The notes below the pieces were generated by a model. The model worked only from the letters and a program-made list of their open reading frames with translations. It searched no databases and was not told the DNA's origin. Positions 1 through 64,000 of a DNA stretch of 64,000 bases are shown here, piece after piece (position 1 is the first letter of the stretch; each line of letters begins with the position of its first letter). Source of the DNA: Arbacia lixula (lineage: Eukaryota > Echinodermata > Echinoidea > Arbacioida > Arbaciidae); NCBI GenBank assembly GCA_963669155.1, contig OZ022587.1, positions 18,676,694-18,740,693 on the forward strand, written 5' to 3'. The position numbers and the translations under genes were made by a program.

Positions 1-2269
1 TGATTGTAAATATCCAAAAGCCTGGAATGGAGGCTAGAGTGTACACATGTTCAGTCAGAAAATGTATGGCAAAGACAAAGCACCGAGAGGAAAGTGACAA
101 ATTGTCTAAAACCTAATCTAGCATGTGCAAACATGCCACTGCTCTTGAGAGTGATTTATCACAATGTACAGTACTTGGAAGCCTTAACTACGTCAGACCA
201 GGAAGAAATATATATTCTGTGTAAGATAAAAAGAAAAGATTACCCTAACTGAAAAATAAAAAGTGGCTTTCGCAAGTACAGTTTAACTCCCCCCTTCCCC
301 AATCCATAGTAAAAAAACTTGATTGTTGCAGAACACTAAGCCCACCAATACTTACAACTGTACTAGTTGTACTGTACTAGGATACCAAAACATTCGGACA
401 TCTTATAAGAATGGTTAATATTGTGTTAACATGTATTTCACATTTGAAAGGAAAAACACAATACATCATCAACAGCACTGCTTACTTATAATGTCATTAT
501 GATATGTTGTAATATGAATCACATATATACTAAATAAATATTATCAACATAATTAGCTTGAAGATGGAACGTAAATAAGCAAAAGGTTGAAAGAAACGTC
601 TTGTATTATTATTATAAAAGTTCATCTGTATTGGTAATTCACCTGATATCTTTTTACTGATATCTGATCACAATACAAGCAATTATGAAAGTAAATACTT
701 GGTATTGTGATCAAAACTCTAAAATAGATATCGTCTTGTAATAATATTGATAATGTTACAAATTTATCTATTTGCTATAAGATTTGAAAGAGTGAGCATA
801 AATCAGGCTGAAGTTGAGCTGCTGGTCATGCTATTTTAAGCCCCCCTCATTGCCGTAAGTCCCCCTGTGCATTCATCAAGCTTGTTTGCTATCTGTGGAG
901 AGCAGCACGGTTAATCAATCAGCAAAGAAAGACTGTGTCCTGGAATGAAGTGGGGAGACTACTAGTAGTTCCCAGGCATACTTAGAGATACTTTCTCTCT
1001 TTAGAAGAGAGAGAGGAAGTGGACTAGGGAAGGAAGGGGGTGGAGTGTCACCCCCCCCCCTCTCTCTACCCTCTCCAATTGCTGTTAAGTATACCAATTT
1101 ATCAGGGTTTGATATATCTCTCTTATACCCAAAGATTACACAACATATTGCATAACATTTGCAAAATCTGCAGAATTTATTTATGTCATTAATATTCTAT
1201 TTTTAATATTATCTGCTTCATTTTTCTTATTACATTATTTGATCCTCCTTTTTTTTTTTGCTTCTGGTATTTTATTAGGATTTGGCATTTCTCTTTTGAA
1301 CTAACAGGAAAATTACACATTCAACAATTTGAAGAATATGTTTAATGTATAAGGAATGAACATTTCTTGAATATTTTTGTCTTACACTGTATTTTGTTTC
1401 AGCGTTTGAACTCTCCTACCTTGCTTCTAGCAGTATTCATGATACCCCATTGCTCTCTGGTGCTAGCATGATAATGACATGACATTGTACACTCTTTGCC
1501 AAATCATTTTCAATGAAATTGACATTTATGGAATATTTTTTGTCTTCTCTGGTTTAATTTGCATTTCTTTTTCACCTTGCTTCTTGCAATGTTTCAAAAT
1601 TTAATATTCTCTCTTGAGCTTAGGGGCAAACAAAATAAAGTTATATAATATTTGCCAAATATGTATTATAATCTGATTAGTATTTGCCAAAATTGTATTC
1701 TAATTTTGATGTCATAAATGTAATCCTGGATATAGTCTTCTGGTTTCATTATTATTGTGTTTTTTGCTCTTTCTAGTTGGTTGCTGTATTGATACTATTG
1801 ATCTATTGTCTTGTCTTGGCTGCTCCTTCCGTGTGCATTTCAAGGGATTTACAGTTCACTGATCATCATATACCCTTCATTCTTTATTCTTCATTTTACT
1901 CACAAACGAGCAGACAAACTCACAGAGACAACATACAAAATAGGCCCTGCACATAACCATTTACAGAACACAACTTGCGTGTACACATCTAGTACTTACT
2001 GAAATAACCTTCCTGCTGTGCCGCATCTATTTCAAAACATGTATAATCTTTTAAGCTCCCTTCTTCGTATTTCTGTGACAATCGAGCAGATTATGCAATA
2101 TCCTGACAATTATCCTCCTCCCCCCTCCCCCCCCCCCCAAAAAAAAAAAAAAATCTTGACTGATAGACGTGATAGTTATACAGTTGAGTGATTTTTGATC
2201 CTTGTTCTAATGTTTGAATGAGATAATTTATTTAGTCTGAAACTCTGAATAGAGTGAGAGAGATAAAGG

Positions 2270-2349
2270 GAGGTGGGGAGAGAGAGAGAGAGAGAGATAA
2301 AGTATATTTTTTGTGTCTGTGTGCCAGTGTTTTTGAATATGTATGTGAT

Positions 2350-2397
<48 letters not shown>

Positions 2398-2466
2398 AAG
2401 AGGGAGAGAGAGGGAGAGAGAGGGAGAGAGAGAGAGAACAAAGAAAGGGAGAGAGAGATAGAGAGA

Positions 2467-2522
<56 letters not shown>

Positions 2523-2547
2523 GAGACAGAGAGAGAGAGAGAAGGAC

Positions 2548-2578
<31 letters not shown>

Positions 2579-2583
2579 GAGAC

Positions 2584-2614
<31 letters not shown>

Positions 2615-2622
2615 GAGGAGAA
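2270..2622. repeat. GA / GACA microsatellite
   Basis: Long runs of GAGA are mixed with blocks of GACA and interrupted by a G-run near 2388. The open frames across this tract on both strands (Arg/Glu-rich on plus, Ser/Leu-rich on minus) come from the dinucleotide repeat and are not genes. Confidence 0.95.
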
Positions 2623-4260
2623 AGGTTTCTACAAATCTTCTTGAGACTACCGATATATCCAGGCTGACCATAGCTTACTTGTAGAGAGATTGGTTGAGGC
2701 AAAGGGTGAGTGAGAGAGATATAAAATGGAGATAGAGCTTGACATTAAGTGAACATACTTCTACATATCCAATGATTAATTATTAAGTTAAGAAACATGT
2801 TTGTTCAATATACATGTATGTCTGCTCTCTGTTTCATAGTGGTATTAATTACTATAGCACTCAAATCAGAATTAATCATATTTGAGGTACACATTGTCAC
2901 GCTTTGACTGTAAGGTTGAACAAACTTTTATCATCCAGTTGAACACACTTTTCTTACTCAGTTGCAGGCTTGTGATCAATGGTTTTGTAGATATGGCTAC
3001 ATAAGGAGTATGAATATTCTCTACATATCAAAATGTTTTGATTCTGCTGAGAGAGTGATATTCTGTTTGTATCCGCAGAAGACACAAAACTGAACACCAT
3101 CATGGCATGTTATCTGCATAAATTGCTTTAATAACTCATTCAATTATAAAATAAACTATATTCATTTGATTTTACTTCATATAAGTATCACCTTTAAAAG
3201 CAATTTAACATCAGGGTCGACTTTCCCTGTAGCATAGAAAGTCACTTCTCACCCAAGGAGTCAGTGTGATGGTACATATACTGTATATGGTCCCTGCGTC
3301 ACCTTACCAGTGGGATCACATCCCCTATGTAGGCAATACCAGAATGCTCCACCGCCAAAGGACGAGCGTGACGCTCATGAATAAACAAAGTGTTGTAGCA
3401 GCAGGGAGAAAATTAAAAATTAATTTGCTTATGTGGGGTTTGAGGGGGGGGGGGGGGGGCTACTTTTCAAGGCTGGTGCCATGAAACAAATACCTTCAAA
3501 TGTGTTATGTAAATACTAAGATGAGGTAAAATGATATGATGCATGGGCTGTTTTTGTATGAAAAAACACCTTGAAACATGTATGCGTAATACCTACTGTG
3601 GATGAGGTAAAATGATTTTATACAGGGGCTGTATTTGAATAAAAATCACCTTGTAACCTTTAATTAAAAATGAGTAAAACACGATTTTTCGTCCCCAAAA
3701 TGCTTTAAAGAGCCCTGGAAAATGTTACAAGAGCCCCCCTCCAAATTCTCATCAAGACAATGTAAAATTGTAGCCAAATGGCTAATGTGATCAAAAAGTA
3801 GCCCCCCCCCCCAATTTTTAATTAACATTTTCCCTAGAAGGAGCATTAAAATAGATTGTTTAAAATATTCATCTAAGGCCTAATTGAAAATATGTGATTC
3901 AAAATCTAACAAATATATATTCAATAATGTTAAGTTATGAAGTAAAAGAAAAATCAGGATGCACATGAACAAGTTAAGACCAAAGAAGAGGAGGAGAAGA
4001 GGTAGAAGAAGAAAAGCTATCAATTGATCCAGTAGCTTACAACAATCCCTAACTGCAGTTTCTTTCATCAATTTGATTAATGGCATAAGCACACAGATCA
4101 CTGTCAATATGTTTACCTATGATGTTACGTACACAGCTATTCTGAGTGGTAGGTAATTGCGAAATGCAAACATTTAGTAGTAGGTGAGATGTTCTGAATC
4201 TAATTGTAAAGTGATTTCCACAGAATAAACAGTGATATTCTTTCCCTAGCTCCCTCTCAG

Positions 4261-4660
4261 TTTTTTTTTCTCTCTCTCACTCTCTCTCTCTCACACACAC
4301 ACTCTCTCTCTCTTTCTCTCTTTTTCTCTCTCTCTCTTCCCCACTCTCTCTCCTTCTCTTGCTCTTCTTTTTCCCTGTTCATGTTCTCTATCCCCTGCTC
4401 TCCCTCTCATTCTTTGTATCTACATTAGTACTCTCTTTGCTCCTTTCTCTATCTTTCTCCCTCTTCCTCTGTCTTCTTCCATCTCTTTCTTCTCTCTCCT
4501 ATTCCTCCTTCTCTCTCTTTCTCTCTATTGTACTCCCTCTTTCTCTCTTCCCCCTATCTCGCTCTATATACCTATTTCTGTCTCCTCTCTCATATTTTCT
4601 CATTCCCCCTCTCCTCTCTTTCTTTCTTTCTTCCTTTTCTCCTCCTTTCCTTCTCTCTCT
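4261..4660. repeat. CT-rich low-complexity tract
   Basis: A polypyrimidine tract of CTCT, TTTC and CCCT repeats about 400 bp long, including a short CACACA run near 4292. It lies about 630 bp before the first recognised ABCG exon. The Ser/Leu/Phe-rich open frame in it is a composition artefact. Confidence 0.9.
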
Positions 4661-5291
4661 GTTATCCTGATGACAAACTGTAGATAATACAAGATTTTCT
4701 TTTCAAGTATTTCTTTTCGTCCCTATTGAAAGAACATAACATGCACATACTTTAACATCCTGTAAATACGTAGATTTTGATAACAGAAAAACATGAAAGA
4801 ATCAAATAAGTGAAAGCTTGACAAATATCCATTAAATGAGAACAGAGTTGTGAATTTTTTAAGTTGTAATTGTATGACGTCTTTTGCAAGCTACTCTGCT
4901 GTAAGTTGTGTACTTATTTTTTTTTTTAAATTTCAATTTTTTTTAGAAGGATCATTTCACCTTAACATTTAATCCCTTGCTCAATTAGATTTTCAGGCAT
5001 CGTGAACCATGATGCAGTTAGGATGTTGAAAACATGGACCTTCAGTAACCAAAAGGAGTAAACCTAACCCTGGACTTTCCCTTAAAACTTAAAACTGTGC
5101 ATACTATGTGCAAACCTGTTTATTCACTTGTCATTTTAACAAGATTTCTTTATAAAAGGGTAATTTGGCTAGGCCCCAAGCGCCCCGTTCAAATAGGAGT
5201 GGACTATAGCACTCTTACATTAAAATACTTACTAAATACATTTAAATGAATGATTAAATTCATATTGCTTCTAATTCTCTCTCCCTTCCAG

Positions 5292-5486
5292 ATCTTGATA
5301 ACCGGAAGTCTCCAGGCCAGGTGTCTCCAGCCGGCTCTAGCCCCAGGTCAGTGCTCAAGATGGCCGAAGCCCAGACCCCAGACACCCAGAAGCTGACCAA
5401 CCTCCCCAGCCGGCCACCGGTCAAGCTAGAGTGTGTGGACATCACCTATAGCATCCAGGAAGGCAGTTGCTGCAAGAGAAAGAAAG
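5292..5486 (+). CDS. ABCG1/4: ABCG exon A: N-terminal region and start of the cassette
   Basis: The acceptor CCTTCCAG ends at 5291 and the donor AAAG|GTGGGT begins at 5487. The frame runs from two bases of a split codon. An in-frame ATG at 5360 has A at -3 and G at +4, so it is a good start candidate, but the frame is open for the whole exon and translation may begin in an exon further upstream. The last part, with [18 protein letters not shown], matches the beginning of the ABCG1/4 nucleotide-binding domain. The exon ends in phase 1. Confidence 0.88.
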
Positions 5487-8400
5487 GTGGGTCAGTGAAA
5501 AGATTGCCAGGGGCGCAGGAAGATTTAGCTCCTGTGATTCCAAAGATGCCCCCCTTGAAAACAAAAGTGCCCCTGTGAAATTCTCCCTATCACATATAGC
5601 TCTCCAAATCTGAACGTGTGTGGTGCTCTAATTTTTTTACCTTTAACTCTTGGGATATGAACTTCTGGTTCACTGACATTCTATTGCCATTATCTTGCTT
5701 GTGTTATTTCATTCTTTCATTAGTCCATCCATAATCAATGATGAGGTAGGCAAAAACATTGCCGAGAGTGATTGGTGGTATTTTTTTCAAGTCCTTCGTC
5801 CATGTAACAACCCTTCCATTTTAATATTACGAGGTTTATGGGAGTCGAAATGACAGATTCTGTGTGTTATTGCTTGAATTGAATATGTAAATGTCTCAAA
5901 ACAGGAATCAGCAGTAAGTATACCCTAAGGATAAAATGTATGAAATTTCACAGTCATAGCTTGTCAAACATTTTCTGGAAAAGTGAAAAATCTGTTGTGT
6001 TTGCATCTGAGACGCAGTGTCCATAGTTTACATTCATCTACTGTATTGTAGCAAGCATCTGTGCAGTGGCCCTCGCACACACTGCTTGTATTACTCCAGA
6101 CAATCACTTACCTCTGTGCAAACCATTCGGAGTGGAGAACCGTGATGTGTGGCCTCGGTCTCTAGGCTACAGAACTGCAAAAGTTTAGGACGACCCGTCC
6201 GGAAACCTGGAAATCTTGTGATCTCTTTATTTTCATTCAAAGACAGTACGAGCTCCATTAGTGGGAGGGAAGTTCATCTGTTCCTCTGTCTCTAGGCTAC
6301 AGAACTGCAAAAGTTTAGGACGACCCGTCAGAAACCTCCTGGAAATCTTGTGATCTCTTTATTTTCATTCAAAGTCTGTACGAGCTCCATCAGTGGGAGG
6401 GAAGTTTTAACAAACTTTGTTTTTTTTACCTGGAAAGGACTACCCTGTCTTAAATTGATATTCATTGATTTTAAATACGGTTGAATTTGATATCATTGTA
6501 AAGTTTATGACTTAATGATCATTATAACGCTAATCCCAAACTTTAAAACAAACCAGGAGCTCAGAAATATCCAAACAAAAACTACTCAAATTCCCTCTCG
6601 AAATCTGTCCAATTTACGTCCCGTAAAATAGGCCACAATGCATGACGTAACTGAATGTCCATGATTTCATTTGACAATCGGTCACGTGCAGCTTTCGTGT
6701 ACGTACCGAACAGCAATTACTTTTCGCGAACTGAACTATTTTTTAGACTTCAACAATGAGTTGGACCTCGATTTAGATTTTGAAATCGACAATTTTGAAG
6801 AAGAACTTGTAGACGAGAGTATTAGCTCTAGTACTGGACCAGATAGTGAAATCGATGAAGGTGAAGTGGGAGATTTTGATGATGAATCAAACGCTCCTCA
6901 GGCTCGAGCTGCGAGTACAAATGGTGTTGTTACGGACGCTGTAGAGATTGCTTACCGGCATGAACCAGAACCAGAACTTCCATGTTGATCTCGATCTACA
7001 AATGGAAAACTACCGGGATGCTAGGCCAAGGGGCAACCAGGATCATGCCAGGCTTGATCCAAACAGCACCGAAAATTGGTATGTGGTTGAAATGATTTAG
7101 ACTAGAGGGTATTTATTTTTTCCAAAACTTAGTGCGCGAGTTTGCAATAACCGTGGGCCCGATCCGTGCAGTAGCTCAGCGTAGCCGTAGCAGTACGCGC
7201 TATTAAAGTCGAGCTAGCTACCGGTCGGCCGGGACGAAACAGAAAAAAGAACAGGACTCGATTGTTCTGTCAACAATCCTGATGAAATTGTATAAGATTA
7301 AAACTACGATGCAGACATGTACATGTACTACGATACCGTTCATGTTGACAAACCAGTTTATATTTCGCGCAATAAGAGACCACAAGTATAGTACACAATG
7401 TACATACATGCAAAAGTTGTTGTCAGTTGATTGTCTTTCCCTAATTTCCCTTGCGAGCAGAAATATCGAACGATGAGCAGAGAGTTGATGAAAGGAAAAT
7501 GCGCAATACCCATACATGTGTACGTGAGCGATCGCGAGCATGCATTGTAATCATGGAATGCGAATGCACCTGTAAGGCTATACCGTACGATATGCAGTCG
7601 CGATATGCATGGGCTATAATGACGTACGCGCGTGTGCATAATCGTACTGCAGTATGTATGACGTTGAACGTCAACAAATCTTTCGAGAAAAATATAAATG
7701 GGTCTATAGAGTGTTTGACATCTAGATTATATTATCTCAAGTCTTCTATCAACATTATTTGAGATATATGTAAGCCTTAATTGAAAGGTCGTTAGAAGGC
7801 ATAACCTCTACAAAACGTACAAGTGCAAGAAAACTAACTTTTCCGAACGACAGCTCGTATTAAATTCAGTAGACTCGACTTCGTATTTCAATGTAAAACC
7901 TCCCGATAAAGGTCAGAATATTTTCATTTTTCTTACTTTATTATTGATGAGATTATTTTTCTTAGATTTGTGCAAGACTTACTCAAATGTTACTAACAAG
8001 AAAAATCTAAAAGACAGTGAAATATAGCCTTAAATGGTATATTTAGTCAGGACGATATAGCTCGCTATACGTATAAAACACGTAATGTAGCGGCTGGAGA
8101 TGGCTAACGTGCCCATTCACCTTACGTCATCAAAAATCGCTCTTTTCGCGGACGGCAAACGGCAGGGTTCGTAGCATTATGAGATGCGTTACAAAAACTG
8201 TTTTGATTTCTTTTGTGTTATTTTATAAGCGAAATAATGAATAAATTTGACTTCTACACACTTTCAGCTTTCCATTGATATATGGATCGCTATATTTTTG
8301 GATTTTCTATGAATATCAACTTTAAATGCACAGGGTGTTGATTTTGTAAGATAGGCCTTGTAAAGTACTGCTAGTTTTTTTAACAAAACAGTTTAACTAA

Positions 8401-9454
8401 TAACTACTTTGTAGAAAATAATGAAATATTAGGTAACACCATTATTTCTTTGTCAAAAAAAAAACAATAGAAAAGGGGAATTTATGGAATTATACAGCAC
8501 TTAACACTGGGCAGAGCATCTTGCATGTGTCGTTACAAAATTAAAACTTAAAAAACATGGATTTTGTATTCTTTGACAGCTTTTCATCAAATTTTAATTG
8601 ATATGTTGTTTTCATTTTTCTGCTTAAATTAATACCAATTTAACAGCAAGGTGGAATTTTCCATTAATTTGTTTTCTCTGTCAGTTTCACATCTTACAAA
8701 CAGTTTGTATGTCCTTGGGATTCATGCTTTATTTCACAGATTTTTATTGCCAGAGGGATACAATGCCTAACGTGCATTGATCCATGTACCCTTTGTGCAA
8801 TAAAGCCTTCATCATTAATTCCACAATGCAGTGCACCTCATACATGCAGTTTTCATTGTTCGTATACAATATTTGTAACAATGAACCTGTTGTATGAACC
8901 AATTGACATGCATTTCATTTACCAGTAATGAAAATGATAAAGATGGACTGATCACATATAGTGCATTGAGGAAATTGACTTGTGTACTGGAAATATGCTG
9001 TGTTTCAAAAGTTTGTTGAACTTCTAGTCCACTCAGATGCTGTTGTGCAACCATACAAAAAAAAAATACTTGGGAAGAAGAATAGGCATTCAATTTATTC
9101 TCACGTCAAGGCTGTGGACATTTTTTTTTACCGCTTGTCTCACGACTACAACTGCTTTTCATACTGAATACCCAAACACATACACTAGACATTCTTGTGT
9201 TATGTTTGTGACATAGTGAGAAAGAGAATGAGAGGTTAGCTTGATTCTTGTTTGATCTGACTTAGTTGTAATTGCCATGCAAGACAAAAATCACAGCTTA
9301 GAGCTGAGACTAGGATTACTGTGAAATGTAATCTGAGTCATGTCCAGAACTTACCCAGGATGTGGTTTTATAGGTTATTCATTCTTATGTAAAGGATTAT
9401 ACTTTACATAGGAGAGAGAGAGAGAGAGAGAGTGTGTGTGTGTATGTGTGTACA

Positions 9455-9487
<33 letters not shown>

Positions 9488-9704
9488 GAGAGAGAGAGTG
9501 AGAGAGAGGGACAGACAGACATACAGAGAGAGATAGAGGCAGAGATAGAAAGACGGAGAGAGACAGAGAGAGACACGGAGAAAGGGAGAGACAGAGAGAG
9601 ACAGAGAGAAACAGGCAGAGATAGATAGTGAGAGAAAGAGAGAGTGTGTGAGAGAGAAAGAGAGAGGGAGATATAGAGAGAAGTGAAGAGTGACACAGAC
9701 AGAG

Positions 9705-9758
<54 letters not shown>

Positions 9759-12700
9759 GGCAAAAGAGGAAAGTTTGGATCTAGAGAAAAAATGAAGATA
9801 AAGAGAAAGAGAGAGTTCTAGTGACAGAGAAAGGGGGCTGAAAGGAACATATATAGTTCAATTATTTTATCATGTCTTTATTTTGAAGTAACCATTTAAT
9901 GCCTTCAATATTAAGTGATATTTTCACTTCCACAATTTTATTTTTCTGTCCAAATTGAAAGGAAATGTCCAACTAGAGCCATATTCATGAAACCTTACCT
10001 AGCCTAGGTAATTACTGAAGTGCATTCCACTAGATACATGTTAAGTAACTTACTAGTTAGAAAGTTTTCATGAACATTGCTCAGACCTATACCTCTCTAG
10101 TTACTGTAAAGCTCAAAACTTTGGATCGGTTGGTATGTTAGTAACTGCCAAGATTGCTTATAAAAAACACTCATTAAAGTTATAATGGGCAGCATTTTGT
10201 TGACACGGAAGGGATTACCGCTTGATATGCCTCTGTCGCATGTTTCAGCAGTAGATTACACAACAGCTCTTTTTCTGGCACCGAGGCAGTCCAGAGAACA
10301 TTGTTTTACGTTCTCCCACGCCAAGTACAACAACATCAGGAATCAGGAAGCAGCTATTACTACCTGAAATGATTACTCGTGGACAATTTCTCAAGCCCCC
10401 TTCCAATGAAAAATAGCACTCTCAATCTAGGAGATATGTCCTTATGTCGAAACCATGCTGTCACAGTAAGTTTAATTACATGTATCTGATCAAAAGCTAT
10501 TAAAGACAGGGAGCCCTTTTGCAGGTCTAAAATAAATATTAATTTGTAAATACCACGGAAAATGGACAAATTATAAATAAGAAGTTTCCTCCCAATGATA
10601 AAACTGGAAACTGACTCTGAGTGGAATTATATTGATTGCTAGATCTCAATTCAATTAAATTGAATTCATTTATTCATTTCATTTCGAGTAGATTTGGGCG
10701 GGTCATCCAAACCTTGAGCATAGAGACTCCCGGAGACCTAGCTAGCCTCCAGAGGTGCATCTTCATTGGCCCGATCAGATGAAATAGCGAGCTAGTTTGC
10801 TGATCGCGTCTTCATTAGCTCGAAACTTGGGATACGTAAGCTCGAAACTATGGATACATAAATTATCTCGATGTTCGCACATACACAGTGTGCGATGGGA
10901 ATAGGCCATGACTGCATGGCTTTGGTTGTGAGCTCGCAAAAAACTTAATGCTGATGCATGCCGGGATTGAGAAAATTTCAGGCCAATGAAGACGCTCCGA
11001 GCTAGCTCCATCTAGCCCAAGATTTTTTGGGAAATTTTCTCGACCAAATAGCTAGCTACATGTATTTCGCCTGATCTGGCTAATGAAGATGCAAATAGCT
11101 AGCTATTTCGTGATCTGGCTAGCTAACCCGATCAGAACAAGCTAGCTATTTTGCCCACATAGGGCTTAATGAAGACACCCTTTACAAAGAAATATAGCCC
11201 TGACCAGATCCAGTTATTACTTGTATAACCCACGGACTAAAAACTACTGGTACTGCGTTTAAATACGTGTTATGTCTGCAACATAATTCAATTCTTAGAA
11301 GGGATTGAAGGCTATAATGTAACAATTAGCCTGGTTACTGCACAATTCTTAAAGGGAAAGTGCACCCTGAAAGTAAATTGGTTTTGATTATGAGGGTTTC
11401 ACAAAATCTGCCAAAGGATGAAAAATTTATGATTGTTTTTATTTTGTGACGTCACTTGTGAGCTGCTCTGCCAAAAGTTATGTGCTGTGTGATTCCATAA
11501 ATATCCCTTTTTTTCTATTTTTTCACGAAGAAATAAATCTCTTTCACAGAGGTGTGTGAAAACATGGGTCTGATAATGTTTGAAATGCACAGCTAAAATG
11601 GTTTGCATCCTTTTGAGAAAATGGAACATTTCTCTAAGAAAGTTCCACAAATGTGATCTTGAATGGTAGCAAAACAATTAAACTACTGATTGCACACATC
11701 AACCACAATAAGATGTAATAACAAAGTACTGAAAACGTGTTTTGGTAGCCGCATAGGCATATACCCAGTTTCCGTTTCTGAGTTGGGCATGTAAGAAGCG
11801 GGTATACCCTGTTCTAGAAGTAAATGGGTTAATGCGTTTTACGCTGTGGAGAACAGGAATCGTTGTTCTAGATATAAGCTCCTCTGTAATCTATAATATT
11901 GTTATTACATTATGAAGGTGCTGGATGAAATCATGAACTTCATTACTAGAGTGTTCCACAGACTACAGGAGGCCCTCAAGAATAAATACATAGATATTAA
12001 AGGGGCATACAACTGAGTTATTGTGGCGTGATATTGTTTTTCGAGGGCGTTGCAATAGGTATTGTGCCAATTTTGACTCATGATGACAGCCCTGTATTCA
12101 TGTCGATATTTTGTTCAATCTTTGACCCATTCTTTACTGAGCCCTGGGCTAGCTTTTTCTACTCAGATACTGAGCAGCATGACTCCCCTGTAATCTGCTG
12201 TCCAGACAATAGAGAACTGGCTATGCATAAACGTCAAATTCCTTACTGGGCACATTTAAGCCACACCCCTTTGGTTACAGCAGACTGCAGTTCCATGCCA
12301 AATCTAGACAAACTTCTAGACCATGGTTCACAAAGTCAGAAATTCTAACCTTCAGCAAAAATGTTTTATGAAGTATAAAACATCAAGTACAAGATAAACC
12401 ACAATAAGAAAATATATATTTTGGTCAATAATTACAAAAAACGTACTTACAATTCAACTCAGAAGAGTAACAATTGATTTGTTGTTTATCTCTGCCCCCT
12501 CCTCCTCGTCTTCTCCTTCAGAATGCAAGACGATCCTGAGCGGTCTGTCGGGCTGCTTCCTGCCTGGTGAGCTGATTGCCATCATGGGACCATCAGGAGC
12601 TGGCAAGTCATCCTTCATGAACGTCTTGGCTGGATACAAGTACGTCTTGTCCGTGTCTAATCAGGAGAGATATTTACTAGGCCCCCCCCCCCCATCCCTA

Positions 12701-15065
12701 TTGGTCGCAAAATATGCCCAGTGAATATATGTAAAGAACAGTATGTGATTTGATTTGATTTGATTTATTTTTCCATAATAATCTTCAACAATAATATGCA
12801 ATTGAATACAAGGAATTAACAAGGTATAAACAAATATATATCAGGACAGTTCATCTTGAACTGGGAAACAAAATGAATCGTACAAAGTATTATGGAGGGA
12901 AACCTAAAAAAGCTTAGCTTGTAAGGTATAGATTACCCATTGGTGACGTTAAAGACAGCAAGTCCCTTTTTCAGATCACCACAAAACCATCGAAACATTG
13001 GCAAAACATATAGAGAAGTGTTAGCAAGCTCTATATTCACAATTTGAAACTGATACGTAGTGTAAAATTCAAATAATGCACGTAAACAACGTCTGATAAA
13101 TAGTCTTTGCCTCAGGCTCTTAGCAGTTTGTGTTGAAATAATTGCTTTATTGATTAATCTGTTTATTAAATTATAAAACGCATTATGAAAAAAAAATGTT
13201 CTATGGAAGGAATCATCTCCAAAGTTTGGTAGTTGCTCATAAAAGTAGGATTTCACACACGCATAATAATCACGTAGAGACTGTAACAAAGACTAATACT
13301 TTTTTCGAAGTACGAAAAAAGTCGGTTTGAAATTTAACGGCTAAAATTTTTTACATATATAGAAAGCTTCAACATGCTATATTCTTAGAAATGGTCTTGA
13401 ATCACACTTTCTTCAATTTACGATCGTGATAGACGATTTCAAATTTTAAGCTTGCAAAAGGGACGGACAATCTTTAAGGCTAAAGGTATGGAAAATGAAC
13501 ATGATAATTTCAGAAAAATTTTCATTTTCCTTCTTAAAAGCAACTACATGCCTGTGATTACATACTATAAAATAAACTATATTGTGGTCTGAGATTTCTA
13601 CAGCTGTCTACAGGATGATGATTACTTAGCTCCCACAACATGCTTAAGCCTCTGCATTAACAAAACAGGAATTATTGAAGGAAGGTTTAGCCCCTGCCCC
13701 TCCAACAATGCCTTAAAAGAGAACCGAAATATAAGACAGGAACTTCAGGGGTCATTTCATAAAACCTACCAATAATGGTAGGTTACCACTGCCTTCAGTG
13801 GTAACTACCATGGTAACACCGCTTATCAGCCAATCAAATACAAGATTCCCACAGAAGCAAAGAATACCATCAATGGTAAGTTTTATGAAATGGCCCTGGT
13901 GCTGAGAAGTCATCCTTCATGAATGTTTTGGAATGTCTTTGCAAGTAACCTCGCAAAATTAAGAATTTGAAAATTAATAAATCTAGCAACGTTTGACAGA
14001 TTTTTTGTCAAACTTTCATTCATTTGTGTGTGTTTTTTTTTGCTTTAATTTAAACCAACTTAGCTTGAGGTTGGACTTTAATGTTGCAATTTCAAAGGGG
14101 AAACTGGAGTGTTTTTATCACACTAACCACTTGTTATTTGTAAATATGCAGACAAATTCATACAGAGACAAATTGGGTGAGTTCTTCCTCTTTCCCTGAG
14201 AGAATTATCGATCGACAGAAAATGATGCAAAGATCATTCCCATGGTTTCGATGGACAGCTAGTCATACACCTAGCCTGGCTCTCAGGGTATTAAACATGT
14301 TTTTCAATTCATCTCTTCAATAAAACAGAGTGGCTTCTGAAGTCTTATCACCACTCTGTATGCTTACATTCCAGCTCAAAGGAATTGGCATAGGGAAAGG
14401 AAAAGGAAGAAGGGGAAGGTGCCGGAGTTTTAAATCGTGGTATATTTTGTCTAGTTCAGCATGAAACATGGAGCATTTTAGGGTGAAGAATTGTGTTTCA
14501 TGCTGAACTGGACAAAATATACCACGGTTTAAAACTGCGGCTCCTTCCCTCTCTTTCCTTTCCCTTTCCCTATGCCTATTCCTTTGAGCTATGGTGTAAA
14601 GACCCTTAGGACAAAATATGAAAAGAAGAGAATGTAGGAGTTACTAGGACTAGTCCTAAGCATACTAGACCCTTGTTGTACACTTTAATTAGATGATGAC
14701 TCCTGGAAGTGAGGCCAGCATATATATTGCAGCCAATAGTTGATGAGCGAAAGTTTGTTTACCTCTAGTGCACAATGCCAGTCTCTTCTCCTAGGATCTC
14801 TTCATATGTGAGATCTACATTTCCCCTTATTAGCATTCTCTCTCTCCTCATTCTCCCATCCTCTCTCTCCTCATTCTCCCATCCTCTCTCTCTCTCCCTC
14901 TCTCTCTCCTCCTCACTCTCCCTCCCTCTCTCTCCCTCTCTCCCTCCCCCCTCTCTCTCTCTCCCTCTCTCTTTCTCTTCCCCTCTCACTATTTTTTTCT
15001 CCCTCTCTCTCCCCTCTCTCTCTCTCCTCCTCCTCACTCTCCGTCACTTTCTCTCTCCCTCTCTT

Positions 15066-15105
<40 letters not shown>

Positions 15106-15675
15106 TCTCACTCTCTCTCTCTCATTCTCCCTCTCTCTTTCTCTCTCTCTTTGTCCTACTTCATTCTGGAAGTGTATGTCCTCCTAAAATACACTCTCTC
15201 CATGTAGCTCCTGCTCTGTCTTTTCCTATTGCGGTCCCTTTGCTTCTTCCTGTCTCTCTTCTTATATTTCCATCTCTTCCATCTGTATATGTCATGGTAA
15301 TTTGCTGCACTGTGTCCTAGTCTCTGCAGTCTTCCCTCGCTACCTCACTCAGCTTGTCCCAGCTCCCTCACCATCTCTCAACCTCACTTGTTCCCTCACT
15401 CTTATTCTTAACTCTCTTTCTAACAGTGTTCATAGTAGCTACCTTTCGACAAAATAAGCACACCATTTGTAGCAATTTTGCTGATATAGATGTTTGTTTT
15501 GGTAATATTTTATTGAATGGTATATGCACATAGATTCTGTCTCTCTGCCAGGGAGGTGAAAAGAGACCTTCTGCTCTGCCTCAGTCTCTCTGTCTCTGTT
15601 TCTCTTTCTGTGTCTCTCTATCCAGCTCCACCTCTTCTCCTTTCTCTCCCCGCCTTCTACTCTCACTATCTCCCC

Positions 15676-15731
<56 letters not shown>

Positions 15732-18700
15732 TCTGTTCCCCAGTATCCCCACTCCCCTGTCTTTTCCCTCCTTTTTTATTTCCCTCTTTGTGGTCTTTGT
15801 CTTTCCTCTGACCTTATTACCAGGATTAATTTGTTTTTCTCGCTGTCATCGTTCAAGCTCACAAGCATCTGACATTGGTAATGAAGGAGGCCGTTCGCTG
15901 CTCATGTCTCTTAACACTTCACAATTTACACAGAAAAGCCTTTCCCATTACGACCGCTAGATGCATTGGCCCAAGATATATACTTGTACAGATTCCATTA
16001 AACGAGGCTGGCTTGTTAAGTCCTTCTGTTTCATTGCCAACTAACGCACACACCTCTGCCTATTCATGCAGCAGTGTGTGGTATAGAAAGGGTTAATGGG
16101 GACTAAAAACCCATCCTCCATGAGTAATAGGACACTACTATCTGACCACTAATTTCTCCATTTGGCAATTGGGCCCTTGGCCTAAGTTCCAGCCTGTAGT
16201 TTGTTTTGTTTCATTCCCATCACAAGGAGGAGGAAGAGGGGGAAATGGACATTTACAATCCAGATGTCATTGCAGCTGCAGTAGCACACCGTAAAGTAGC
16301 AGACTCATTTTCTGGAATAAAGGCTGAGTTTCATCTAGAATAGTTGTCTAGCATCAAAAACTAGAGACACCTGGTTTCCATGGCAATTTCCCTGACTGTG
16401 AAACTGGATAAATCAGGCTCAGCGTAGCACTACAATTAAAACGACGAAAAGGGGCGTATCATTTTGAATTTCCAACGGTCAAAACGCATGCGTGCGGAAT
16501 TGAGCGATGAAATCTCTGAAAATTGATCTTCGCATATCTCCGTTATTTTTCCATCTAAATTCATGTAACTTTCACCATGGATGTAGACATATCATATCAT
16601 ATCATATGTGAATTTTCAATAAATATGACGCAGTACTTTTTTTTTAATGAATATTTTTGTGATTTGATTGAACGAGTGAAGAGGTATTTATTTTTTCCCG
16701 ACACAAGTCTGCGACCGAATAAATCTTCAAATGATTGACATGTTACTAGAGTTTAGACCCCAGTCTCCCTCTCCACGAAGTTTCGTGTTGGAGCAATTAG
16801 GATTTCTGTCAAATTTTGAGCAAAGAAACCTCAGATTTTTTACGAAAATGCTGGAGTTTTACATCTACGATTGAGCAATGCGCACGCGCAGTTCACACTG
16901 CGCGTCGGGGGATGCGTATTTCCCGCAAATGTAGGCTTATCATTGTCAAAAGCTTATGAGATTCCGCACTCTTGACCCATACGCTTTTGTAGGTATTAAA
17001 GTAAGTTTAGGCGTATTTTGATTATTTTCCACAATCTCTTTCAATTGTGACATTTATCTGTATGTTTTGCACTAAAATGCTTCAGCAAGAAAATGTATTA
17101 GAAGAATTCACAAGTTCACAGGTAAATAACCTTCCGTAATTTTGGAATACGTCTATTCTTACACAGTTACAGAGGCATGTATACCCATAGATAGTTCTGA
17201 CGTAGTCATGTCTACACCCATACATGAGCTCACTTCTCGGTTGTATTGCAAAGTAGTCACATTTATCACGTTTGTACAGTCGGGCTAGGACAATCGCAAG
17301 ACACTTTTTGCACTGCCTCTCGCACAGGCAGCTGCCTCGCGGTGAACCATACCGGTTGTATTTCCAGCTACTTCACATAACGCACAGGTAGTCGGCTAGG
17401 CTGCTCCCATACCGAACCCACGCACGCCTCGTACACGCTTTGCCAATGGACCATTCCTATATTCGAGGGGTTGACTATGGGGTTGCTTTTGTTTTTTAAC
17501 GACACAACCGTGCGACGAAAAATCAGAAAATGAAATTTGGAACATAGCTAGAATGTACTTTGATAAATTATATACTACAATTCATTTTTTGGAGCAATTG
17601 CTACAAATATGAAATTTAAAGCCTTTTTTAAAAGCTTTTTTTTTCTTTTTTAGTGCTATGTTTCATCCTTATTTCCATGATGTTTCATGACCTGAAACTC
17701 CCCAAAAATGTAATTACAATTGAGAACAACTCTTTCCTGTTAACATAACGCTGAGATTTTGTTATTTGGAGCTATTTAGAGCGAGATAGCACAATTTTGC
17801 TGAGACACTTCCCCGGCGGTTTCACAGAAAACACGATGCGATTCAGCGGAATTTGAGTACACTGAAGAAATGCTTTCGCCCGTTAATTATAGTGCTACGC
17901 TGAGACTGATATGTGGTTCCTAAATCATTGCCAGTGACTTGTACACATATATTGTCACTGTTGACATCCTGTGTAGGTTTGTGTCTGTGGATAGTGTTGT
18001 AGCACTTTTTCAGGACTTTATGCAGCCATTCTACATTTGAGAAATGAATGGGTTATGTCAACACAGATGCACTAAATGAAGTGTACATGTATTAAATATT
18101 TTATGCCTTATCTGAAAAACCATGTGATCTGATTGGCTAACCACCGTGGATTTAACCATCCTACTTTATAGGTATACTTGACCTCTCAGTGGAAGCATTT
18201 TCTTGCATAAATTAAGAGATGAAAAAGTCATTAGAAGAAAGTATGATGCACAATATTGTGATGAGCAGGTTTAAAGGTAGCCCGTCCAAATCCAATCAAA
18301 TCTCAGTGAACACTAGTTCATTTATTCTATAGGAGCTATAGTACCTCTGACCTTCAAATTTCACAGTTGGTATCCCAACAATACATGCTAAATATGTGCA
18401 AACTTTCATGAAGTTTGCAGATGTTTATAAAAGGGACGGTCCATCTTTAAAGGATTATGTAATGTATTTTGAAATAATGGAACTATTGGTATGTAAGAGG
18501 CAGAAAGAGATTGAGGAAAGCACCAATTCTTCCCTAAACTACAGACTCTGTGGTAGACTTGCAAGGAAGCAAGTGACAAATCACTAAAATCTGGGTTATT
18601 GGTTTTCTTAGATTGTACCCAACATTCCGTACATACGTCCAAAATCTGGACAAGAAATATATTTATCTTGCTGCGAGATATTCATTCTAACACGATGTGG

Positions 18701-21700
18701 TGTTGCACTGATGCCAATGCAACTGACAGACACATTTTGCTCATTTACAAGAAAAGTCTCTTTTGTTAGTTGCTTCCTTTTGTCAGATTAGGGCAGCATT
18801 GTTGATGCAACAAGGAAGTACATAGAAGCTTTGCTAGCTCATATACAAGAAAAACCCTGCTGGAGATCTTCTCTTTGTCTCTGCTATTCCTCTTCTTCAG
18901 ATCTGATGAGGAAGAAACCAACACAGTCTAAAATGCTAATGCAGTTTTTGAGCGGGACTTTTTAACCAGAAATACTGTGTTCTGTTGATTGCTAATCCTC
19001 TGCCTTTACAGTCAGTCTCTCAGGCTTTTTCTATATTTAATCCGTAGTCTACAATCACAAATCACATGTCTAGCATGAATACCAATCCAATTTGGCTGAA
19101 ATATAGTCTACACTACAACTCAAATGCATTGACATAGAGAAAGGTAAAGGGAAGAAAGGAAAGGAGCCACAGTTTTAAACTGGTATATTTTGTCCAGTTC
19201 AGCATGAAACATGATGATTTAGCCTAAAAAGCATCATGTTTCATGCTGAACTGGTCAAAATATACCGCGGTTTAAAACTGCGGCTCATTCCCTTTCATCC
19301 CTTTACCTTTCCTTATGCTAATTCCTTTGAGCTGTAGTGTATGTACTGTCCAGAACTACTGTAGATGCCTTTTTGGACTCTTTCTGTGCCATTGATGTGT
19401 TTCAATCCCACGGGGCAGATTTTGATCTGGCAGAGAAACAAGTCAGGTAAAATTAGAACTAGTCTTGTTCATAGGCGTGGATTCCATGGATTTACATTTG
19501 TAGTCTTGTATGCATCCCAGCTCTTTCATTGGCAGTTTGAAGTGTGAAACGCAATGATGCTGGCCACCTGTTTAATGCTTATTTGAAAGTGCTAGGAGTT
19601 GCCTCGTGACTTCAATTTTAGTTTCAAGGCCACTTTTGAATTGCAAAGTAGAAATTCACCTACAGTGGGATTATAGGATTACCATTGTCTTTGTTCAGGA
19701 CACACCTATTCCAAAGAGGAAATTGGAACACAATGGAAGGCTTACTTGCATCACTGGTTGATTAAGTTTGGACGTGCTTCGTTCCATCTTGCCGCGTAAT
19801 GCGGGGATGTTGGCCCAAGGGAATTGAAGCATAGTGATCTGAGCTCTATTCTCAACAAAATTAAATTACTCTCTCAAATTAGTTTTTCTAAAGGAAAATG
19901 TAAAACAGCCCAAATAAAAAAGCATTGAATTTCAGGACACTCTCACACGCTTTTCCTCATTCTTTTTTCCCTTTATCTATCTGTCTCTCAATCGGTCAGT
20001 CTCTCTTTATGCCACTTTCTTTCTTACTGATGTCTTCCATCTTCTCCTAAAACTCCTTATCCTTTTCCATTTCCTGTTCATCTCGTCCTCTTCTTCTTCT
20101 TCCTGTTTCTCAACCTCCCTTCTCTTCTTTTTGGTTCATCTCTTTTGTCGCATTCCTTCACCTTCTCCTCTTTCCTCACCTTTACATTCCCTCTTTATTC
20201 TCCTCCTCCATTTCTCACAGGCCCCCCCCCCCCCCCCCCCCATTGCTTGTTTATAGTACTGGACATTCAGAATGCCTGTTGTCATCCTTCTTCTTTCTGT
20301 CCTCCTATTGATACAATGAGACACAGCCATTCTATCACAATTTTACATTTAATCGGTCAGGAATGCGACTTTGTGTTTCCAACACTCTCCAGTGTCATTT
20401 CAGACAGTCATTTATTCTAATTCCATGTAATGAAAATGCTCAAAGATTGGAAGATAATTAGGTACAAGAAGGAGTAATGAGCAACATTTTAATTGGTGAG
20501 GGATTATGTTTTTGTGTTTATGATGTAGTCAACTGTGCTCTTAGGCACTAGCCGCAGGTGTCTGACAATCGGGTAGAATTTTGACTATTTGCTCACACCT
20601 TTATATCAATAGGGACCTCGGGAGGTTCTCTCCCTTCTGTATTTCTGAATTTTATGTGTACATTTTTATTGTTCCAATGCACTGTTATTTTTTTGTATTA
20701 TATTTGTCATTTTCTGTCATTCTTTTTTTCTATTCTCTCGCCAGTGGAGGCCAATTTTCTGTATTTTTATATGAACACTAAAAATTGAATCTTGAATCTC
20801 TTGAATCTTACAGTTGTATCTCTCTGATTCCCTCCTTTCCTCTTCAGGACTAAATTGTCCAAAGGGACTGTGTTGGTCAATGGTCAACTCCGTGATCCCC
20901 AGCAGTTCCGAAGAATGTCCAGCTACATCATGCAGGACAGTCATCTCTTGCCCCATTTGACCGTCAGGGAAGCGATGCACGTCGCAGCGGGCCTCAAGCT
21001 GCCCAGGAGGATGAAGTGGAGTGAGAAGAAAGCTGCGGTAAGAACGGCAAAATGATGAAGGGATAGACTGATTAACAGATACAAAGGTGGAAAGATAGGT
21101 CAAGTTTGAAAAAAGGAACAGAGAGATTTGGCCAACCAGGATAATGAAGTGGAGTGAGAAAAAAGCTGTGGTAAGAAAGGCCAAATGATGGAGGGATAGA
21201 CTGATTAACAGATACAAAGGTGGAAAGATAGGTCAAGTTTGAAAAAGGAACAGAGAGATTTGGCCAACCAGGAGAATGAAGTGGAGTGAGAAAAAAGCTG
21301 CGGTAAGAAAGGCAAAATGATGGAGGGATAGACTGATTAACAGATACAAAGGTGAAAAGATAGGTCAAGTTTGAAAGAAGAAACAGAGAGATTTGGCCAA
21401 CCCCATCTCATCGTCAGGGAAGCTAGGCATGTAACATTGTACCTCAAACTATGAACGAAGATGAGTGAGAAGCGAGCTGCGGTAAATTGATGGAGGGATA
21501 GACTACTGAATAGATTGGATAGATTGGTTGAGTTTAAAAAAAGGAAGAGAGAGAAGCCACTCTTTTGCCCTATTTTATGTTTATTGAAGCTATGTACATG
21601 GCAGCAGGCCTTAAACTAAAAATTAGGATGGAGTAGAGTTAGGAGAACGCTGCTGTAGTAAAGGAAACTTGATGGAAAGAATAATAGAAAATGTAAATTT

Positions 21701-24700
21701 TGAAATAAGGTACAGAGGAAGATGGTAATATTTTGCTCATGTTATTGAGAAATCAGCACACATATCAGTATGCCTAGGCCTTGATCTAAACACGACAAAA
21801 AAAGAAAGTCCTCCCCCCCCCCCCCCCCTAAGCAAAATAGCATAACTTTTTATCGAAGAGGTTTTGGGCAACATAATTTGGCAGGATTGTTCCTTTACCT
21901 ATTGACTGACTTCTGTTTGAAAATCTGTGTAAAAAGCACTGTAAGAATGGAAGAGTGCTTGAGATGTAGACAGATAGATAGATAGATAGATAAAGGAAGA
22001 TAGATCTGTACATATATGAAGAGGCTTGCAAAAAAGATTATTCCATTTTTGATCAAAATCTTAGAGAGGAAAGAAAATAGAAAACATAATTGAGGATGGA
22101 AGATAAAGTTGGGCTCGCATCTTAACGCTAATAGGAGCTTAGCCACATACTGCTAGCAGCTAGGTCCTCAGCGCTTCACAGATTATAGTGCATTGAAAGC
22201 AATCATCTGTGGGAAAGCTTCATGAATCCTCTGGAGTAAATCCCATGTTATTTTAACAACATTCACTATGATAAATAAGATTTATGAGAGCGCAGGGAAA
22301 ATCCCCACTCATGAGCAGAATTCATTTGGCAAACATATTCAGCATGGAGGGTACTCGTCAAAGTGTGTGTGGGTTGTTGGTTGGTACATGCACATACCTA
22401 GCCAGGCATAAATGCTGTTGGAGATTTTCAGTCCAAACTCTAGCCTGTACATTCAGGTCTAGAAGTAACAAGACCAATCCCCCCTCTCCTACTGTGTTGG
22501 ATGAGTTAAGAACTGATAGAGAAGTTAGTGTCTTTTGTCGAGACCCGTTTCAAATCTGTACTATATCTTCGATAATAATATTTGCATTGTAAATTCTCAG
22601 CAGGCTTGAAACCAGACTATTCCAGGTATTCCGTCCAGATGTTATGATCTCTGCGCAATATTCAGAATCAATGCTCGTTCCTGATATGAATCTTTTGTTA
22701 GGGTATTGCAAATACAAGTGAGACATCCATGTGTGTACCTCAAACACTGTACTTGTCCAAACATGTAGTAAGAATTGAATGAATAGAAATGTTCTTATAT
22801 ATTACTCTTTTCCCTCAATAATACAATATGAAAACACTTTTAGAATATCATAATCGTAGATGTCAGTAAATCAGAATTTTCTGCTCGCTGGTCACACAAC
22901 TATACCATAGAACTGCAAACACTGGACTATATGGTTGTACAGATGTCAGTCCATACCTTTACCTTATTAAACATTCATTGTGCATCGTAACCATGGCAAC
23001 CAAATGGTTGTTTGCTGTCAAATAGCATGACTCTCAAGGGCATCTCGAGAAAGTGTGAAGATCTATTTTGAACGCACTGCACCAGCTGACACCTGCAATC
23101 AGTGACTTCTGTTATTGAACCATAAAGCTGAATGATCTTGAAGACAGACTAACATAAAAAAGGGGACAGAAATATGAACTGTTAATTTTTCCTTGGATTA
23201 CATTGATGTGATTGAGTTTGATTGGTTTGATGGTGAAGGTAAGTGTGAAAAACAAGATGAAGCATCCTCAAAATGAATGTCACAGTTATTTAGAAACAAG
23301 TTGTATCAATGAAATGATATTCGTTTTATATCTGATGAAAATTAAACAATAGTTTATCAGTTTATTAATTCTTGTTATATTATAGTTGAACTGTGATTGT
23401 AGAAAATCCCTTTTTCGGGCATGGTAATTATGTGTAATAATTTACAACATATACTCTGTTCTGAGATGCATTGATAATCAATTGTAAATCACACTCTGTT
23501 GGATATTATGCATTTTGGAACTGTATCGTATGAGCTATCTATCCAGAACTTTTCTTGATGAGTCTGCACTTGACGGAGATTGCCTATATTAGTGTTTCGA
23601 TCTTTTTCTCTGATTGAGGATATGAAACCTAGTCTACTGGGCTTCTATTGTGCCAAGATTAGGTCATCTAATATCAAGGCTCATAGATCTTGTATAAAAT
23701 AGTCTCTTTAGGAACTTACCAGCTACTGTCTGTATTCTATTACTTTTATTCATCTATGAGATCATAAGCCTGCTGGGTTCAATGGATTATGCAAAAAGAG
23801 GAAATCTGTTATGGTATTCAATGATTAAACCTTGTATACATTTTTTGGCTCTTAAATTTTGTATGAAATAGTGCAATTAAGAAATTATAATTGCTGTTTT
23901 AGATTGATGTGATCATAAAGCCTAGTATACTAGATTTGATGGATTGTTTATAGACCAGAACATCTCTTATGATTTTCAGCAGTATAATTGAACCTTGTAT
24001 GAAATAGTTTATTTATGAACTAATCATGAAATGCCAAGCTGCCAAGTCTCCCTGATTTCGCAGGTGATTCCCTGAAAGTAGACCAATTTTACTGCATTGG
24101 ATTTCATCACATCACCCAATCTCCCTGATTATTGATATATTACTGTCATTAGGTTGTATGCATTTAAAACACATCTCCCTGATTTCTGATGAAGTTTCCC
24201 CAAGTCTTCCTGATTGAATTATTTCAATGTTGGTAGCTCTGGAAATGTTATAATTCCATTGCTGTTTTAGATTGATGAGATAATGAGCCTGCTGGGTTTG
24301 ATGGAGTGTGCAAAGACCAGGACGTCTCAGATATCTGGAGGACAGACCAAGCGTCTTGCCATTGCACAGGAGCTGGTCAACAACCCACCAATCATGTTCT
24401 TCGATGAGCCCACAAGGTATTGCCAATTTAGGGAGCGAATAATGAGCTATATAATAAATGAGAATATTTAGTTGTTTTCTGTCTATCAATAATGATGCTA
24501 GCATTTATATTTTGGTTTAACCCAAAGTTACGGCCAAGTTAGGGAACCAGTAAAGAAAGTGATCACAATGAAATATTTTGAACCTTCTGTCACAAAAATA
24601 AAATGAAAACATATATGATAAACATAGAAACATAAAATTGAATCACATGATATAATAAAAAGGAAACATATAATTTATATGATGAAACTAGTACAGTACA

Positions 24701-27700
24701 TGATGGTTCATATTCAGATAAGTATAATGATTTCTAATTATAGTAATAATGATATAACCATGCCAAGACCATGATAACGATGATAATTCTAGCCACTAAA
24801 AAACATAAATTTGATAGAAAGAACTCATGATTAATCACATATATTTTCTTGTTATTGTAACCGAGTAATACCGATATTATGTAAAATAATGGGAAAACTC
24901 TTTTGTTGTTGAGAAACCTGGAGCATGTTGTTGAGAAAGCTGGTTTTTAACTTTATGGGTAGAGCAAGCAGCAGTGATCACAGCAGGAGCTCTCATGAGG
25001 TGTGCCTAGAACTTGCACGGTTGACAATGTTGGACCAGTACATCTCTCTCTTGAACCAGAGACCTGCATAGCAATGTGTATGACAACACCACCTTCGGTA
25101 CTCTATATAAAGTACAATTTCTATTATTATTATTATTTAGGTCGAAATAAAGTGTATTGAAAAGTGAATTGAATTATCATTCTTATACTATCTTCTCCAT
25201 CTTGCAGTGGTCTAGACAGTCTGTCCAGCCTGACGTGTGTCAAGCTGCTGAAGAGTCTTGCCCATGGGGGCAGGACAGTCATCTGCACTATACACCAACC
25301 CAGCGCCAAGCTCTTTGAAATGTTTGATAAGGTGAACAACTCTCTATGCTACACTGCCCTACTCTGACAAAAGGAAGCAAGTGACATATCACTCAAATCT
25401 GGGTTATTGGTATTCTTAGATTGTACCCAGCATTCCCTACATAGGCCTACAGCCAAAATCTGGACAAGAAATATTCATCTTGCTGCGAGATATTCTGTCT
25501 AGCATGATGTGGTGTTGCACTGATGGCAATGCAAGTGACAGACACATTTTGCTCACTTACAAGAAAACTCTCTTTTGTTAGTTGCTTCCTTTTGTCAGAG
25601 TAGGGAAGTATAGTTATGCCTTATCATCGGTAGCATCATCAGCTTGTAACCCTCTCTTTCCTGAGCCTGATGTATGTGGGCTAGCTTTTTCCACTCAGAT
25701 ATTAAGCAGTACACAGACCTGCCAACCAGTACGATTTAGTCGGACTTAGTACGATTTTTAGAAGTGAATACGACAGTACAATTTTCCTTTTAAAAATATG
25801 ATTCTCAATTTTTTTTAAAATCTTATTTTGTGTGTGTGCCATATTCAATGGCGAAATGCCTAATATTCTGTTTTGTAAAGTATCCTACCAGCATCTCACA
25901 TTGGCAATTTGGGGATGTTCATTGGTTCATGGAACACGCCAGTCATGACAAAATCGTGCATATTCAACCAATGCTCCATAAAAAATGCTCCATGTAGGAA
26001 CTGTTAGAGGCATTGATCCAGGCTTTTTTTTTAAATACAACTTCTTTGATTAAAGAATACAGTTTTTGAACTCCAGACGTTGGCAGGTCTGGAATTAATA
26101 ACATACGGTGTAAATTACTACAAAATAAAGTTCACAATTCTTGAGATACTCTGTAGGAGTATACATGACAGTTAAGAGTAGGATTTTTTGTCTGAAAATA
26201 GGATTTTTATGGTAAAATCATTGAATTTTTGGTCAAGCGAGGTTGGCAGCTCTGAGTACAAGTCCCATACAATCTGCTCCTCAGACAATAGACACCAGAC
26301 TAGGAATAAACTTCAAATACCTTGTAGGAAACATGTAAGCCACCTCCCTTTCGTAACTGCAGTTCTACTGCATCTTTTGTCATCCTATACCAGGGTTCAC
26401 AAAGCCAGAAAAGCTAACTGTGAGCAACAGGGTAATATATGCATGTGTAATTATATAATTAGTGAAGTGAAAATATGGTATTGAAATTGAACTATTCCAT
26501 TGATTTTTCAGTTGTACATCTTGGGTGAGGGCCACTGTTTGTACAGAGGACCAGTAAAAAGCCTTGTCCCGTATCTCAAGAGCATGAACTTCGTTTGCCC
26601 ACCGTATCACAACCCTGCTGACTTTGGTAAGTCTATTTGCACACTTGAGTGTGCCAGTTAATCCATATTCTATGAGATTTGTAGAGTAGTATTCATTGCC
26701 TAAAACAAGATTAGTTTTGGCCTACGCAGCCACGGTACAGCTTGTGTATGCTATTATTAAGAATAGGTGAATATCAATTATAAATAGTTGTTCCTTAATG
26801 AAGGAAACATTAAGCAACTGTGTGTTGGTTCCTTGAGGAATATCTAGAGAGCTCACACAGAAATGCTGGACTGCTATCAAATTGTTGGCAAATTGCTATT
26901 CTCAGTGCAAGGGAACTACTATTTGATAAATAAAAATTGCATAATATTGTTTTGCATTTGAGTAGACAAGTCTTTTCCCAAACGACTTCTCTTTTAGCCC
27001 AATCACAGGTTTGGAAATAAATAATAATAATCGGTTCTTATGTAGCGCTTTCCTAGTATGAAGTACTACCCAAAGAGCTTGATTATTACTCTAGTTTTAG
27101 CCAAGCAAGCAGCCAAGTATGTAGCGCTAAAAGCTATTTGATCTTATTAGACCAGGAATACTGTATTCCTGCCAGGTACCCATTTACTACATATACTACA
27201 CCTGGGTTGAGAGAGACAAACATGAGCAAAACATCTTGTCTTGTCTTGTATGCACCGGGCTGGGCTTGAACCCAGGATCTCTCTGCGAGAGTCAAGGCCT
27301 CTCACCACTATACCACAGTGCCCTCATATGAAATATCATTCCATGGCCAGATATTTCAGTCACCTAAAAGTGTGCCTTTGTTCTTGCAGTGATTGAGCTG
27401 GCTTCGGGTGAGTATGGAACCGCGATGGAGCAGATGATTGCAGCATGCACTAATGGTCAGTGCGAGCGCTTCAATGCTCAGGGGAGCGAGTCTTCCCTGC
27501 AAGGGGCCGTAGGAGGAGTGGGCGTGGCCGTTGCTAACGGTCACTCGCCACCGGTCGTCTGCCAGGCCACCAACGGGCGGGCCACGGTGGTCATACAGGA
27601 CTCGGACGGAATCAGCACCAAGACTGTGACGGTCAGTGATATAAACCTTCTCACTGCCATGGGCATTAATCTCTGTTGAGATTACAGTCATTATTTTTAA

Positions 27701-30700
27701 TGAGAGAGTTAAATCTGATATAACCTTAGTATTTATTTTTGCTGTGCATGATCTGTAAAAGAAGTATTTGGGCCTTGTTGTATTTCCATTCTGCTAACTG
27801 ATGTATAAAAAACTTGTTGATACTTTTTTCATATTTAATATTGATATCATACAGAATCAATGTCAAGGTTATAATGTGACTTACTGCTTTTCAGACCTAA
27901 GGAAACATACATAATTGCAATTCCTAGGAAGAAAGTCATACAATGTTTTTTTAAATTAAATCACCATGTGGCCATAAAGACTGCCAATGGCCAGTGGGCC
28001 AGTGGGCCTGTTGTGTTAACCCTATCTAGCCCGGGGGTGGGGGGGGGGGGGGGGCAAAAACAGCCCCCCCCTCGACATTTTTCGCAATATATTTGTAACG
28101 CGAAAAGCGATGTTTCATGACTTTTTTCCTTCAAATCTCTCGCAACTTTTAAGACCAAAATTGCGTCGCGGGGGTACGCGGTTCCGTAGTTACGTAACAT
28201 TTTGTACGTGCATGTCAGACCAAAAATTGCTCAAAAACGTGATTTCATGTACAAATCCAATGCAAATTCTGTATCTAGCCAAAATTCATAAATGTATCAT
28301 TATCTTTAGGTTTACTGATGAAAAACAATTAATTTCATGTTATTTATGACTGAAATAGTGTTGCCAATGTTTTCCATTGAAAAAACAATGGAAACCATAA
28401 AGTCGAAAAAAGAAAGAAATACATAAGAAATTAAAAAAAACAATAATATACATAAGAAAAACGTTGATATTTCAATTTGTTAAAATCGTAATTTAATAGT
28501 AATCCTAAGAAGAGTGTCTGGACTGAAATCTAGCCGTTTTGGGGCTATATTTAAAGATTTACAACCAAATTATGATTTTATGCATTTAATTAGCATAATT
28601 AATTAATTAAAAATAAATTTGAATAATTTTGGTGCAATTGACAATTGAATTGTGGAGATTACGTCATCGGCGATGTACGTGCCAATTTTCGTCGCGATCG
28701 CGCGATCAACGGTCGAGATCTTAGGGGGGGGGGGCTGTTTTTGCCCCCCCCCCCCGGGCTATGCGATTTCAAAATAGCCCGGGCTATATACCGTAGGGTT
28801 AAATATCAGAGCTGCCAAGTCACCCTGATATGGCAGGAGACTCCCTGAAAGTAACCCAATGGTACCACACTGGATTTCATCACATTACCCAATCTCCCTG
28901 ATTATTGATAGATTATTGCCATTCGGTTATATGCATTTGATAGACATCTCCCTGATTTCTGATGAAATTCCCCCAAATCTTCCTGATTTTTAAATTTCAA
29001 TGTTGGTATCTCTGAAATATTCATATGATTCTTGTCACATTGAATTCTCACAGCCGGATAACAAATTCCCTGATTTTCTGACGACCTCGTTTGGGACGGA
29101 TGTCTTCACGCAGTTCTGGGTGCTCTTCAAGCGTACCTTCCTCACTATCTTCAGGGATCCAGTGAGTAGACCCGGGGGGTGCTGTCCTATACATGCAGTG
29201 GGTTTACATGAAGTGCTGCTTTGCAGGATTTATGTACATTAATTGTGCACAAAATTCCACAATGGAACATAAAGAAATATCTAAATTAATATATTGTTCT
29301 TTGAATATACTTCTGATTTACTTCACAATCTTTCCCAACAAGCCTAGCTTCTCTAAAGTTCCTTTTTCCCCATGATATTTAGATGTAACCGTTCAAAATA
29401 TATGCTGTTTATGATATTTATGCCTCTGCAACAAAGTTGCTGGATGGCATTATTACATGACACTTGAGTGGCATACTTAAGTTGTATTTATTTGCATTTT
29501 TATTACTGTCATATTGTATAAGTGCATATCTGCATTATTTGTATAACGAGTGTGGAAAAGGATTCAATACAATCATCCATTTGTCTGCCAGATAAAGAGC
29601 TGCTCTATGGAAATTGTGTGTATAGAGTACCGAAGTATGACGTCATTTGAGCATTATTGTCACGACAACTGGTTCTTAACAACACGGGTAGAGCAAGCAG
29701 CAGTGATCACATTGGAGACTGTCATTGGGAATGTCCGACACTAGCCCGCTAGACAATATCGGACCGCTAAACCTCTCTCTGGAGTGAGTTTGTGTAGAGC
29801 CAATTGTTTTGACAGCATGCTCATAGCACGACACCACTTCGGTATTCTATGACCTGTGCAAAAATGATTCATGATGTCTCCCTCTCTTGACAGACTCTGA
29901 CCCACACCCGGTTCTCAGCTCATGTGGCCATCGGTGTACTCATTGGCCTTCTCTATCTGAACATTGGTGATGATGCAGGGAAGGCCTTCAACAACGCAGG
30001 GTTCCTCTTTCTTTCCATGCTGTTTCTCATGTTCTCTGCCATGATGCCTACAGTGTTATCATGTGAGTGGAAGGGCGCACAGCGTAGAGTATGTCTCTCA
30101 ATGCCAAGGTCATTGGTTCCAGTCCCAACCAAGTCCTTGCAAAAGTGCCAGTGTTGTGTTTATGCGCGCAACCCCCCTTTGTGGGAAAACATAGGACATT
30201 AACTGTAGGTCCCATGTATGGAAGAGGCACTCTCTATGCACCCCACTTCACCGCTCAATTACGATCAGAGTGAAAACTTGGGCCCCATTGCATAAAACTT
30301 ATCATTGATGGTAACTTTGCTTCCAGCGTCAACTTCTATTGAATTTGATTGGCCGTTGAGCGATGTTACCATGGAAGTTACCATTGATGACAGAGTTACC
30401 ATTAATGGTAAGTTTTATGCAAGGGGGCCTAGGTGGAGTGGACAGTAAGTCTAAACTGTAAAAAGGGTGAGAGATGCCGATCCCTAGTGGTTCACCCCAT
30501 AAGGCTATTTAGCCTTCAAACAATATCAAACAGGCATTAAGAGTGCCATAAGTATAATGATAACATGTGAGTGGTTGAGACTACAGATACTTGGAATGGA
30601 GATTGCAGGTTCCAGTCCCAGTATAGCACTTTTATCCTTCCATGTCATGTGTCACATGGTTTTGAAGAATGTGCTTTCAATAATGCATGATTGCTATCTT

Positions 30701-30839
30701 TATGTCTGTCTGTCTCTTTCTCTTTCTCTCTTTCTATCTCTTTCTCTTTTTCTATTTCTCTCTCTTTCTCTCTCTTTTTCTCTTTCTCTCTTTCTCTCTC
30801 TGTCTCTTTCTCTCTCTTTCTCTCTCTGTCTCTTTCTCC

Positions 30840-30891
<52 letters not shown>

Positions 30892-31006
30892 TTCTCTTTC
30901 TCTCTCTTTCTCCCCTCTCTCTCTCTCTCTCTTCCTTTCTCCCTTTTTCTTTCTCTCTCTTTCTCTCTCTTTCTTTCTTTTTCTCTCTCTCCCTTTCTCT
31001 CTTTCT

Positions 31007-31065
<59 letters not shown>

Positions 31066-34000
31066 CTCTGTTGTTCATGATCTCTCCCATAATGCCTATA
31101 ATATTATCCTGTTAGTGGAAGGTGGTTACATGGTGCAGTGATTGAGCCTAAAGATACTTAGAATAGAGATTACTGGTTCAAAGCCAAATATGGCACTTTG
31201 ATCCTTTCATGTAATGTTAGTACAAAACAGTTGCATTATTTATTATATATTTATGGACATACTTCTCAAAGTGCCCAATTTTCTAATAAAGTTACACACT
31301 GATTTTCAGACCCTGATCCAACAATCTACTCGTCTGCAGACAGGCAATGTTCCAGAAGCTCATTGCCTGATGTACAAAAATCCATTGTATTTGCTACTGT
31401 TATTAATGTTGTTTGTTATTACTCAAATACATGTGTTTCTTTCCATGGGCTCTGTTTTGAACATTTAAAAATCAATAAAAACATGGTTGAATGTACTTTC
31501 ACTGCATCATATTTGTTTACCTTCATCTTTAACAAGTCAATTTATTCTTCATTTGTTGTGATCGTGGTGCACATAACCAGATGTCAAACATGCTTGCATG
31601 AATTTACTTATGCATTTTGTAACAACTGACCAGGGATATATTGTTTTTTCAAAAAGTACAATTATGGAATTTCTTTTATTCTTCATACACAGTTCCTCTT
31701 GAGATGAATGTGCTGATAAGAGAACACTTGAACTATTGGTACAGTCTTAAGTCATACTACATCGCAAAAATGGTTGCAGATCTACCATTCCAAGTAAGTA
31801 TTATTGCTAGGTATTCATCATCACGCATTGTTCAACCATTGTTGGATGACGCCCTCCTCAATCATTTTCCATTTGCTTCTATCTGCTGTCATTCTGTTCC
31901 ATGTTGCTGTGTTTGTGTTTGTTGGTATTTCGTCTCTCCACCTTCTCTTTTGTCGGCCCCTTCTTTGCTTGCCTGTTCTTGGTTGCCACTCTGTGAGTTT
32001 CTTGGTCCATCTGTTGGCTTGTATTCTATATCAGTGTCCTGCCCATCTCCATTTCATCTCTTTAATTTTTATTATAATATCTCTGAACTTGCTAGTTATT
32101 GATGTGTTCTAAACCCTTTATATACGAGGCAAACAAATTCTCTATTATATTCACCAGTAAAAAAAATACACACATAGGACATACAGAGTAAAAGAAAGGT
32201 CCTTGCGTGGGGAATAGAGTTAATGACATTTCATGGTACACAATGCCTTTGCCCTTAAAAGCGTGTGCTCTCCAAGCAGTTCCTTCAGATTGCAATCAAT
32301 TACAATTACAGCTTTTCAGTCCATGGTTATTTTTAGCTGTCTTGCGAGATAAAAATTCTTCGGTAGGGTTGAGTAAAGCTATGAAGCTGTACACTATTAC
32401 TTCATATGTGTTATTTTATCGCAAATGTATTGTATGTAATCTTTGATTGTTTGGAAATAGAAGACAAACATCATATAGTTAAAGTTGCGTTAGCAACCAT
32501 ATTTTTAGAAAGGCACCCCTTCAATAAAAAATATATTTCCCTTCAATATCTTTTTTTCTTTTTCAAATAATTTTTTAAACTTATTTTTAAGTAAACTGTA
32601 CACAATGCCACCTACTCATGAAGACCACACTTCTCTTGCCTTCATTCTATACGGATGTTACTGTAATAGTCTTCAACTTTCTTTTCCTCTAGATACTGAT
32701 GCCAACTGTTTACTGCACCATTGTGTGAGAGATTGTGTGAGATGTCACTGTAATAGTCTTCAACTTTCTTTACCTCCAGATACTCATGCCTACTGTGTGC
32801 TGCACCATTGTGTGAGAGATTGTGTGAGGTGTCACTGTAATAGTCTTCAACTTTCTTTTCCTCTAGATACTAATGCCTACTGTGTGCTGCACCATTGTGT
32901 GAGAGATTGTGTGAGGTGTTACTGTAATAGTCTTCAACTTTCTTTTTCTCCAGATACTGATGCCTACTGTGTAAGAGATTGTGTGAGATGTCACTGTAAT
33001 AGTCTTCAACTTTCTTTACCTCCAGATACTGATGCCTACTGTGTAAGAGATTGTGTGAGATGACACTGTAATAGTCTTCAACTTTCTTTTCCTCCAGATA
33101 CTGATGCCTACTGTGTAAGAGATTGTGTGAGATGTCACTGTAATAGTCTTCAACTTTCTTTACCTCCAGATACTGATGCCTACTGTGTAAGAGATTGTGT
33201 GAGATGTCACTGTAATAGTCTTCAACTTACTTTTCCTCCAGATACTGATGCCTACTGTGTACTGCACCATTGTGTAAGAGATTGTGTGAGATGTCACTGT
33301 AATAGTCTTCAACTTTCTTTACCTCCAGATACTGATGCCTACTGTGTAAGAGATTGTGTGAGATGTCACTGTAATAGTCTTCAACTTACTTTTCCTCCAG
33401 ATACTGATGCCTACTGTGTAAGAGATTGTGTGAGATGTCACTGTAATAGTCTTCAACTTACTTTTCCTCCAGATACTGATGCCTACTGTGTACTGCACCA
33501 TTGTGTGAGAGGTTGTCTGTGATGTCACTGTAATAGTCTTCAACTTTCTTTTCTTCCAGATACTGATTCCTACTGTGTAAGAGATTGTGTGAGATGTCAC
33601 TGTAATAGTCTTCAACTTTCTTTTTTCTCCAGATACTGATGCCTACTGTGTACTGCACCATTGTGTAAGAGATTGTGTGAGATGTCACTGTAATAGTCTT
33701 CAACTTTCTTTTCCTCCAGATACTGATGCCTACTGTGTACTGCACCATTGTGTGAGAGATAACGTGAGATGTCACTGTAATAGTCTTCACATTTCTTTTC
33801 CTCCAGATACTGATGCCTACTGTTTACTGCACCATGGTGTGAGAGATTGTGTGAGATGTCACTGTAATAGTCTTCAACCTTCTTTTCCTCCAGATACTAA
33901 TGCCTGCTGTGTGAGAGATTGTTTGAGATGTCACTGTAATAGTCTTCAACTTTCTTTTCCTCCAGATACTGATGCCTACTGTGTACTGCACCATTGTGTG

Positions 34001-37000
34001 AGAGATTGTATGAGATGTCACTGTAATAGTCTTCAACTTTCTTTTCCTCCAGATACTGATGCCTACTGTGTACTGCACCATTGTGTGAGAGATTGTATGA
34101 GATGTCACTGTAATAGTCTTCAACTTTCTTTACCTCCAGATACTGATGCCTACTGTGTAAGAGATTGTGTGAGATGTCACTGTAATAGTCTTCAACCTTC
34201 TTTACCTCCAGATACTGATGCCTACTGTGTACTGCACCATGGTGTGAGAGATTGTGTGAGATGTCACTGTAATAGTCTTCAACTTTCTTTTCCTCCAGAT
34301 ACTGATGCCTACTGTGTAAGAGATTGTGTGAGATGTCACTGTAATAGTCTTCAACTTACTTTTCCTCCAGATACTGATGCCTACTGTGTAAGAGATTGTA
34401 TGAGATGTCACTGTAATAGTCTTCAACTTTCTTTACCTTCAGATACTGATGCCTACTGTGTAAGAGATTGTGTGAGACGTCACTGTAATAGTCTTCAACT
34501 TTCTTTACCTCCAGATACTGATGCCTACTGTGTACTGCACCATTGTGTAAGAGATTGTGTGAGATGTCACTGTAATAGTCTTCAACTCTCTTAACCTCCA
34601 GATACTGATGCCTACTCTGTACTGCACCATTGTGTGAGAGATCGTGTGAGATGTCACTGTAATAGTCTTCAACTTTCTTTTCCTCCAGATACTGATGCCT
34701 ACTCTGTAAGAGATTGTGTGAGATGTCACTGTAATAGTCTTCAACTCTCTTAACCTCCAGATACTGATGCCTACTGTGTACTGCACCATTGTGTGAGAGA
34801 TTGTGTGAGATGTCACTGTAATAGTCTTCAACTTTCTTTACCTCCAGATACTGATGCCTACTGTGTACTGCACCATTGTGTGAGAGATTGTGTGAGATGT
34901 CACTGTAATAGTCTTCAACTTTCTTTTCCTCCAGATACTGATGCCTACTGTGTGAGAGATTGTGTGAGATGTCACTGTAATAGTCTTCAACTTTCTTTTC
35001 CTCCAGATACTGATGCCTACTGTGTGAGAGATCGTGTGAGATGTCACTGTAATAGTCTTCAACTTTCTTTTCCTCCAGATACTGATGCCTACTGTGTAAG
35101 AGATTGTCTGAGATGTCACTGTAATAGTCTTCAACTTTCTTTTCCTCCAGATACTGATGCCTACTGTGTACTGCACCATTGTGTAAGAGATTGTGTGAGA
35201 TGTCACTGTAATAGTCTTCAACTTTCTTTTCCTCCAGATACTGATGCCTACTGTGTGAGAGATTGTGTGAGATGTCACTGTAATAGTCTTCAACTTTCTT
35301 TTCCTCCAGATACTGATGCCTACTGTGTGAGAGATTTTGTGAGATGTCACTGTAATAGTCTTCAACTTTCTTTACCTCCAGATACTGATGCCTTCTGTGT
35401 ACTGCACCATCGTGTGAGAGATTGTTTGAGATGTCACTGTAATAGTCTTCAACTTTCTTTTCCTCCAGATACTGATGCCTACTGTGTGAGAGATTGTGTG
35501 AGATGTCACTGTAATAGTCTTCAACTTTCTTTTCCTCCAGATACTGATGCCTACTGTGTGAGAGATCGTGTGAGATGTCACTGTAATAGTCTTCAACTTA
35601 CTTTTCCTCCAGATACTGATGCCTACTGTGTACTGCACCATTGTGTGAGATGTCACTGTAATAGTCTTCAACTTTCTTTCCCTCCAGATACTGATGCCTA
35701 CTGTGTAAGAGATTGTGTGAGATGTCACTGTAATAGTCTTCAACTTTCTTTTCCTCCAGATACTGATGCCTACTGTGTAAGAGATTGTCTGAGATGTCAC
35801 TGTAATAGTCTTCAACTTTCTTTTCCTCCAGATACTGATGCCTACTGTGTACTGCACCATTGTGTAAGAGATTGTGTGAGATGTCACTGTAATAGTCTTC
35901 AACTTTCTTTTCCTCCAGATACTGATGCCTACTGTGTGAGAGATCGTGTGAGATGTCACTGTAATAGTCTTCAACTTTCTTTTCCTCCAGATACTGATGC
36001 CTACTGTGTAAGAGATTGTATGAGATGTCACTGTAATAGTCTTCAACTTTCTTTTCCTCCAGATACTGATGCCTACTGTGTGAGAGATTGTGTGAGATGT
36101 CACTGTAATAGTCTTCAACTTTCTTTTTTCTCCAGATACTGATGCATATTGTGTAGTGCACCATTGTGTAAGAGATTGTATGAGATGTCACTGTAATAGT
36201 CTTCAACTTTCTTTACCTCCAGATACTGATGCCTACTGTGTAAGAGATTGTGTGAGATGTCACTGTAATAGTCTTCAACTTTCTTTTCCTCCAGATACTG
36301 ATGCCTACTGTGTACTGCATCATCGTGTGAGAGATTGTGTGAGATGTCACTGTAATAGTCTTCAACTTTCTTTTCCTCCAGATACTGATGCCTACTGTGT
36401 ACTGCACCATTGTGTGAGAGATTGTGTGAGATGTCACTGTAATAGTCTTCAACTTTCTTTACCTCCAGATACTGATGCCTACTGTGTACTGCACCATTGT
36501 GTAAGAGATTGTGTGAGATGTCACTGTAATAGTCTTCAACTTTCTTTACCTCCAGATACTGATGCCTACTGTGTACTGCACCATTGTGTAAGAGATTGTG
36601 TGAGATGTCACTGTAATAGTCTTCAACTTTCTTTTCCTCCAGATACTGATGCCTACTGTGTACTGCACCATTGTGTGAGAGATTGTATGAGATGTCACTG
36701 TAATAGTCTTCAACTTTCTTTTCCTCCAGATACTGATGCCTACTGTGTAAGAGATTGTGTGAGACGTCACTGTAATAGTCTTCAACTTTCTTTACCTCCA
36801 GATACTGATGCCTACTGTGTACTGCACCATTGTGTAAGAGATTGTGTGAGATGTCACTGTAATAGTCTTCAACTTTCTTTTCCTCCAGATACTGATGCCT
36901 ACTGTGTACTGCACCATTGTGTGAGAGATTGTGTGAGATGTCACTGTAATAGTCTTCAACTTTCTTTTCCTCCAGATACTGATGCCTACTGTGTAAGAGA

Positions 37001-40000
37001 TTGTGTGAGATGTCACTGTAATAGTCTTCAACTTTCTTTTCCTCCAGATACTGATGCCTACTGTGTACTGCACCATTGTGTGAGAGATCGTGTGAGATGT
37101 CACTGTAATAGTCTTCAACTTTCTTTTCCTCCAGATACTGATGCCTACTGTGTAAGAGATTGTGTGAGATGACACTGTAATAGTCTTCAACTTTCTTTTC
37201 CTCCAGATACTGATGCCTACTGTGTAAGAGATTGTGTGAGATGTCACTTTAATAGTCTTCAACTTACTTTTCCTCCAGATACTGATGCCTACTGTGTACT
37301 GCACCATTGTGTGAGAGATTTTGTGAGATGTCATTGTAATAGTGTTCAACTTTCTTTTCCTCCAGATACTGATGCCTACTGTGTACTGCACCATTGTGTG
37401 AGAGATTTTGTGAGATGTCATTGTAATAGTCTTCAACTTTCTTTTCCTCCAGATACTGATGCCTACTGTGTAGTGCACCATTGTGTGAGAGATTTTGTGA
37501 GATGTCACTGTAATAGTCTTCAACTTTCTTTTCCTCCAGATACTGATGCCTACTGTGTAAGAGATTGTATGAGATGTCACTGTAATAGTCTTCAACTTTC
37601 TTTACCTCCAGATACTGATGCCTACTGTGTAAGAGATTGTGTGAGATGTCACTGTAATAGTCTTCAACTTTCTTTTCCTCCAGATACTGATGCCTACTGT
37701 GTACTGCACCATTGTGTAAGAGATTGTGTGAGGTGTCACTGTAATATTAATCAACTTTCCTTTCCTCCAGATACCGATGCCTACTGTGTACTGCACCATT
37801 TTGTAAGAGATTGTGTGAGATGTCACTGTAATAGTCTTCAACTTTCTTTTCCTCCAGATACTGATGCCGACTGTGTAAGAGATTGTATGAGATGTCACTG
37901 TAATAGTCTTCAACTTTCTTTTCCTCCAGATACTGATGCCTACTCTGTACTGCACCATTGTGTGAGAGATTGTGTGAGATGTCACTGTAATAGTCTTCAA
38001 CTTTCTTCTCCTCCAGATACTGATGCCTACTGTGTGAGAGATTGTGTGAGATGTCACTGTAATAGTCTTCAACTTTCTTTCCCTCCAGATACTGATGCCT
38101 ACTGTGTAAGAGATTGTGTGAGATGTCACTGTAATAGTCTTCAACTCTCTTAACCTCCAGATACTGATGCCTACTGTGTAAGAGATTGTGTGAGATGTCA
38201 CTGTAATAGTCTTCAACTTTCTTTTCCTCCAGATACTGATGCCTACTGTGTAAGAGATTGTGTGAGATGTCACTGTAATAGTCTTCAACTTTCTTTTCCT
38301 CCAGATACTGATGCCTACTGTGTGAGAGATTGTGTGAGATGTCACTGTAATAGTCTTCAACTCTCTTTTCCTCCAGATACTGATGCCTACTGTGTACTGC
38401 ACCATTGTGTGAGAGATTGTATGAGATGTCACTGTAATAGTCTTCAACTTTCTTTACCTCCAGATACTGATGCCTACTGTGTAAGAGATTGTGTGAGATG
38501 TCACTGTAATAGTCTTCAACTTTCTTTTTTCTCCAGATACTGATGCCTACTGTTTACTGCACTATTGTGTACTGGATGACAGGCCAACCTCATGACGGGG
38601 GAAGGTTTACACTATTTGTGTCCATGGCAGTCTCAACATCGCTGGTGGCACAGTCTTTAGGGTTGATCATAGGTGCAGGCCTGCCGTTGGAGGTGAGTTG
38701 TCTAGTTTGTTTTTCAGTGTGTTCACATAAAGAACCAAAGTGGTGTCGTCATATGAGCATGTTGTCAAGACAATTGGCTCTAAACAAACTCACTCCAGCG
38801 AGAGGTTTAGCGGTCCGATATTGTCTAATGGGCTAGTGTCGGGCATTCCCAATTACGGTCCACGCTGTGATCACTGCTGCTTGCTCTACCCGCATTGCTT
38901 AACTATTTGTCTTGACAATAATGCTCAAGTGACGTCACACTTCGGCACTCTATTGAAGCAGTAGTGGTGGGTGCATTCACACTGTGTCTCCATTGTGAGG
39001 TAGAGCTGAAAGATTTTTAATTTAGAATTGCACCACCACAAAGAGTGAGCCACAAGATATATTTACTAATTTTGCAATTGATGGCAAGTTAGCAATTTAT
39101 TGCAACGTTTGGTATCACAAAACCATCATTGCTATATCAGGGGTGGATCCAGAGAGGGGGCCAAAGGGGCCGCGACCCCCCCCCCCCTTTCCCAGACATT
39201 CTTGAGCGGTTGGTTGGGGCACACTCGACTACAGATTGACAGAACCATGGCCATATTTCTGAACAGGAATGGGAGCTGGTCTCCGGCTCCCCTTTTCACA
39301 AATCCTGGATCTGGGGGGTGTTTCACCAAGCTGTTCGGAAGTTACGAACAACTTTACGAACGACTGGTGATCCCTTCTTGTGCTGAATTAGATTCTCAAT
39401 GAACAAAGTGTGGTATCGCATTTAGCACAAGACGGGATCACCAGTCGTTCGTAAAGTGGTTCGTAACTTATGAACAGCTTGGTGAAAGGCCCCCCTGTCC
39501 CTGTATAAACAAGGTGTCCCAGAAAAAAGGAAACCCGTTTTTCGAGGTCGTTAACGTAATCCTAAAATATCATATTATTATAAAAATAGCAGCAATATCG
39601 AGAGTAAAGTATCTTCTTTTGTTTGGTACCAAATTCACGATGAATTGTTCACGCATGACTGATTTCAAGCAATTACGAGTGCTCGATGTCAGAAACGTTT
39701 TGCGCAGAGTAACGAATGCTGTTTGCACTACGTCGATGCTTCCTTACAAATTTTGACCATTTGTCCTGCGTAAATTGATTTTGACAATTATTTTTTAAGC
39801 ACCTGTTGCTCCTCAACGCATGACTCTTATCTATCATGTGAGGTGTCAAATGAAAGAGGAAACACCATGCTTTCTAATGATGTGTATAATATTCCATGAT
39901 TTTTTTCAGTCAACTAGAGAAATTACACAGAATCTCGGTTTCCTTTTTTCTGGGACACACTGTATATTGCAAATCCTAGCCAAGGTAGGCCGATATTTTG

Positions 40001-40655
40001 CAATCAAGGATATTGATCCTCACAAGCTACAATTCATATCAATTGCAAGTTATGATTGTTGTATTTTTCTGATACAGATTGATCATTTGTGAAATTAATA
40101 AATCAGTCATTTGATTGATCTACTGATCATAGAATCAATTACTCTTCTTTGTTATACAGGACCCAGTGCGTGTGGCAAAGAATAGAAATCCTATTTTGTG
40201 TATCCCATGAACGATCTTTATATGAAGGTTCTACTGTGTACCAGTCCTTTAGATATCGTCTGCTGTTTCAGATGAAAGTATGATCCCTTTCCCCATTCCA
40301 TCACTAGGTGGCGGTGTTTGTCGGCCCAGTTTCCAGTATCCCGATCCTGCTTTTCTCAGGATTCTTCGTCACCCTGGACAACATCCCGGACTACCTGCAG
40401 TGGATGTCCTACGGCTCCTTCGTCCGCTACTCCTACGAGGGCGTCATGATCTCCGTCTACGGCCTTGACCGAGGCGAGATCCCCTGTGAGAGCCAAGAGG
40501 TCTGCATCTTCCACACGGCCCAAGACATTCTGGACGAACTGGACATTGGCTCCGACAACCTCAAGCTAGACTTTGGTGTCTTGCTCGTGTTCTTTATTGT
40601 GCTACGTGTCATCTGTTACTTCATTCTCCGTGCGAAGGTCAAGCGTGTGTTTTAA
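5292..40655 (+). CDS. ABCG1/4: ABCG1/ABCG4-type ABC half transporter (12 exons)
   Basis: Join of 5292-5486, 12522-12639, 20848-21037, 24271-24416, 25208-25331, 26512-26626, 27390-27631, 29054-29161, 29894-30062, 31693-31793, 38537-38692 and 40308-40655. All introns are GT..AG and the phases match; from the ATG at 5360 the product is 647 residues, close to vertebrate ABCG4 (about 646) and ABCG1 (about 678). Residue positions from that Met: Walker [10 protein letters not shown] 65-73, Q-loop Q111, signature ISGGQ 166-170, Walker B IMFFDE 186-191, D-loop SGLD 194-197, switch His223, then six predicted helices (about 399-415, 425-446, 475-495, 502-530, 536-556, 621-639). The order, N-terminal cassette then membrane domain, is typical of ABCG. 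Family knowledge: ABCG1 and ABCG4 act as dimers in sterol export to lipoproteins; substrate here is inferred. Several phrases (LFEMFDKLYIL, YWMTGQP) look slightly nearer ABCG4, but ABCG1 versus ABCG4 orthology is not resolved. Confidence 0.95.
5360..5362 (+). other. ABCG1/4: Candidate ABCG start codon
   Basis: ATG in context CTCAAGATGGCC, with purine at -3 and G at +4. It gives a 647-residue product. The upstream part of the exon is also open, so an N-terminal extension from a missing exon cannot be excluded. Confidence 0.5.
5885..6410. repeat. Dispersed repeat with internal tandem duplication
   Basis: A segment of about 125 bp containing GTCTCTAGGCTACAGAACTG and GTGGGAGGGAAGTT occurs twice in tandem (about 6155-6281 and 6286-6408). 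The whole block, from AGGAATCAGCAGTA near 5904, has a diverged sibling at about 48960-49315 with the same order of landmarks (GGAATCAGCAGTA, GTCTCTAGG, CGGACGACC, GGGAGGGAAGTTC). It is probably an interspersed repeat of unknown class. Confidence 0.7.
6671..7078 (+). pseudogene. Broken acidic ORF, possible gene or transposon fragment
   Basis: From 6671 there is a 105-codon open frame rich in Asp and Glu ([17 protein letters not shown]) that ends with [11 protein letters not shown] and a stop near 6987. A shifted frame continues with [18 protein letters not shown] and TENW, up to a donor-like GTATGT at 7079. The stretch between about 6720 and 7078 has protein-like composition and is not low-complexity DNA. 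No in-frame ATG supports a start, so it looks like a decayed exon. The layout (acidic stretch, then YRxEPE, then ..NSTENW before a splice) is reminiscent of repetitive invertebrate proteins carrying a Cys-rich P2X7-type C-terminal domain, but this is a weak inference. Confidence 0.3.
9413..9755. repeat. GA / GT microsatellite
   Basis: GAGA runs, a TGTG block (about 9432-9488), then GAGA and GACA repeats ending in a pure GA run at about 9715-9755. The open frames on both strands here are repeat artefacts. Confidence 0.95.
10754..11180. mobile_element. Non-autonomous TIR element rich in GCTAGC
   Basis: The left end GGTGCATCTTCATTGGCCC and the reverse complement of the right end, GGTGTCTTCATTAAGCCC, are imperfect terminal inverted repeats. 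Both subterminal regions contain repeated AGCTAGCTA and AAATAGC motifs in opposite orientation. There is no transposase frame. It is probably a MITE-like or decayed DNA transposon. Confidence 0.6.
12125..12350 (+). repeat. Dispersed repeat shared with 25.7-26.4 kb
   Basis: Landmarks GGGCTAGCTTTTTCTACTCAG, CCAGACAATAGA, AAGCCACACCCCTTTGGTTAC and GGTTCACAAAGTCAGAAA recur in the same order at 25680-25713 and 26265-26415. That second copy is split by an inserted element. The open frame over this segment is not conserved between the copies, so I do not call it coding. Confidence 0.65.
12522..12639 (+). CDS. ABCG1/4: ABCG exon B: Walker A
   Basis: The acceptor is CTCCTTCAG and the donor is TACAA|GTACGT. 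It encodes [20 protein letters not shown] continuing through the P-loop GPSGAGKSS (residues 65-73), which binds the ATP phosphates. It enters in phase 1, completing a Glu codon, and leaves in phase 2. The exon matches the ABCG1/4 segment ending LAGYK. Confidence 0.95.
12746..13290 (-). mobile_element. Retroposon 3' end with ATCAA-type tail
   Basis: Read on the minus strand, the segment ends with GGAAAAATAAATCAAATCAA, that is an AATAAA signal and a short pentamer repeat, as in many LINE or SINE 3' ends. A 118-codon minus-strand frame (13289-12933) lies in it, but I do not recognise the product and it could be chance. The 5' limit is uncertain. Confidence 0.45.
13747..13899. mobile_element. Palindromic MITE, family 1 copy (ACTTACCATTRATGGTAA type)
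   Basis: The outer arms TTTCATAAAACCTACCA and, inverted, TTTCATAAAACTTACCATTG form terminal inverted repeats, and the interior carries GGTAACTACCATGGTAAC. Related copies lie at 30282-30431 and 40716-40872. There is no coding capacity. Confidence 0.75.
13900..13950 (+). repeat. Partial duplicate of ABCG exon B in its own downstream intron
   Basis: GCTGAGAAGTCATCCTTCAT followed by GAATGTTTTGG is nearly identical to the end of exon B (GCTGGCAAGTCATCCTTCAT, GAACGTCTTGG). It is followed by a donor-like GCAAGTAAC. It lies about 1.3 kb after the true exon, directly beside a MITE, and no acceptor precedes it, so it is a relic and not an alternative exon. Confidence 0.75.
14365..14598. mobile_element. 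Palindromic MITE, family 2 copy 1
   Basis: The left arm (CAGCTCAAAGGAATTGGCAT, then AGGGAAAGGAAAAGG, then TAGTTCAGCATGAAACA) is mirrored by the right arm (TGTTTCATGCTGAACTGGAC, CCTTTCCCTTTCCCTATGCC, ATTCCTTTGAGCT). Copies also lie at 19109-19341 and 44189-44429. No open frame; probably a non-autonomous DNA transposon. Confidence 0.85.
14827..15155. repeat. CT microsatellite
   Basis: CTCT repeats with CCCT and TTTC interruptions. The 181-codon Ser/Leu frame across it is low complexity. Confidence 0.93.
15680..15735. repeat. CT microsatellite
   Basis: An almost pure CT run with one CTAT interruption. Confidence 0.93.
16419..17904. mobile_element. 1.5 kb TIR element without recognisable transposase
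   Basis: The left end CTCAGCGTAGCACTACAATT and the inverted right end CTCAGCGTAGCACTATAATT differ at one of 20 positions. The interior is AT-rich with some CpG-rich parts and has no long open frame on either strand, so it is probably a non-autonomous DNA transposon. I could not define a clear target-site duplication. Confidence 0.75.
18270..18450 (-). mobile_element. MITE, family 3 copy 1 (internally deleted)
   Basis: Shares CTCTGACCTTCAAATTTCAC, GTGCAAACTTTCATGAAG and GGGACGGTCCATCTTTAA with the longer copies at 45712-46044 and 55580-55925. The other end (TTTAAAGGTAGCCCGTCC) is present but the middle half is missing. Confidence 0.75.
18563..18793. mobile_element. MITE, family 4 copy 1
   Basis: Closely matches 25357-25605 (shared ATCTGGGTTATTGG, CTTGCTGCGAGATATTC, GATGTGGTGTTGCACTGATG). 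The right end GTTGCTTCCTTTTGTCAGA is intact, while the left terminal repeat is decayed. Confidence 0.8.
19109..19341. mobile_element. Palindromic MITE, family 2 copy 2
   Basis: Runs from TACACTACAACTCAAATGCA to GAGCTGTAGTGTA, with inner arms TCCAGTTCAGCATGAAACAT and ATGTTTCATGCTGAACTGGT around a short loop. Confidence 0.88.
20550..20812 (+). mobile_element. Retroposon 3' tail ending in a GAATCTT repeat
   Basis: A T-rich untranslated-type segment ends in AAAATTGAATCTTGAATCTC and TTGAATCTT repeats, as in some LINE 3' tails. The 5' limit and family are uncertain. The tail stops about 35 nt before the acceptor of exon C. Confidence 0.4.
20848..21037 (+). CDS. ABCG1/4: ABCG exon C: region between Walker A and signature, with Q-loop
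   Basis: The acceptor is TCCTCTTCAG and the donor is GCTGCG|GTAAGAAC. It enters in phase 2 and leaves in phase 0. It encodes residues 83-145, including the Q-loop in [20 protein letters not shown] (Q111) that couples the cassette to the membrane domain. The 3' end of this exon and its donor are duplicated several times in the following intron. Confidence 0.95.
21005..21404 (+). repeat. Tandem copies of the exon C 3' end plus its splice donor (period 132-133 bp)
   Basis: The exon end (GGATGAAGTGGAGTGAGAAG, AAAGCTGCG) with the donor GTAAGA and the next ~95 bp of intron is repeated in tandem. Donors stand at 21038 (true), 21171 (GCTGTG|GTAAGAAAG) and 21303 (GCTGCG|GTAAGAAAG), so the period is 133 then 132. 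The intronic part (GATAGACTGATTAACAGATA) is also near-identical in all three. Use of a later donor would read into TGA six codons after the normal boundary. Confidence 0.92.
21399..21662 (+). repeat. Older, diverged copies of the exon C 3' half
   Basis: At 21399-21485, CCCATCTCATCGTCAGGGAA to GTGAGAAGCGAGCTGCGGTA resembles about 90 nt of exon C including the donor. At 21556-21662, CTCTTTTGCCCTATTTTATG, GAAGCTATGTACATGGCAGC and AACGCTGCTGTAGTAAAG is a second decayed copy. Both have lost the reading frame. Confidence 0.75.
21663..23610 (+). other. Middle of ABCG intron C-D, no gene seen
   Basis: AT-rich sequence with a poly-C run near 21811-21828 and a GATA run at about 21968-21992. I recognise no exon or mobile element here. 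Confidence 0.5.
23611..23970 (+). repeat. Three diverged tandem copies of the exon D acceptor side
   Basis: The copy at 23890-23970 repeats the acceptor and exon start almost exactly (ATTGCTGTTTTAG|ATTGATG), then decays (GATTTGATGGATTGT, AGACCAGAACATCTC). The copy at about 23751-23815 keeps GAGATCATAAGCCTGCTGGG. The copy at about 23611-23678 keeps CTGATTGAGGATATGAAACC. All three are followed by a shared spacer with TTGTATGAAATAGT or close variants. A read-through from the nearest copy hits TAG after 16 codons. Confidence 0.78.
24036..24242 (+). mobile_element. MITE, family 5 copy 1, just upstream of exon D
   Basis: Ends AAGCTGCCAAGTC and, inverted, CCAGAGCTACCAACATTG. It shares GGATTTCATCACAT, CCCAATCTCCCTGATTATTG and CATCTCCCTGATTTCTGATG with 28807-29014. 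It ends 28 nt before the exon D acceptor. Confidence 0.82.
24271..24416 (+). CDS. ABCG1/4: ABCG exon D: ABC signature and Walker B
   Basis: The acceptor is GCTGTTTTAG and the donor is CACAAG|GTATTG. Residues 146-193 contain the signature [13 protein letters not shown] and Walker B IMFFDEPT; Asp190 and Glu191 are the Mg-binding and catalytic acids. It enters in phase 0 and leaves in phase 2, with Ser194 split across the junction. The upstream intron carries decayed copies of this acceptor. Confidence 0.97.
24417..25207 (+). other. ABCG intron D-E
   Basis: AT-rich sequence with a left-truncated family 6 MITE at about 24918-25106. Nothing else recognised. Confidence 0.55.
24918..25106. mobile_element. 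MITE, family 6 copy 1 (left-truncated)
   Basis: Shares GGGTAGAGCAAGCAGCAGTG and the end CACCTTCGGTACTCTAT with the copies at 29622-29850 and 38727-38953. The left terminal repeat is missing. Confidence 0.75.
25208..25331 (+). CDS. ABCG1/4: ABCG exon E: D-loop and switch histidine
   Basis: The acceptor is CATCTTGCAG and the donor is GATAAG|GTGAAC. It completes the SGLD D-loop (194-197) and carries [20 protein letters not shown] with switch His223. Residues 195-235; it leaves in phase 0. Confidence 0.96.
25357..25605. mobile_element. MITE, family 4 copy 2 with perfect terminal inverted repeats
   Basis: Starts CCCTACTCTGACAAAAGGAA and ends with its exact inverted match TTCCTTTTGTCAGAGTAGGG. 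It is 249 bp and non-coding. The first copy is at 18563-18793. Confidence 0.88.
25714..26092. mobile_element. TIR element inserted in a dispersed repeat
   Basis: Ends CAGACCTGCCAAC and GTTGGCAGGTCTGG, which are inverted copies. It separates two parts of a repeat that is continuous at 12125-12350. The ends resemble those of the family 5 MITEs (AGCTGCCAA), so the two may share a mobiliser. Confidence 0.72.
26512..26626 (+). CDS. ABCG1/4: ABCG exon F: end of the nucleotide-binding domain
   Basis: The acceptor is GATTTTTCAG and the donor is ACTTTG|GTAAGT. It encodes [13 protein letters not shown] and [10 protein letters not shown] (residues 236-273), matching the ABCG1/4 segment after the H-loop. 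It enters in phase 0 and leaves in phase 1. Confidence 0.95.
26627..27389 (+). other. ABCG intron F-G
   Basis: Contains a tRNA-derived SINE in antisense orientation (27007-27330) near its 3' end; otherwise no feature seen. Confidence 0.6.
27007..27330 (-). mobile_element. tRNA-derived SINE
   Basis: On the minus strand, near 27323, there is an A-box-like TGGTATAGTGG and about 40 nt later a B-box GGTTCAAGCCC, the internal RNA polymerase III promoter of tRNA-type SINEs. The body includes AAATGGGTACCTGGCAGG and ends GCGCTACATAAGAA followed by an ATT-rich tail, which resembles widespread animal SINE 3' ends. It lies opposite to the host gene. Confidence 0.85.
27390..27631 (+). CDS. ABCG1/4: ABCG exon G: linker between cassette and membrane domain
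   Basis: The acceptor is TTCTTGCAG and the donor is GTGACG|GTCAGT. It starts with the conserved ELASGEYG and continues into a Gly/Val/Ala-rich linker ([14 protein letters not shown]) that is unlike the vertebrate ABCG1/4 linker, as expected for this variable region. Residues 275-354; phase 1 in, phase 0 out. It is GC-richer than its surroundings. Confidence 0.93.
28016..28802. mobile_element. TTAA-flanked, piggyBac-type non-autonomous TIR element
   Basis: TTAA (28016-28019), then CCCTATCTAGCCCGGG; at the other end AGCCCGGGCTATATACCGTA, GGG, then TTAA (28799-28802). Next to each end is a G/C homopolymer with CAAAAACAGCCCCCC or its inverse. Duplicated TTAA and CCC..GGG termini are typical of piggyBac-type elements. 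There is no transposase frame. Confidence 0.8.
28807..29014 (+). mobile_element. MITE, family 5 copy 2, just upstream of exon H
   Basis: CAGAGCTGCCAAG to TTGGTATCTCTG, with the same interior as 24036-24242. It begins 4 nt after the TTAA of the neighbouring element. Confidence 0.82.
29054..29161 (+). CDS. ABCG1/4: ABCG exon H: entry to the membrane domain
   Basis: The acceptor is ATTCTCACAG and the donor is GATCCA|GTGAGT. It encodes [20 protein letters not shown] within residues 355-390, the conserved amphipathic segment (QFxxLFKRTF) before the first helix. It is 36 codons, phase 0 at both ends. Confidence 0.95.
29162..29893 (+). other. ABCG intron H-I
   Basis: AT-rich, with a family 6 MITE (29622-29850) near its 3' end. 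Nothing else recognised. Confidence 0.55.
29622..29850. mobile_element. MITE, family 6 copy 2
   Basis: Ends ATAGAGTACCGAAGTATGAC and CACCACTTCGGTATTCTAT form terminal inverted repeats. The interior shares CGGGTAGAGCAAGCAGCAGT with 24918-25106 and, inverted, with 38727-38953. It ends 44 nt before exon I. Confidence 0.85.
29894..30062 (+). CDS. ABCG1/4: ABCG exon I: first two membrane helices
   Basis: The acceptor is CTCTTGACAG and the donor is TTATCAT|GTGAGT. It encodes helix 1 ([16 protein letters not shown], residues about 399-415) and helix 2 ([20 protein letters not shown], about 426-445). It leaves in phase 1, splitting the Phe of the conserved LxFPLE motif. Its 3' end and donor are copied downstream. 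Confidence 0.96.
30063..30200 (+). repeat. tRNA-like SINE fragment at the exon I donor
   Basis: CGCACAGCGTAGAGTATG, followed by GGTTCCAGTCCC, resembles weak A and B boxes. Similar sequences follow the duplicated exon I ends at 30569 (GGTTCCAGTCCC) and 31122 (GTGCAGTGATTG then GGTTCAAAGCC). A decayed tRNA-derived SINE is likely but not certain. Confidence 0.5.
30282..30431. mobile_element. Palindromic MITE, family 1 copy 2
   Basis: Outer arms CCATTGCATAAAACTTATCA and TTAATGGTAAGTTTTATGCA are inverted repeats, with inner GCGATGTTACCATGG. Same family as 13747 and 40716. Confidence 0.85.
30545..31108 (+). repeat. Duplicated exon I 3' ends with donor sites
   Basis: At 31073-31108, TTCATGATCTCTCCCATAAT, GCCTATAATATTATC and CTGTTAGTGGAAGG follow the end of exon I and its donor (CATGTTCTCTGCCATGATGC, CTACAGTGTTATC, ATGTGAGTGGAAGG) over almost 50 nt. 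At 30551-30573 a shorter copy keeps GCCATAAGTATAATGATAAC and ATGTGAGTGG, including an intact GTGAGT donor. The CT microsatellite sits between them. Confidence 0.72.
30700..31068. repeat. CT microsatellite
   Basis: About 370 bp of CTCT and TTTC repeats, ending in an uninterrupted CT run. Open frames in all registers here are artefacts. Confidence 0.95.
31693..31793 (+). CDS. ABCG1/4: ABCG exon J: loop and start of helix 3
   Basis: The acceptor is CATACACAG and the donor is TTCCAA|GTAAGT. It completes F447 and encodes [20 protein letters not shown] and the [13 protein letters not shown] segment (residues 448-480), one of the best conserved stretches of ABCG1/4. It leaves in phase 0. Confidence 0.97.
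31794..32653 (+). other. ABCG intron J-K, part before the tandem array
   Basis: AT-rich and T-rich unique-looking sequence. No exon or mobile element recognised. Confidence 0.55.
32654..38536 (+). repeat. 74-unit tandem array of a duplicated 3' splice site and exon K start
   Basis: After a partial unit (32654-32692), 74 full units run from 32693 to 38536: 34 of 87 bp, 36 of 72 bp, 3 of 73 bp and 1 of 75 bp, which sum exactly to 5844 bp. Each unit begins ATACTGATGCCTACTGTGTA (with few variants) and ends in a pyrimidine tract plus AG (TTTCTTTTCCTCCAG). The 87-bp form carries 15 more bases (CTGCACCATTGTGTG). Unit starts match the first 34 nt of exon K with two mismatches in the long form, and exon K begins at the next unit boundary, 38537. 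In the ABCG frame, each unit stops at TAA, TAG or TGA within 7 to 12 codons. The array fills most of the intron. Confidence 0.98.
38537..38692 (+). CDS. ABCG1/4: ABCG exon K: helices 3 and 4
   Basis: The acceptor CTTTTTTCTCCAG is the last boundary of the tandem array; the donor is TTGGAG|GTGAGT. It encodes [17 protein letters not shown] (helix 3) and [20 protein letters not shown] (helix 4), residues 481-532, phase 0 at both ends. Where the array units stop, the exon reads through with TACTGGATG. Confidence 0.96.
38727..38953. mobile_element. MITE, family 6 copy 3 (opposite orientation)
   Basis: Shares, inverted, CACTGCTGCTTGCTCTACCCG and GGCTAGTGTCGG-type interior with 29622-29850. Its left end ATAAAGAACCAAAGTGGTGT is a diverged terminal repeat. 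It starts 34 nt after the exon K donor. Confidence 0.8.
39313..39497. mobile_element. Palindromic MITE-like element
   Basis: The left arm (GGGTGTTTCACCAAGCTGTT, then ACGAACGACTGGTGATCCC) is mirrored by the right arm (GGGATCACCAGTCGTTCGTA, then GAACAGCTTGGTGAAAGGCC). About 185 bp, non-coding. Confidence 0.82.
40308..40655 (+). CDS. ABCG1/4: ABCG exon L: helix 5, extracellular loop, helix 6 and stop
   Basis: The acceptor is TCCATCACTAG and the TAA stop is at 40653-40655. It encodes [18 protein letters not shown] (helix 5), the conserved YLQWMSY, a loop with Cys in [12 protein letters not shown], and the final helix [20 protein letters not shown] before KVKRVF. The end near Arg/Lys is typical of ABCG1/4. 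Residues 533-647. Confidence 0.97.
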   Translation: MAVFVGPVSSIPILLFSGFFVTLDNIPDYLQWMSYGSFVRYSYEGVMISVYGLDRGEIPCESQEVCIFHTAQDILDELDIGSDNLKLDFGVLLVFFIVLRVICYFILRAKVKRVF

Positions 40656-40715
40656 TTTGGTGGAGTTTTCTGGACATGTATGATCAACTAATTCTTACTA
40701 TCTTCACTTCTGGAC

Positions 40716-40872
40716 CCTGTTGCATAAAACTTACCATTGATGGTAACTTTGCTATTAATAGCAACTTCTGTGGAAACCTTGAATTTGATTGGCTGTCCAG
40801 CGATGTTACCTTGGTAGTTACCATTGATGGCAAAGTTTACCATTAATGGTAAGTTTTATGCAACGGGACCCA
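40716..40872. mobile_element. Palindromic MITE, family 1 copy 3, in the ABCG 3' region
   Basis: Outer arms CCCTGTTGCATAAAACTTAC and GTAAGTTTTATGCAACGGGA are inverted repeats, with inner GGTAACTTTGCTATT and GATGTTACCTTGG. It starts 60 nt after the ABCG stop, so it would be in the 3' UTR and could form a long hairpin. Confidence 0.88.
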
Positions 40873-40898
40873 GGTGAGTCTCGTGTGTATTTTCTCAC

Positions 40899-41231
40899 CG
40901 GTAATGCACGCACATAAGTCTTATAGAGCACCAGTGTCTCTGGCACGCAAAGGGTAAACAGGTGTCTGTAGGTCTCTCCTGTGATGTCAGCTACAAACAA
41001 CAGCTCAAATTTGGTGCATTCTTTGATGTGTGATCTACCATTGTGTTCTCTGACATAAAGTTCAAGCAAGTCTGATGAGACAGTGACACTTCTTCTGAGT
41101 CTTCTGAGGATGTCTTTGAAGATCTCGATAAACTGGTCCTTAAGACTGTTGGTGAGAACTATATGTCTGGCTTTGTCATAGGCTATTCTCCAGGCATTCT
41201 GCTTTTGATTATTTGGTTCATGATTACGCAT
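40899..41231 (-). other. Unrecognised exon-like open frame, antisense to ABCG 3' region
   Basis: A minus-strand frame from ATG at 41231 encodes MRNHEPNNQKQNAWRIAYDK, then SLKDQFIEIFKDILRRLRRS and LLFVADITGETYRHLFTLCV. Composition is that of a normal soluble helical protein, not low complexity. A good donor (TTACCG|GTGAGA) follows 40899; beyond it the frame enters a MITE. There is an in-frame TAA two codons before the ATG, so this could be a first coding exon, a retrocopy fragment or chance. I do not recognise the family. Confidence 0.35.
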
Positions 41232-41520
41232 TTGTTACAATCTTAATTACATTAAGTACCTGAAGGTCTCACAAAGCACATTATAGCAATATACATGTAC
41301 TTGCACATATTTAACCTTCTCAAAAGCTCTTGATGACCAATACCAAACGATATGTTTGTTAATGCCTCAAAATTAAAGAATGCTTGCTTTTGCACACTTC
41401 CATGATATTGTATTCTATTCTATTCTGACTTTTTAAGCAAATTCTTGCAATCGCCATGATGGCAACCCAAATATGATAGCATTTTCGCAGAATCCTTGCA
41501 TGACTTCACTAGCCTGCACA

Positions 41521-41617
41521 CTTTTTGTATATGAATAGCAGTGCATGCTGTGTTTAACAACACAGTCAATAAGCATGTTGAAAACACAGCATGCACAGCT
41601 ATTCATATAGAAAAAGC
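41521..41617. repeat. Strong hairpin (inverted repeat) in the ABCG 3' region
   Basis: CTTTTTGTATATGAATAGCA and GTGCATGCTGTGTTT are mirrored by AAAACACAGCATGCAC and AGCTATTCATATAGAAAAAG, with a loop of about 24 nt. It may be a MITE remnant or a structured RNA element. Confidence 0.75.
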
Positions 41618-42699
41618 GCCAAAAAAGGGTCCTTCCATGAGGTTGGGGCAAATTTTTCATGCAATGTCCATGTAACAAAAGTATCAACCTTTGAAGTTCA
41701 CCATGAAGATCAATTCAGATGTGGTTAAGTTTTCAGCTGTCAATGAAAATTTGCTCTCTTTTCTCAGTAATAGACGTTAAAATTGGAAATCTGTTATGGA
41801 TTTGAAGCAACAGGCATACAAAAATCTACCACCGTTATATAGACATCATATTGTTTTTACATGGACAATAAATTTTCATATCAAGTCAAATTGCACTATG
41901 ACATTGTCTTTGAGAAATGATACTGGATGGGACCCATTTTTTTTTCTAATACCATTATTGGACTATATTTGCCTGGTTTGAAAAAGATATGGATTTGGAG
42001 TTGTGGTATGTCACAGAAATTGCCCCAACCCCGTGGAATCACCAGTTTGTTAATTTGATGTAGCACAGTATTACATATCTCACATTGTCTGATATAAAGA
42101 AGAGGCTTTAAGGTTTTGGTTGTGTGTGCTCTCTTTAGGAAAGGGTATAACTTTTATATCACTTAGTTGAAACAAGGTGCTTCTTCCAGTTTTTATCAAC
42201 CCCTGAATCAATTAAAATAGTGCTGCTTGTGTGTAGTTTGTCCAGTGTCTTTATGCGTGTATGTCACTCTGTATCCATAATGCTGTACTACGGTATGTAT
42301 TGTTATTATGCACCAAAGTGGCTGAAACATACTACTTCTGAGACTTACACATGATGCTATCACATATTTACTTTGAAAAGTATAATAAAAGAAAGAATCC
42401 TGCACATCGTATCTCTGACTCAACTCTTGTTTGAGCTATTACAAATATTTGGACTAGTAATACCCACCAAAATCTATGGAGCTGATTTTTTGTTGCAGAG
42501 GAAGACTTGAATTTAATTAAATGAATGAAATCAGCTGTCTCTCATGTTTTTTTAAGCCCTTGAAATTACCCCTGCCCCCAGATAGGCAGACTCCAAATAG
42601 TCCATCCTGATCAATAACTTTATTTATCTGTACTCTTTCAAAATACCATCATATCACATAACTCTAGTAATTGGTATACTGTAAATAACCTGGCCTAAT

Positions 42700-43160
42700 G
42701 ATGCTTGAATGGATATCTTTATGTTTCTATACTTTTTCAAAATACAATCAAATTTCTGGTTAATTTTTTTCCAGTGACGTTGGTGCAGCTGTTGGAAAGA
42801 GAAATTAATACAAAGTATGCAATTCCACAGCAGTGTTCAAAGTGGTAGTACTTTAATATGCAACTCATGTTAGATCATAATTTTGTTACCTTTTAGGTTC
42901 GAGAGTTTGTGCTCTGTTGCAAGAGAAGATTTTAATTGATATGAATACAATTATCATATATCTCTATGGTGTTTTAAACCCTTAAAGCATTGTTTTTATT
43001 TTCTGTATTATTTCGAAATACCATTACATTTCTGGTTAATGTTTTGTTCAGTGAGGTTGGTATGGCTGTTCTGAGAAATGCTATACATGTATTGACAAAT
43101 TCCACTGGGTTTGAAATGGTTATCCGTTTATATGCAACTCCTGTTGGATTGAAATGTTGC
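42700..43160 (+). repeat. Diverged direct repeat, about 290-300 bp period
   Basis: The series TTTCTGGTTAATTTTTTTCC, AGTGACGTTGGTGCAGCTGTT and TATGCAACTCATGTT recurs about 290 bp later as TTTCTGGTTAATGTTTTGTT, AGTGAGGTTGGTATGGCTGTT and TATGCAACTCCTGTT. Non-coding. Confidence 0.6.
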
Positions 43161-44188
43161 TAGCTTGTAAGCAACTACGCATACAATGTTGTAGCAGGGT
43201 ACTTTTTCATTCAAGTCTACTTAGTCCACGAATGTTGATGTGTTTTACATTTATATCTCTGTTTTCTAAACCTATTTGAGTCCAAATTTTCTGATGTTGA
43301 TTGTTTGTAGATGTTACACGAAAGTGCATGATCTCATTTTAGCATGATTGAAGTTAGCCTAGTTTCTAGGCTAAAGTGAAGTCAGCTTAAAGTTGGTTAA
43401 AGTCTAAGAATATTCCTCTACTTATGCTCAACTAAATGCCAGAATGGAGGCGACTTTGACTGCAAGCTTCTGTTATATTAGCTCACATTTACCTAATACT
43501 TGGTGATCAAGAGTGACTTTCTGTACCTGTTCTTTTGGATACTGCCTCTGGCTTAGAGTATCAAGATGTAGTCTATGCTGATTATAAGTCCAAGCATATC
43601 ACATCAAAGAGATGGGGGTACTCTATGACAGTAATATGTCTGTACATTTCTTTGTTGGTCTTGTAAGCGACTGTAGAATTACAGTATTCATTCCATTATT
43701 TATGTTAAACCCTTGTGTCCGCGCCAACCATGTGTGAAAATATATATATGTAGAGTTCTATCTCCAGGATATTTATTATGTGTATGTGTGTGTTTGCCAT
43801 GGCAATGTGAAGCTACATGTAGTATGCTTCAGTCATATTTTGTCCTTCTCAGAACTTCCCCGTTTATCGTAGTGACTTTTGGTCATATATATTTTGTGTT
43901 GAGAGCAGGTCTCTTGTTTTTAAAGGACCAGTATTTTGTTTGTTTTTCTTGTGTATATTATACTAAGTATTGCATGCAGAAAATTAAGGAGTTATGTTGT
44001 TAAGAAAGAGAAGTGAATGGTCTTTATGTCGACAGAAATGAGCTTTATTTTATTAGGAAATGGTAGCTTTATAGTACAGTGTACTATGATATTTCTCGAT
44101 ATGACTGCACCAAATTCCAACTATTGCATTCTAATGAGAAGGATAATACAATGTATGTAGTAATTGACTGTTATACAAGGTAATAATG

Positions 44189-44429
44189 TACACTACAGTT
44201 CAAAGGAATTAGAATAGGGAAAGGGAAAGGGAAAGGGAAGAAAAGGAAGGGGCCTCAGTTTTAAACCGCGTTATATTTTGTCCAGTTACGCATGAAACAC
44301 AATGTTATGTAGGCTAAAGCATCGTGTTTCATGCTGAACTGGACAAAACATACCGTGGTTTAAAACTGTGGCTCTTTCCCTTTCATCCCTTTCCCTTTCC
44401 CTCTGCCAATTCCTTTGAGCTGCAGTGTA
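44189..44429. mobile_element. Palindromic MITE, family 2 copy 3
   Basis: TACACTACAGTTCAAAGGAA to TTCCTTTGAGCTGCAGTGTA, with the internal GGGAAAGG repeats and the inverted CATGAAACACAATG / CATCGTGTTTCATGCTGAAC arms. Confidence 0.88.
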
Positions 44430-47400
44430 TGCAAGTTTACTCAACTACATCAAAACACTAATGTTAGGCTGAATCTTTTGGTAATTCTTGTGTGTATTGT
44501 TTTGCTGTACTTGCATGGTTGTAAGTGGTATGCAGAACAGTTAAATCCAAAACAAATTCAGACAGAAAAATAAATGTTTTGAATGCCTCCATCAAAATAT
44601 GAATTGTACATGAAATCACACTATTTGTTTTTACTATTCATAATTTCTTGCACAATTATTGCCACTTTGAAATCAGATCAGGAGTTTGAGTTGAATTGAA
44701 CCCTGCTAAGAAGCATCGTTTAACGGTAGCAACAAAGTCAAAACAGTATTTGGCCATGTAGAACGCAGCTTGAAACAAACCTTATGCAGAGAGTGGCATC
44801 CTTAACTTGGGATAGAACTAAATGATTGAAAATGAGTTATTATACCTATAATCAAGATTTTGTTAATCATCAATCGTATATAATTTGTGTATAGTAAATC
44901 ATATTTTTACCTAAATATCAATTGTTTCCAAATAATGAATCCATTATTATTCAGCTTGGAGTATGCACTAATGAAAATGTGTTGCATTATGCTGCTGCAC
45001 ATTTGTTTTGTATGAAGCATATTACAATGTTTCTAAGAACATTTCTGAATCAAAGACACAATTTAACAAAAATATATATGTCATATTTCATTATAAAGAA
45101 ATAGACCCAACATTTTAAACATAACTACCTTTTCAACTTACAAATGTTTTGTTTGAAACTGTAAAATATCAAATACCCATGACACATCAAAAGAAATGTT
45201 CTATTAATGCATAATATTGCACTGAGGATATATTCTGAAATTTTCTTTACTTCTAATTATATCCAATGGTATACTAAAACTTCAAAGATCATCAGTTGGG
45301 ATGTGCTTGATGTTTTGTGGCACATCTGTACATATGATATGCTCTGATGAATTGTGAATTGTAAGTGCAAAATTGATTTTATTTTGAAATTTAGTACACA
45401 AATATCTTGCCTAGTTATCTCAAAATAGGTTCATCATTATACTCGTACAAATGGTCTTCAGAGTTTATGTGCAGATATTCCATATACGCTAAGAGAAGTT
45501 TAATATTATATGTTGATGTATGAGTTATCTTGCCTATCTGTTGAATGTGATACATTTAAATTAATGAGAGCATTTGCACACTATAGCACTCCTCGTAACC
45601 CTTCATGTGTCATTGATGTTTTTTTGCACAATTAATACATGCAAATCACATAGGGCATTACTTTGTCAGGAGTACAAAGGGCTGGTTTGAATGTTGAGCT
45701 AATCAGATTGTTTTAAAGATGGCCCATCCCTTTTACAAACTTCCGCAAATTTCATAACACATTTTTAGCACATATCTTTAGGATACCACCTGTGAAATTT
45801 TAAGGTCAGAGGTACTATAACTCCTGTAGAACAAATAAAAATATAACTAGGTTTGACTGAGATTTGACTATTTTCGTGGTACAAAAAAAAAGAAAGCTGG
45901 ATCAATTATCTAAGATTATTTCCCCAAAACTGAATATTGATTTTTGTCAATTCCATGGAAAGGTTATATAGCCACTCCCTCAAATGATGACAAAGTCAGG
46001 GAACTTTCGGAATAAGGTCTGCAAAGGGGACAGGCTACCTCTAAGGGAAGTGATCATTGCTCGAATGCAATGAGTGATGACATTTCTTCTGTTCCAGGAG
46101 CCCTAACCATGTGTGAGATGCCAGCTCTCATCCATTTGTTCTTTTTACCACTTTTAACTTGAAACCGCTCGGTGTAAATTGGAAAAAATTTGCCAAAATT
46201 GCACAGCAATATATTGTAAATTAAATTTTTAAACACTCATAATAGGCCCTGGACACTAAAATGCTATTAAAAACTGTTTTATAATTATAATTTCTATATA
46301 ATGTATTGATGTTTTAATCTTGACATATTCCAACCAATGAAACATTAAAAACAAATGAATTGCTTGAAAGGAATACTCGTTTGCATAATTAAGGCAGCTG
46401 CAGAAAAGCCAACATCTCCTGGCACATTTATGACACTGATAGTGCATGTGATATGAGTGTCGTGATTTGATATCTCTTTTTTTTTTTCATTTTCGCTTAT
46501 ATTCCCACTCCTCAGTGTGTTACTGACACAGCATTGTGTCATAATCAAATACATTTCCTACAAGCAATCTGCCAAAGAACTTATTTGTTATTGGAAAAAA
46601 AAATCACAACAGAACTATTACAATTTTTCAATGGTTATATTCTAATATTTCTTTCTTTCCGATCCATCTCTTCACATATTTTGTGTCCTTAACTTATAGT
46701 ACGGTTAATCCATTACACATTTGCTTTGTTTAAAGCTCTGTATCATGAACTTCATATTCCAATAAGCAGTATTATAGGTAGTAATGTGAGATTGGGTTGA
46801 TGATTGAAAGAAAAATGATTTTAGATATTAAGGCTTACTCTTATGACTCTAGTCAGCATCTACCTCATTTTACATGTTTGTGCTGTATGTTTTTATCTGT
46901 TTGATTGGCGTTAATGCAAGTCCTATGAGTTTGTGTAGTGAGATGTTTGAAGCCACTTAGTCTTGTTAACGTTTTCAACTCTATAATGAGGATTTGACGA
47001 ACCTTTACAAAATACTGAAGTGTCAGACTGTGTAAGATCTGACATCATGCTGATTTTTAAAGCCAGTTATGAAACAAGTAAGGAACAAGTTCCAGTGAAC
47101 AGAAATATATAGCCCTTTGTGAAGTTCATTCTGTATAGTAGTAAAGTATGTATTAAAATATTTCAAAGAAACATACATTAAATATCACATATATGTCATT
47201 GTTTGATTATAACATTATGTTAAAGCAGAACTTGTGTTTAAGTTTTAAGTTGCTTACATAACTACTCTCTTCATGATGTAGATAGGCATAATGATGTCCA
47301 TGTACAAGCCAATGTATTTACCTTACCACATGATGTTAAGCTAGCTGATATAGATGGAGGATATCATTTTTCATTTTTGTATCTTTCTTCTGAATGAAGC

Positions 47401-48959
47401 TTCTAGGTTGTGATGATTGGTTTTGCATTGGCAGTACATCAAGCAATGGTCATGGTTAATGTATTTGATATATACATGTACATTGATATCTCGTCTTTAC
47501 ATCAATTGGAATCATATTTTCCCCATTGCATAAGTTGTGTTCGTGGTTGCACCAATTTACATTTACTCATAGTGCACAAAAAGCTGTAATTTCTATGATA
47601 ACATGTTATGGGGGTATGCTGTGATGTTCAATCACTGCTCATTTCTTATTTTGTCTTGTTGAGAAAATTTGATTTTTATTTGAGCTCTCTGAGTTATAAA
47701 TGCCACTTGTCAAATTACAGTGCATGTATGTACATATCATAAGTTCCTAAGAATGAATTATGTCAAATGTGTGCTAGCTATCAAACAGACTTCAACAATT
47801 TTTCAGTCATTCTTTGTTACTATCGTCCTTTTCTAGTCTGTGATCTTACAATTGTACCCATTCCAGATTTTAGACATTGTTAAATGTACATAGATACTCT
47901 GTCAATATTGCACGTATATCCCTATGTTTCTTTTTATAGAATGCATGTATTACCACTGTAATTATTCTATTTAGTGCAAGATTGTAGATATCATTTTAAG
48001 AAAGAAATCACTATGAACTATTTTTGCATTGAAATTACAATATAAGAGTAATTATCTTAAATGGTAATGAATGGAATGTCAATGTCTCAGTAGGCACATC
48101 TAAGAAGTATTTTTAGCCATTTAAATGCAGATCAGAAACTTGTTCCATATTAATTTCCATTAATTATGCAACACACTGTGCATAATCATAAACATGATAT
48201 TGACATTGCTTTGATGTTAAAATATTTAAAAGTTTGCCAGCAGAAGGTTCTTGATCTAATTGACTGACATTGGATGAAACACGTTTTTGTATCCAAGCTT
48301 CAATATATGTGCGAGAAATGCACAGCACAACGCACTGTATTTCAAGTTCATTCAACAAAATAGGATCGCATTCATAACCCAATAACGAATTTCAGAGGTC
48401 ATGAAAGGGGAGGAGTGATATCTCGGCAAATAAAAAAATCTTCTTGAACACATTCGGGATCATTTACCAAAATACATTTTTCTATTGATATAAGATGCAG
48501 CACATGAAAGAACACAAAATGGATCAATTGCCTTTCATATTCCTAATGACATTTCAATGCACAATGATCATGAAATATTCCATGTGACTTCTTGAAATGG
48601 GTCCAAGCTCGTTTTTGCTCTTCAAATTGGCACAGTTGTTATTCTAAATTATGTTTTTGACGTTTTTTGTACTTTACGATAAAATCTTATTTTTTAAAGA
48701 GAGTGCTGCCAATATAAAAGCCAATAATTATCAGCTCTAAGAGTCGTTGGGATCAATTGAGTGATATATGGAGGTTCATAAATTAATTCAGTAATATATT
48801 TGTGTTAGAAATACAAAATCTACTTTAGAATCTGAAGTGATCATGCCGGATTGAATGATTTATTAATATGTTTGATTATCAATTCACTCTTCACTGACAA
48901 GCTGTTGGTGAAGAAAACATTAAGAATCCCTAAAAAAAAGGTTGGCCCTTTAGCAAAAG
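44430..48959. other. Intergenic AT-rich stretch
   Basis: One family 3 MITE (45712-46044). Otherwise AT-rich sequence with many short open frames lacking any recognisable motif or splice context; I see no gene in it. Confidence 0.55.
45712..46044. mobile_element. MITE, family 3 copy 2 (full length)
   Basis: TTTAAAGATGGCCCATCCCT at one end and CAGGCTACCTCTAA at the other, with the interior AGGTCAGAGGTACTATAACT and TTCGTGGTACAAAAAAAAAG shared, inverted, with 55580-55925. Confidence 0.8.
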
Positions 48960-49315
48960 TCATGAACTCAGCAGGAATCAGCAGTATCTCCTAACAATAA
49001 TGTGTATGAAATCTTACAGTCACAGCCTCACGAACCTGTTCAGGAAAAATGAACAATTATCTATATTCTCGTTTGAAACCTAGTGGCCGTAGTCTACATT
49101 TACAGTCGTATTGCTCCTGTCAGTGCGCGTTGCGCCGCGCACGGCGGGCATGCTCCTATTTAACGCATGCACTTTGGTGCGGACCATAGCGCATCACGAC
49201 CTCCGGTCTCTAGGTTTCGGACGACCAGCTCAAAACCTCAAAATCTAGCGATCACTATGATTTCGCGTAAAGTTAGTTTCCAGTTCTTTTATTGGGAGGG
49301 AAGTTCTGATACAGT
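48960..49315. repeat. Dispersed repeat, sibling of 5885-6410
   Basis: Carries CAGGAATCAGCAGTATC, CCGGTCTCTAGG, CGGACGACCAGC and TTGGGAGGGAAGTTC in the same order as the copy in ABCG intron A-B, but without the internal duplication. It contains a CpG-rich part (GCGCGTTGCGCCGCGCACGG). Confidence 0.65.
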
Positions 49316-49378
49316 ATCATCTTCCATTTTTGTCTCGCCCACCGGAGGTGAAGGCGAGACTAAGGGATCCAAATGGCG

Positions 49379-49438
49379 TCCGTCCGTCGTCCGTCCGTCG
49401 TCCGTCCGTCGTCCGTCCGTCGTCCGTCCGTCGTCCGT
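49379..49438 (+). repeat. CCGTCCGTCGT minisatellite
   Basis: About five tandem copies of GTCCGTCCGTC-type units just inside the left terminal repeat of the composite element. Confidence 0.9.
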
Positions 49439-49446
49439 CACAAATG

Positions 49447-50563
49447 TTAAAGTTTACCTGCAAGACTCTCTTATGATCCATAACTTCACAAGGGTTGCTT
49501 GGATTACAACCTAACTTGGGTCATAGATGCACTGGGGGTACTTTCATGTTATGGTGGCGTTGGAGGTCACAGGATAAGGTCAAAGGTCATTTGAGGTCAT
49601 ACGTTAAAGTTTACCTGCAAGACTCTCTTTTGACAAATAACTTCACATGGGTTGCTTGGATTACAACCTAACTTGGGTCATAGATGCACTGGGGGTACCT
49701 ACATGTTATGGTGCTGTTGGAGGTCACAGGATAAGGTCAAAGGTCATTTGAGGTCATACGTTAAAGTTTACCTGCAAGACTCTCTTTTGACAAATAACTT
49801 CACATAGGTTGCTTGGATTACAACCTAACTTGGGTCATAGATGCACTGGGGGTACCTTCATGTTATGGTACCGTTGGAGGTCACAGGATAAGGTCAAAGG
49901 TCATTTGAGGTCATACGTTAAAGTTTACCTGCAAGACTCTCTTTTGACAAATAACTTCACATCGGTTGCTTGGATTTCAACCTAACTTGGGTCATAGATG
50001 CACTGGGGGTACCTCCATGTTATGGTGGCGTTGGAGGTCACAGGATAAGGTCAAAGGTCATTTGAGGTCATACGTTAAAGTTTACCTGCAAGACTCTCTT
50101 TTGACAAATAACTTCACATGGGTTGCTTGGATTACAACCTAACTTGGGTCATAGATGCACTGGGGGTACCTACATGTTATGGTGCTGTTGGAGGTCACAG
50201 GATAAGGTCAAAGGTCATTTGAGGTCATACGTTAAAGTTTACCTGCAAGACTCTCTTTTGACAAATAACTTCACATAGGTTGCTTGGATTACAACCTAAC
50301 TTGAGTCATAGATGCACTGGGGGTACCTTCATGTTATGGTACCGTTGGAGGTCACAGGATAAGGTCAAAGGTCATTTGAGGTCATACTTTAAAGTTTACT
50401 TGCAAGACTCTCTTATCACACATAACTCATCACATGTTGCTACAATGGCAATCAAACTTGGATGATGGATGCACTGGGGGCACCTGCATGTTATTGTGCT
50501 GTAAGAGGTCACATGATAAGGTCAAAGGTCATTTGAGGTCATACATTAAAGGTTATTTGCAAG
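49447..50563 (+). repeat. 157-bp tandem array, seven full units plus a partial
   Basis: Unit starts (TTAAAGTTTACCTGCAAGAC) fall at 49447, 49604, 49761, 49918, 50075, 50232 and 50389, then the diverged unit at 50546; the spacing is exactly 157 bp throughout. Units share GGTCACAGGATAAGGTCAAA and GGTCATTTGAGGTCATACG. The last unit is cut by the insertion at 50564 and resumes at 51597. The small open frames in it are not coding. Confidence 0.95.
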
Positions 50564-51596
50564 TAAGCCTGAGTCATATCGATTTTTTCAGAAACCGGTG
50601 TTCGATGGCTTTGCGCCGATCGAACATCGATGCATCGATACATGACGTCACCCAGCCACTGCCAAGAGCCAATTTATGAATGAAAATATAGTAAGCATAC
50701 GCAGTGCAATCCTTCCATTTCCCCACATAGTATTCCACCAAAACAAGCGTGCAATTCTCTATCACCTCGTACCAAAATCGACCTAGAATTTCACTTTCCT
50801 TTATTTTATATGAATTATGAAAGGTATTCTCGGAGAATCTATTTTCTCACCAATACTGCACATGTAAGCGAATTTCGATTACTTCTTGTTTTTCCGTCAA
50901 AATCTTACAAATTAGCGTCAATATGGCATCGTATACATGTATGTAGGTTGGAATCTGTAGAGTCTATATTGCAACGGGCAGAAAGTCAATCAGCTTCCGG
51001 GTTGCGATTTTTTTTTCCGTAACCCTAATGCGTCGAAAAATCGCTTCCGGGTTTCGGACAACGTGACCGGATATCGTTATCACTATTTTGGCGACCACGT
51101 GGTTATGACGTGATCTACGCGATGCACCAATCAGTGGTCTCCGAATCGCTGTACGGAGACGCTCTATTAGTCTGTACGTCGGCAGCGTGTATGCAAATGA
51201 GCCTTACGCACGATTGCCACTGTATTTCCGGGTTTTCACAACACACGATGCTATCCGTTGTACAAAGTCTATGGACAATTGTTTGTTGTGGCGTTGCGCT
51301 GTATATAATAGTGAACGAATCAAATCCAAGTAGTAGCTGCTTGATCATCAAGCGACCTGTTCATTCTCTTGATGCGTTACCTGCAAAACTCACAAAAGAG
51401 AGTAGGAACCAAGTAAGCAAATTAAGATTGTGAAAATATGAAGATAAATTGTGTATAACAGGACTATCAAACAAAAGATTTTGTGTTTTCTATTCAATTT
51501 GGTAATTTCATCGATGCATCGAATTCATCAAAACGAAATCGGAGTTCGACTTCTTCGATCGAACACCGGCTTAATAATCGATTCGACTCAGGCCTA
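50564..51596. mobile_element. hAT-like non-autonomous element with 8-bp target duplication
   Basis: Left end TAAGCCTGAGTC and inverted right end TAGGCCTGAGTC; the subterminal AACCGGTGTTCGAT and, inverted, GCCGGTGTTCGATCG also match. It is flanked by TTTGCAAG at 50556-50563 and 51597-51604, and removing one copy restores the array unit (TTTGCAAGACTCT). An 8-bp duplication is characteristic of the hAT superfamily. 1033 bp, no transposase recognised. Confidence 0.88.
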
Positions 51597-51848
51597 TTTG
51601 CAAGACTCTTGGTGAAGGCTTCCTAACTTGTGCACAGAATTGTGTGAGCATGTGTGAGCATTACTGATGTAGATTTAGGCAAACATTACTCATGCACATT
51701 TATGCAAATTTATTCAAAGTCACTATTTTGCACCTGATTTTGATGTTGTCTGTTTAAAGTTGCTTATTTGTTTGTTTCAATTTTCTTTTGCGTAGCAACG
51801 GAGATAGCGATATTTCTGGTTATTTTCGCAAGTGGGCGAGACACAATA

Positions 51849-53775
51849 TTGCTAATGCCTTGTCTGTGTTTCTTACCTAAGGTTATTTTTTATACCTGCA
51901 AATGTGACACCCTGTCTTTGCTTTGTTTATATGTGAATAGAGAGCATTGGTTTAACTTATGAATTCATAAGTGGTTAACAGTCATACGAAGCATAATTAT
52001 AAAGTATTGTAAATTATGTACTGAGAACAATTTATGCGAGTGTGATATAAGAGACACTCAATTTAAGAAAGTATGCCTTAGTATGTGTGAGCGTGTGTCC
52101 GACAGAGTACCATGATGTGACGTCATCAATTTTTACAAACGTGTCGTTAATACATATCACTAGTAGTGTGTGAAAATTATTCAGATTGTTACTCAATGTT
52201 GAATTTATGTGATACATGCCATGTGTCCAATATTTATAACTTGCCCATGATAAATAAATATACTGCATGTACTTGTTCCTTCTGTATTTGCTTAAAAAGA
52301 ATGGCCGGTAAAATAGGATGTACACAGTATAGTAAAGTGTGCGAATTTCCTCTGTAAATATAAAGAAAATGCAAAACCTCTTTGAGAACAGTAAAACATG
52401 TTTAAAATTCAGCTTGCCAGTTTCTGTCTGTATCTGTATCAGAAGTACCGGTCTGGCTTATTTCGTGTGATGGAGTATGCACTATTTTGCTGTTATGCTA
52501 TACTAATGTGTGGTCCGTAATGCAAACGTTATTGAACTATCAATGGTGGTCCGTGCACTCTGCCTTTCAATGAGACCTACACAAATGAAAACAAGAACAA
52601 TTTGTTCAGGTTTATGGAAATAAAACAACTTTACATTGTCCTTGTATCGCTTTTATTCATGATGATAAGTTTATTTGTGCTCATGGCGACTGTCCTTTCC
52701 ATAACATGTACATGTATATAACCGACACCAGTGTAGTATGCTCACTGAGTCTCGTCCAAAGCTCTTTGCATTATGTTGTGTTTTAACTTTATATATGCCA
52801 CAAATGCAATTTCATAAATAATGCACTTTCATTCTGTAGTGCAACATTTGTTTTTCAATGCCCAGATAATGGTATCAATAGACAATTTTCGTTATGTATG
52901 CAATTTTTATTCACGTAGTTCAAACAATACGTTAATGGTAACTCCAAAGCTTGTCCGAGGTTTGTCCGAGTAGCAACAACTAATAGATTCAGAGTGCGTT
53001 CCATCCATTTAAACTGAATCCCGAAATACAGGTGGATTTATCAACACGCCATCAGACAGTTAGAGGGAAAGGTGTGAATACATGACAAAAATGGATTATT
53101 ACCAACAAAGGAATATGCGTACGCACTGCAATGTACACCGTACGCCATTGATGAATATTCATGGTACACTGCACCATACGTCTTTGATGAATATTCACGA
53201 CACACTGTATTGTATACCATGTATACTGTAATGTGTACATTAATGTAGTTAGCATTTCTTTATATTGTACGGTAAAAAATACAATGGTGGGTCCATTTCC
53301 GTCTTGATAGAGTTGGAATTTAAGTGTGTGGATATCACATTTGACGTCCTCTTAATGTCATATTGTACTGTAGGTGTAAGAATGGAAGGTGTAACAACTG
53401 TTACAATTGCAATATAAATTGCTGTTATTAATAAAGGAAATGTTTCAATACGTATGAAGTCAACCACTGATATGTTGTTTCTGTATTTTCATCATTGGTG
53501 TTTAATGTGATGTGGTGGATGAATGGAAGGTTGCGATGACATTTGTATTTTTATTGAAAATGAGAATGAAGATGCCACATTATTTATAAACGATGACTAT
53601 TTAGCTAAATACAACACACATATACAACACAATCATGCGCGCGCATTAATTTTAAATCACATATGAGGACTGGAAAATAGGTTTGAATGGATGCATGTGT
53701 ATCATTGCATTTAAATGTTGACGTTTAAAGTGAATATACTGTACTGGGAAGACAAAAAGCCTTTTTGGAATAATT
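51849..53775. other. Intergenic stretch, no gene seen
   Basis: AT-rich sequence. A short imperfect repeat with TTGATGAATATTCA occurs twice at about 53145-53205. Nothing else recognised. Confidence 0.5.
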
Positions 53776-55375
53776 TTTGGACTAATTCGGACATCTATCA
53801 GATAATTCATTCAAAACTTCATGTTTAAAGGGAATCAGACCCGGCGCTCAAGAGGGCGTTATTCCATGTAAGCGCATGAGCGGACAGTACGTGTTGTCCA
53901 ATGACGGCAATGTTATTCGATAATTTCACCGGTTACGCAAATGCCATGTTCCGAATGCCCGAAGAATGTCGATTCTCAATCTAGGTATGCCGAAATACAG
54001 TTCGGCTCATGATTCGGCGGCTGTTCCCTGCTGGCTCCGCCCACTTGCATACGGTACTTCCAGCTAGCACTCACGTACGTAGACTAGTACTAGTAGTAGT
54101 ACTCGTATGTGCTTGCATGCGTATGTAGCTAGCTGGCTGTGCATTGTGCATGCACGATAATGCAATCTGCGTGCATGCGGCGATCTATTTTTCGATTGAC
54201 AGCGTTACTCGTCAAACTTCGGAACTAAGATGGCGATGATTGTGACGTCATCCAACAGCACCCTCTTGAGCTCCGGGTCGAAATTCCTTTAAGTTTGGGC
54301 TTTGAGTTGCGATTTTTTTAAAATTTATTTTTAAAAGTGTCAACAGTTTCATTTTAAAACCTAGTATTTACTGTAGCTGGATTCAATAAAATGTGAAGTT
54401 AATTGCAAAATATCAAAATGAAGAATCACAAGCTATTAAATTATGTATCGTCTCAACCACGCTCAGTTGCTGCTTCAAACGCAAATATCATAAATAGTCA
54501 ACAATGATACATGCCGTCTGCCTACTGATCATCATGTACACAACCTTGATAAGGTTGATTCGCTCTGATTGTGATAATCAAAATACAGCCGTTAAGTGAC
54601 AGGTTATGTATATACGACATTTAAAGGGAACACACTGTACAGGGAAGACAAAAGAAAACCTTCAAAAGGTGATCGTGACCAGTCTTCGTGCCTATGGTCT
54701 TATATTCATGTTATGACCATTTTACAAACTTGCTGAAAATTATTTGCCCTCAAATGATCCACATTTGGAGTAATTAGTGTTTAAATCACAAATCATCAGA
54801 ATGTTCGGCCCAAACATTTTGAGGATTTTGAGGATGACTCCAAATGTGGTTCATTTGAGGGTAAATCACTTTCAGCAAATTTCTAAAATGGACCATACAT
54901 GATTTTCGGACCAGTGGCAGAAGATTGCTCACGATCACCTTTTGAAGGTTTTTTTTTTTGTCTTCCCTGTACAGTGTGTTGCCTTTGAATGTCATACATG
55001 CATACCCTTTCACTTAACGGCTGTATTTTAATTATCACAATCAGAGCGAATCAACCATATCAAGGTTGTGTATATGATGGTCGGTAAGCAAACGGCATGT
55101 ATCATTGTTGACTATTTATGATATTTGCGTTTGAAGCAGCAACTGAGCGTGGTTGAGACGGTACATAATTTCATAGTTTGTGATTCTTCATTTTGATATT
55201 TTGCAATTAGCTTCACACTTCATTGAAACCAGCTACAGTAAATACTAGGTTTTGAAATGAAACTATTGACACTTTTAAAAATAAATTTTAAAAAAGTTGC
55301 AACTTAAAGCCTAAACTTACACAAAGTTTTGAATGAATTATTTGATAGATGTCCAAATTAGTCCAAAATAAAGAG
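53776..55375. mobile_element. Large palindromic element, about 1.1 kb after removing an insertion
   Basis: Left arm 54289-54777 and right arm 54831-55325 are inverted copies with high similarity (for example GCGTTTGAAGCAGCAACTGA at 55128 against TCAGTTGCTGCTTCAAACGC at 54463), with a loop of about 54 bp. The outer left part (53776-53826, GGACTAATTCGGACATCTAT) is mirrored by 55327-55375 but is separated from the rest of the arm by a TTAA-flanked insertion. No coding capacity. It is probably a foldback-type or MITE-like element. Confidence 0.88.
53825..54292. mobile_element. TTAA-flanked TIR element inserted in the palindrome
   Basis: TTAA (53825-53828), then AGGGAATCAGACCCGGCGCT; the right end, inverted, is AGGAATTTCGACCCGGAGCT, followed by TTAA (54289-54292). 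Deleting 53829-54288 and one TTAA restores the inverted match of the surrounding palindrome. It is 460 bp and more CpG-rich than its host, with GCTAGC and TAGTAC repeats inside. No transposase. Confidence 0.88.
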
Positions 55376-55579
55376 TATTCCAAAAATATTACAAAGATAA
55401 TACTCCACAAAAAGTCATGGAACTTCCTTCTGAGATGTTTGAAATCATTCAACTCAACAAGTAAATTTCAACTTGATTCAGTTTTAATTACTCTTTTCTA
55501 AAATTATTTTTCTAAAGTGACACTTGTTTTCGTTTATACCCAGTATAATGTTATTTGCGTTTGAAGCAACAACTGAGCG

Positions 55580-55925
55580 TTAAAGATAGTCCGTTCCTTT
55601 CGCAGATCTAATTCTGAAAATTCCCTGACTTTGTCATCATTTGAGAATGGCTATATAACCTTTCCGTGGGATCGACAAAGCGTAATATTCGGTTTTGAGA
55701 AATAATCTTCCGGTAATTGATCGAGCTTTCTTTTTTTCGTACCACGAAAATAGTCAAATATAAGTGAAAACTGGTTACATTCTCATTTATTCTACGGGAG
55801 TGATAGTACCTCTGACCTTAAAATTTCACAGTTGGTATTCCAAGGATACGTGCTAATTTACATGATATATGTGCAAACTTTCATGAAGTTTGCAGATGTT
55901 TGTACAAGGGACGGGCCATTTTTAA
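55580..55925. mobile_element. MITE, family 3 copy 3 (full length)
   Basis: TTAAAGATAGTCCGTTCCTT at one end and GGGACGGGCCATTTTTAA at the other, with the interior CCCTGACTTTGTCATCATTT and GTACCTCTGACCTTAAAATT. It directly follows a short copy of the palindrome sequence (GCGTTTGAAGCAACAACTGA, 55557). Confidence 0.82.
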
Positions 55926-56210
55926 TGAAACGGTACACATCATTTTGTTCGTCATTCTTCGCTCTAATATTATGGAACTAACGTCACACTCGACTAGCTC
56001 CATTACATATCCTTTATGTCTTCTTGCAATGCTTTATTAGTTTTGCTATATCTGAAATACACAAACACCACTCCTTGTGCACTCTATTGTGCACTCTAGT
56101 GTGTGAAAGTATTTGTATTTTATTGAAATTTATTTCAAAAGCAGTAGTACATTGCTTATAGACCTCAAAAGTTTAACTAAATACAACGGTTTATACACCA
56201 AAAAAGCCCC

Positions 56211-56247
<37 letters not shown>

Positions 56248-57698
56248 ATATCTGCATAATATCTTGGGTGTTAAACTAGGTGTTGATATTTTAAGAAAAT
56301 AATCAAAAATACCTTACAAATGAAGCTAAAATTTCCACATCATAGAGTGAACGGATGTCAATGCTTTAGAAGCAAGTTTCTTAAAAATTCAACAATTATT
56401 GAAATATATACTGGGAACATTCAATGAGATTTTCACATTGTTGTGTTTATAATCAGTTATATGATAAACACCCATTTTTGTGTCCAAATTAGTCAAAAAG
56501 CACAAATATTCCAAGGATTATTACAAAAATAATAGTTGCTAGAGTGTCACGGCACCTCCCAAAAGAATTAATCAAATTATAACTTTTAAATAATTTTCAA
56601 AAGCGTCTGACTGGAAATACATGTGACTGCATTTATATTCCACCATAGTAGATTAAAAATATGTTCTATTCATCATCATTATCATGGTGAAATGAGTATT
56701 ATGCATTATATCCCTTTTATGAATATTCATGAGTATTTTAGGAACGTGATTAGTCAATTGATGCTCGCAGAATACAAAATAATTTTACTTGAAACTAAAA
56801 TCTCTACCTCGGCTCCTATTATCTTTCGCTATTTTTGTCATTGGGAGTACTGCGCATGCTCTAGTTACTAATTTCTTCCTTGGCACTGCTGCGCATGCTC
56901 TCTACTTGGTAAAAAATGTTTTGATTGCCTGCGCACGACCCGCCGCGCACTGTGCATTATAATCATAAAAAATACATTTTTTCTTGTTCCTTTTTTGTTA
57001 TTGTTTTACAAAATGGATATAAAATAAATTTACCAAGCATTGAGTTCGAAAGTATATTGGAAATTTTCCATCTTCGGAGGGTCTGGCATAACTTACTATT
57101 AAAAAGAAAATAGTTCTTTGCCAGTCTCTCGTGAGATAGATAATTTCAACTATACAATCCCACAGCTTGGTATATTTGTATACTATATACATACATGCAA
57201 GATATGCACTTTCATTAAAAACACATTTCCAACATTCCATTTATGATTTTGCCCAATGTTTAGGAATAATGTTCGTTCCATGATTACGTAACCAAGGACA
57301 ATGATAGTCAAATATAAAGATGACTTGTCTCGCTGTCCAGTGATGTAACCATCCGGTACAGTAATAAAACAGTTTAATAATGAATTACCCTTAAAACTTG
57401 AATTGCAGAGGTTATCTCGAGTGGGGTTATATATTTTTTGCCTATCCAAAGGAAAAATAACTGTAGAATGACATTACTATTATTTCGTATGTCAAATATT
57501 AAAAGAAGTTATCATTAACAATTGGTGAGTCATCGGTGAGAGTTAGTGAACAGCGAGGTCCTGTCACAGCATACTGGGTTGGGATATATTCATAGGTCTG
57601 TATTTGACCACAATGATAGAGGTCAGAATCTTCGATGCCCCATCTGTCACGTTTGATCCGAAGCGACGATCACCCGCCCACAGTCTGTTCGGGGGAGC
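55926..57698. other. Flank of the MCT-like gene, no further gene seen
   Basis: AT-rich, with a CA microsatellite (56215-56245) and a weak copy of the 55340-55560 sequence at about 56480-56600. It may include the 3' UTR of the minus-strand MCT-like gene; no poly(A) site could be fixed. Confidence 0.45.
56215..56245. repeat. CA microsatellite
   Basis: About 15 CA dinucleotides without interruption. Confidence 0.95.
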
Positions 57699-57797
57699 AC
57701 TCGTTATTCCGAAGGTTCGAATACTCCGAAGGTTCGTTATTCCGAAGGTTCACTATTCCGAAGTTTCGTTATTCCGAAGGTTTGTTAGTCCGAAAGC
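57699..57797 (+). repeat. 16-bp minisatellite GTTCGTTATTCCGAAG
   Basis: About six tandem variants (GTTCGAATACTCCGAAG, GTTCGTTATTCCGAAG, GTTCACTATTCCGAAG, TTTCGTTATTCCGAAG, GTTTGTTAGTCCGAAA). It lies 36 bp downstream of the MCT stop codon, so it is in the likely 3' UTR. Loose single copies (GTTCGTTAGTCCGAAG near 57999, and inverted TTCGGAATAAC near 58312) lie in the adjoining intron. Confidence 0.88.
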
Positions 57798-57832
57798 AGA
57801 ATAAGGTTCATTATTATCTCCTTGGTTCGCCG

Positions 57833-57966
57833 CTAGTGTATCTGCCCAGCATCTCGACGCCAAGAGGTGATCAGTAGAATGAGCATATTTAATGTAAAAC
57901 AAAGGCTGAGTCCACCCAAGACGAAGAAGAGAACCGTGTAAGAGCCGGATACGTCATATACAAGAC
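57833..57966 (-). CDS. MCT-like terminal exon (helix 12 and stop)
   Basis: The acceptor CGTGTACAG ends at 57967. It completes a Gly codon and encodes LVYDVSGSYTVLFFVLGGLS, LCFTLNMLILLITSWRRD and AGQIH before TAG (57835-57833). G-x-x-x-D-x-[ST]-G-S-Y followed by a hydrophobic helix is the common SLC16 C-terminal pattern. It contains only 43 codons. Confidence 0.88.
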
Positions 57967-60900
57967 CTGTACACGGACAAAAACAGACAGGTACTGTTCG
58001 TTAGTCCGAAGAATCGTTAGCTATTCTGAACTCACATATTTCGTATACCCGGGGGCTCGTTAATCCCCTCCAAAATGTGACTTGTCAATCTGGAAAGGAC
58101 GTAAAGCTCGTTTGTAACAGTTAAAAGTTAATTAGGGATCGTTTATCTGAAATTAAAATTGGCGGCTACAGTAGGCCCTTCCCTTCCTGATTCCATATGT
58201 CCCAAATGGAACAAAATGTATCATTGCGCATCTACAGTTATTAAGCATTAAATAGGCGTAGAAATAAATTTCGGACTAACGAATCTTATTTGATTTTCGG
58301 AATGGCGTGCATTCGGAATAACTAGCTGCTACCCAAAAATACATTCCATTGCAATTGTTTTGTAGCACGATGCTCGAACCAGGGATGTGTTGGAAGGAGG
58401 GACAACTCAAGCATAATATATTTTAACATCTGTATGGATACTAAAGCGTGCTAATGAATGTCAAATGCATTCCACAATCACTGAAATGTTTTGAAGTCAT
58501 TTTTCTGCCGTCAACTTGGAAAGCAATATATTTAATTCCCCGTTTTGTTTATCGAAGCTGTGTTTCTTATCACATTTTTTTTTGTAATTTTCAAGAAAGT
58601 TAAGGGCAACACCACTAAAGATCCTGTATTCGTTTTTCTTCTAAATAATTGTCGAATGATGCACAAACGGAGATATAAGATAATATTCTTACTTAAATAA
58701 TTAATAAATTTCTTTAATTTCCAAAGATTTCCGGAAATGTCGGATTCAATCATTATCAAAATTATATATTTAGCGGTTTATTTTCATTACCAGAGTGTGC
58801 GTGAATTTACGTGCAGTTGAGATATTTTACTAAAAAAATGTTTATTTTTGTTCGCTGATATCTCTTTTCCACACAAAAGTATTGATGCAATCCAACAGGA
58901 GTGGACAAGCGAGATAAGGCTCTTCATTTTGTTTGTCCTCTCTGAGAAACCGTTGATAGGCAATCCTGTCATTATTATTAAAACAGGTGAAAAGCACATG
59001 CTGAGACCACATAATTTTTCGGCGGTGCCACGCATGAGCTCAAAGAAAGAATGTTGTTTCATATCCTTCCATAACATATCCCTGTTCAAACGAATCATTT
59101 TGAATATTACAATGTTATAAAATTGGTGTAAGCTTTCCACAATACATGAGAAGTTCAAAGCCAAACATTGCCATACATAAGTGTATCAACATTATACGTG
59201 AATCGTGAATCATTTGAATGAAATGCTGATATTTATAGACATGTTTACTACTGAGTGTATCAAAATATGGGAAAGTTTTGTTTTTATGAAGATAAAACAA
59301 CCAGTCTGCGATGACGAGGTAATTGCACAGTACTTAATTACTACTCATCGTAAACACTTGTCATGCAAGTGTGCTGTTTGATCAAAATGTGTACATTCAC
59401 CATTTTACGTTTACTTTGCCATTTGAAAAACTAAATAATAAAAACATGACAGTACCTATTTTATGCCAATGCTTATCTAATATAAAAATCTGTAATTTAT
59501 TTTATTTATTTATTAACGTTGTATTTCAACAGGGTAGCCCTTCCACTTAAAGAACTGATCTACCAAGGGGGCCTGCATACAATAAAAACAATATAATGCA
59601 CATTTATAACACAACAAAAAATAAAATAAATATAAGGGAACATGAACGAATACATGAACTTGTTCATAAAACAATGTCAGAGATATCTATCAACTACTTT
59701 CATAAAAAAACACACATTTGCTCAGAGTGGAAACTTAGATGCGATCAGTAAATGATAACATTTCACATTGCTTTTTAAAAGAATTAAATGATGTGGTTTT
59801 TCTAATGCAAAGTGGGAGATTGTTCCAGATTTTTGAACCAATATATTGAAAAGACCTTTTCATATAATCTTTGTTTGGCTTGATAGACATATAATGAATC
59901 ATCTATAGCATATCTTGTGAATATATGCGGAGTTCTAAACATTGCAATACCCTTCAAATATTGAGTTGAAAGTCCATTTATAACTTTAAACATATACAAA
60001 CAAAATTGATAATTAACTCTTTGTAAAACAGATTGCCAATTTAGCCGTTTCAACATTGTCAAGTCAGGTGTAAGAGAATCCGCATTCAGAATTAGGCGAG
60101 TATATCGATTTTTAAGACTCTGTACTTTCAAAATCAAAAACTTAGCTGAGGTTCCCCATATAATCAAACCAAATCAATGTGTGGAAGAAATAGACCATTA
60201 CATAGCAGAGTCAAAACTTGTTTCGGTAAATATTTCTTAATTTGTCTAATACACCCAATAGATTTAGCTAGTTTTGCACATACCGATTCAATGTGTTTAT
60301 CAAACTTGAGAGTGTTATTAAGTATGACCCCTAAATACCTCAATTCAATCACCTGTTCAGTAATATCCTCTTCGCGCTTATGCACAACTTGTTTATTGTG
60401 TACTTTTCTGTGTGTGCCAAACAACAAAACTTTGTAATGATGATTGATATCAGAACCTGACTTATCAATGACTCACAAGTCACATATCAATCTTATTTTT
60501 TGATGATTGAAGACGAGATATTCCAAAAAAAACACCAACTAATGTACATTGACGAAAATGACATTGATGGTAAGCCACCTTTTGCAAAAAATAACGTATT
60601 TAGGTGTTTAAGAAAGATTTTACACTTTTGAACAAATGTTAACAAAATGTTAAGATCTTAATCAAGCTCAAATAATACAACGTAAAGTCGAATGATGTCA
60701 ATTCGCTTAGGAGCAGGTTGATATTCAATCAATTAGTATTATTCTGATAATCCTTTGAATATTTCATAAAACTTTGACTTTTTGAGATATCGAGACAAAC
60801 ATGTGTGTGTATTAGATCGTCAATTCAGAACGCAATGCATATATTGGATCACACCTGTCAATCCACTAACAACTCCAATAACAGGTGTTCTTAAAAATGC

Positions 60901-62342
60901 ATGATGCTCCTGGCAGAAAAGACCCTGTGAGTTGATGTGTGTATTGCACAATCAGTTGTGTTCTGAACCAATTATTTGATACACACAATATGATTGGTCC
61001 TGGCATGTCAACAAGTGAAAATCGAATTACAATTTCAAAGGAGTACCACAAAAATATCAATTGCTGAAATGTCACAGAAACCTGCATCAACAAAAATCAA
61101 CATCATTTGACTTCATGATGATCAAATTTGAGCTTCATTTGGTTTGTAAATCTTCAAAAGTGTTAACTATTTTTGTTAACCCTTTGTCTATTTCACACCT
61201 ACCTGACATGGCACCTCCGAGCTGTATCCCGAGACCCGTCAACACAAAGGAAACACTTGCAGCCGCGGGGAAATTCTCATCATTTGCAATCGCTTTTGCC
61301 GGCAAGGCTATGGTCAGGGCATCGGATGCAAACAGCGCCACCGCCTGTAAGCAGGCAGTTACACTGAGAAACCAGTAGGTCGAGCTGAGCGGGTCAATGA
61401 AGAATATGACAGCCGAGATGGTGAAGATCCACATGTACACAACGAAGACGTTCGCCTTGAGGTGCTCTAAGGTCAGGGCGATGAATCGTCCCAGGATGCC
61501 ACTGACGCCGGCCATGGTGGAGAGGAAGACAGCGCGAGAGGAAGGGATGCCCAGCCACTCCGCGTGAGGCACCAGGAACAGGAACCAGGCGTAGAGGACG
61601 TAGTTGCCTAAGAAGATTCCAGGACACGAGAGTGCGAACATAGGCTCCTTGATCACCACCAGGGACTTAAGAAACCTGATTAAGAACGACCCCTGGTATG
61701 GGCTGCTCTCGTGTGTTGCTTGTATATTCCCCATGTCTTCAGGCGCTTTGGTGTCCACTCCTAATAGCCAAACCGATTCCCGTGATTCCGTTAGGTCGGA
61801 ACGAGCTTCGTGCCCTTCCGATTCTGTCAAAATCTCCTCAGAGGCTAATACTTGCAGTAAGTCTTCATGGGTTTTAGAATCCATTTTCCTATTAATTTCT
61901 GGTGTAGTCTTCCTCTTGGCTTTATCACCCCCGTGATTCTTACCCGCTTCTAACAGTTTCATTGATTCGTCCTGCCCCTGCTTTCTCTTTAACCCATTCC
62001 GCCTTGCTCCTCCTTTCCTAGTGGCTTTCCGAGTGGCTTTCCTAGGTGTCCTGCAGTCTTCGGCATCATGATTGCTAGATCGCCGAGCATGTCGACCTTC
62101 AAATGACGCGCGGGATCGAAGCGCTGCACCAAAGGGCAATGTATGCAGCGAGATTGCGCCCATGATGAGGAAGGCACCATGCAGTCCGTAATTCTCCAGT
62201 GACCGTTCTATGAGAAATGGTAGAAGGAAAGCGCCTCCTATTGACCCGAAGCTGGCGATGACGCACCAGAAGTAAAATGCCTCACCGAAAAATTCCTTCA
62301 TGGATAGAACCATGGTAAAGTAGGTAAAGGACATGCCCAGTC
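57833..62342 (-). CDS. SLC16/monocarboxylate-transporter-like MFS protein, 3' part
   Basis: Two minus-strand exons (62342-61203 and 57966-57833) join in phase to give 422 residues ending at TAG; the 5' exons with helices 1-3 are outside the window. The sequence starts at about helix 4 (GLGMSFTYFTMVLSMKEFF), has paired helices 5-6, then a long charged loop (about 150 residues, many Lys, Arg, Glu), then helices 7-12. The long cytoplasmic loop between helices 6 and 7 and the final GLVYDVSGSYTVLFFVLGG are typical of SLC16 proteins, which move small carboxylates or related solutes across membranes. Substrate and exact member cannot be told. The TM4-5 region departs from the usual YFxxRRxLA motif, so a divergent invertebrate member is likely. 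Confidence 0.85.
57967..61202 (-). other. Intron of the MCT-like gene
   Basis: Contains inverted and single relatives of the 57.7 kb minisatellite (57990-58330) and a same-strand truncated LINE (59497-60450). The remainder is AT-rich with no recognised feature. Confidence 0.65.
59497..60450 (-). mobile_element. 5'-truncated non-LTR retrotransposon (LINE), reverse transcriptase C-terminal part
   Basis: A minus-strand frame (60427-60164) reads LRYLGVILNNTLKFDKHIES and CIRQIKKYLPKQVLTLLCNG, ending PHIDLV and a stop. A shifted frame (60167-59802) continues IIWGTSAKFLILKVQSLKNR and RLILNADSLTPDLTMLKRLN. YLGVxLD..L.F..HI and IIWG..........Q.R..R.I. are hallmarks of the end of CR1/Jockey-like RT. 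A frameshift at about 60165 and the missing 5' part make it inactive. The 3' end is an AATAAATAAATAAA tail near 59500. Confidence 0.88.
61203..62342 (-). CDS. MCT-like penultimate exon (helices 4-11)
   Basis: The acceptor TTTTCTACAG ends at 62343 and the donor TCAG|GTAGGT starts at 61202. The exon enters with two bases of a split codon, carries 379 whole codons and leaves in phase 1. It shows hydrophobic segments at FYFWCVIASFGSIGGAFLLP, HGAFLIMGAISLHTLPFGAA, the charged loop, then FALSCPGIFLGNYVLYAWFL, GVSGILGRFIALTLEHLKAN, WIFTISAVIFFIDPL and SVTACLQAVALFASDAL. The open frame continues a few codons past the donor, but those do not resemble the family. Confidence 0.88.
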
Positions 62343-62977
62343 CTGTAGAAAACACGCACATTGAAAACATAAACAGTTATGACTGATATCCACGAAACGT
62401 AAATAAATTGCCGATATCACAATATAAAGAGGCATCGTGTTGCTCCCCAAACACGGACAAGTCCCGATCCACACGACAAAGATTTAATATGACAAATCTA
62501 TTTCAAAGTTGTCCTTGCCTCACAAGATATTATAACCTTTTAGATGTTATCATTTGCAATTCTTTACATCCGTGACTATAATTCTCTCACCAAATTTGTC
62601 CTTGTCTCTTTAAAATTATTGCAAGCAATGTGCATTTGTGAGTTCCCAATATGACACTCCAGAATTTTATGTCTGAGTACTTTAAGTGGTACCGTTGTGT
62701 GTGACAAAAACAATACACTCAAAAACCTATCAAAGAATTCATCCTCTGGCACCAGACAAAATACTGCTCTACCGTGTGTATCAAATAAAAAAAACACACA
62801 TAATTGAATATACAAAATTCAACCACTCGCAAAATTAGAAGGTGATGAATTCGGTTGTCGGAAAAAAAAGAATGTCAAAGATGCCGACAATTTATTCTTT
62901 AGGTCATTGGATAACCTGAACATTAGGCAACCAGTAGCTGAGACATTTCTTTTCTTTGTCAACAAATGCATTTGAGT

Positions 62978-63032
62978 AATGAATATTGAATTGAATATTG
63001 AATTAAATATTCAATTGAATATTCAATATTCA
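62978..63032. repeat. ATTGAATATTCAAT-type short repeat
   Basis: Alternating AATATTGAATTG and TTGAATATTCAA units, a self-complementary simple repeat. The small Asn/Ile/Leu-rich frame across it is an artefact. Confidence 0.9.
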
Positions 63033-63225
63033 ACCTCTTGCAAAATTGGAAGGCTACTTCCTGCGCAACCTATTTTGCATACCCTTTACAAAAGTGAGCA
63101 GTGCTCATTCAAGCGAGAATCATTTTTTGAACGTTCTGGTGTTAGATCAAAGTTGAGACCATAAGCTATCCACACATGTAAATCATTCTCCCCAGAATCA
63201 AATATGGTTTTTATTCGGCAGCTAT

Positions 63226-63732
63226 TTAAAGGTCCCCTGTCATCAAAATGTATGTCGACTTATGTTAATGAAACATAATATGTACATAACAAAATCACTA
63301 ACTGTTCAATGGAAATATGTGTCCTATATTTTAAAATAATTTTTCTTTATATTTTCTCAGAACTGATAAGCCCCGCCTCCAAAATATCCTCCAACTCAAG
63401 ATTCCCCCTGTGACATCATCAAAGGTTAGCAGGATAATAAACAGAATTCATGCACAAATTAAACATTGCAATGATTACCTCCACCTGCCCACAAGAGCAT
63501 CACATGTCTTCACACAATACCATCTAACAACCTTTCATGTGGGAATAATCGTTTCCTTATGTCAGAAATGTGCTAGCTATGTGAAGCTATTACAAGCACT
63601 TGCAGCTAGTCATTGCAATGTTTAGTTTGTGCATAAGTTATGTCCATTATCCTGCTAATTTATACCTTTGATGATGTCACAGGGTGAATCTTGAGTTGGA
63701 GGATATTTTTAATTTTGTCACTAACAGGGGGT
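63226..63732. mobile_element. Palindromic MITE-like element
   Basis: Inner arms 63381-63480 (AATATCCTCCAACTCAAGAT, CCTGTGACATCATCAAAGGT) and 63600-63710 (ACCTTTGATGATGTCACAGG, ATCTTGAGTTGGAGGATATT) are inverted copies. The outer parts (AAAGGTCCCCTGTCA and TAACAGGGGGTGAC) look like decayed terminal repeats. Non-coding. Confidence 0.8.
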
Positions 63733-64000
63733 GACTAGGTCCTTGTTATGTAGGTAATAAGGACAAGCGAATGTAAAATTTGATACTTTTTGAGATGGAA
63801 ATACTAGCTATCTGAAAGGAAAATACCTGAAAGTAACGTTTCGTGCAATTTTTGAATGGAATATGATGCGGAACATTGTGAAAATGAGACTTTTATACTG
63901 CAACTTGATATCACGTTTAGAGCCTTTTTGCCATATTGTAACAATATTCCTCGATTGAATCTCTATAGATGCATCGTAGGTATTACATGTCACAATTGCA

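Follow-up and report, generated by a model that had tools for sequence, protein, structure and literature searches.

How is the start of an exon chosen when the acceptor that marks it is preceded by a long series of copies of itself? This question is raised by an ABCG1-like transporter gene in a 64,000-nucleotide stretch of the genome of the sea urchin Arbacia lixula (hereafter the window). A tandem array in the intron between exons J and K of this gene carries 74 decoy 3' splice sites and runs directly into the real one. The principal features are as follows (a slash marks the splice junction).

5292..40654, + strand: ABCG1-like transporter gene, 12 coding exons (A-L), 5' end not found within the window
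31693..31793, + strand: exon J, ending in DLPFQ, donor CAA/GTAAGT
32654..38536, + strand: tandem array comprising 74 decoy 3' splice sites and the intron sequence that leads into the real acceptor
33633..33649, + strand: start of decoy 13, whose acceptor exactly matches that of exon K over 64 nt of upstream and 17 nt of downstream sequence
38537..38692, + strand: exon K, 156 nt, ILMPTVYC...GAGLPLE, donor GAG/GTGAGT

The array ends at the predicted boundary of exon K

Exons A-L, placed by hand at AG and GT sites, join into one stop-free frame, in which DLPFQ at the end of J is followed by ILMPTVYC at the start of K, and human ABCG1 (7r8c) is contiguous across this junction. Judged by homology and phase, 38537 is an exon boundary, in agreement with a preliminary description of the locus that had placed the start of exon K at the 75th boundary of the array. 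That description had also given the unit spacings, and our recount reproduced them exactly: 75 boundaries of the form AG/ATAC(T/C), the first at 32693 and the last at 38537, separated by 34 spacings of 87 bp, 36 of 72 bp, 3 of 73 bp and 1 of 75 bp, which sum to 5844. Tandem Repeats Finder (TRF) reported 74.8 copies at 32654-38557, ending inside exon K. The units lie head-to-tail and adjoin authentic exon K, the last copy being, by homology, the real boundary. On its 5' side the array is flanked by non-array intron sequence, and it makes up 87.2% of the 6743-nt J-K intron.

Each unit is composed of about 39 nt of intron end, a copy of the opening 17-34 nt of exon K and filler, and contains a TAAT, a pyrimidine tract and an acceptor triplet that is either CAG or TAG. 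The earlier statement that every unit copies the first 34 nt of exon K holds for all 34 of the 87-bp units and for the single 75-bp unit (about 34 nt) and fails for the 39 units of 72 or 73 bp, which lack 15 bp and copy the first 17 nt only. A search of the 607-Mb assembly with the array unit returned 75 matches, all at the ABCG locus; the search method passes over very common words, and in a separate search it missed a 157-bp array even at its own locus. A dispersed satellite or a transposon-borne repeat was considered and rejected, the unit matches being confined to one locus.

Decoys carry the signals of the real acceptor

The acceptor AG was intact at 75/75 boundaries, and the pyrimidine fraction at positions -20 to -5 averaged 0.85 in the decoys (lowest 0.75) compared with 0.875 at the real site, as expected from the earlier claim that every unit has an intact AG and a pyrimidine tract. 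A TAAT, which we take to be branch-point-like, lies 20-40 nt upstream of the AG at all 75 boundaries. The intact AG was also considered as a sign of selection; at 75/75 it is not striking, many unit columns being invariant. That near-identical acceptors precede the correct one was borne out most clearly by decoy 13, which is identical to the real acceptor over 81 nt, indicating that adjacent sequence cannot decide which of them is chosen.

Downstream of the acceptor, all 74 decoys reach an in-frame stop after 18 or 33 nt, and all 74 units carry a GTRAG motif, 17 nt on in the 72/73-bp units and 32 nt on in the 87/75-bp units. The strongest donor-like site per unit had a U1 pairing energy of -4.3 to -5.4 kcal/mol, and the gene's 11 donors ranged from -2.8 to -10.8 kcal/mol. 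The donor of exon K is the strongest of the 11 (-10.8 kcal/mol). The donor of exon B (-2.8) is weaker than the decoy motifs, indicating that weak U1 pairing alone does not silence a donor.

Proposed choice of the last acceptor

Use of 38537 over the decoys would presumably occur through exon definition, the guess already made in the preliminary description. In the model suggested by these sequences, the spliceosome would ignore the 74 decoys because exon K would be recognized as a whole through its strong downstream donor and the exon body, a decoy being followed by only a 17-34-nt exon copy and weak GTRAG motifs. A transcript that used a decoy would meet an early stop and would probably be removed by nonsense decay. 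In the portions of PMC9225289 that treat the subject, exon definition favors the sites closest across the exon; these portions also give human alternative 3' sites an overall upstream preference, said only to be reduced in an exon-definition context, and a "last wins" outcome is therefore not an automatic rule. We computed that, with 74 equal decoys, 90% correct splicing requires each decoy to be used at no more than 0.0015 of the real site. This is a large discrimination and counts against the explanation favored here.

The same signals could be read as a splicing switch, in which decoys with stop codons lower ABCG output through nonsense-mediated decay and copy number tunes expression. The in-frame stops in every decoy, the intact AGs and the GTRAG in every unit are what such a switch would use. 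However, the stop is inherent in the shared unit sequence, so that 74/74 amounts to about one event; unit order and divergence have no pattern that requires selection; and similar duplications occur in unrelated genes (see below). We therefore regard a switch as unlikely. The regular GTRAG motifs, 17 or 32 nt past each acceptor, would also suit recursive or nested splicing, in which the acceptor and GTRAG delimit micro-exons (17 or 32 nt) whose stepwise removal would carry splicing along the intron to the last acceptor. At classical ratchet sites AG and GT are juxtaposed at the ratchet point, whereas the acceptor junction here reads AG/ATAC at 75/75 boundaries with no AG/GT, and the best donor-like motif per unit pairs only weakly with U1; stepwise removal is accordingly very unlikely.

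Two further readings concern the array itself. Open frames of up to 462 aa (+ strand) and 413 aa (- strand) might indicate that it codes for a repeat protein, with 72- and 87-bp units holding the frame open over hundreds of codons, yet units in multiples of three keep any stop-free frame open anyway, and the + frame differs from that of ABCG and is broken at several points within the array, an effect that 73-bp units and substitutions would have. We find a coding role barely credible. An assembly artefact affecting the array or its length deserved consideration, tandem repeats being a known source of assembly error, but HiFi read length should span 5.9 kb, the array is bounded by non-array intron and exon K, exact repeats within it reach 230 bp at most and 49 of the 74 units are distinct. 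Furthermore, although the relevant part of PMC3087553 describes an amphioxus array apparently misassembled in a draft, the methods portion of PMC11310861 gives PacBio HiFi reads and Hifiasm as the basis of the published assembly. An artefact is extremely unlikely.

Origin of the array

We consider it likely that the array is a near-neutral, locus-specific minisatellite of the kind known as mirages, tolerated by the gene because the last acceptor would be selected, presumably via exon definition. Such a minisatellite would have been founded by a local tandem duplication of about 39 nt of intron end and 34 nt of exon K. Growth and homogenization inside the intron could have followed through unequal exchange or slippage, and a 15-bp deletion would have produced the 72-bp unit type, which is now interspersed with the 87-bp type. 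If the array is near neutral, its copy number would be free to drift.

Units are internally homogenized, as in mirages, with a mean pairwise identity of 95.7% that decays little with distance (0.960 between neighbors, 0.945 at 60 units). The order of long and short units is random (38 runs vs 37.7 expected). GGATG, a motif spotted by eye, flanks the duplicated segment on either side (32653 and 38574), as a tandem duplication through short homology would leave it. Against this reading, the homology is only 5 nt long and there is extra sequence at the unit junction. A further feature expected of mirages is that edge units escape homogenization. The first four units are less similar to the consensus than the rest (0.951 vs 0.975), a difference found in 1.4% of random sets of four, in a comparison made post hoc and with 10 inner units at or below 0.944.

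Boundary duplications elsewhere in the gene and genome

Copies of exon ends were present in introns beside 5 of the 12 ABCG exons. In addition to the array at exon K, these were:

13898..13931, + strand: 34-nt partial copy (85%) of sequence close to the exon B end, stopping short of the donor
21003..21402, + strand: second boundary array, with a 132-bp unit that holds the exon C end and donor; 3.0 copies, counting the real one (donor 21038)
21401-21515: third, older extra copy (69%) of the exon C boundary
23734..23966, + strand: exon D acceptor boundary, present in two older copies at about 77% identity to the real one at 24271; the 23890 copy retains the AG and the 23734 copy has lost it
31068..31122, + strand: exon I donor boundary, one older copy (82%) that retains the GT (real donor 30063)

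Duplicated tiles made up 5/66 near boundaries, 29/667 in introns, 0/16 in exon interiors and 148/151 in the K array, with no clear enrichment near boundaries. An ABCG-like gene on C16 matched the query at just two exons within 20 kb and was left out of the comparison.

We surveyed other gene families in the same genome, calling acceptors and donors at myosin and kinesin loci by eye from the consensus. Among the best 30 of 73 myosin exon matches, which fall in about 15 gene clusters and are not independent, 8 had copies of exon ends in introns, profile edges serving as a proxy for exon edges. The gene lay on the minus strand of the locus in 4 of these 8. Two of the positives are weak, L036 at 78% over 60 nt and L050 at 84% over 31 nt, and some copies have lost the signal, for example one donor copy in L049. 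Opposite-strand controls gave 0/30, and equal-length intronic windows, scored by a slightly different rule, gave 11/60. One kinesin exon had 6 decoys. We also asked whether exon edges are duplication hot spots. This was unsupported: duplicated tiles accounted for 13/120 at exon edges vs 197/1903 in flanks (6/109 in exon interiors). Edges are thus duplicated about as often as flanks, so no targeting of exon boundaries is needed, and these rates are as expected if duplication is general and edge copies are tolerated.

Collectively, the presence of such duplications in ABCG, myosin and kinesin genes, three families in one sea urchin, suggests a wider phenomenon, one that gene annotation may mishandle. 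It is possible, though we would not yet favor it, that the genes of this sea urchin are riddled with boundary duplications and that splicing, faced with as many as 74 competitors of identical sequence, picks the exon-proximal copy over each decoy by a factor of at least several hundred. If so, this lineage would have a near-absolute exon-definition rule, and new exons and introns could arise from the arrays at any time.

Comparison with known systems

Studies of how identical splice sites compete usually rely on a few copies in a minigene. The locus described here is a natural test of exon-start choice, with 74 decoys inside a conserved gene, and clean use of the last acceptor would allow the bound of 0.0015 per decoy to put a number on exon definition.

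The array is an extreme case of a mirage, a kind of repeat known from amphioxus. The portions of PMC3087553 and PMC3902484 that describe mirages define them as tandem duplications of exon/intron boundaries, with examples in BflGb6, BflGb9, Adh3, TnC and PGBD5. They involve the 5' or the 3' boundary, keep AG or GT in many copies, have units of tens to about 160 bp and apparently leave regular splicing undisturbed. Copy numbers given there are about 2-7 (BflGb6, 3 and 6 in two haplotypes; PGBD5, 2 or 7 and 3 or 6 in two assemblies). The preliminary description knew of no described case with so many copies of a genuine acceptor. The kind was already published, and what stands is the copy number, since the consulted parts of the literature contain no report of as many. 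Those parts place mirages in amphioxus and name no other taxon; in the portions concerned, "mirage" in PMC9071541 is a transposon name, PMC4039745 deals with C. elegans minisatellites that lie in introns close to alternative exons, and neither describes boundary arrays. Like the amphioxus examples, the urchin unit spans an authentic exon/intron boundary, adjoins the real exon and retains its signals. Unlike them, it has 74 extra copies, belongs to an echinoderm rather than a cephalochordate and is known here from sequence alone.

Other systems share single aspects. The human ABCA7 VNTR is likewise an intronic tandem repeat with splicing consequences, according to the relevant section of PMC5954066. 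Polyubiquitin UBC, as presented in part of PMC10809524, likewise has splice signals, there dual-specific, in a tandem array; its repeats are coding units and its AGGT sites are used for variable monomer number, whereas the urchin copies are intronic and presumably unused. Finally, intron gain by tandem genomic duplication, as outlined in PMC3087553, also involves duplications that carry splice signals as raw material. In contrast to that process, the urchin array forms no new intron and enlarges an existing one to 6743 nt.

An acceptor array in the ABCG1-like gene

The array lies in the J-K intron of an ABCG1-like transporter gene. Joined, exons A-L give a single frame of 669 codons with no stops; human ABCG1 is the top PDB match of the product (E 1.8e-224), in which ABC_tran and ABC2_membrane domains were found. 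The J-K junction falls within a stretch that is unbroken in human ABCG1 (aligned against DVPFQIMFPVAYC), so that by homology, phase and splice consensus 38537 is the predicted start of exon K.

5292-40654 (+): ABCG1-like transporter gene, 12 coding exons A-L placed at AG/GT sites
31693-31793 (+): exon J, placed by AG/GT sites and homology
32654-38536 (+): array of 74 decoy copies of the exon K acceptor
38537-38692 (+): exon K, 156 nt, placed by homology, phase and splice consensus

Our count of 75 AG/ATAC boundaries, with spacings of 34x87, 36x72, 3x73 and 1x75 bp, agrees exactly with the preliminary description and confirms the array as a whole. A unit joins roughly 39 nt from the end of the intron to the first part of exon K. 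The claim that every unit copies the first 34 nt of the exon holds for the 35 long units but not for the 39 short ones (72/73 bp), in which 15 bp of the long unit are missing and 17 nt of the exon are copied. Of the intron's 6743 nt, 87.2% is array, and a search of the assembly (606,990,701 bases, 590 contigs) returned 75 matches to the unit, all at this locus.

The AG is intact at 75/75 acceptors, and pyrimidine tract richness averages 0.85 in the decoys versus 0.875 at the real acceptor. Decoy 13 (33633) shows no difference from the real acceptor across the 64 nt before the splice site and the 17 nt after it; any selection of the last acceptor must therefore depend on wider context.

Predicted consequences of decoy use and presumed choice of the last acceptor

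Splicing to a decoy followed by read-through into the intron would bring an ABCG-frame stop after 18 or 33 nt at 74/74 decoys, while the real acceptor is followed by no in-frame stop within exon K. A GTRAG motif follows the AG of every unit at a distance of 17 or 32 nt, and the best U1 pairing per unit ranges from -4.3 to -5.4 kcal/mol, against -2.8 to -10.8 for the 11 real donors. The exon K donor pairs most strongly among these 11. The exon B donor (-2.8 kcal/mol) pairs worse than the decoy motifs, indicating that U1 pairing by itself is not decisive. By calculation, equal use of all 75 sites would give 1.3% correct choice, and 90% correct use requires each decoy to be used at no more than 0.0015 of the real site, a measurable quantity.

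Exon definition is the likely cause of the presumed last-acceptor choice: downstream of a decoy there are weak donor-like motifs but no body of an exon, whereas exon K has 156 nt and a strong donor. For human alternative sites, one study reports that exon definition favours sites nearest across the exon, but its 3' sites prefer the upstream site overall, a preference that is reduced in an exon-definition context (PMC9225289).

Probable growth and homogenization of the array

Mean unit identity is 95.7% and decays little with distance (0.960 between neighbours, 0.945 at 60 units). There are 49 distinct units among the 74, no exact repeat exceeds 230 bp, and the order of long and short units is random. 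Identity to the consensus is 0.951 in the first four units versus 0.975 in the rest, with 10 inner units equally low. This pattern fits repeated unequal exchange. Relative to exon K, the long units carry G for T at +18 (33/35) and C for T at +27 (35/35), both at third codon positions and both silent in the reading frame of the exon. GGATG stands at 32653 and again at 38574, the two borders of the duplicated segment, and hints at a founding tandem duplication via short homology. An array of this length should be spanned by HiFi reads. The published Arbacia lixula assembly is described as built from PacBio HiFi reads with Hifiasm (607.91 Mb, 22 chromosome scaffolds and 676 unplaced; PMC11310861). 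In the assembly searched here, COX1 on a 15,740-bp contig gives, by eye, a plausible translation under the echinoderm mitochondrial code and a less plausible one under the invertebrate code.

Other boundary duplications in the gene and genome

For five of the 12 exons, sequence from an exon end recurs in direct orientation in an adjacent intron; outside the K array, identity runs from about 95% down to 69%.

Exon-end copies in introns of the ABCG1-like gene
Exon B: one partial copy, not reaching the donor
Exon C: donor side, three extra copies, signals kept
Exon D: acceptor side, two copies, signal kept in one of two
Exon I: donor side, one copy, signal kept
Exon K: acceptor side, 74 copies

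21003-21402: exon C donor-side array, three 132-bp copies of the exon end with a GTAAG donor (one real, two extra)

Older degenerate copies of the exon C end lie downstream of this array.

Among myosin loci of the same genome (the best 30 of 73 exon matches), 8/30 had a same-strand exon copy in the flank and 0/30 an opposite-strand copy; equal-length intronic windows had a same-strand copy in 11/60. Judged by eye from the alignments, acceptors are copied in L046, L053 and L054 and donors in L046, L049, L061 and L063, with L036 and L050 as weaker cases. L063, on C29, has at least five copies of the exon edge with its donor, 95-98% identical. Over the 30 loci, local duplication was found in 197/1903 flank tiles, 13/120 exon-edge tiles and 6/109 exon-interior tiles; thus, exon edges are neither clearly preferred nor avoided.

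G000:C21:15809300-15811300: L064, kinesin motor exon with 6 decoy acceptors upstream, units 105-111 bp

The L064 units include the exon start coding GQTGAGKT, and each decoy runs to a stop 25 codons on. Elsewhere on this contig, positions 70-96 of the kinesin profile are matched twice on one strand, at sites separated by 403 bp (G000:C21:15711426-15711909), which may be a further boundary duplication. Boundary duplications appear common in this genome, and the simplest view is of a genome in which local tandem duplication is frequent and exon-edge copies are tolerated.

Other features of the window

A pair of ~132-bp direct repeats (6153-6406) lies inside an intron; similar sequence seen by eye near 49205 suggests a dispersed repeat. 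About 9 kb downstream of the ABCG1-like gene, a ~7 x 157 bp array (49446-50563), perhaps a common repeat, holds seven perfect AGGTCAAAGGTCA motifs versus 0.01 expected. We take this motif to resemble a DR1 nuclear-receptor element; ABCG1-like genes are a class under nuclear receptor regulation in vertebrates. An open frame of 413 aa at 61135-62376 (-) looks, from its translation, like a monocarboxylate-transporter-type carrier.

Comparison with amphioxus mirages

Tandem duplications of exon/intron boundaries are known from amphioxus as mirages. Two reports (PMC3087553, PMC3902484) describe two haplotypes of BflGb6, one with 6 units and one with 3, a duplicated exon end in BflGb9, and PGBD5 unit counts of 2 or 7 and of 3 or 6 in two assemblies, and cite Adh3 and TnC as further cases; the authors conclude that regular splicing is undisturbed, and lengths are unstable. 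By analogy, cells may be able to pass over such boundary copies. The preliminary interpretation is thus supported in part: acceptor copies with intact AG do precede exon K, but their kind was already described. As to copy number, our literature search, which covered few subscription papers, found no mirage beyond amphioxus and no array this long. As far as these searches show, the Arbacia lixula array is a mirage in a new phylum. It shares the architecture of the amphioxus mirages, boundary copies beside the real exon, and with 74 extra copies against up to 7 units in the amphioxus cases with counts given above, it is an extreme case of a known kind.
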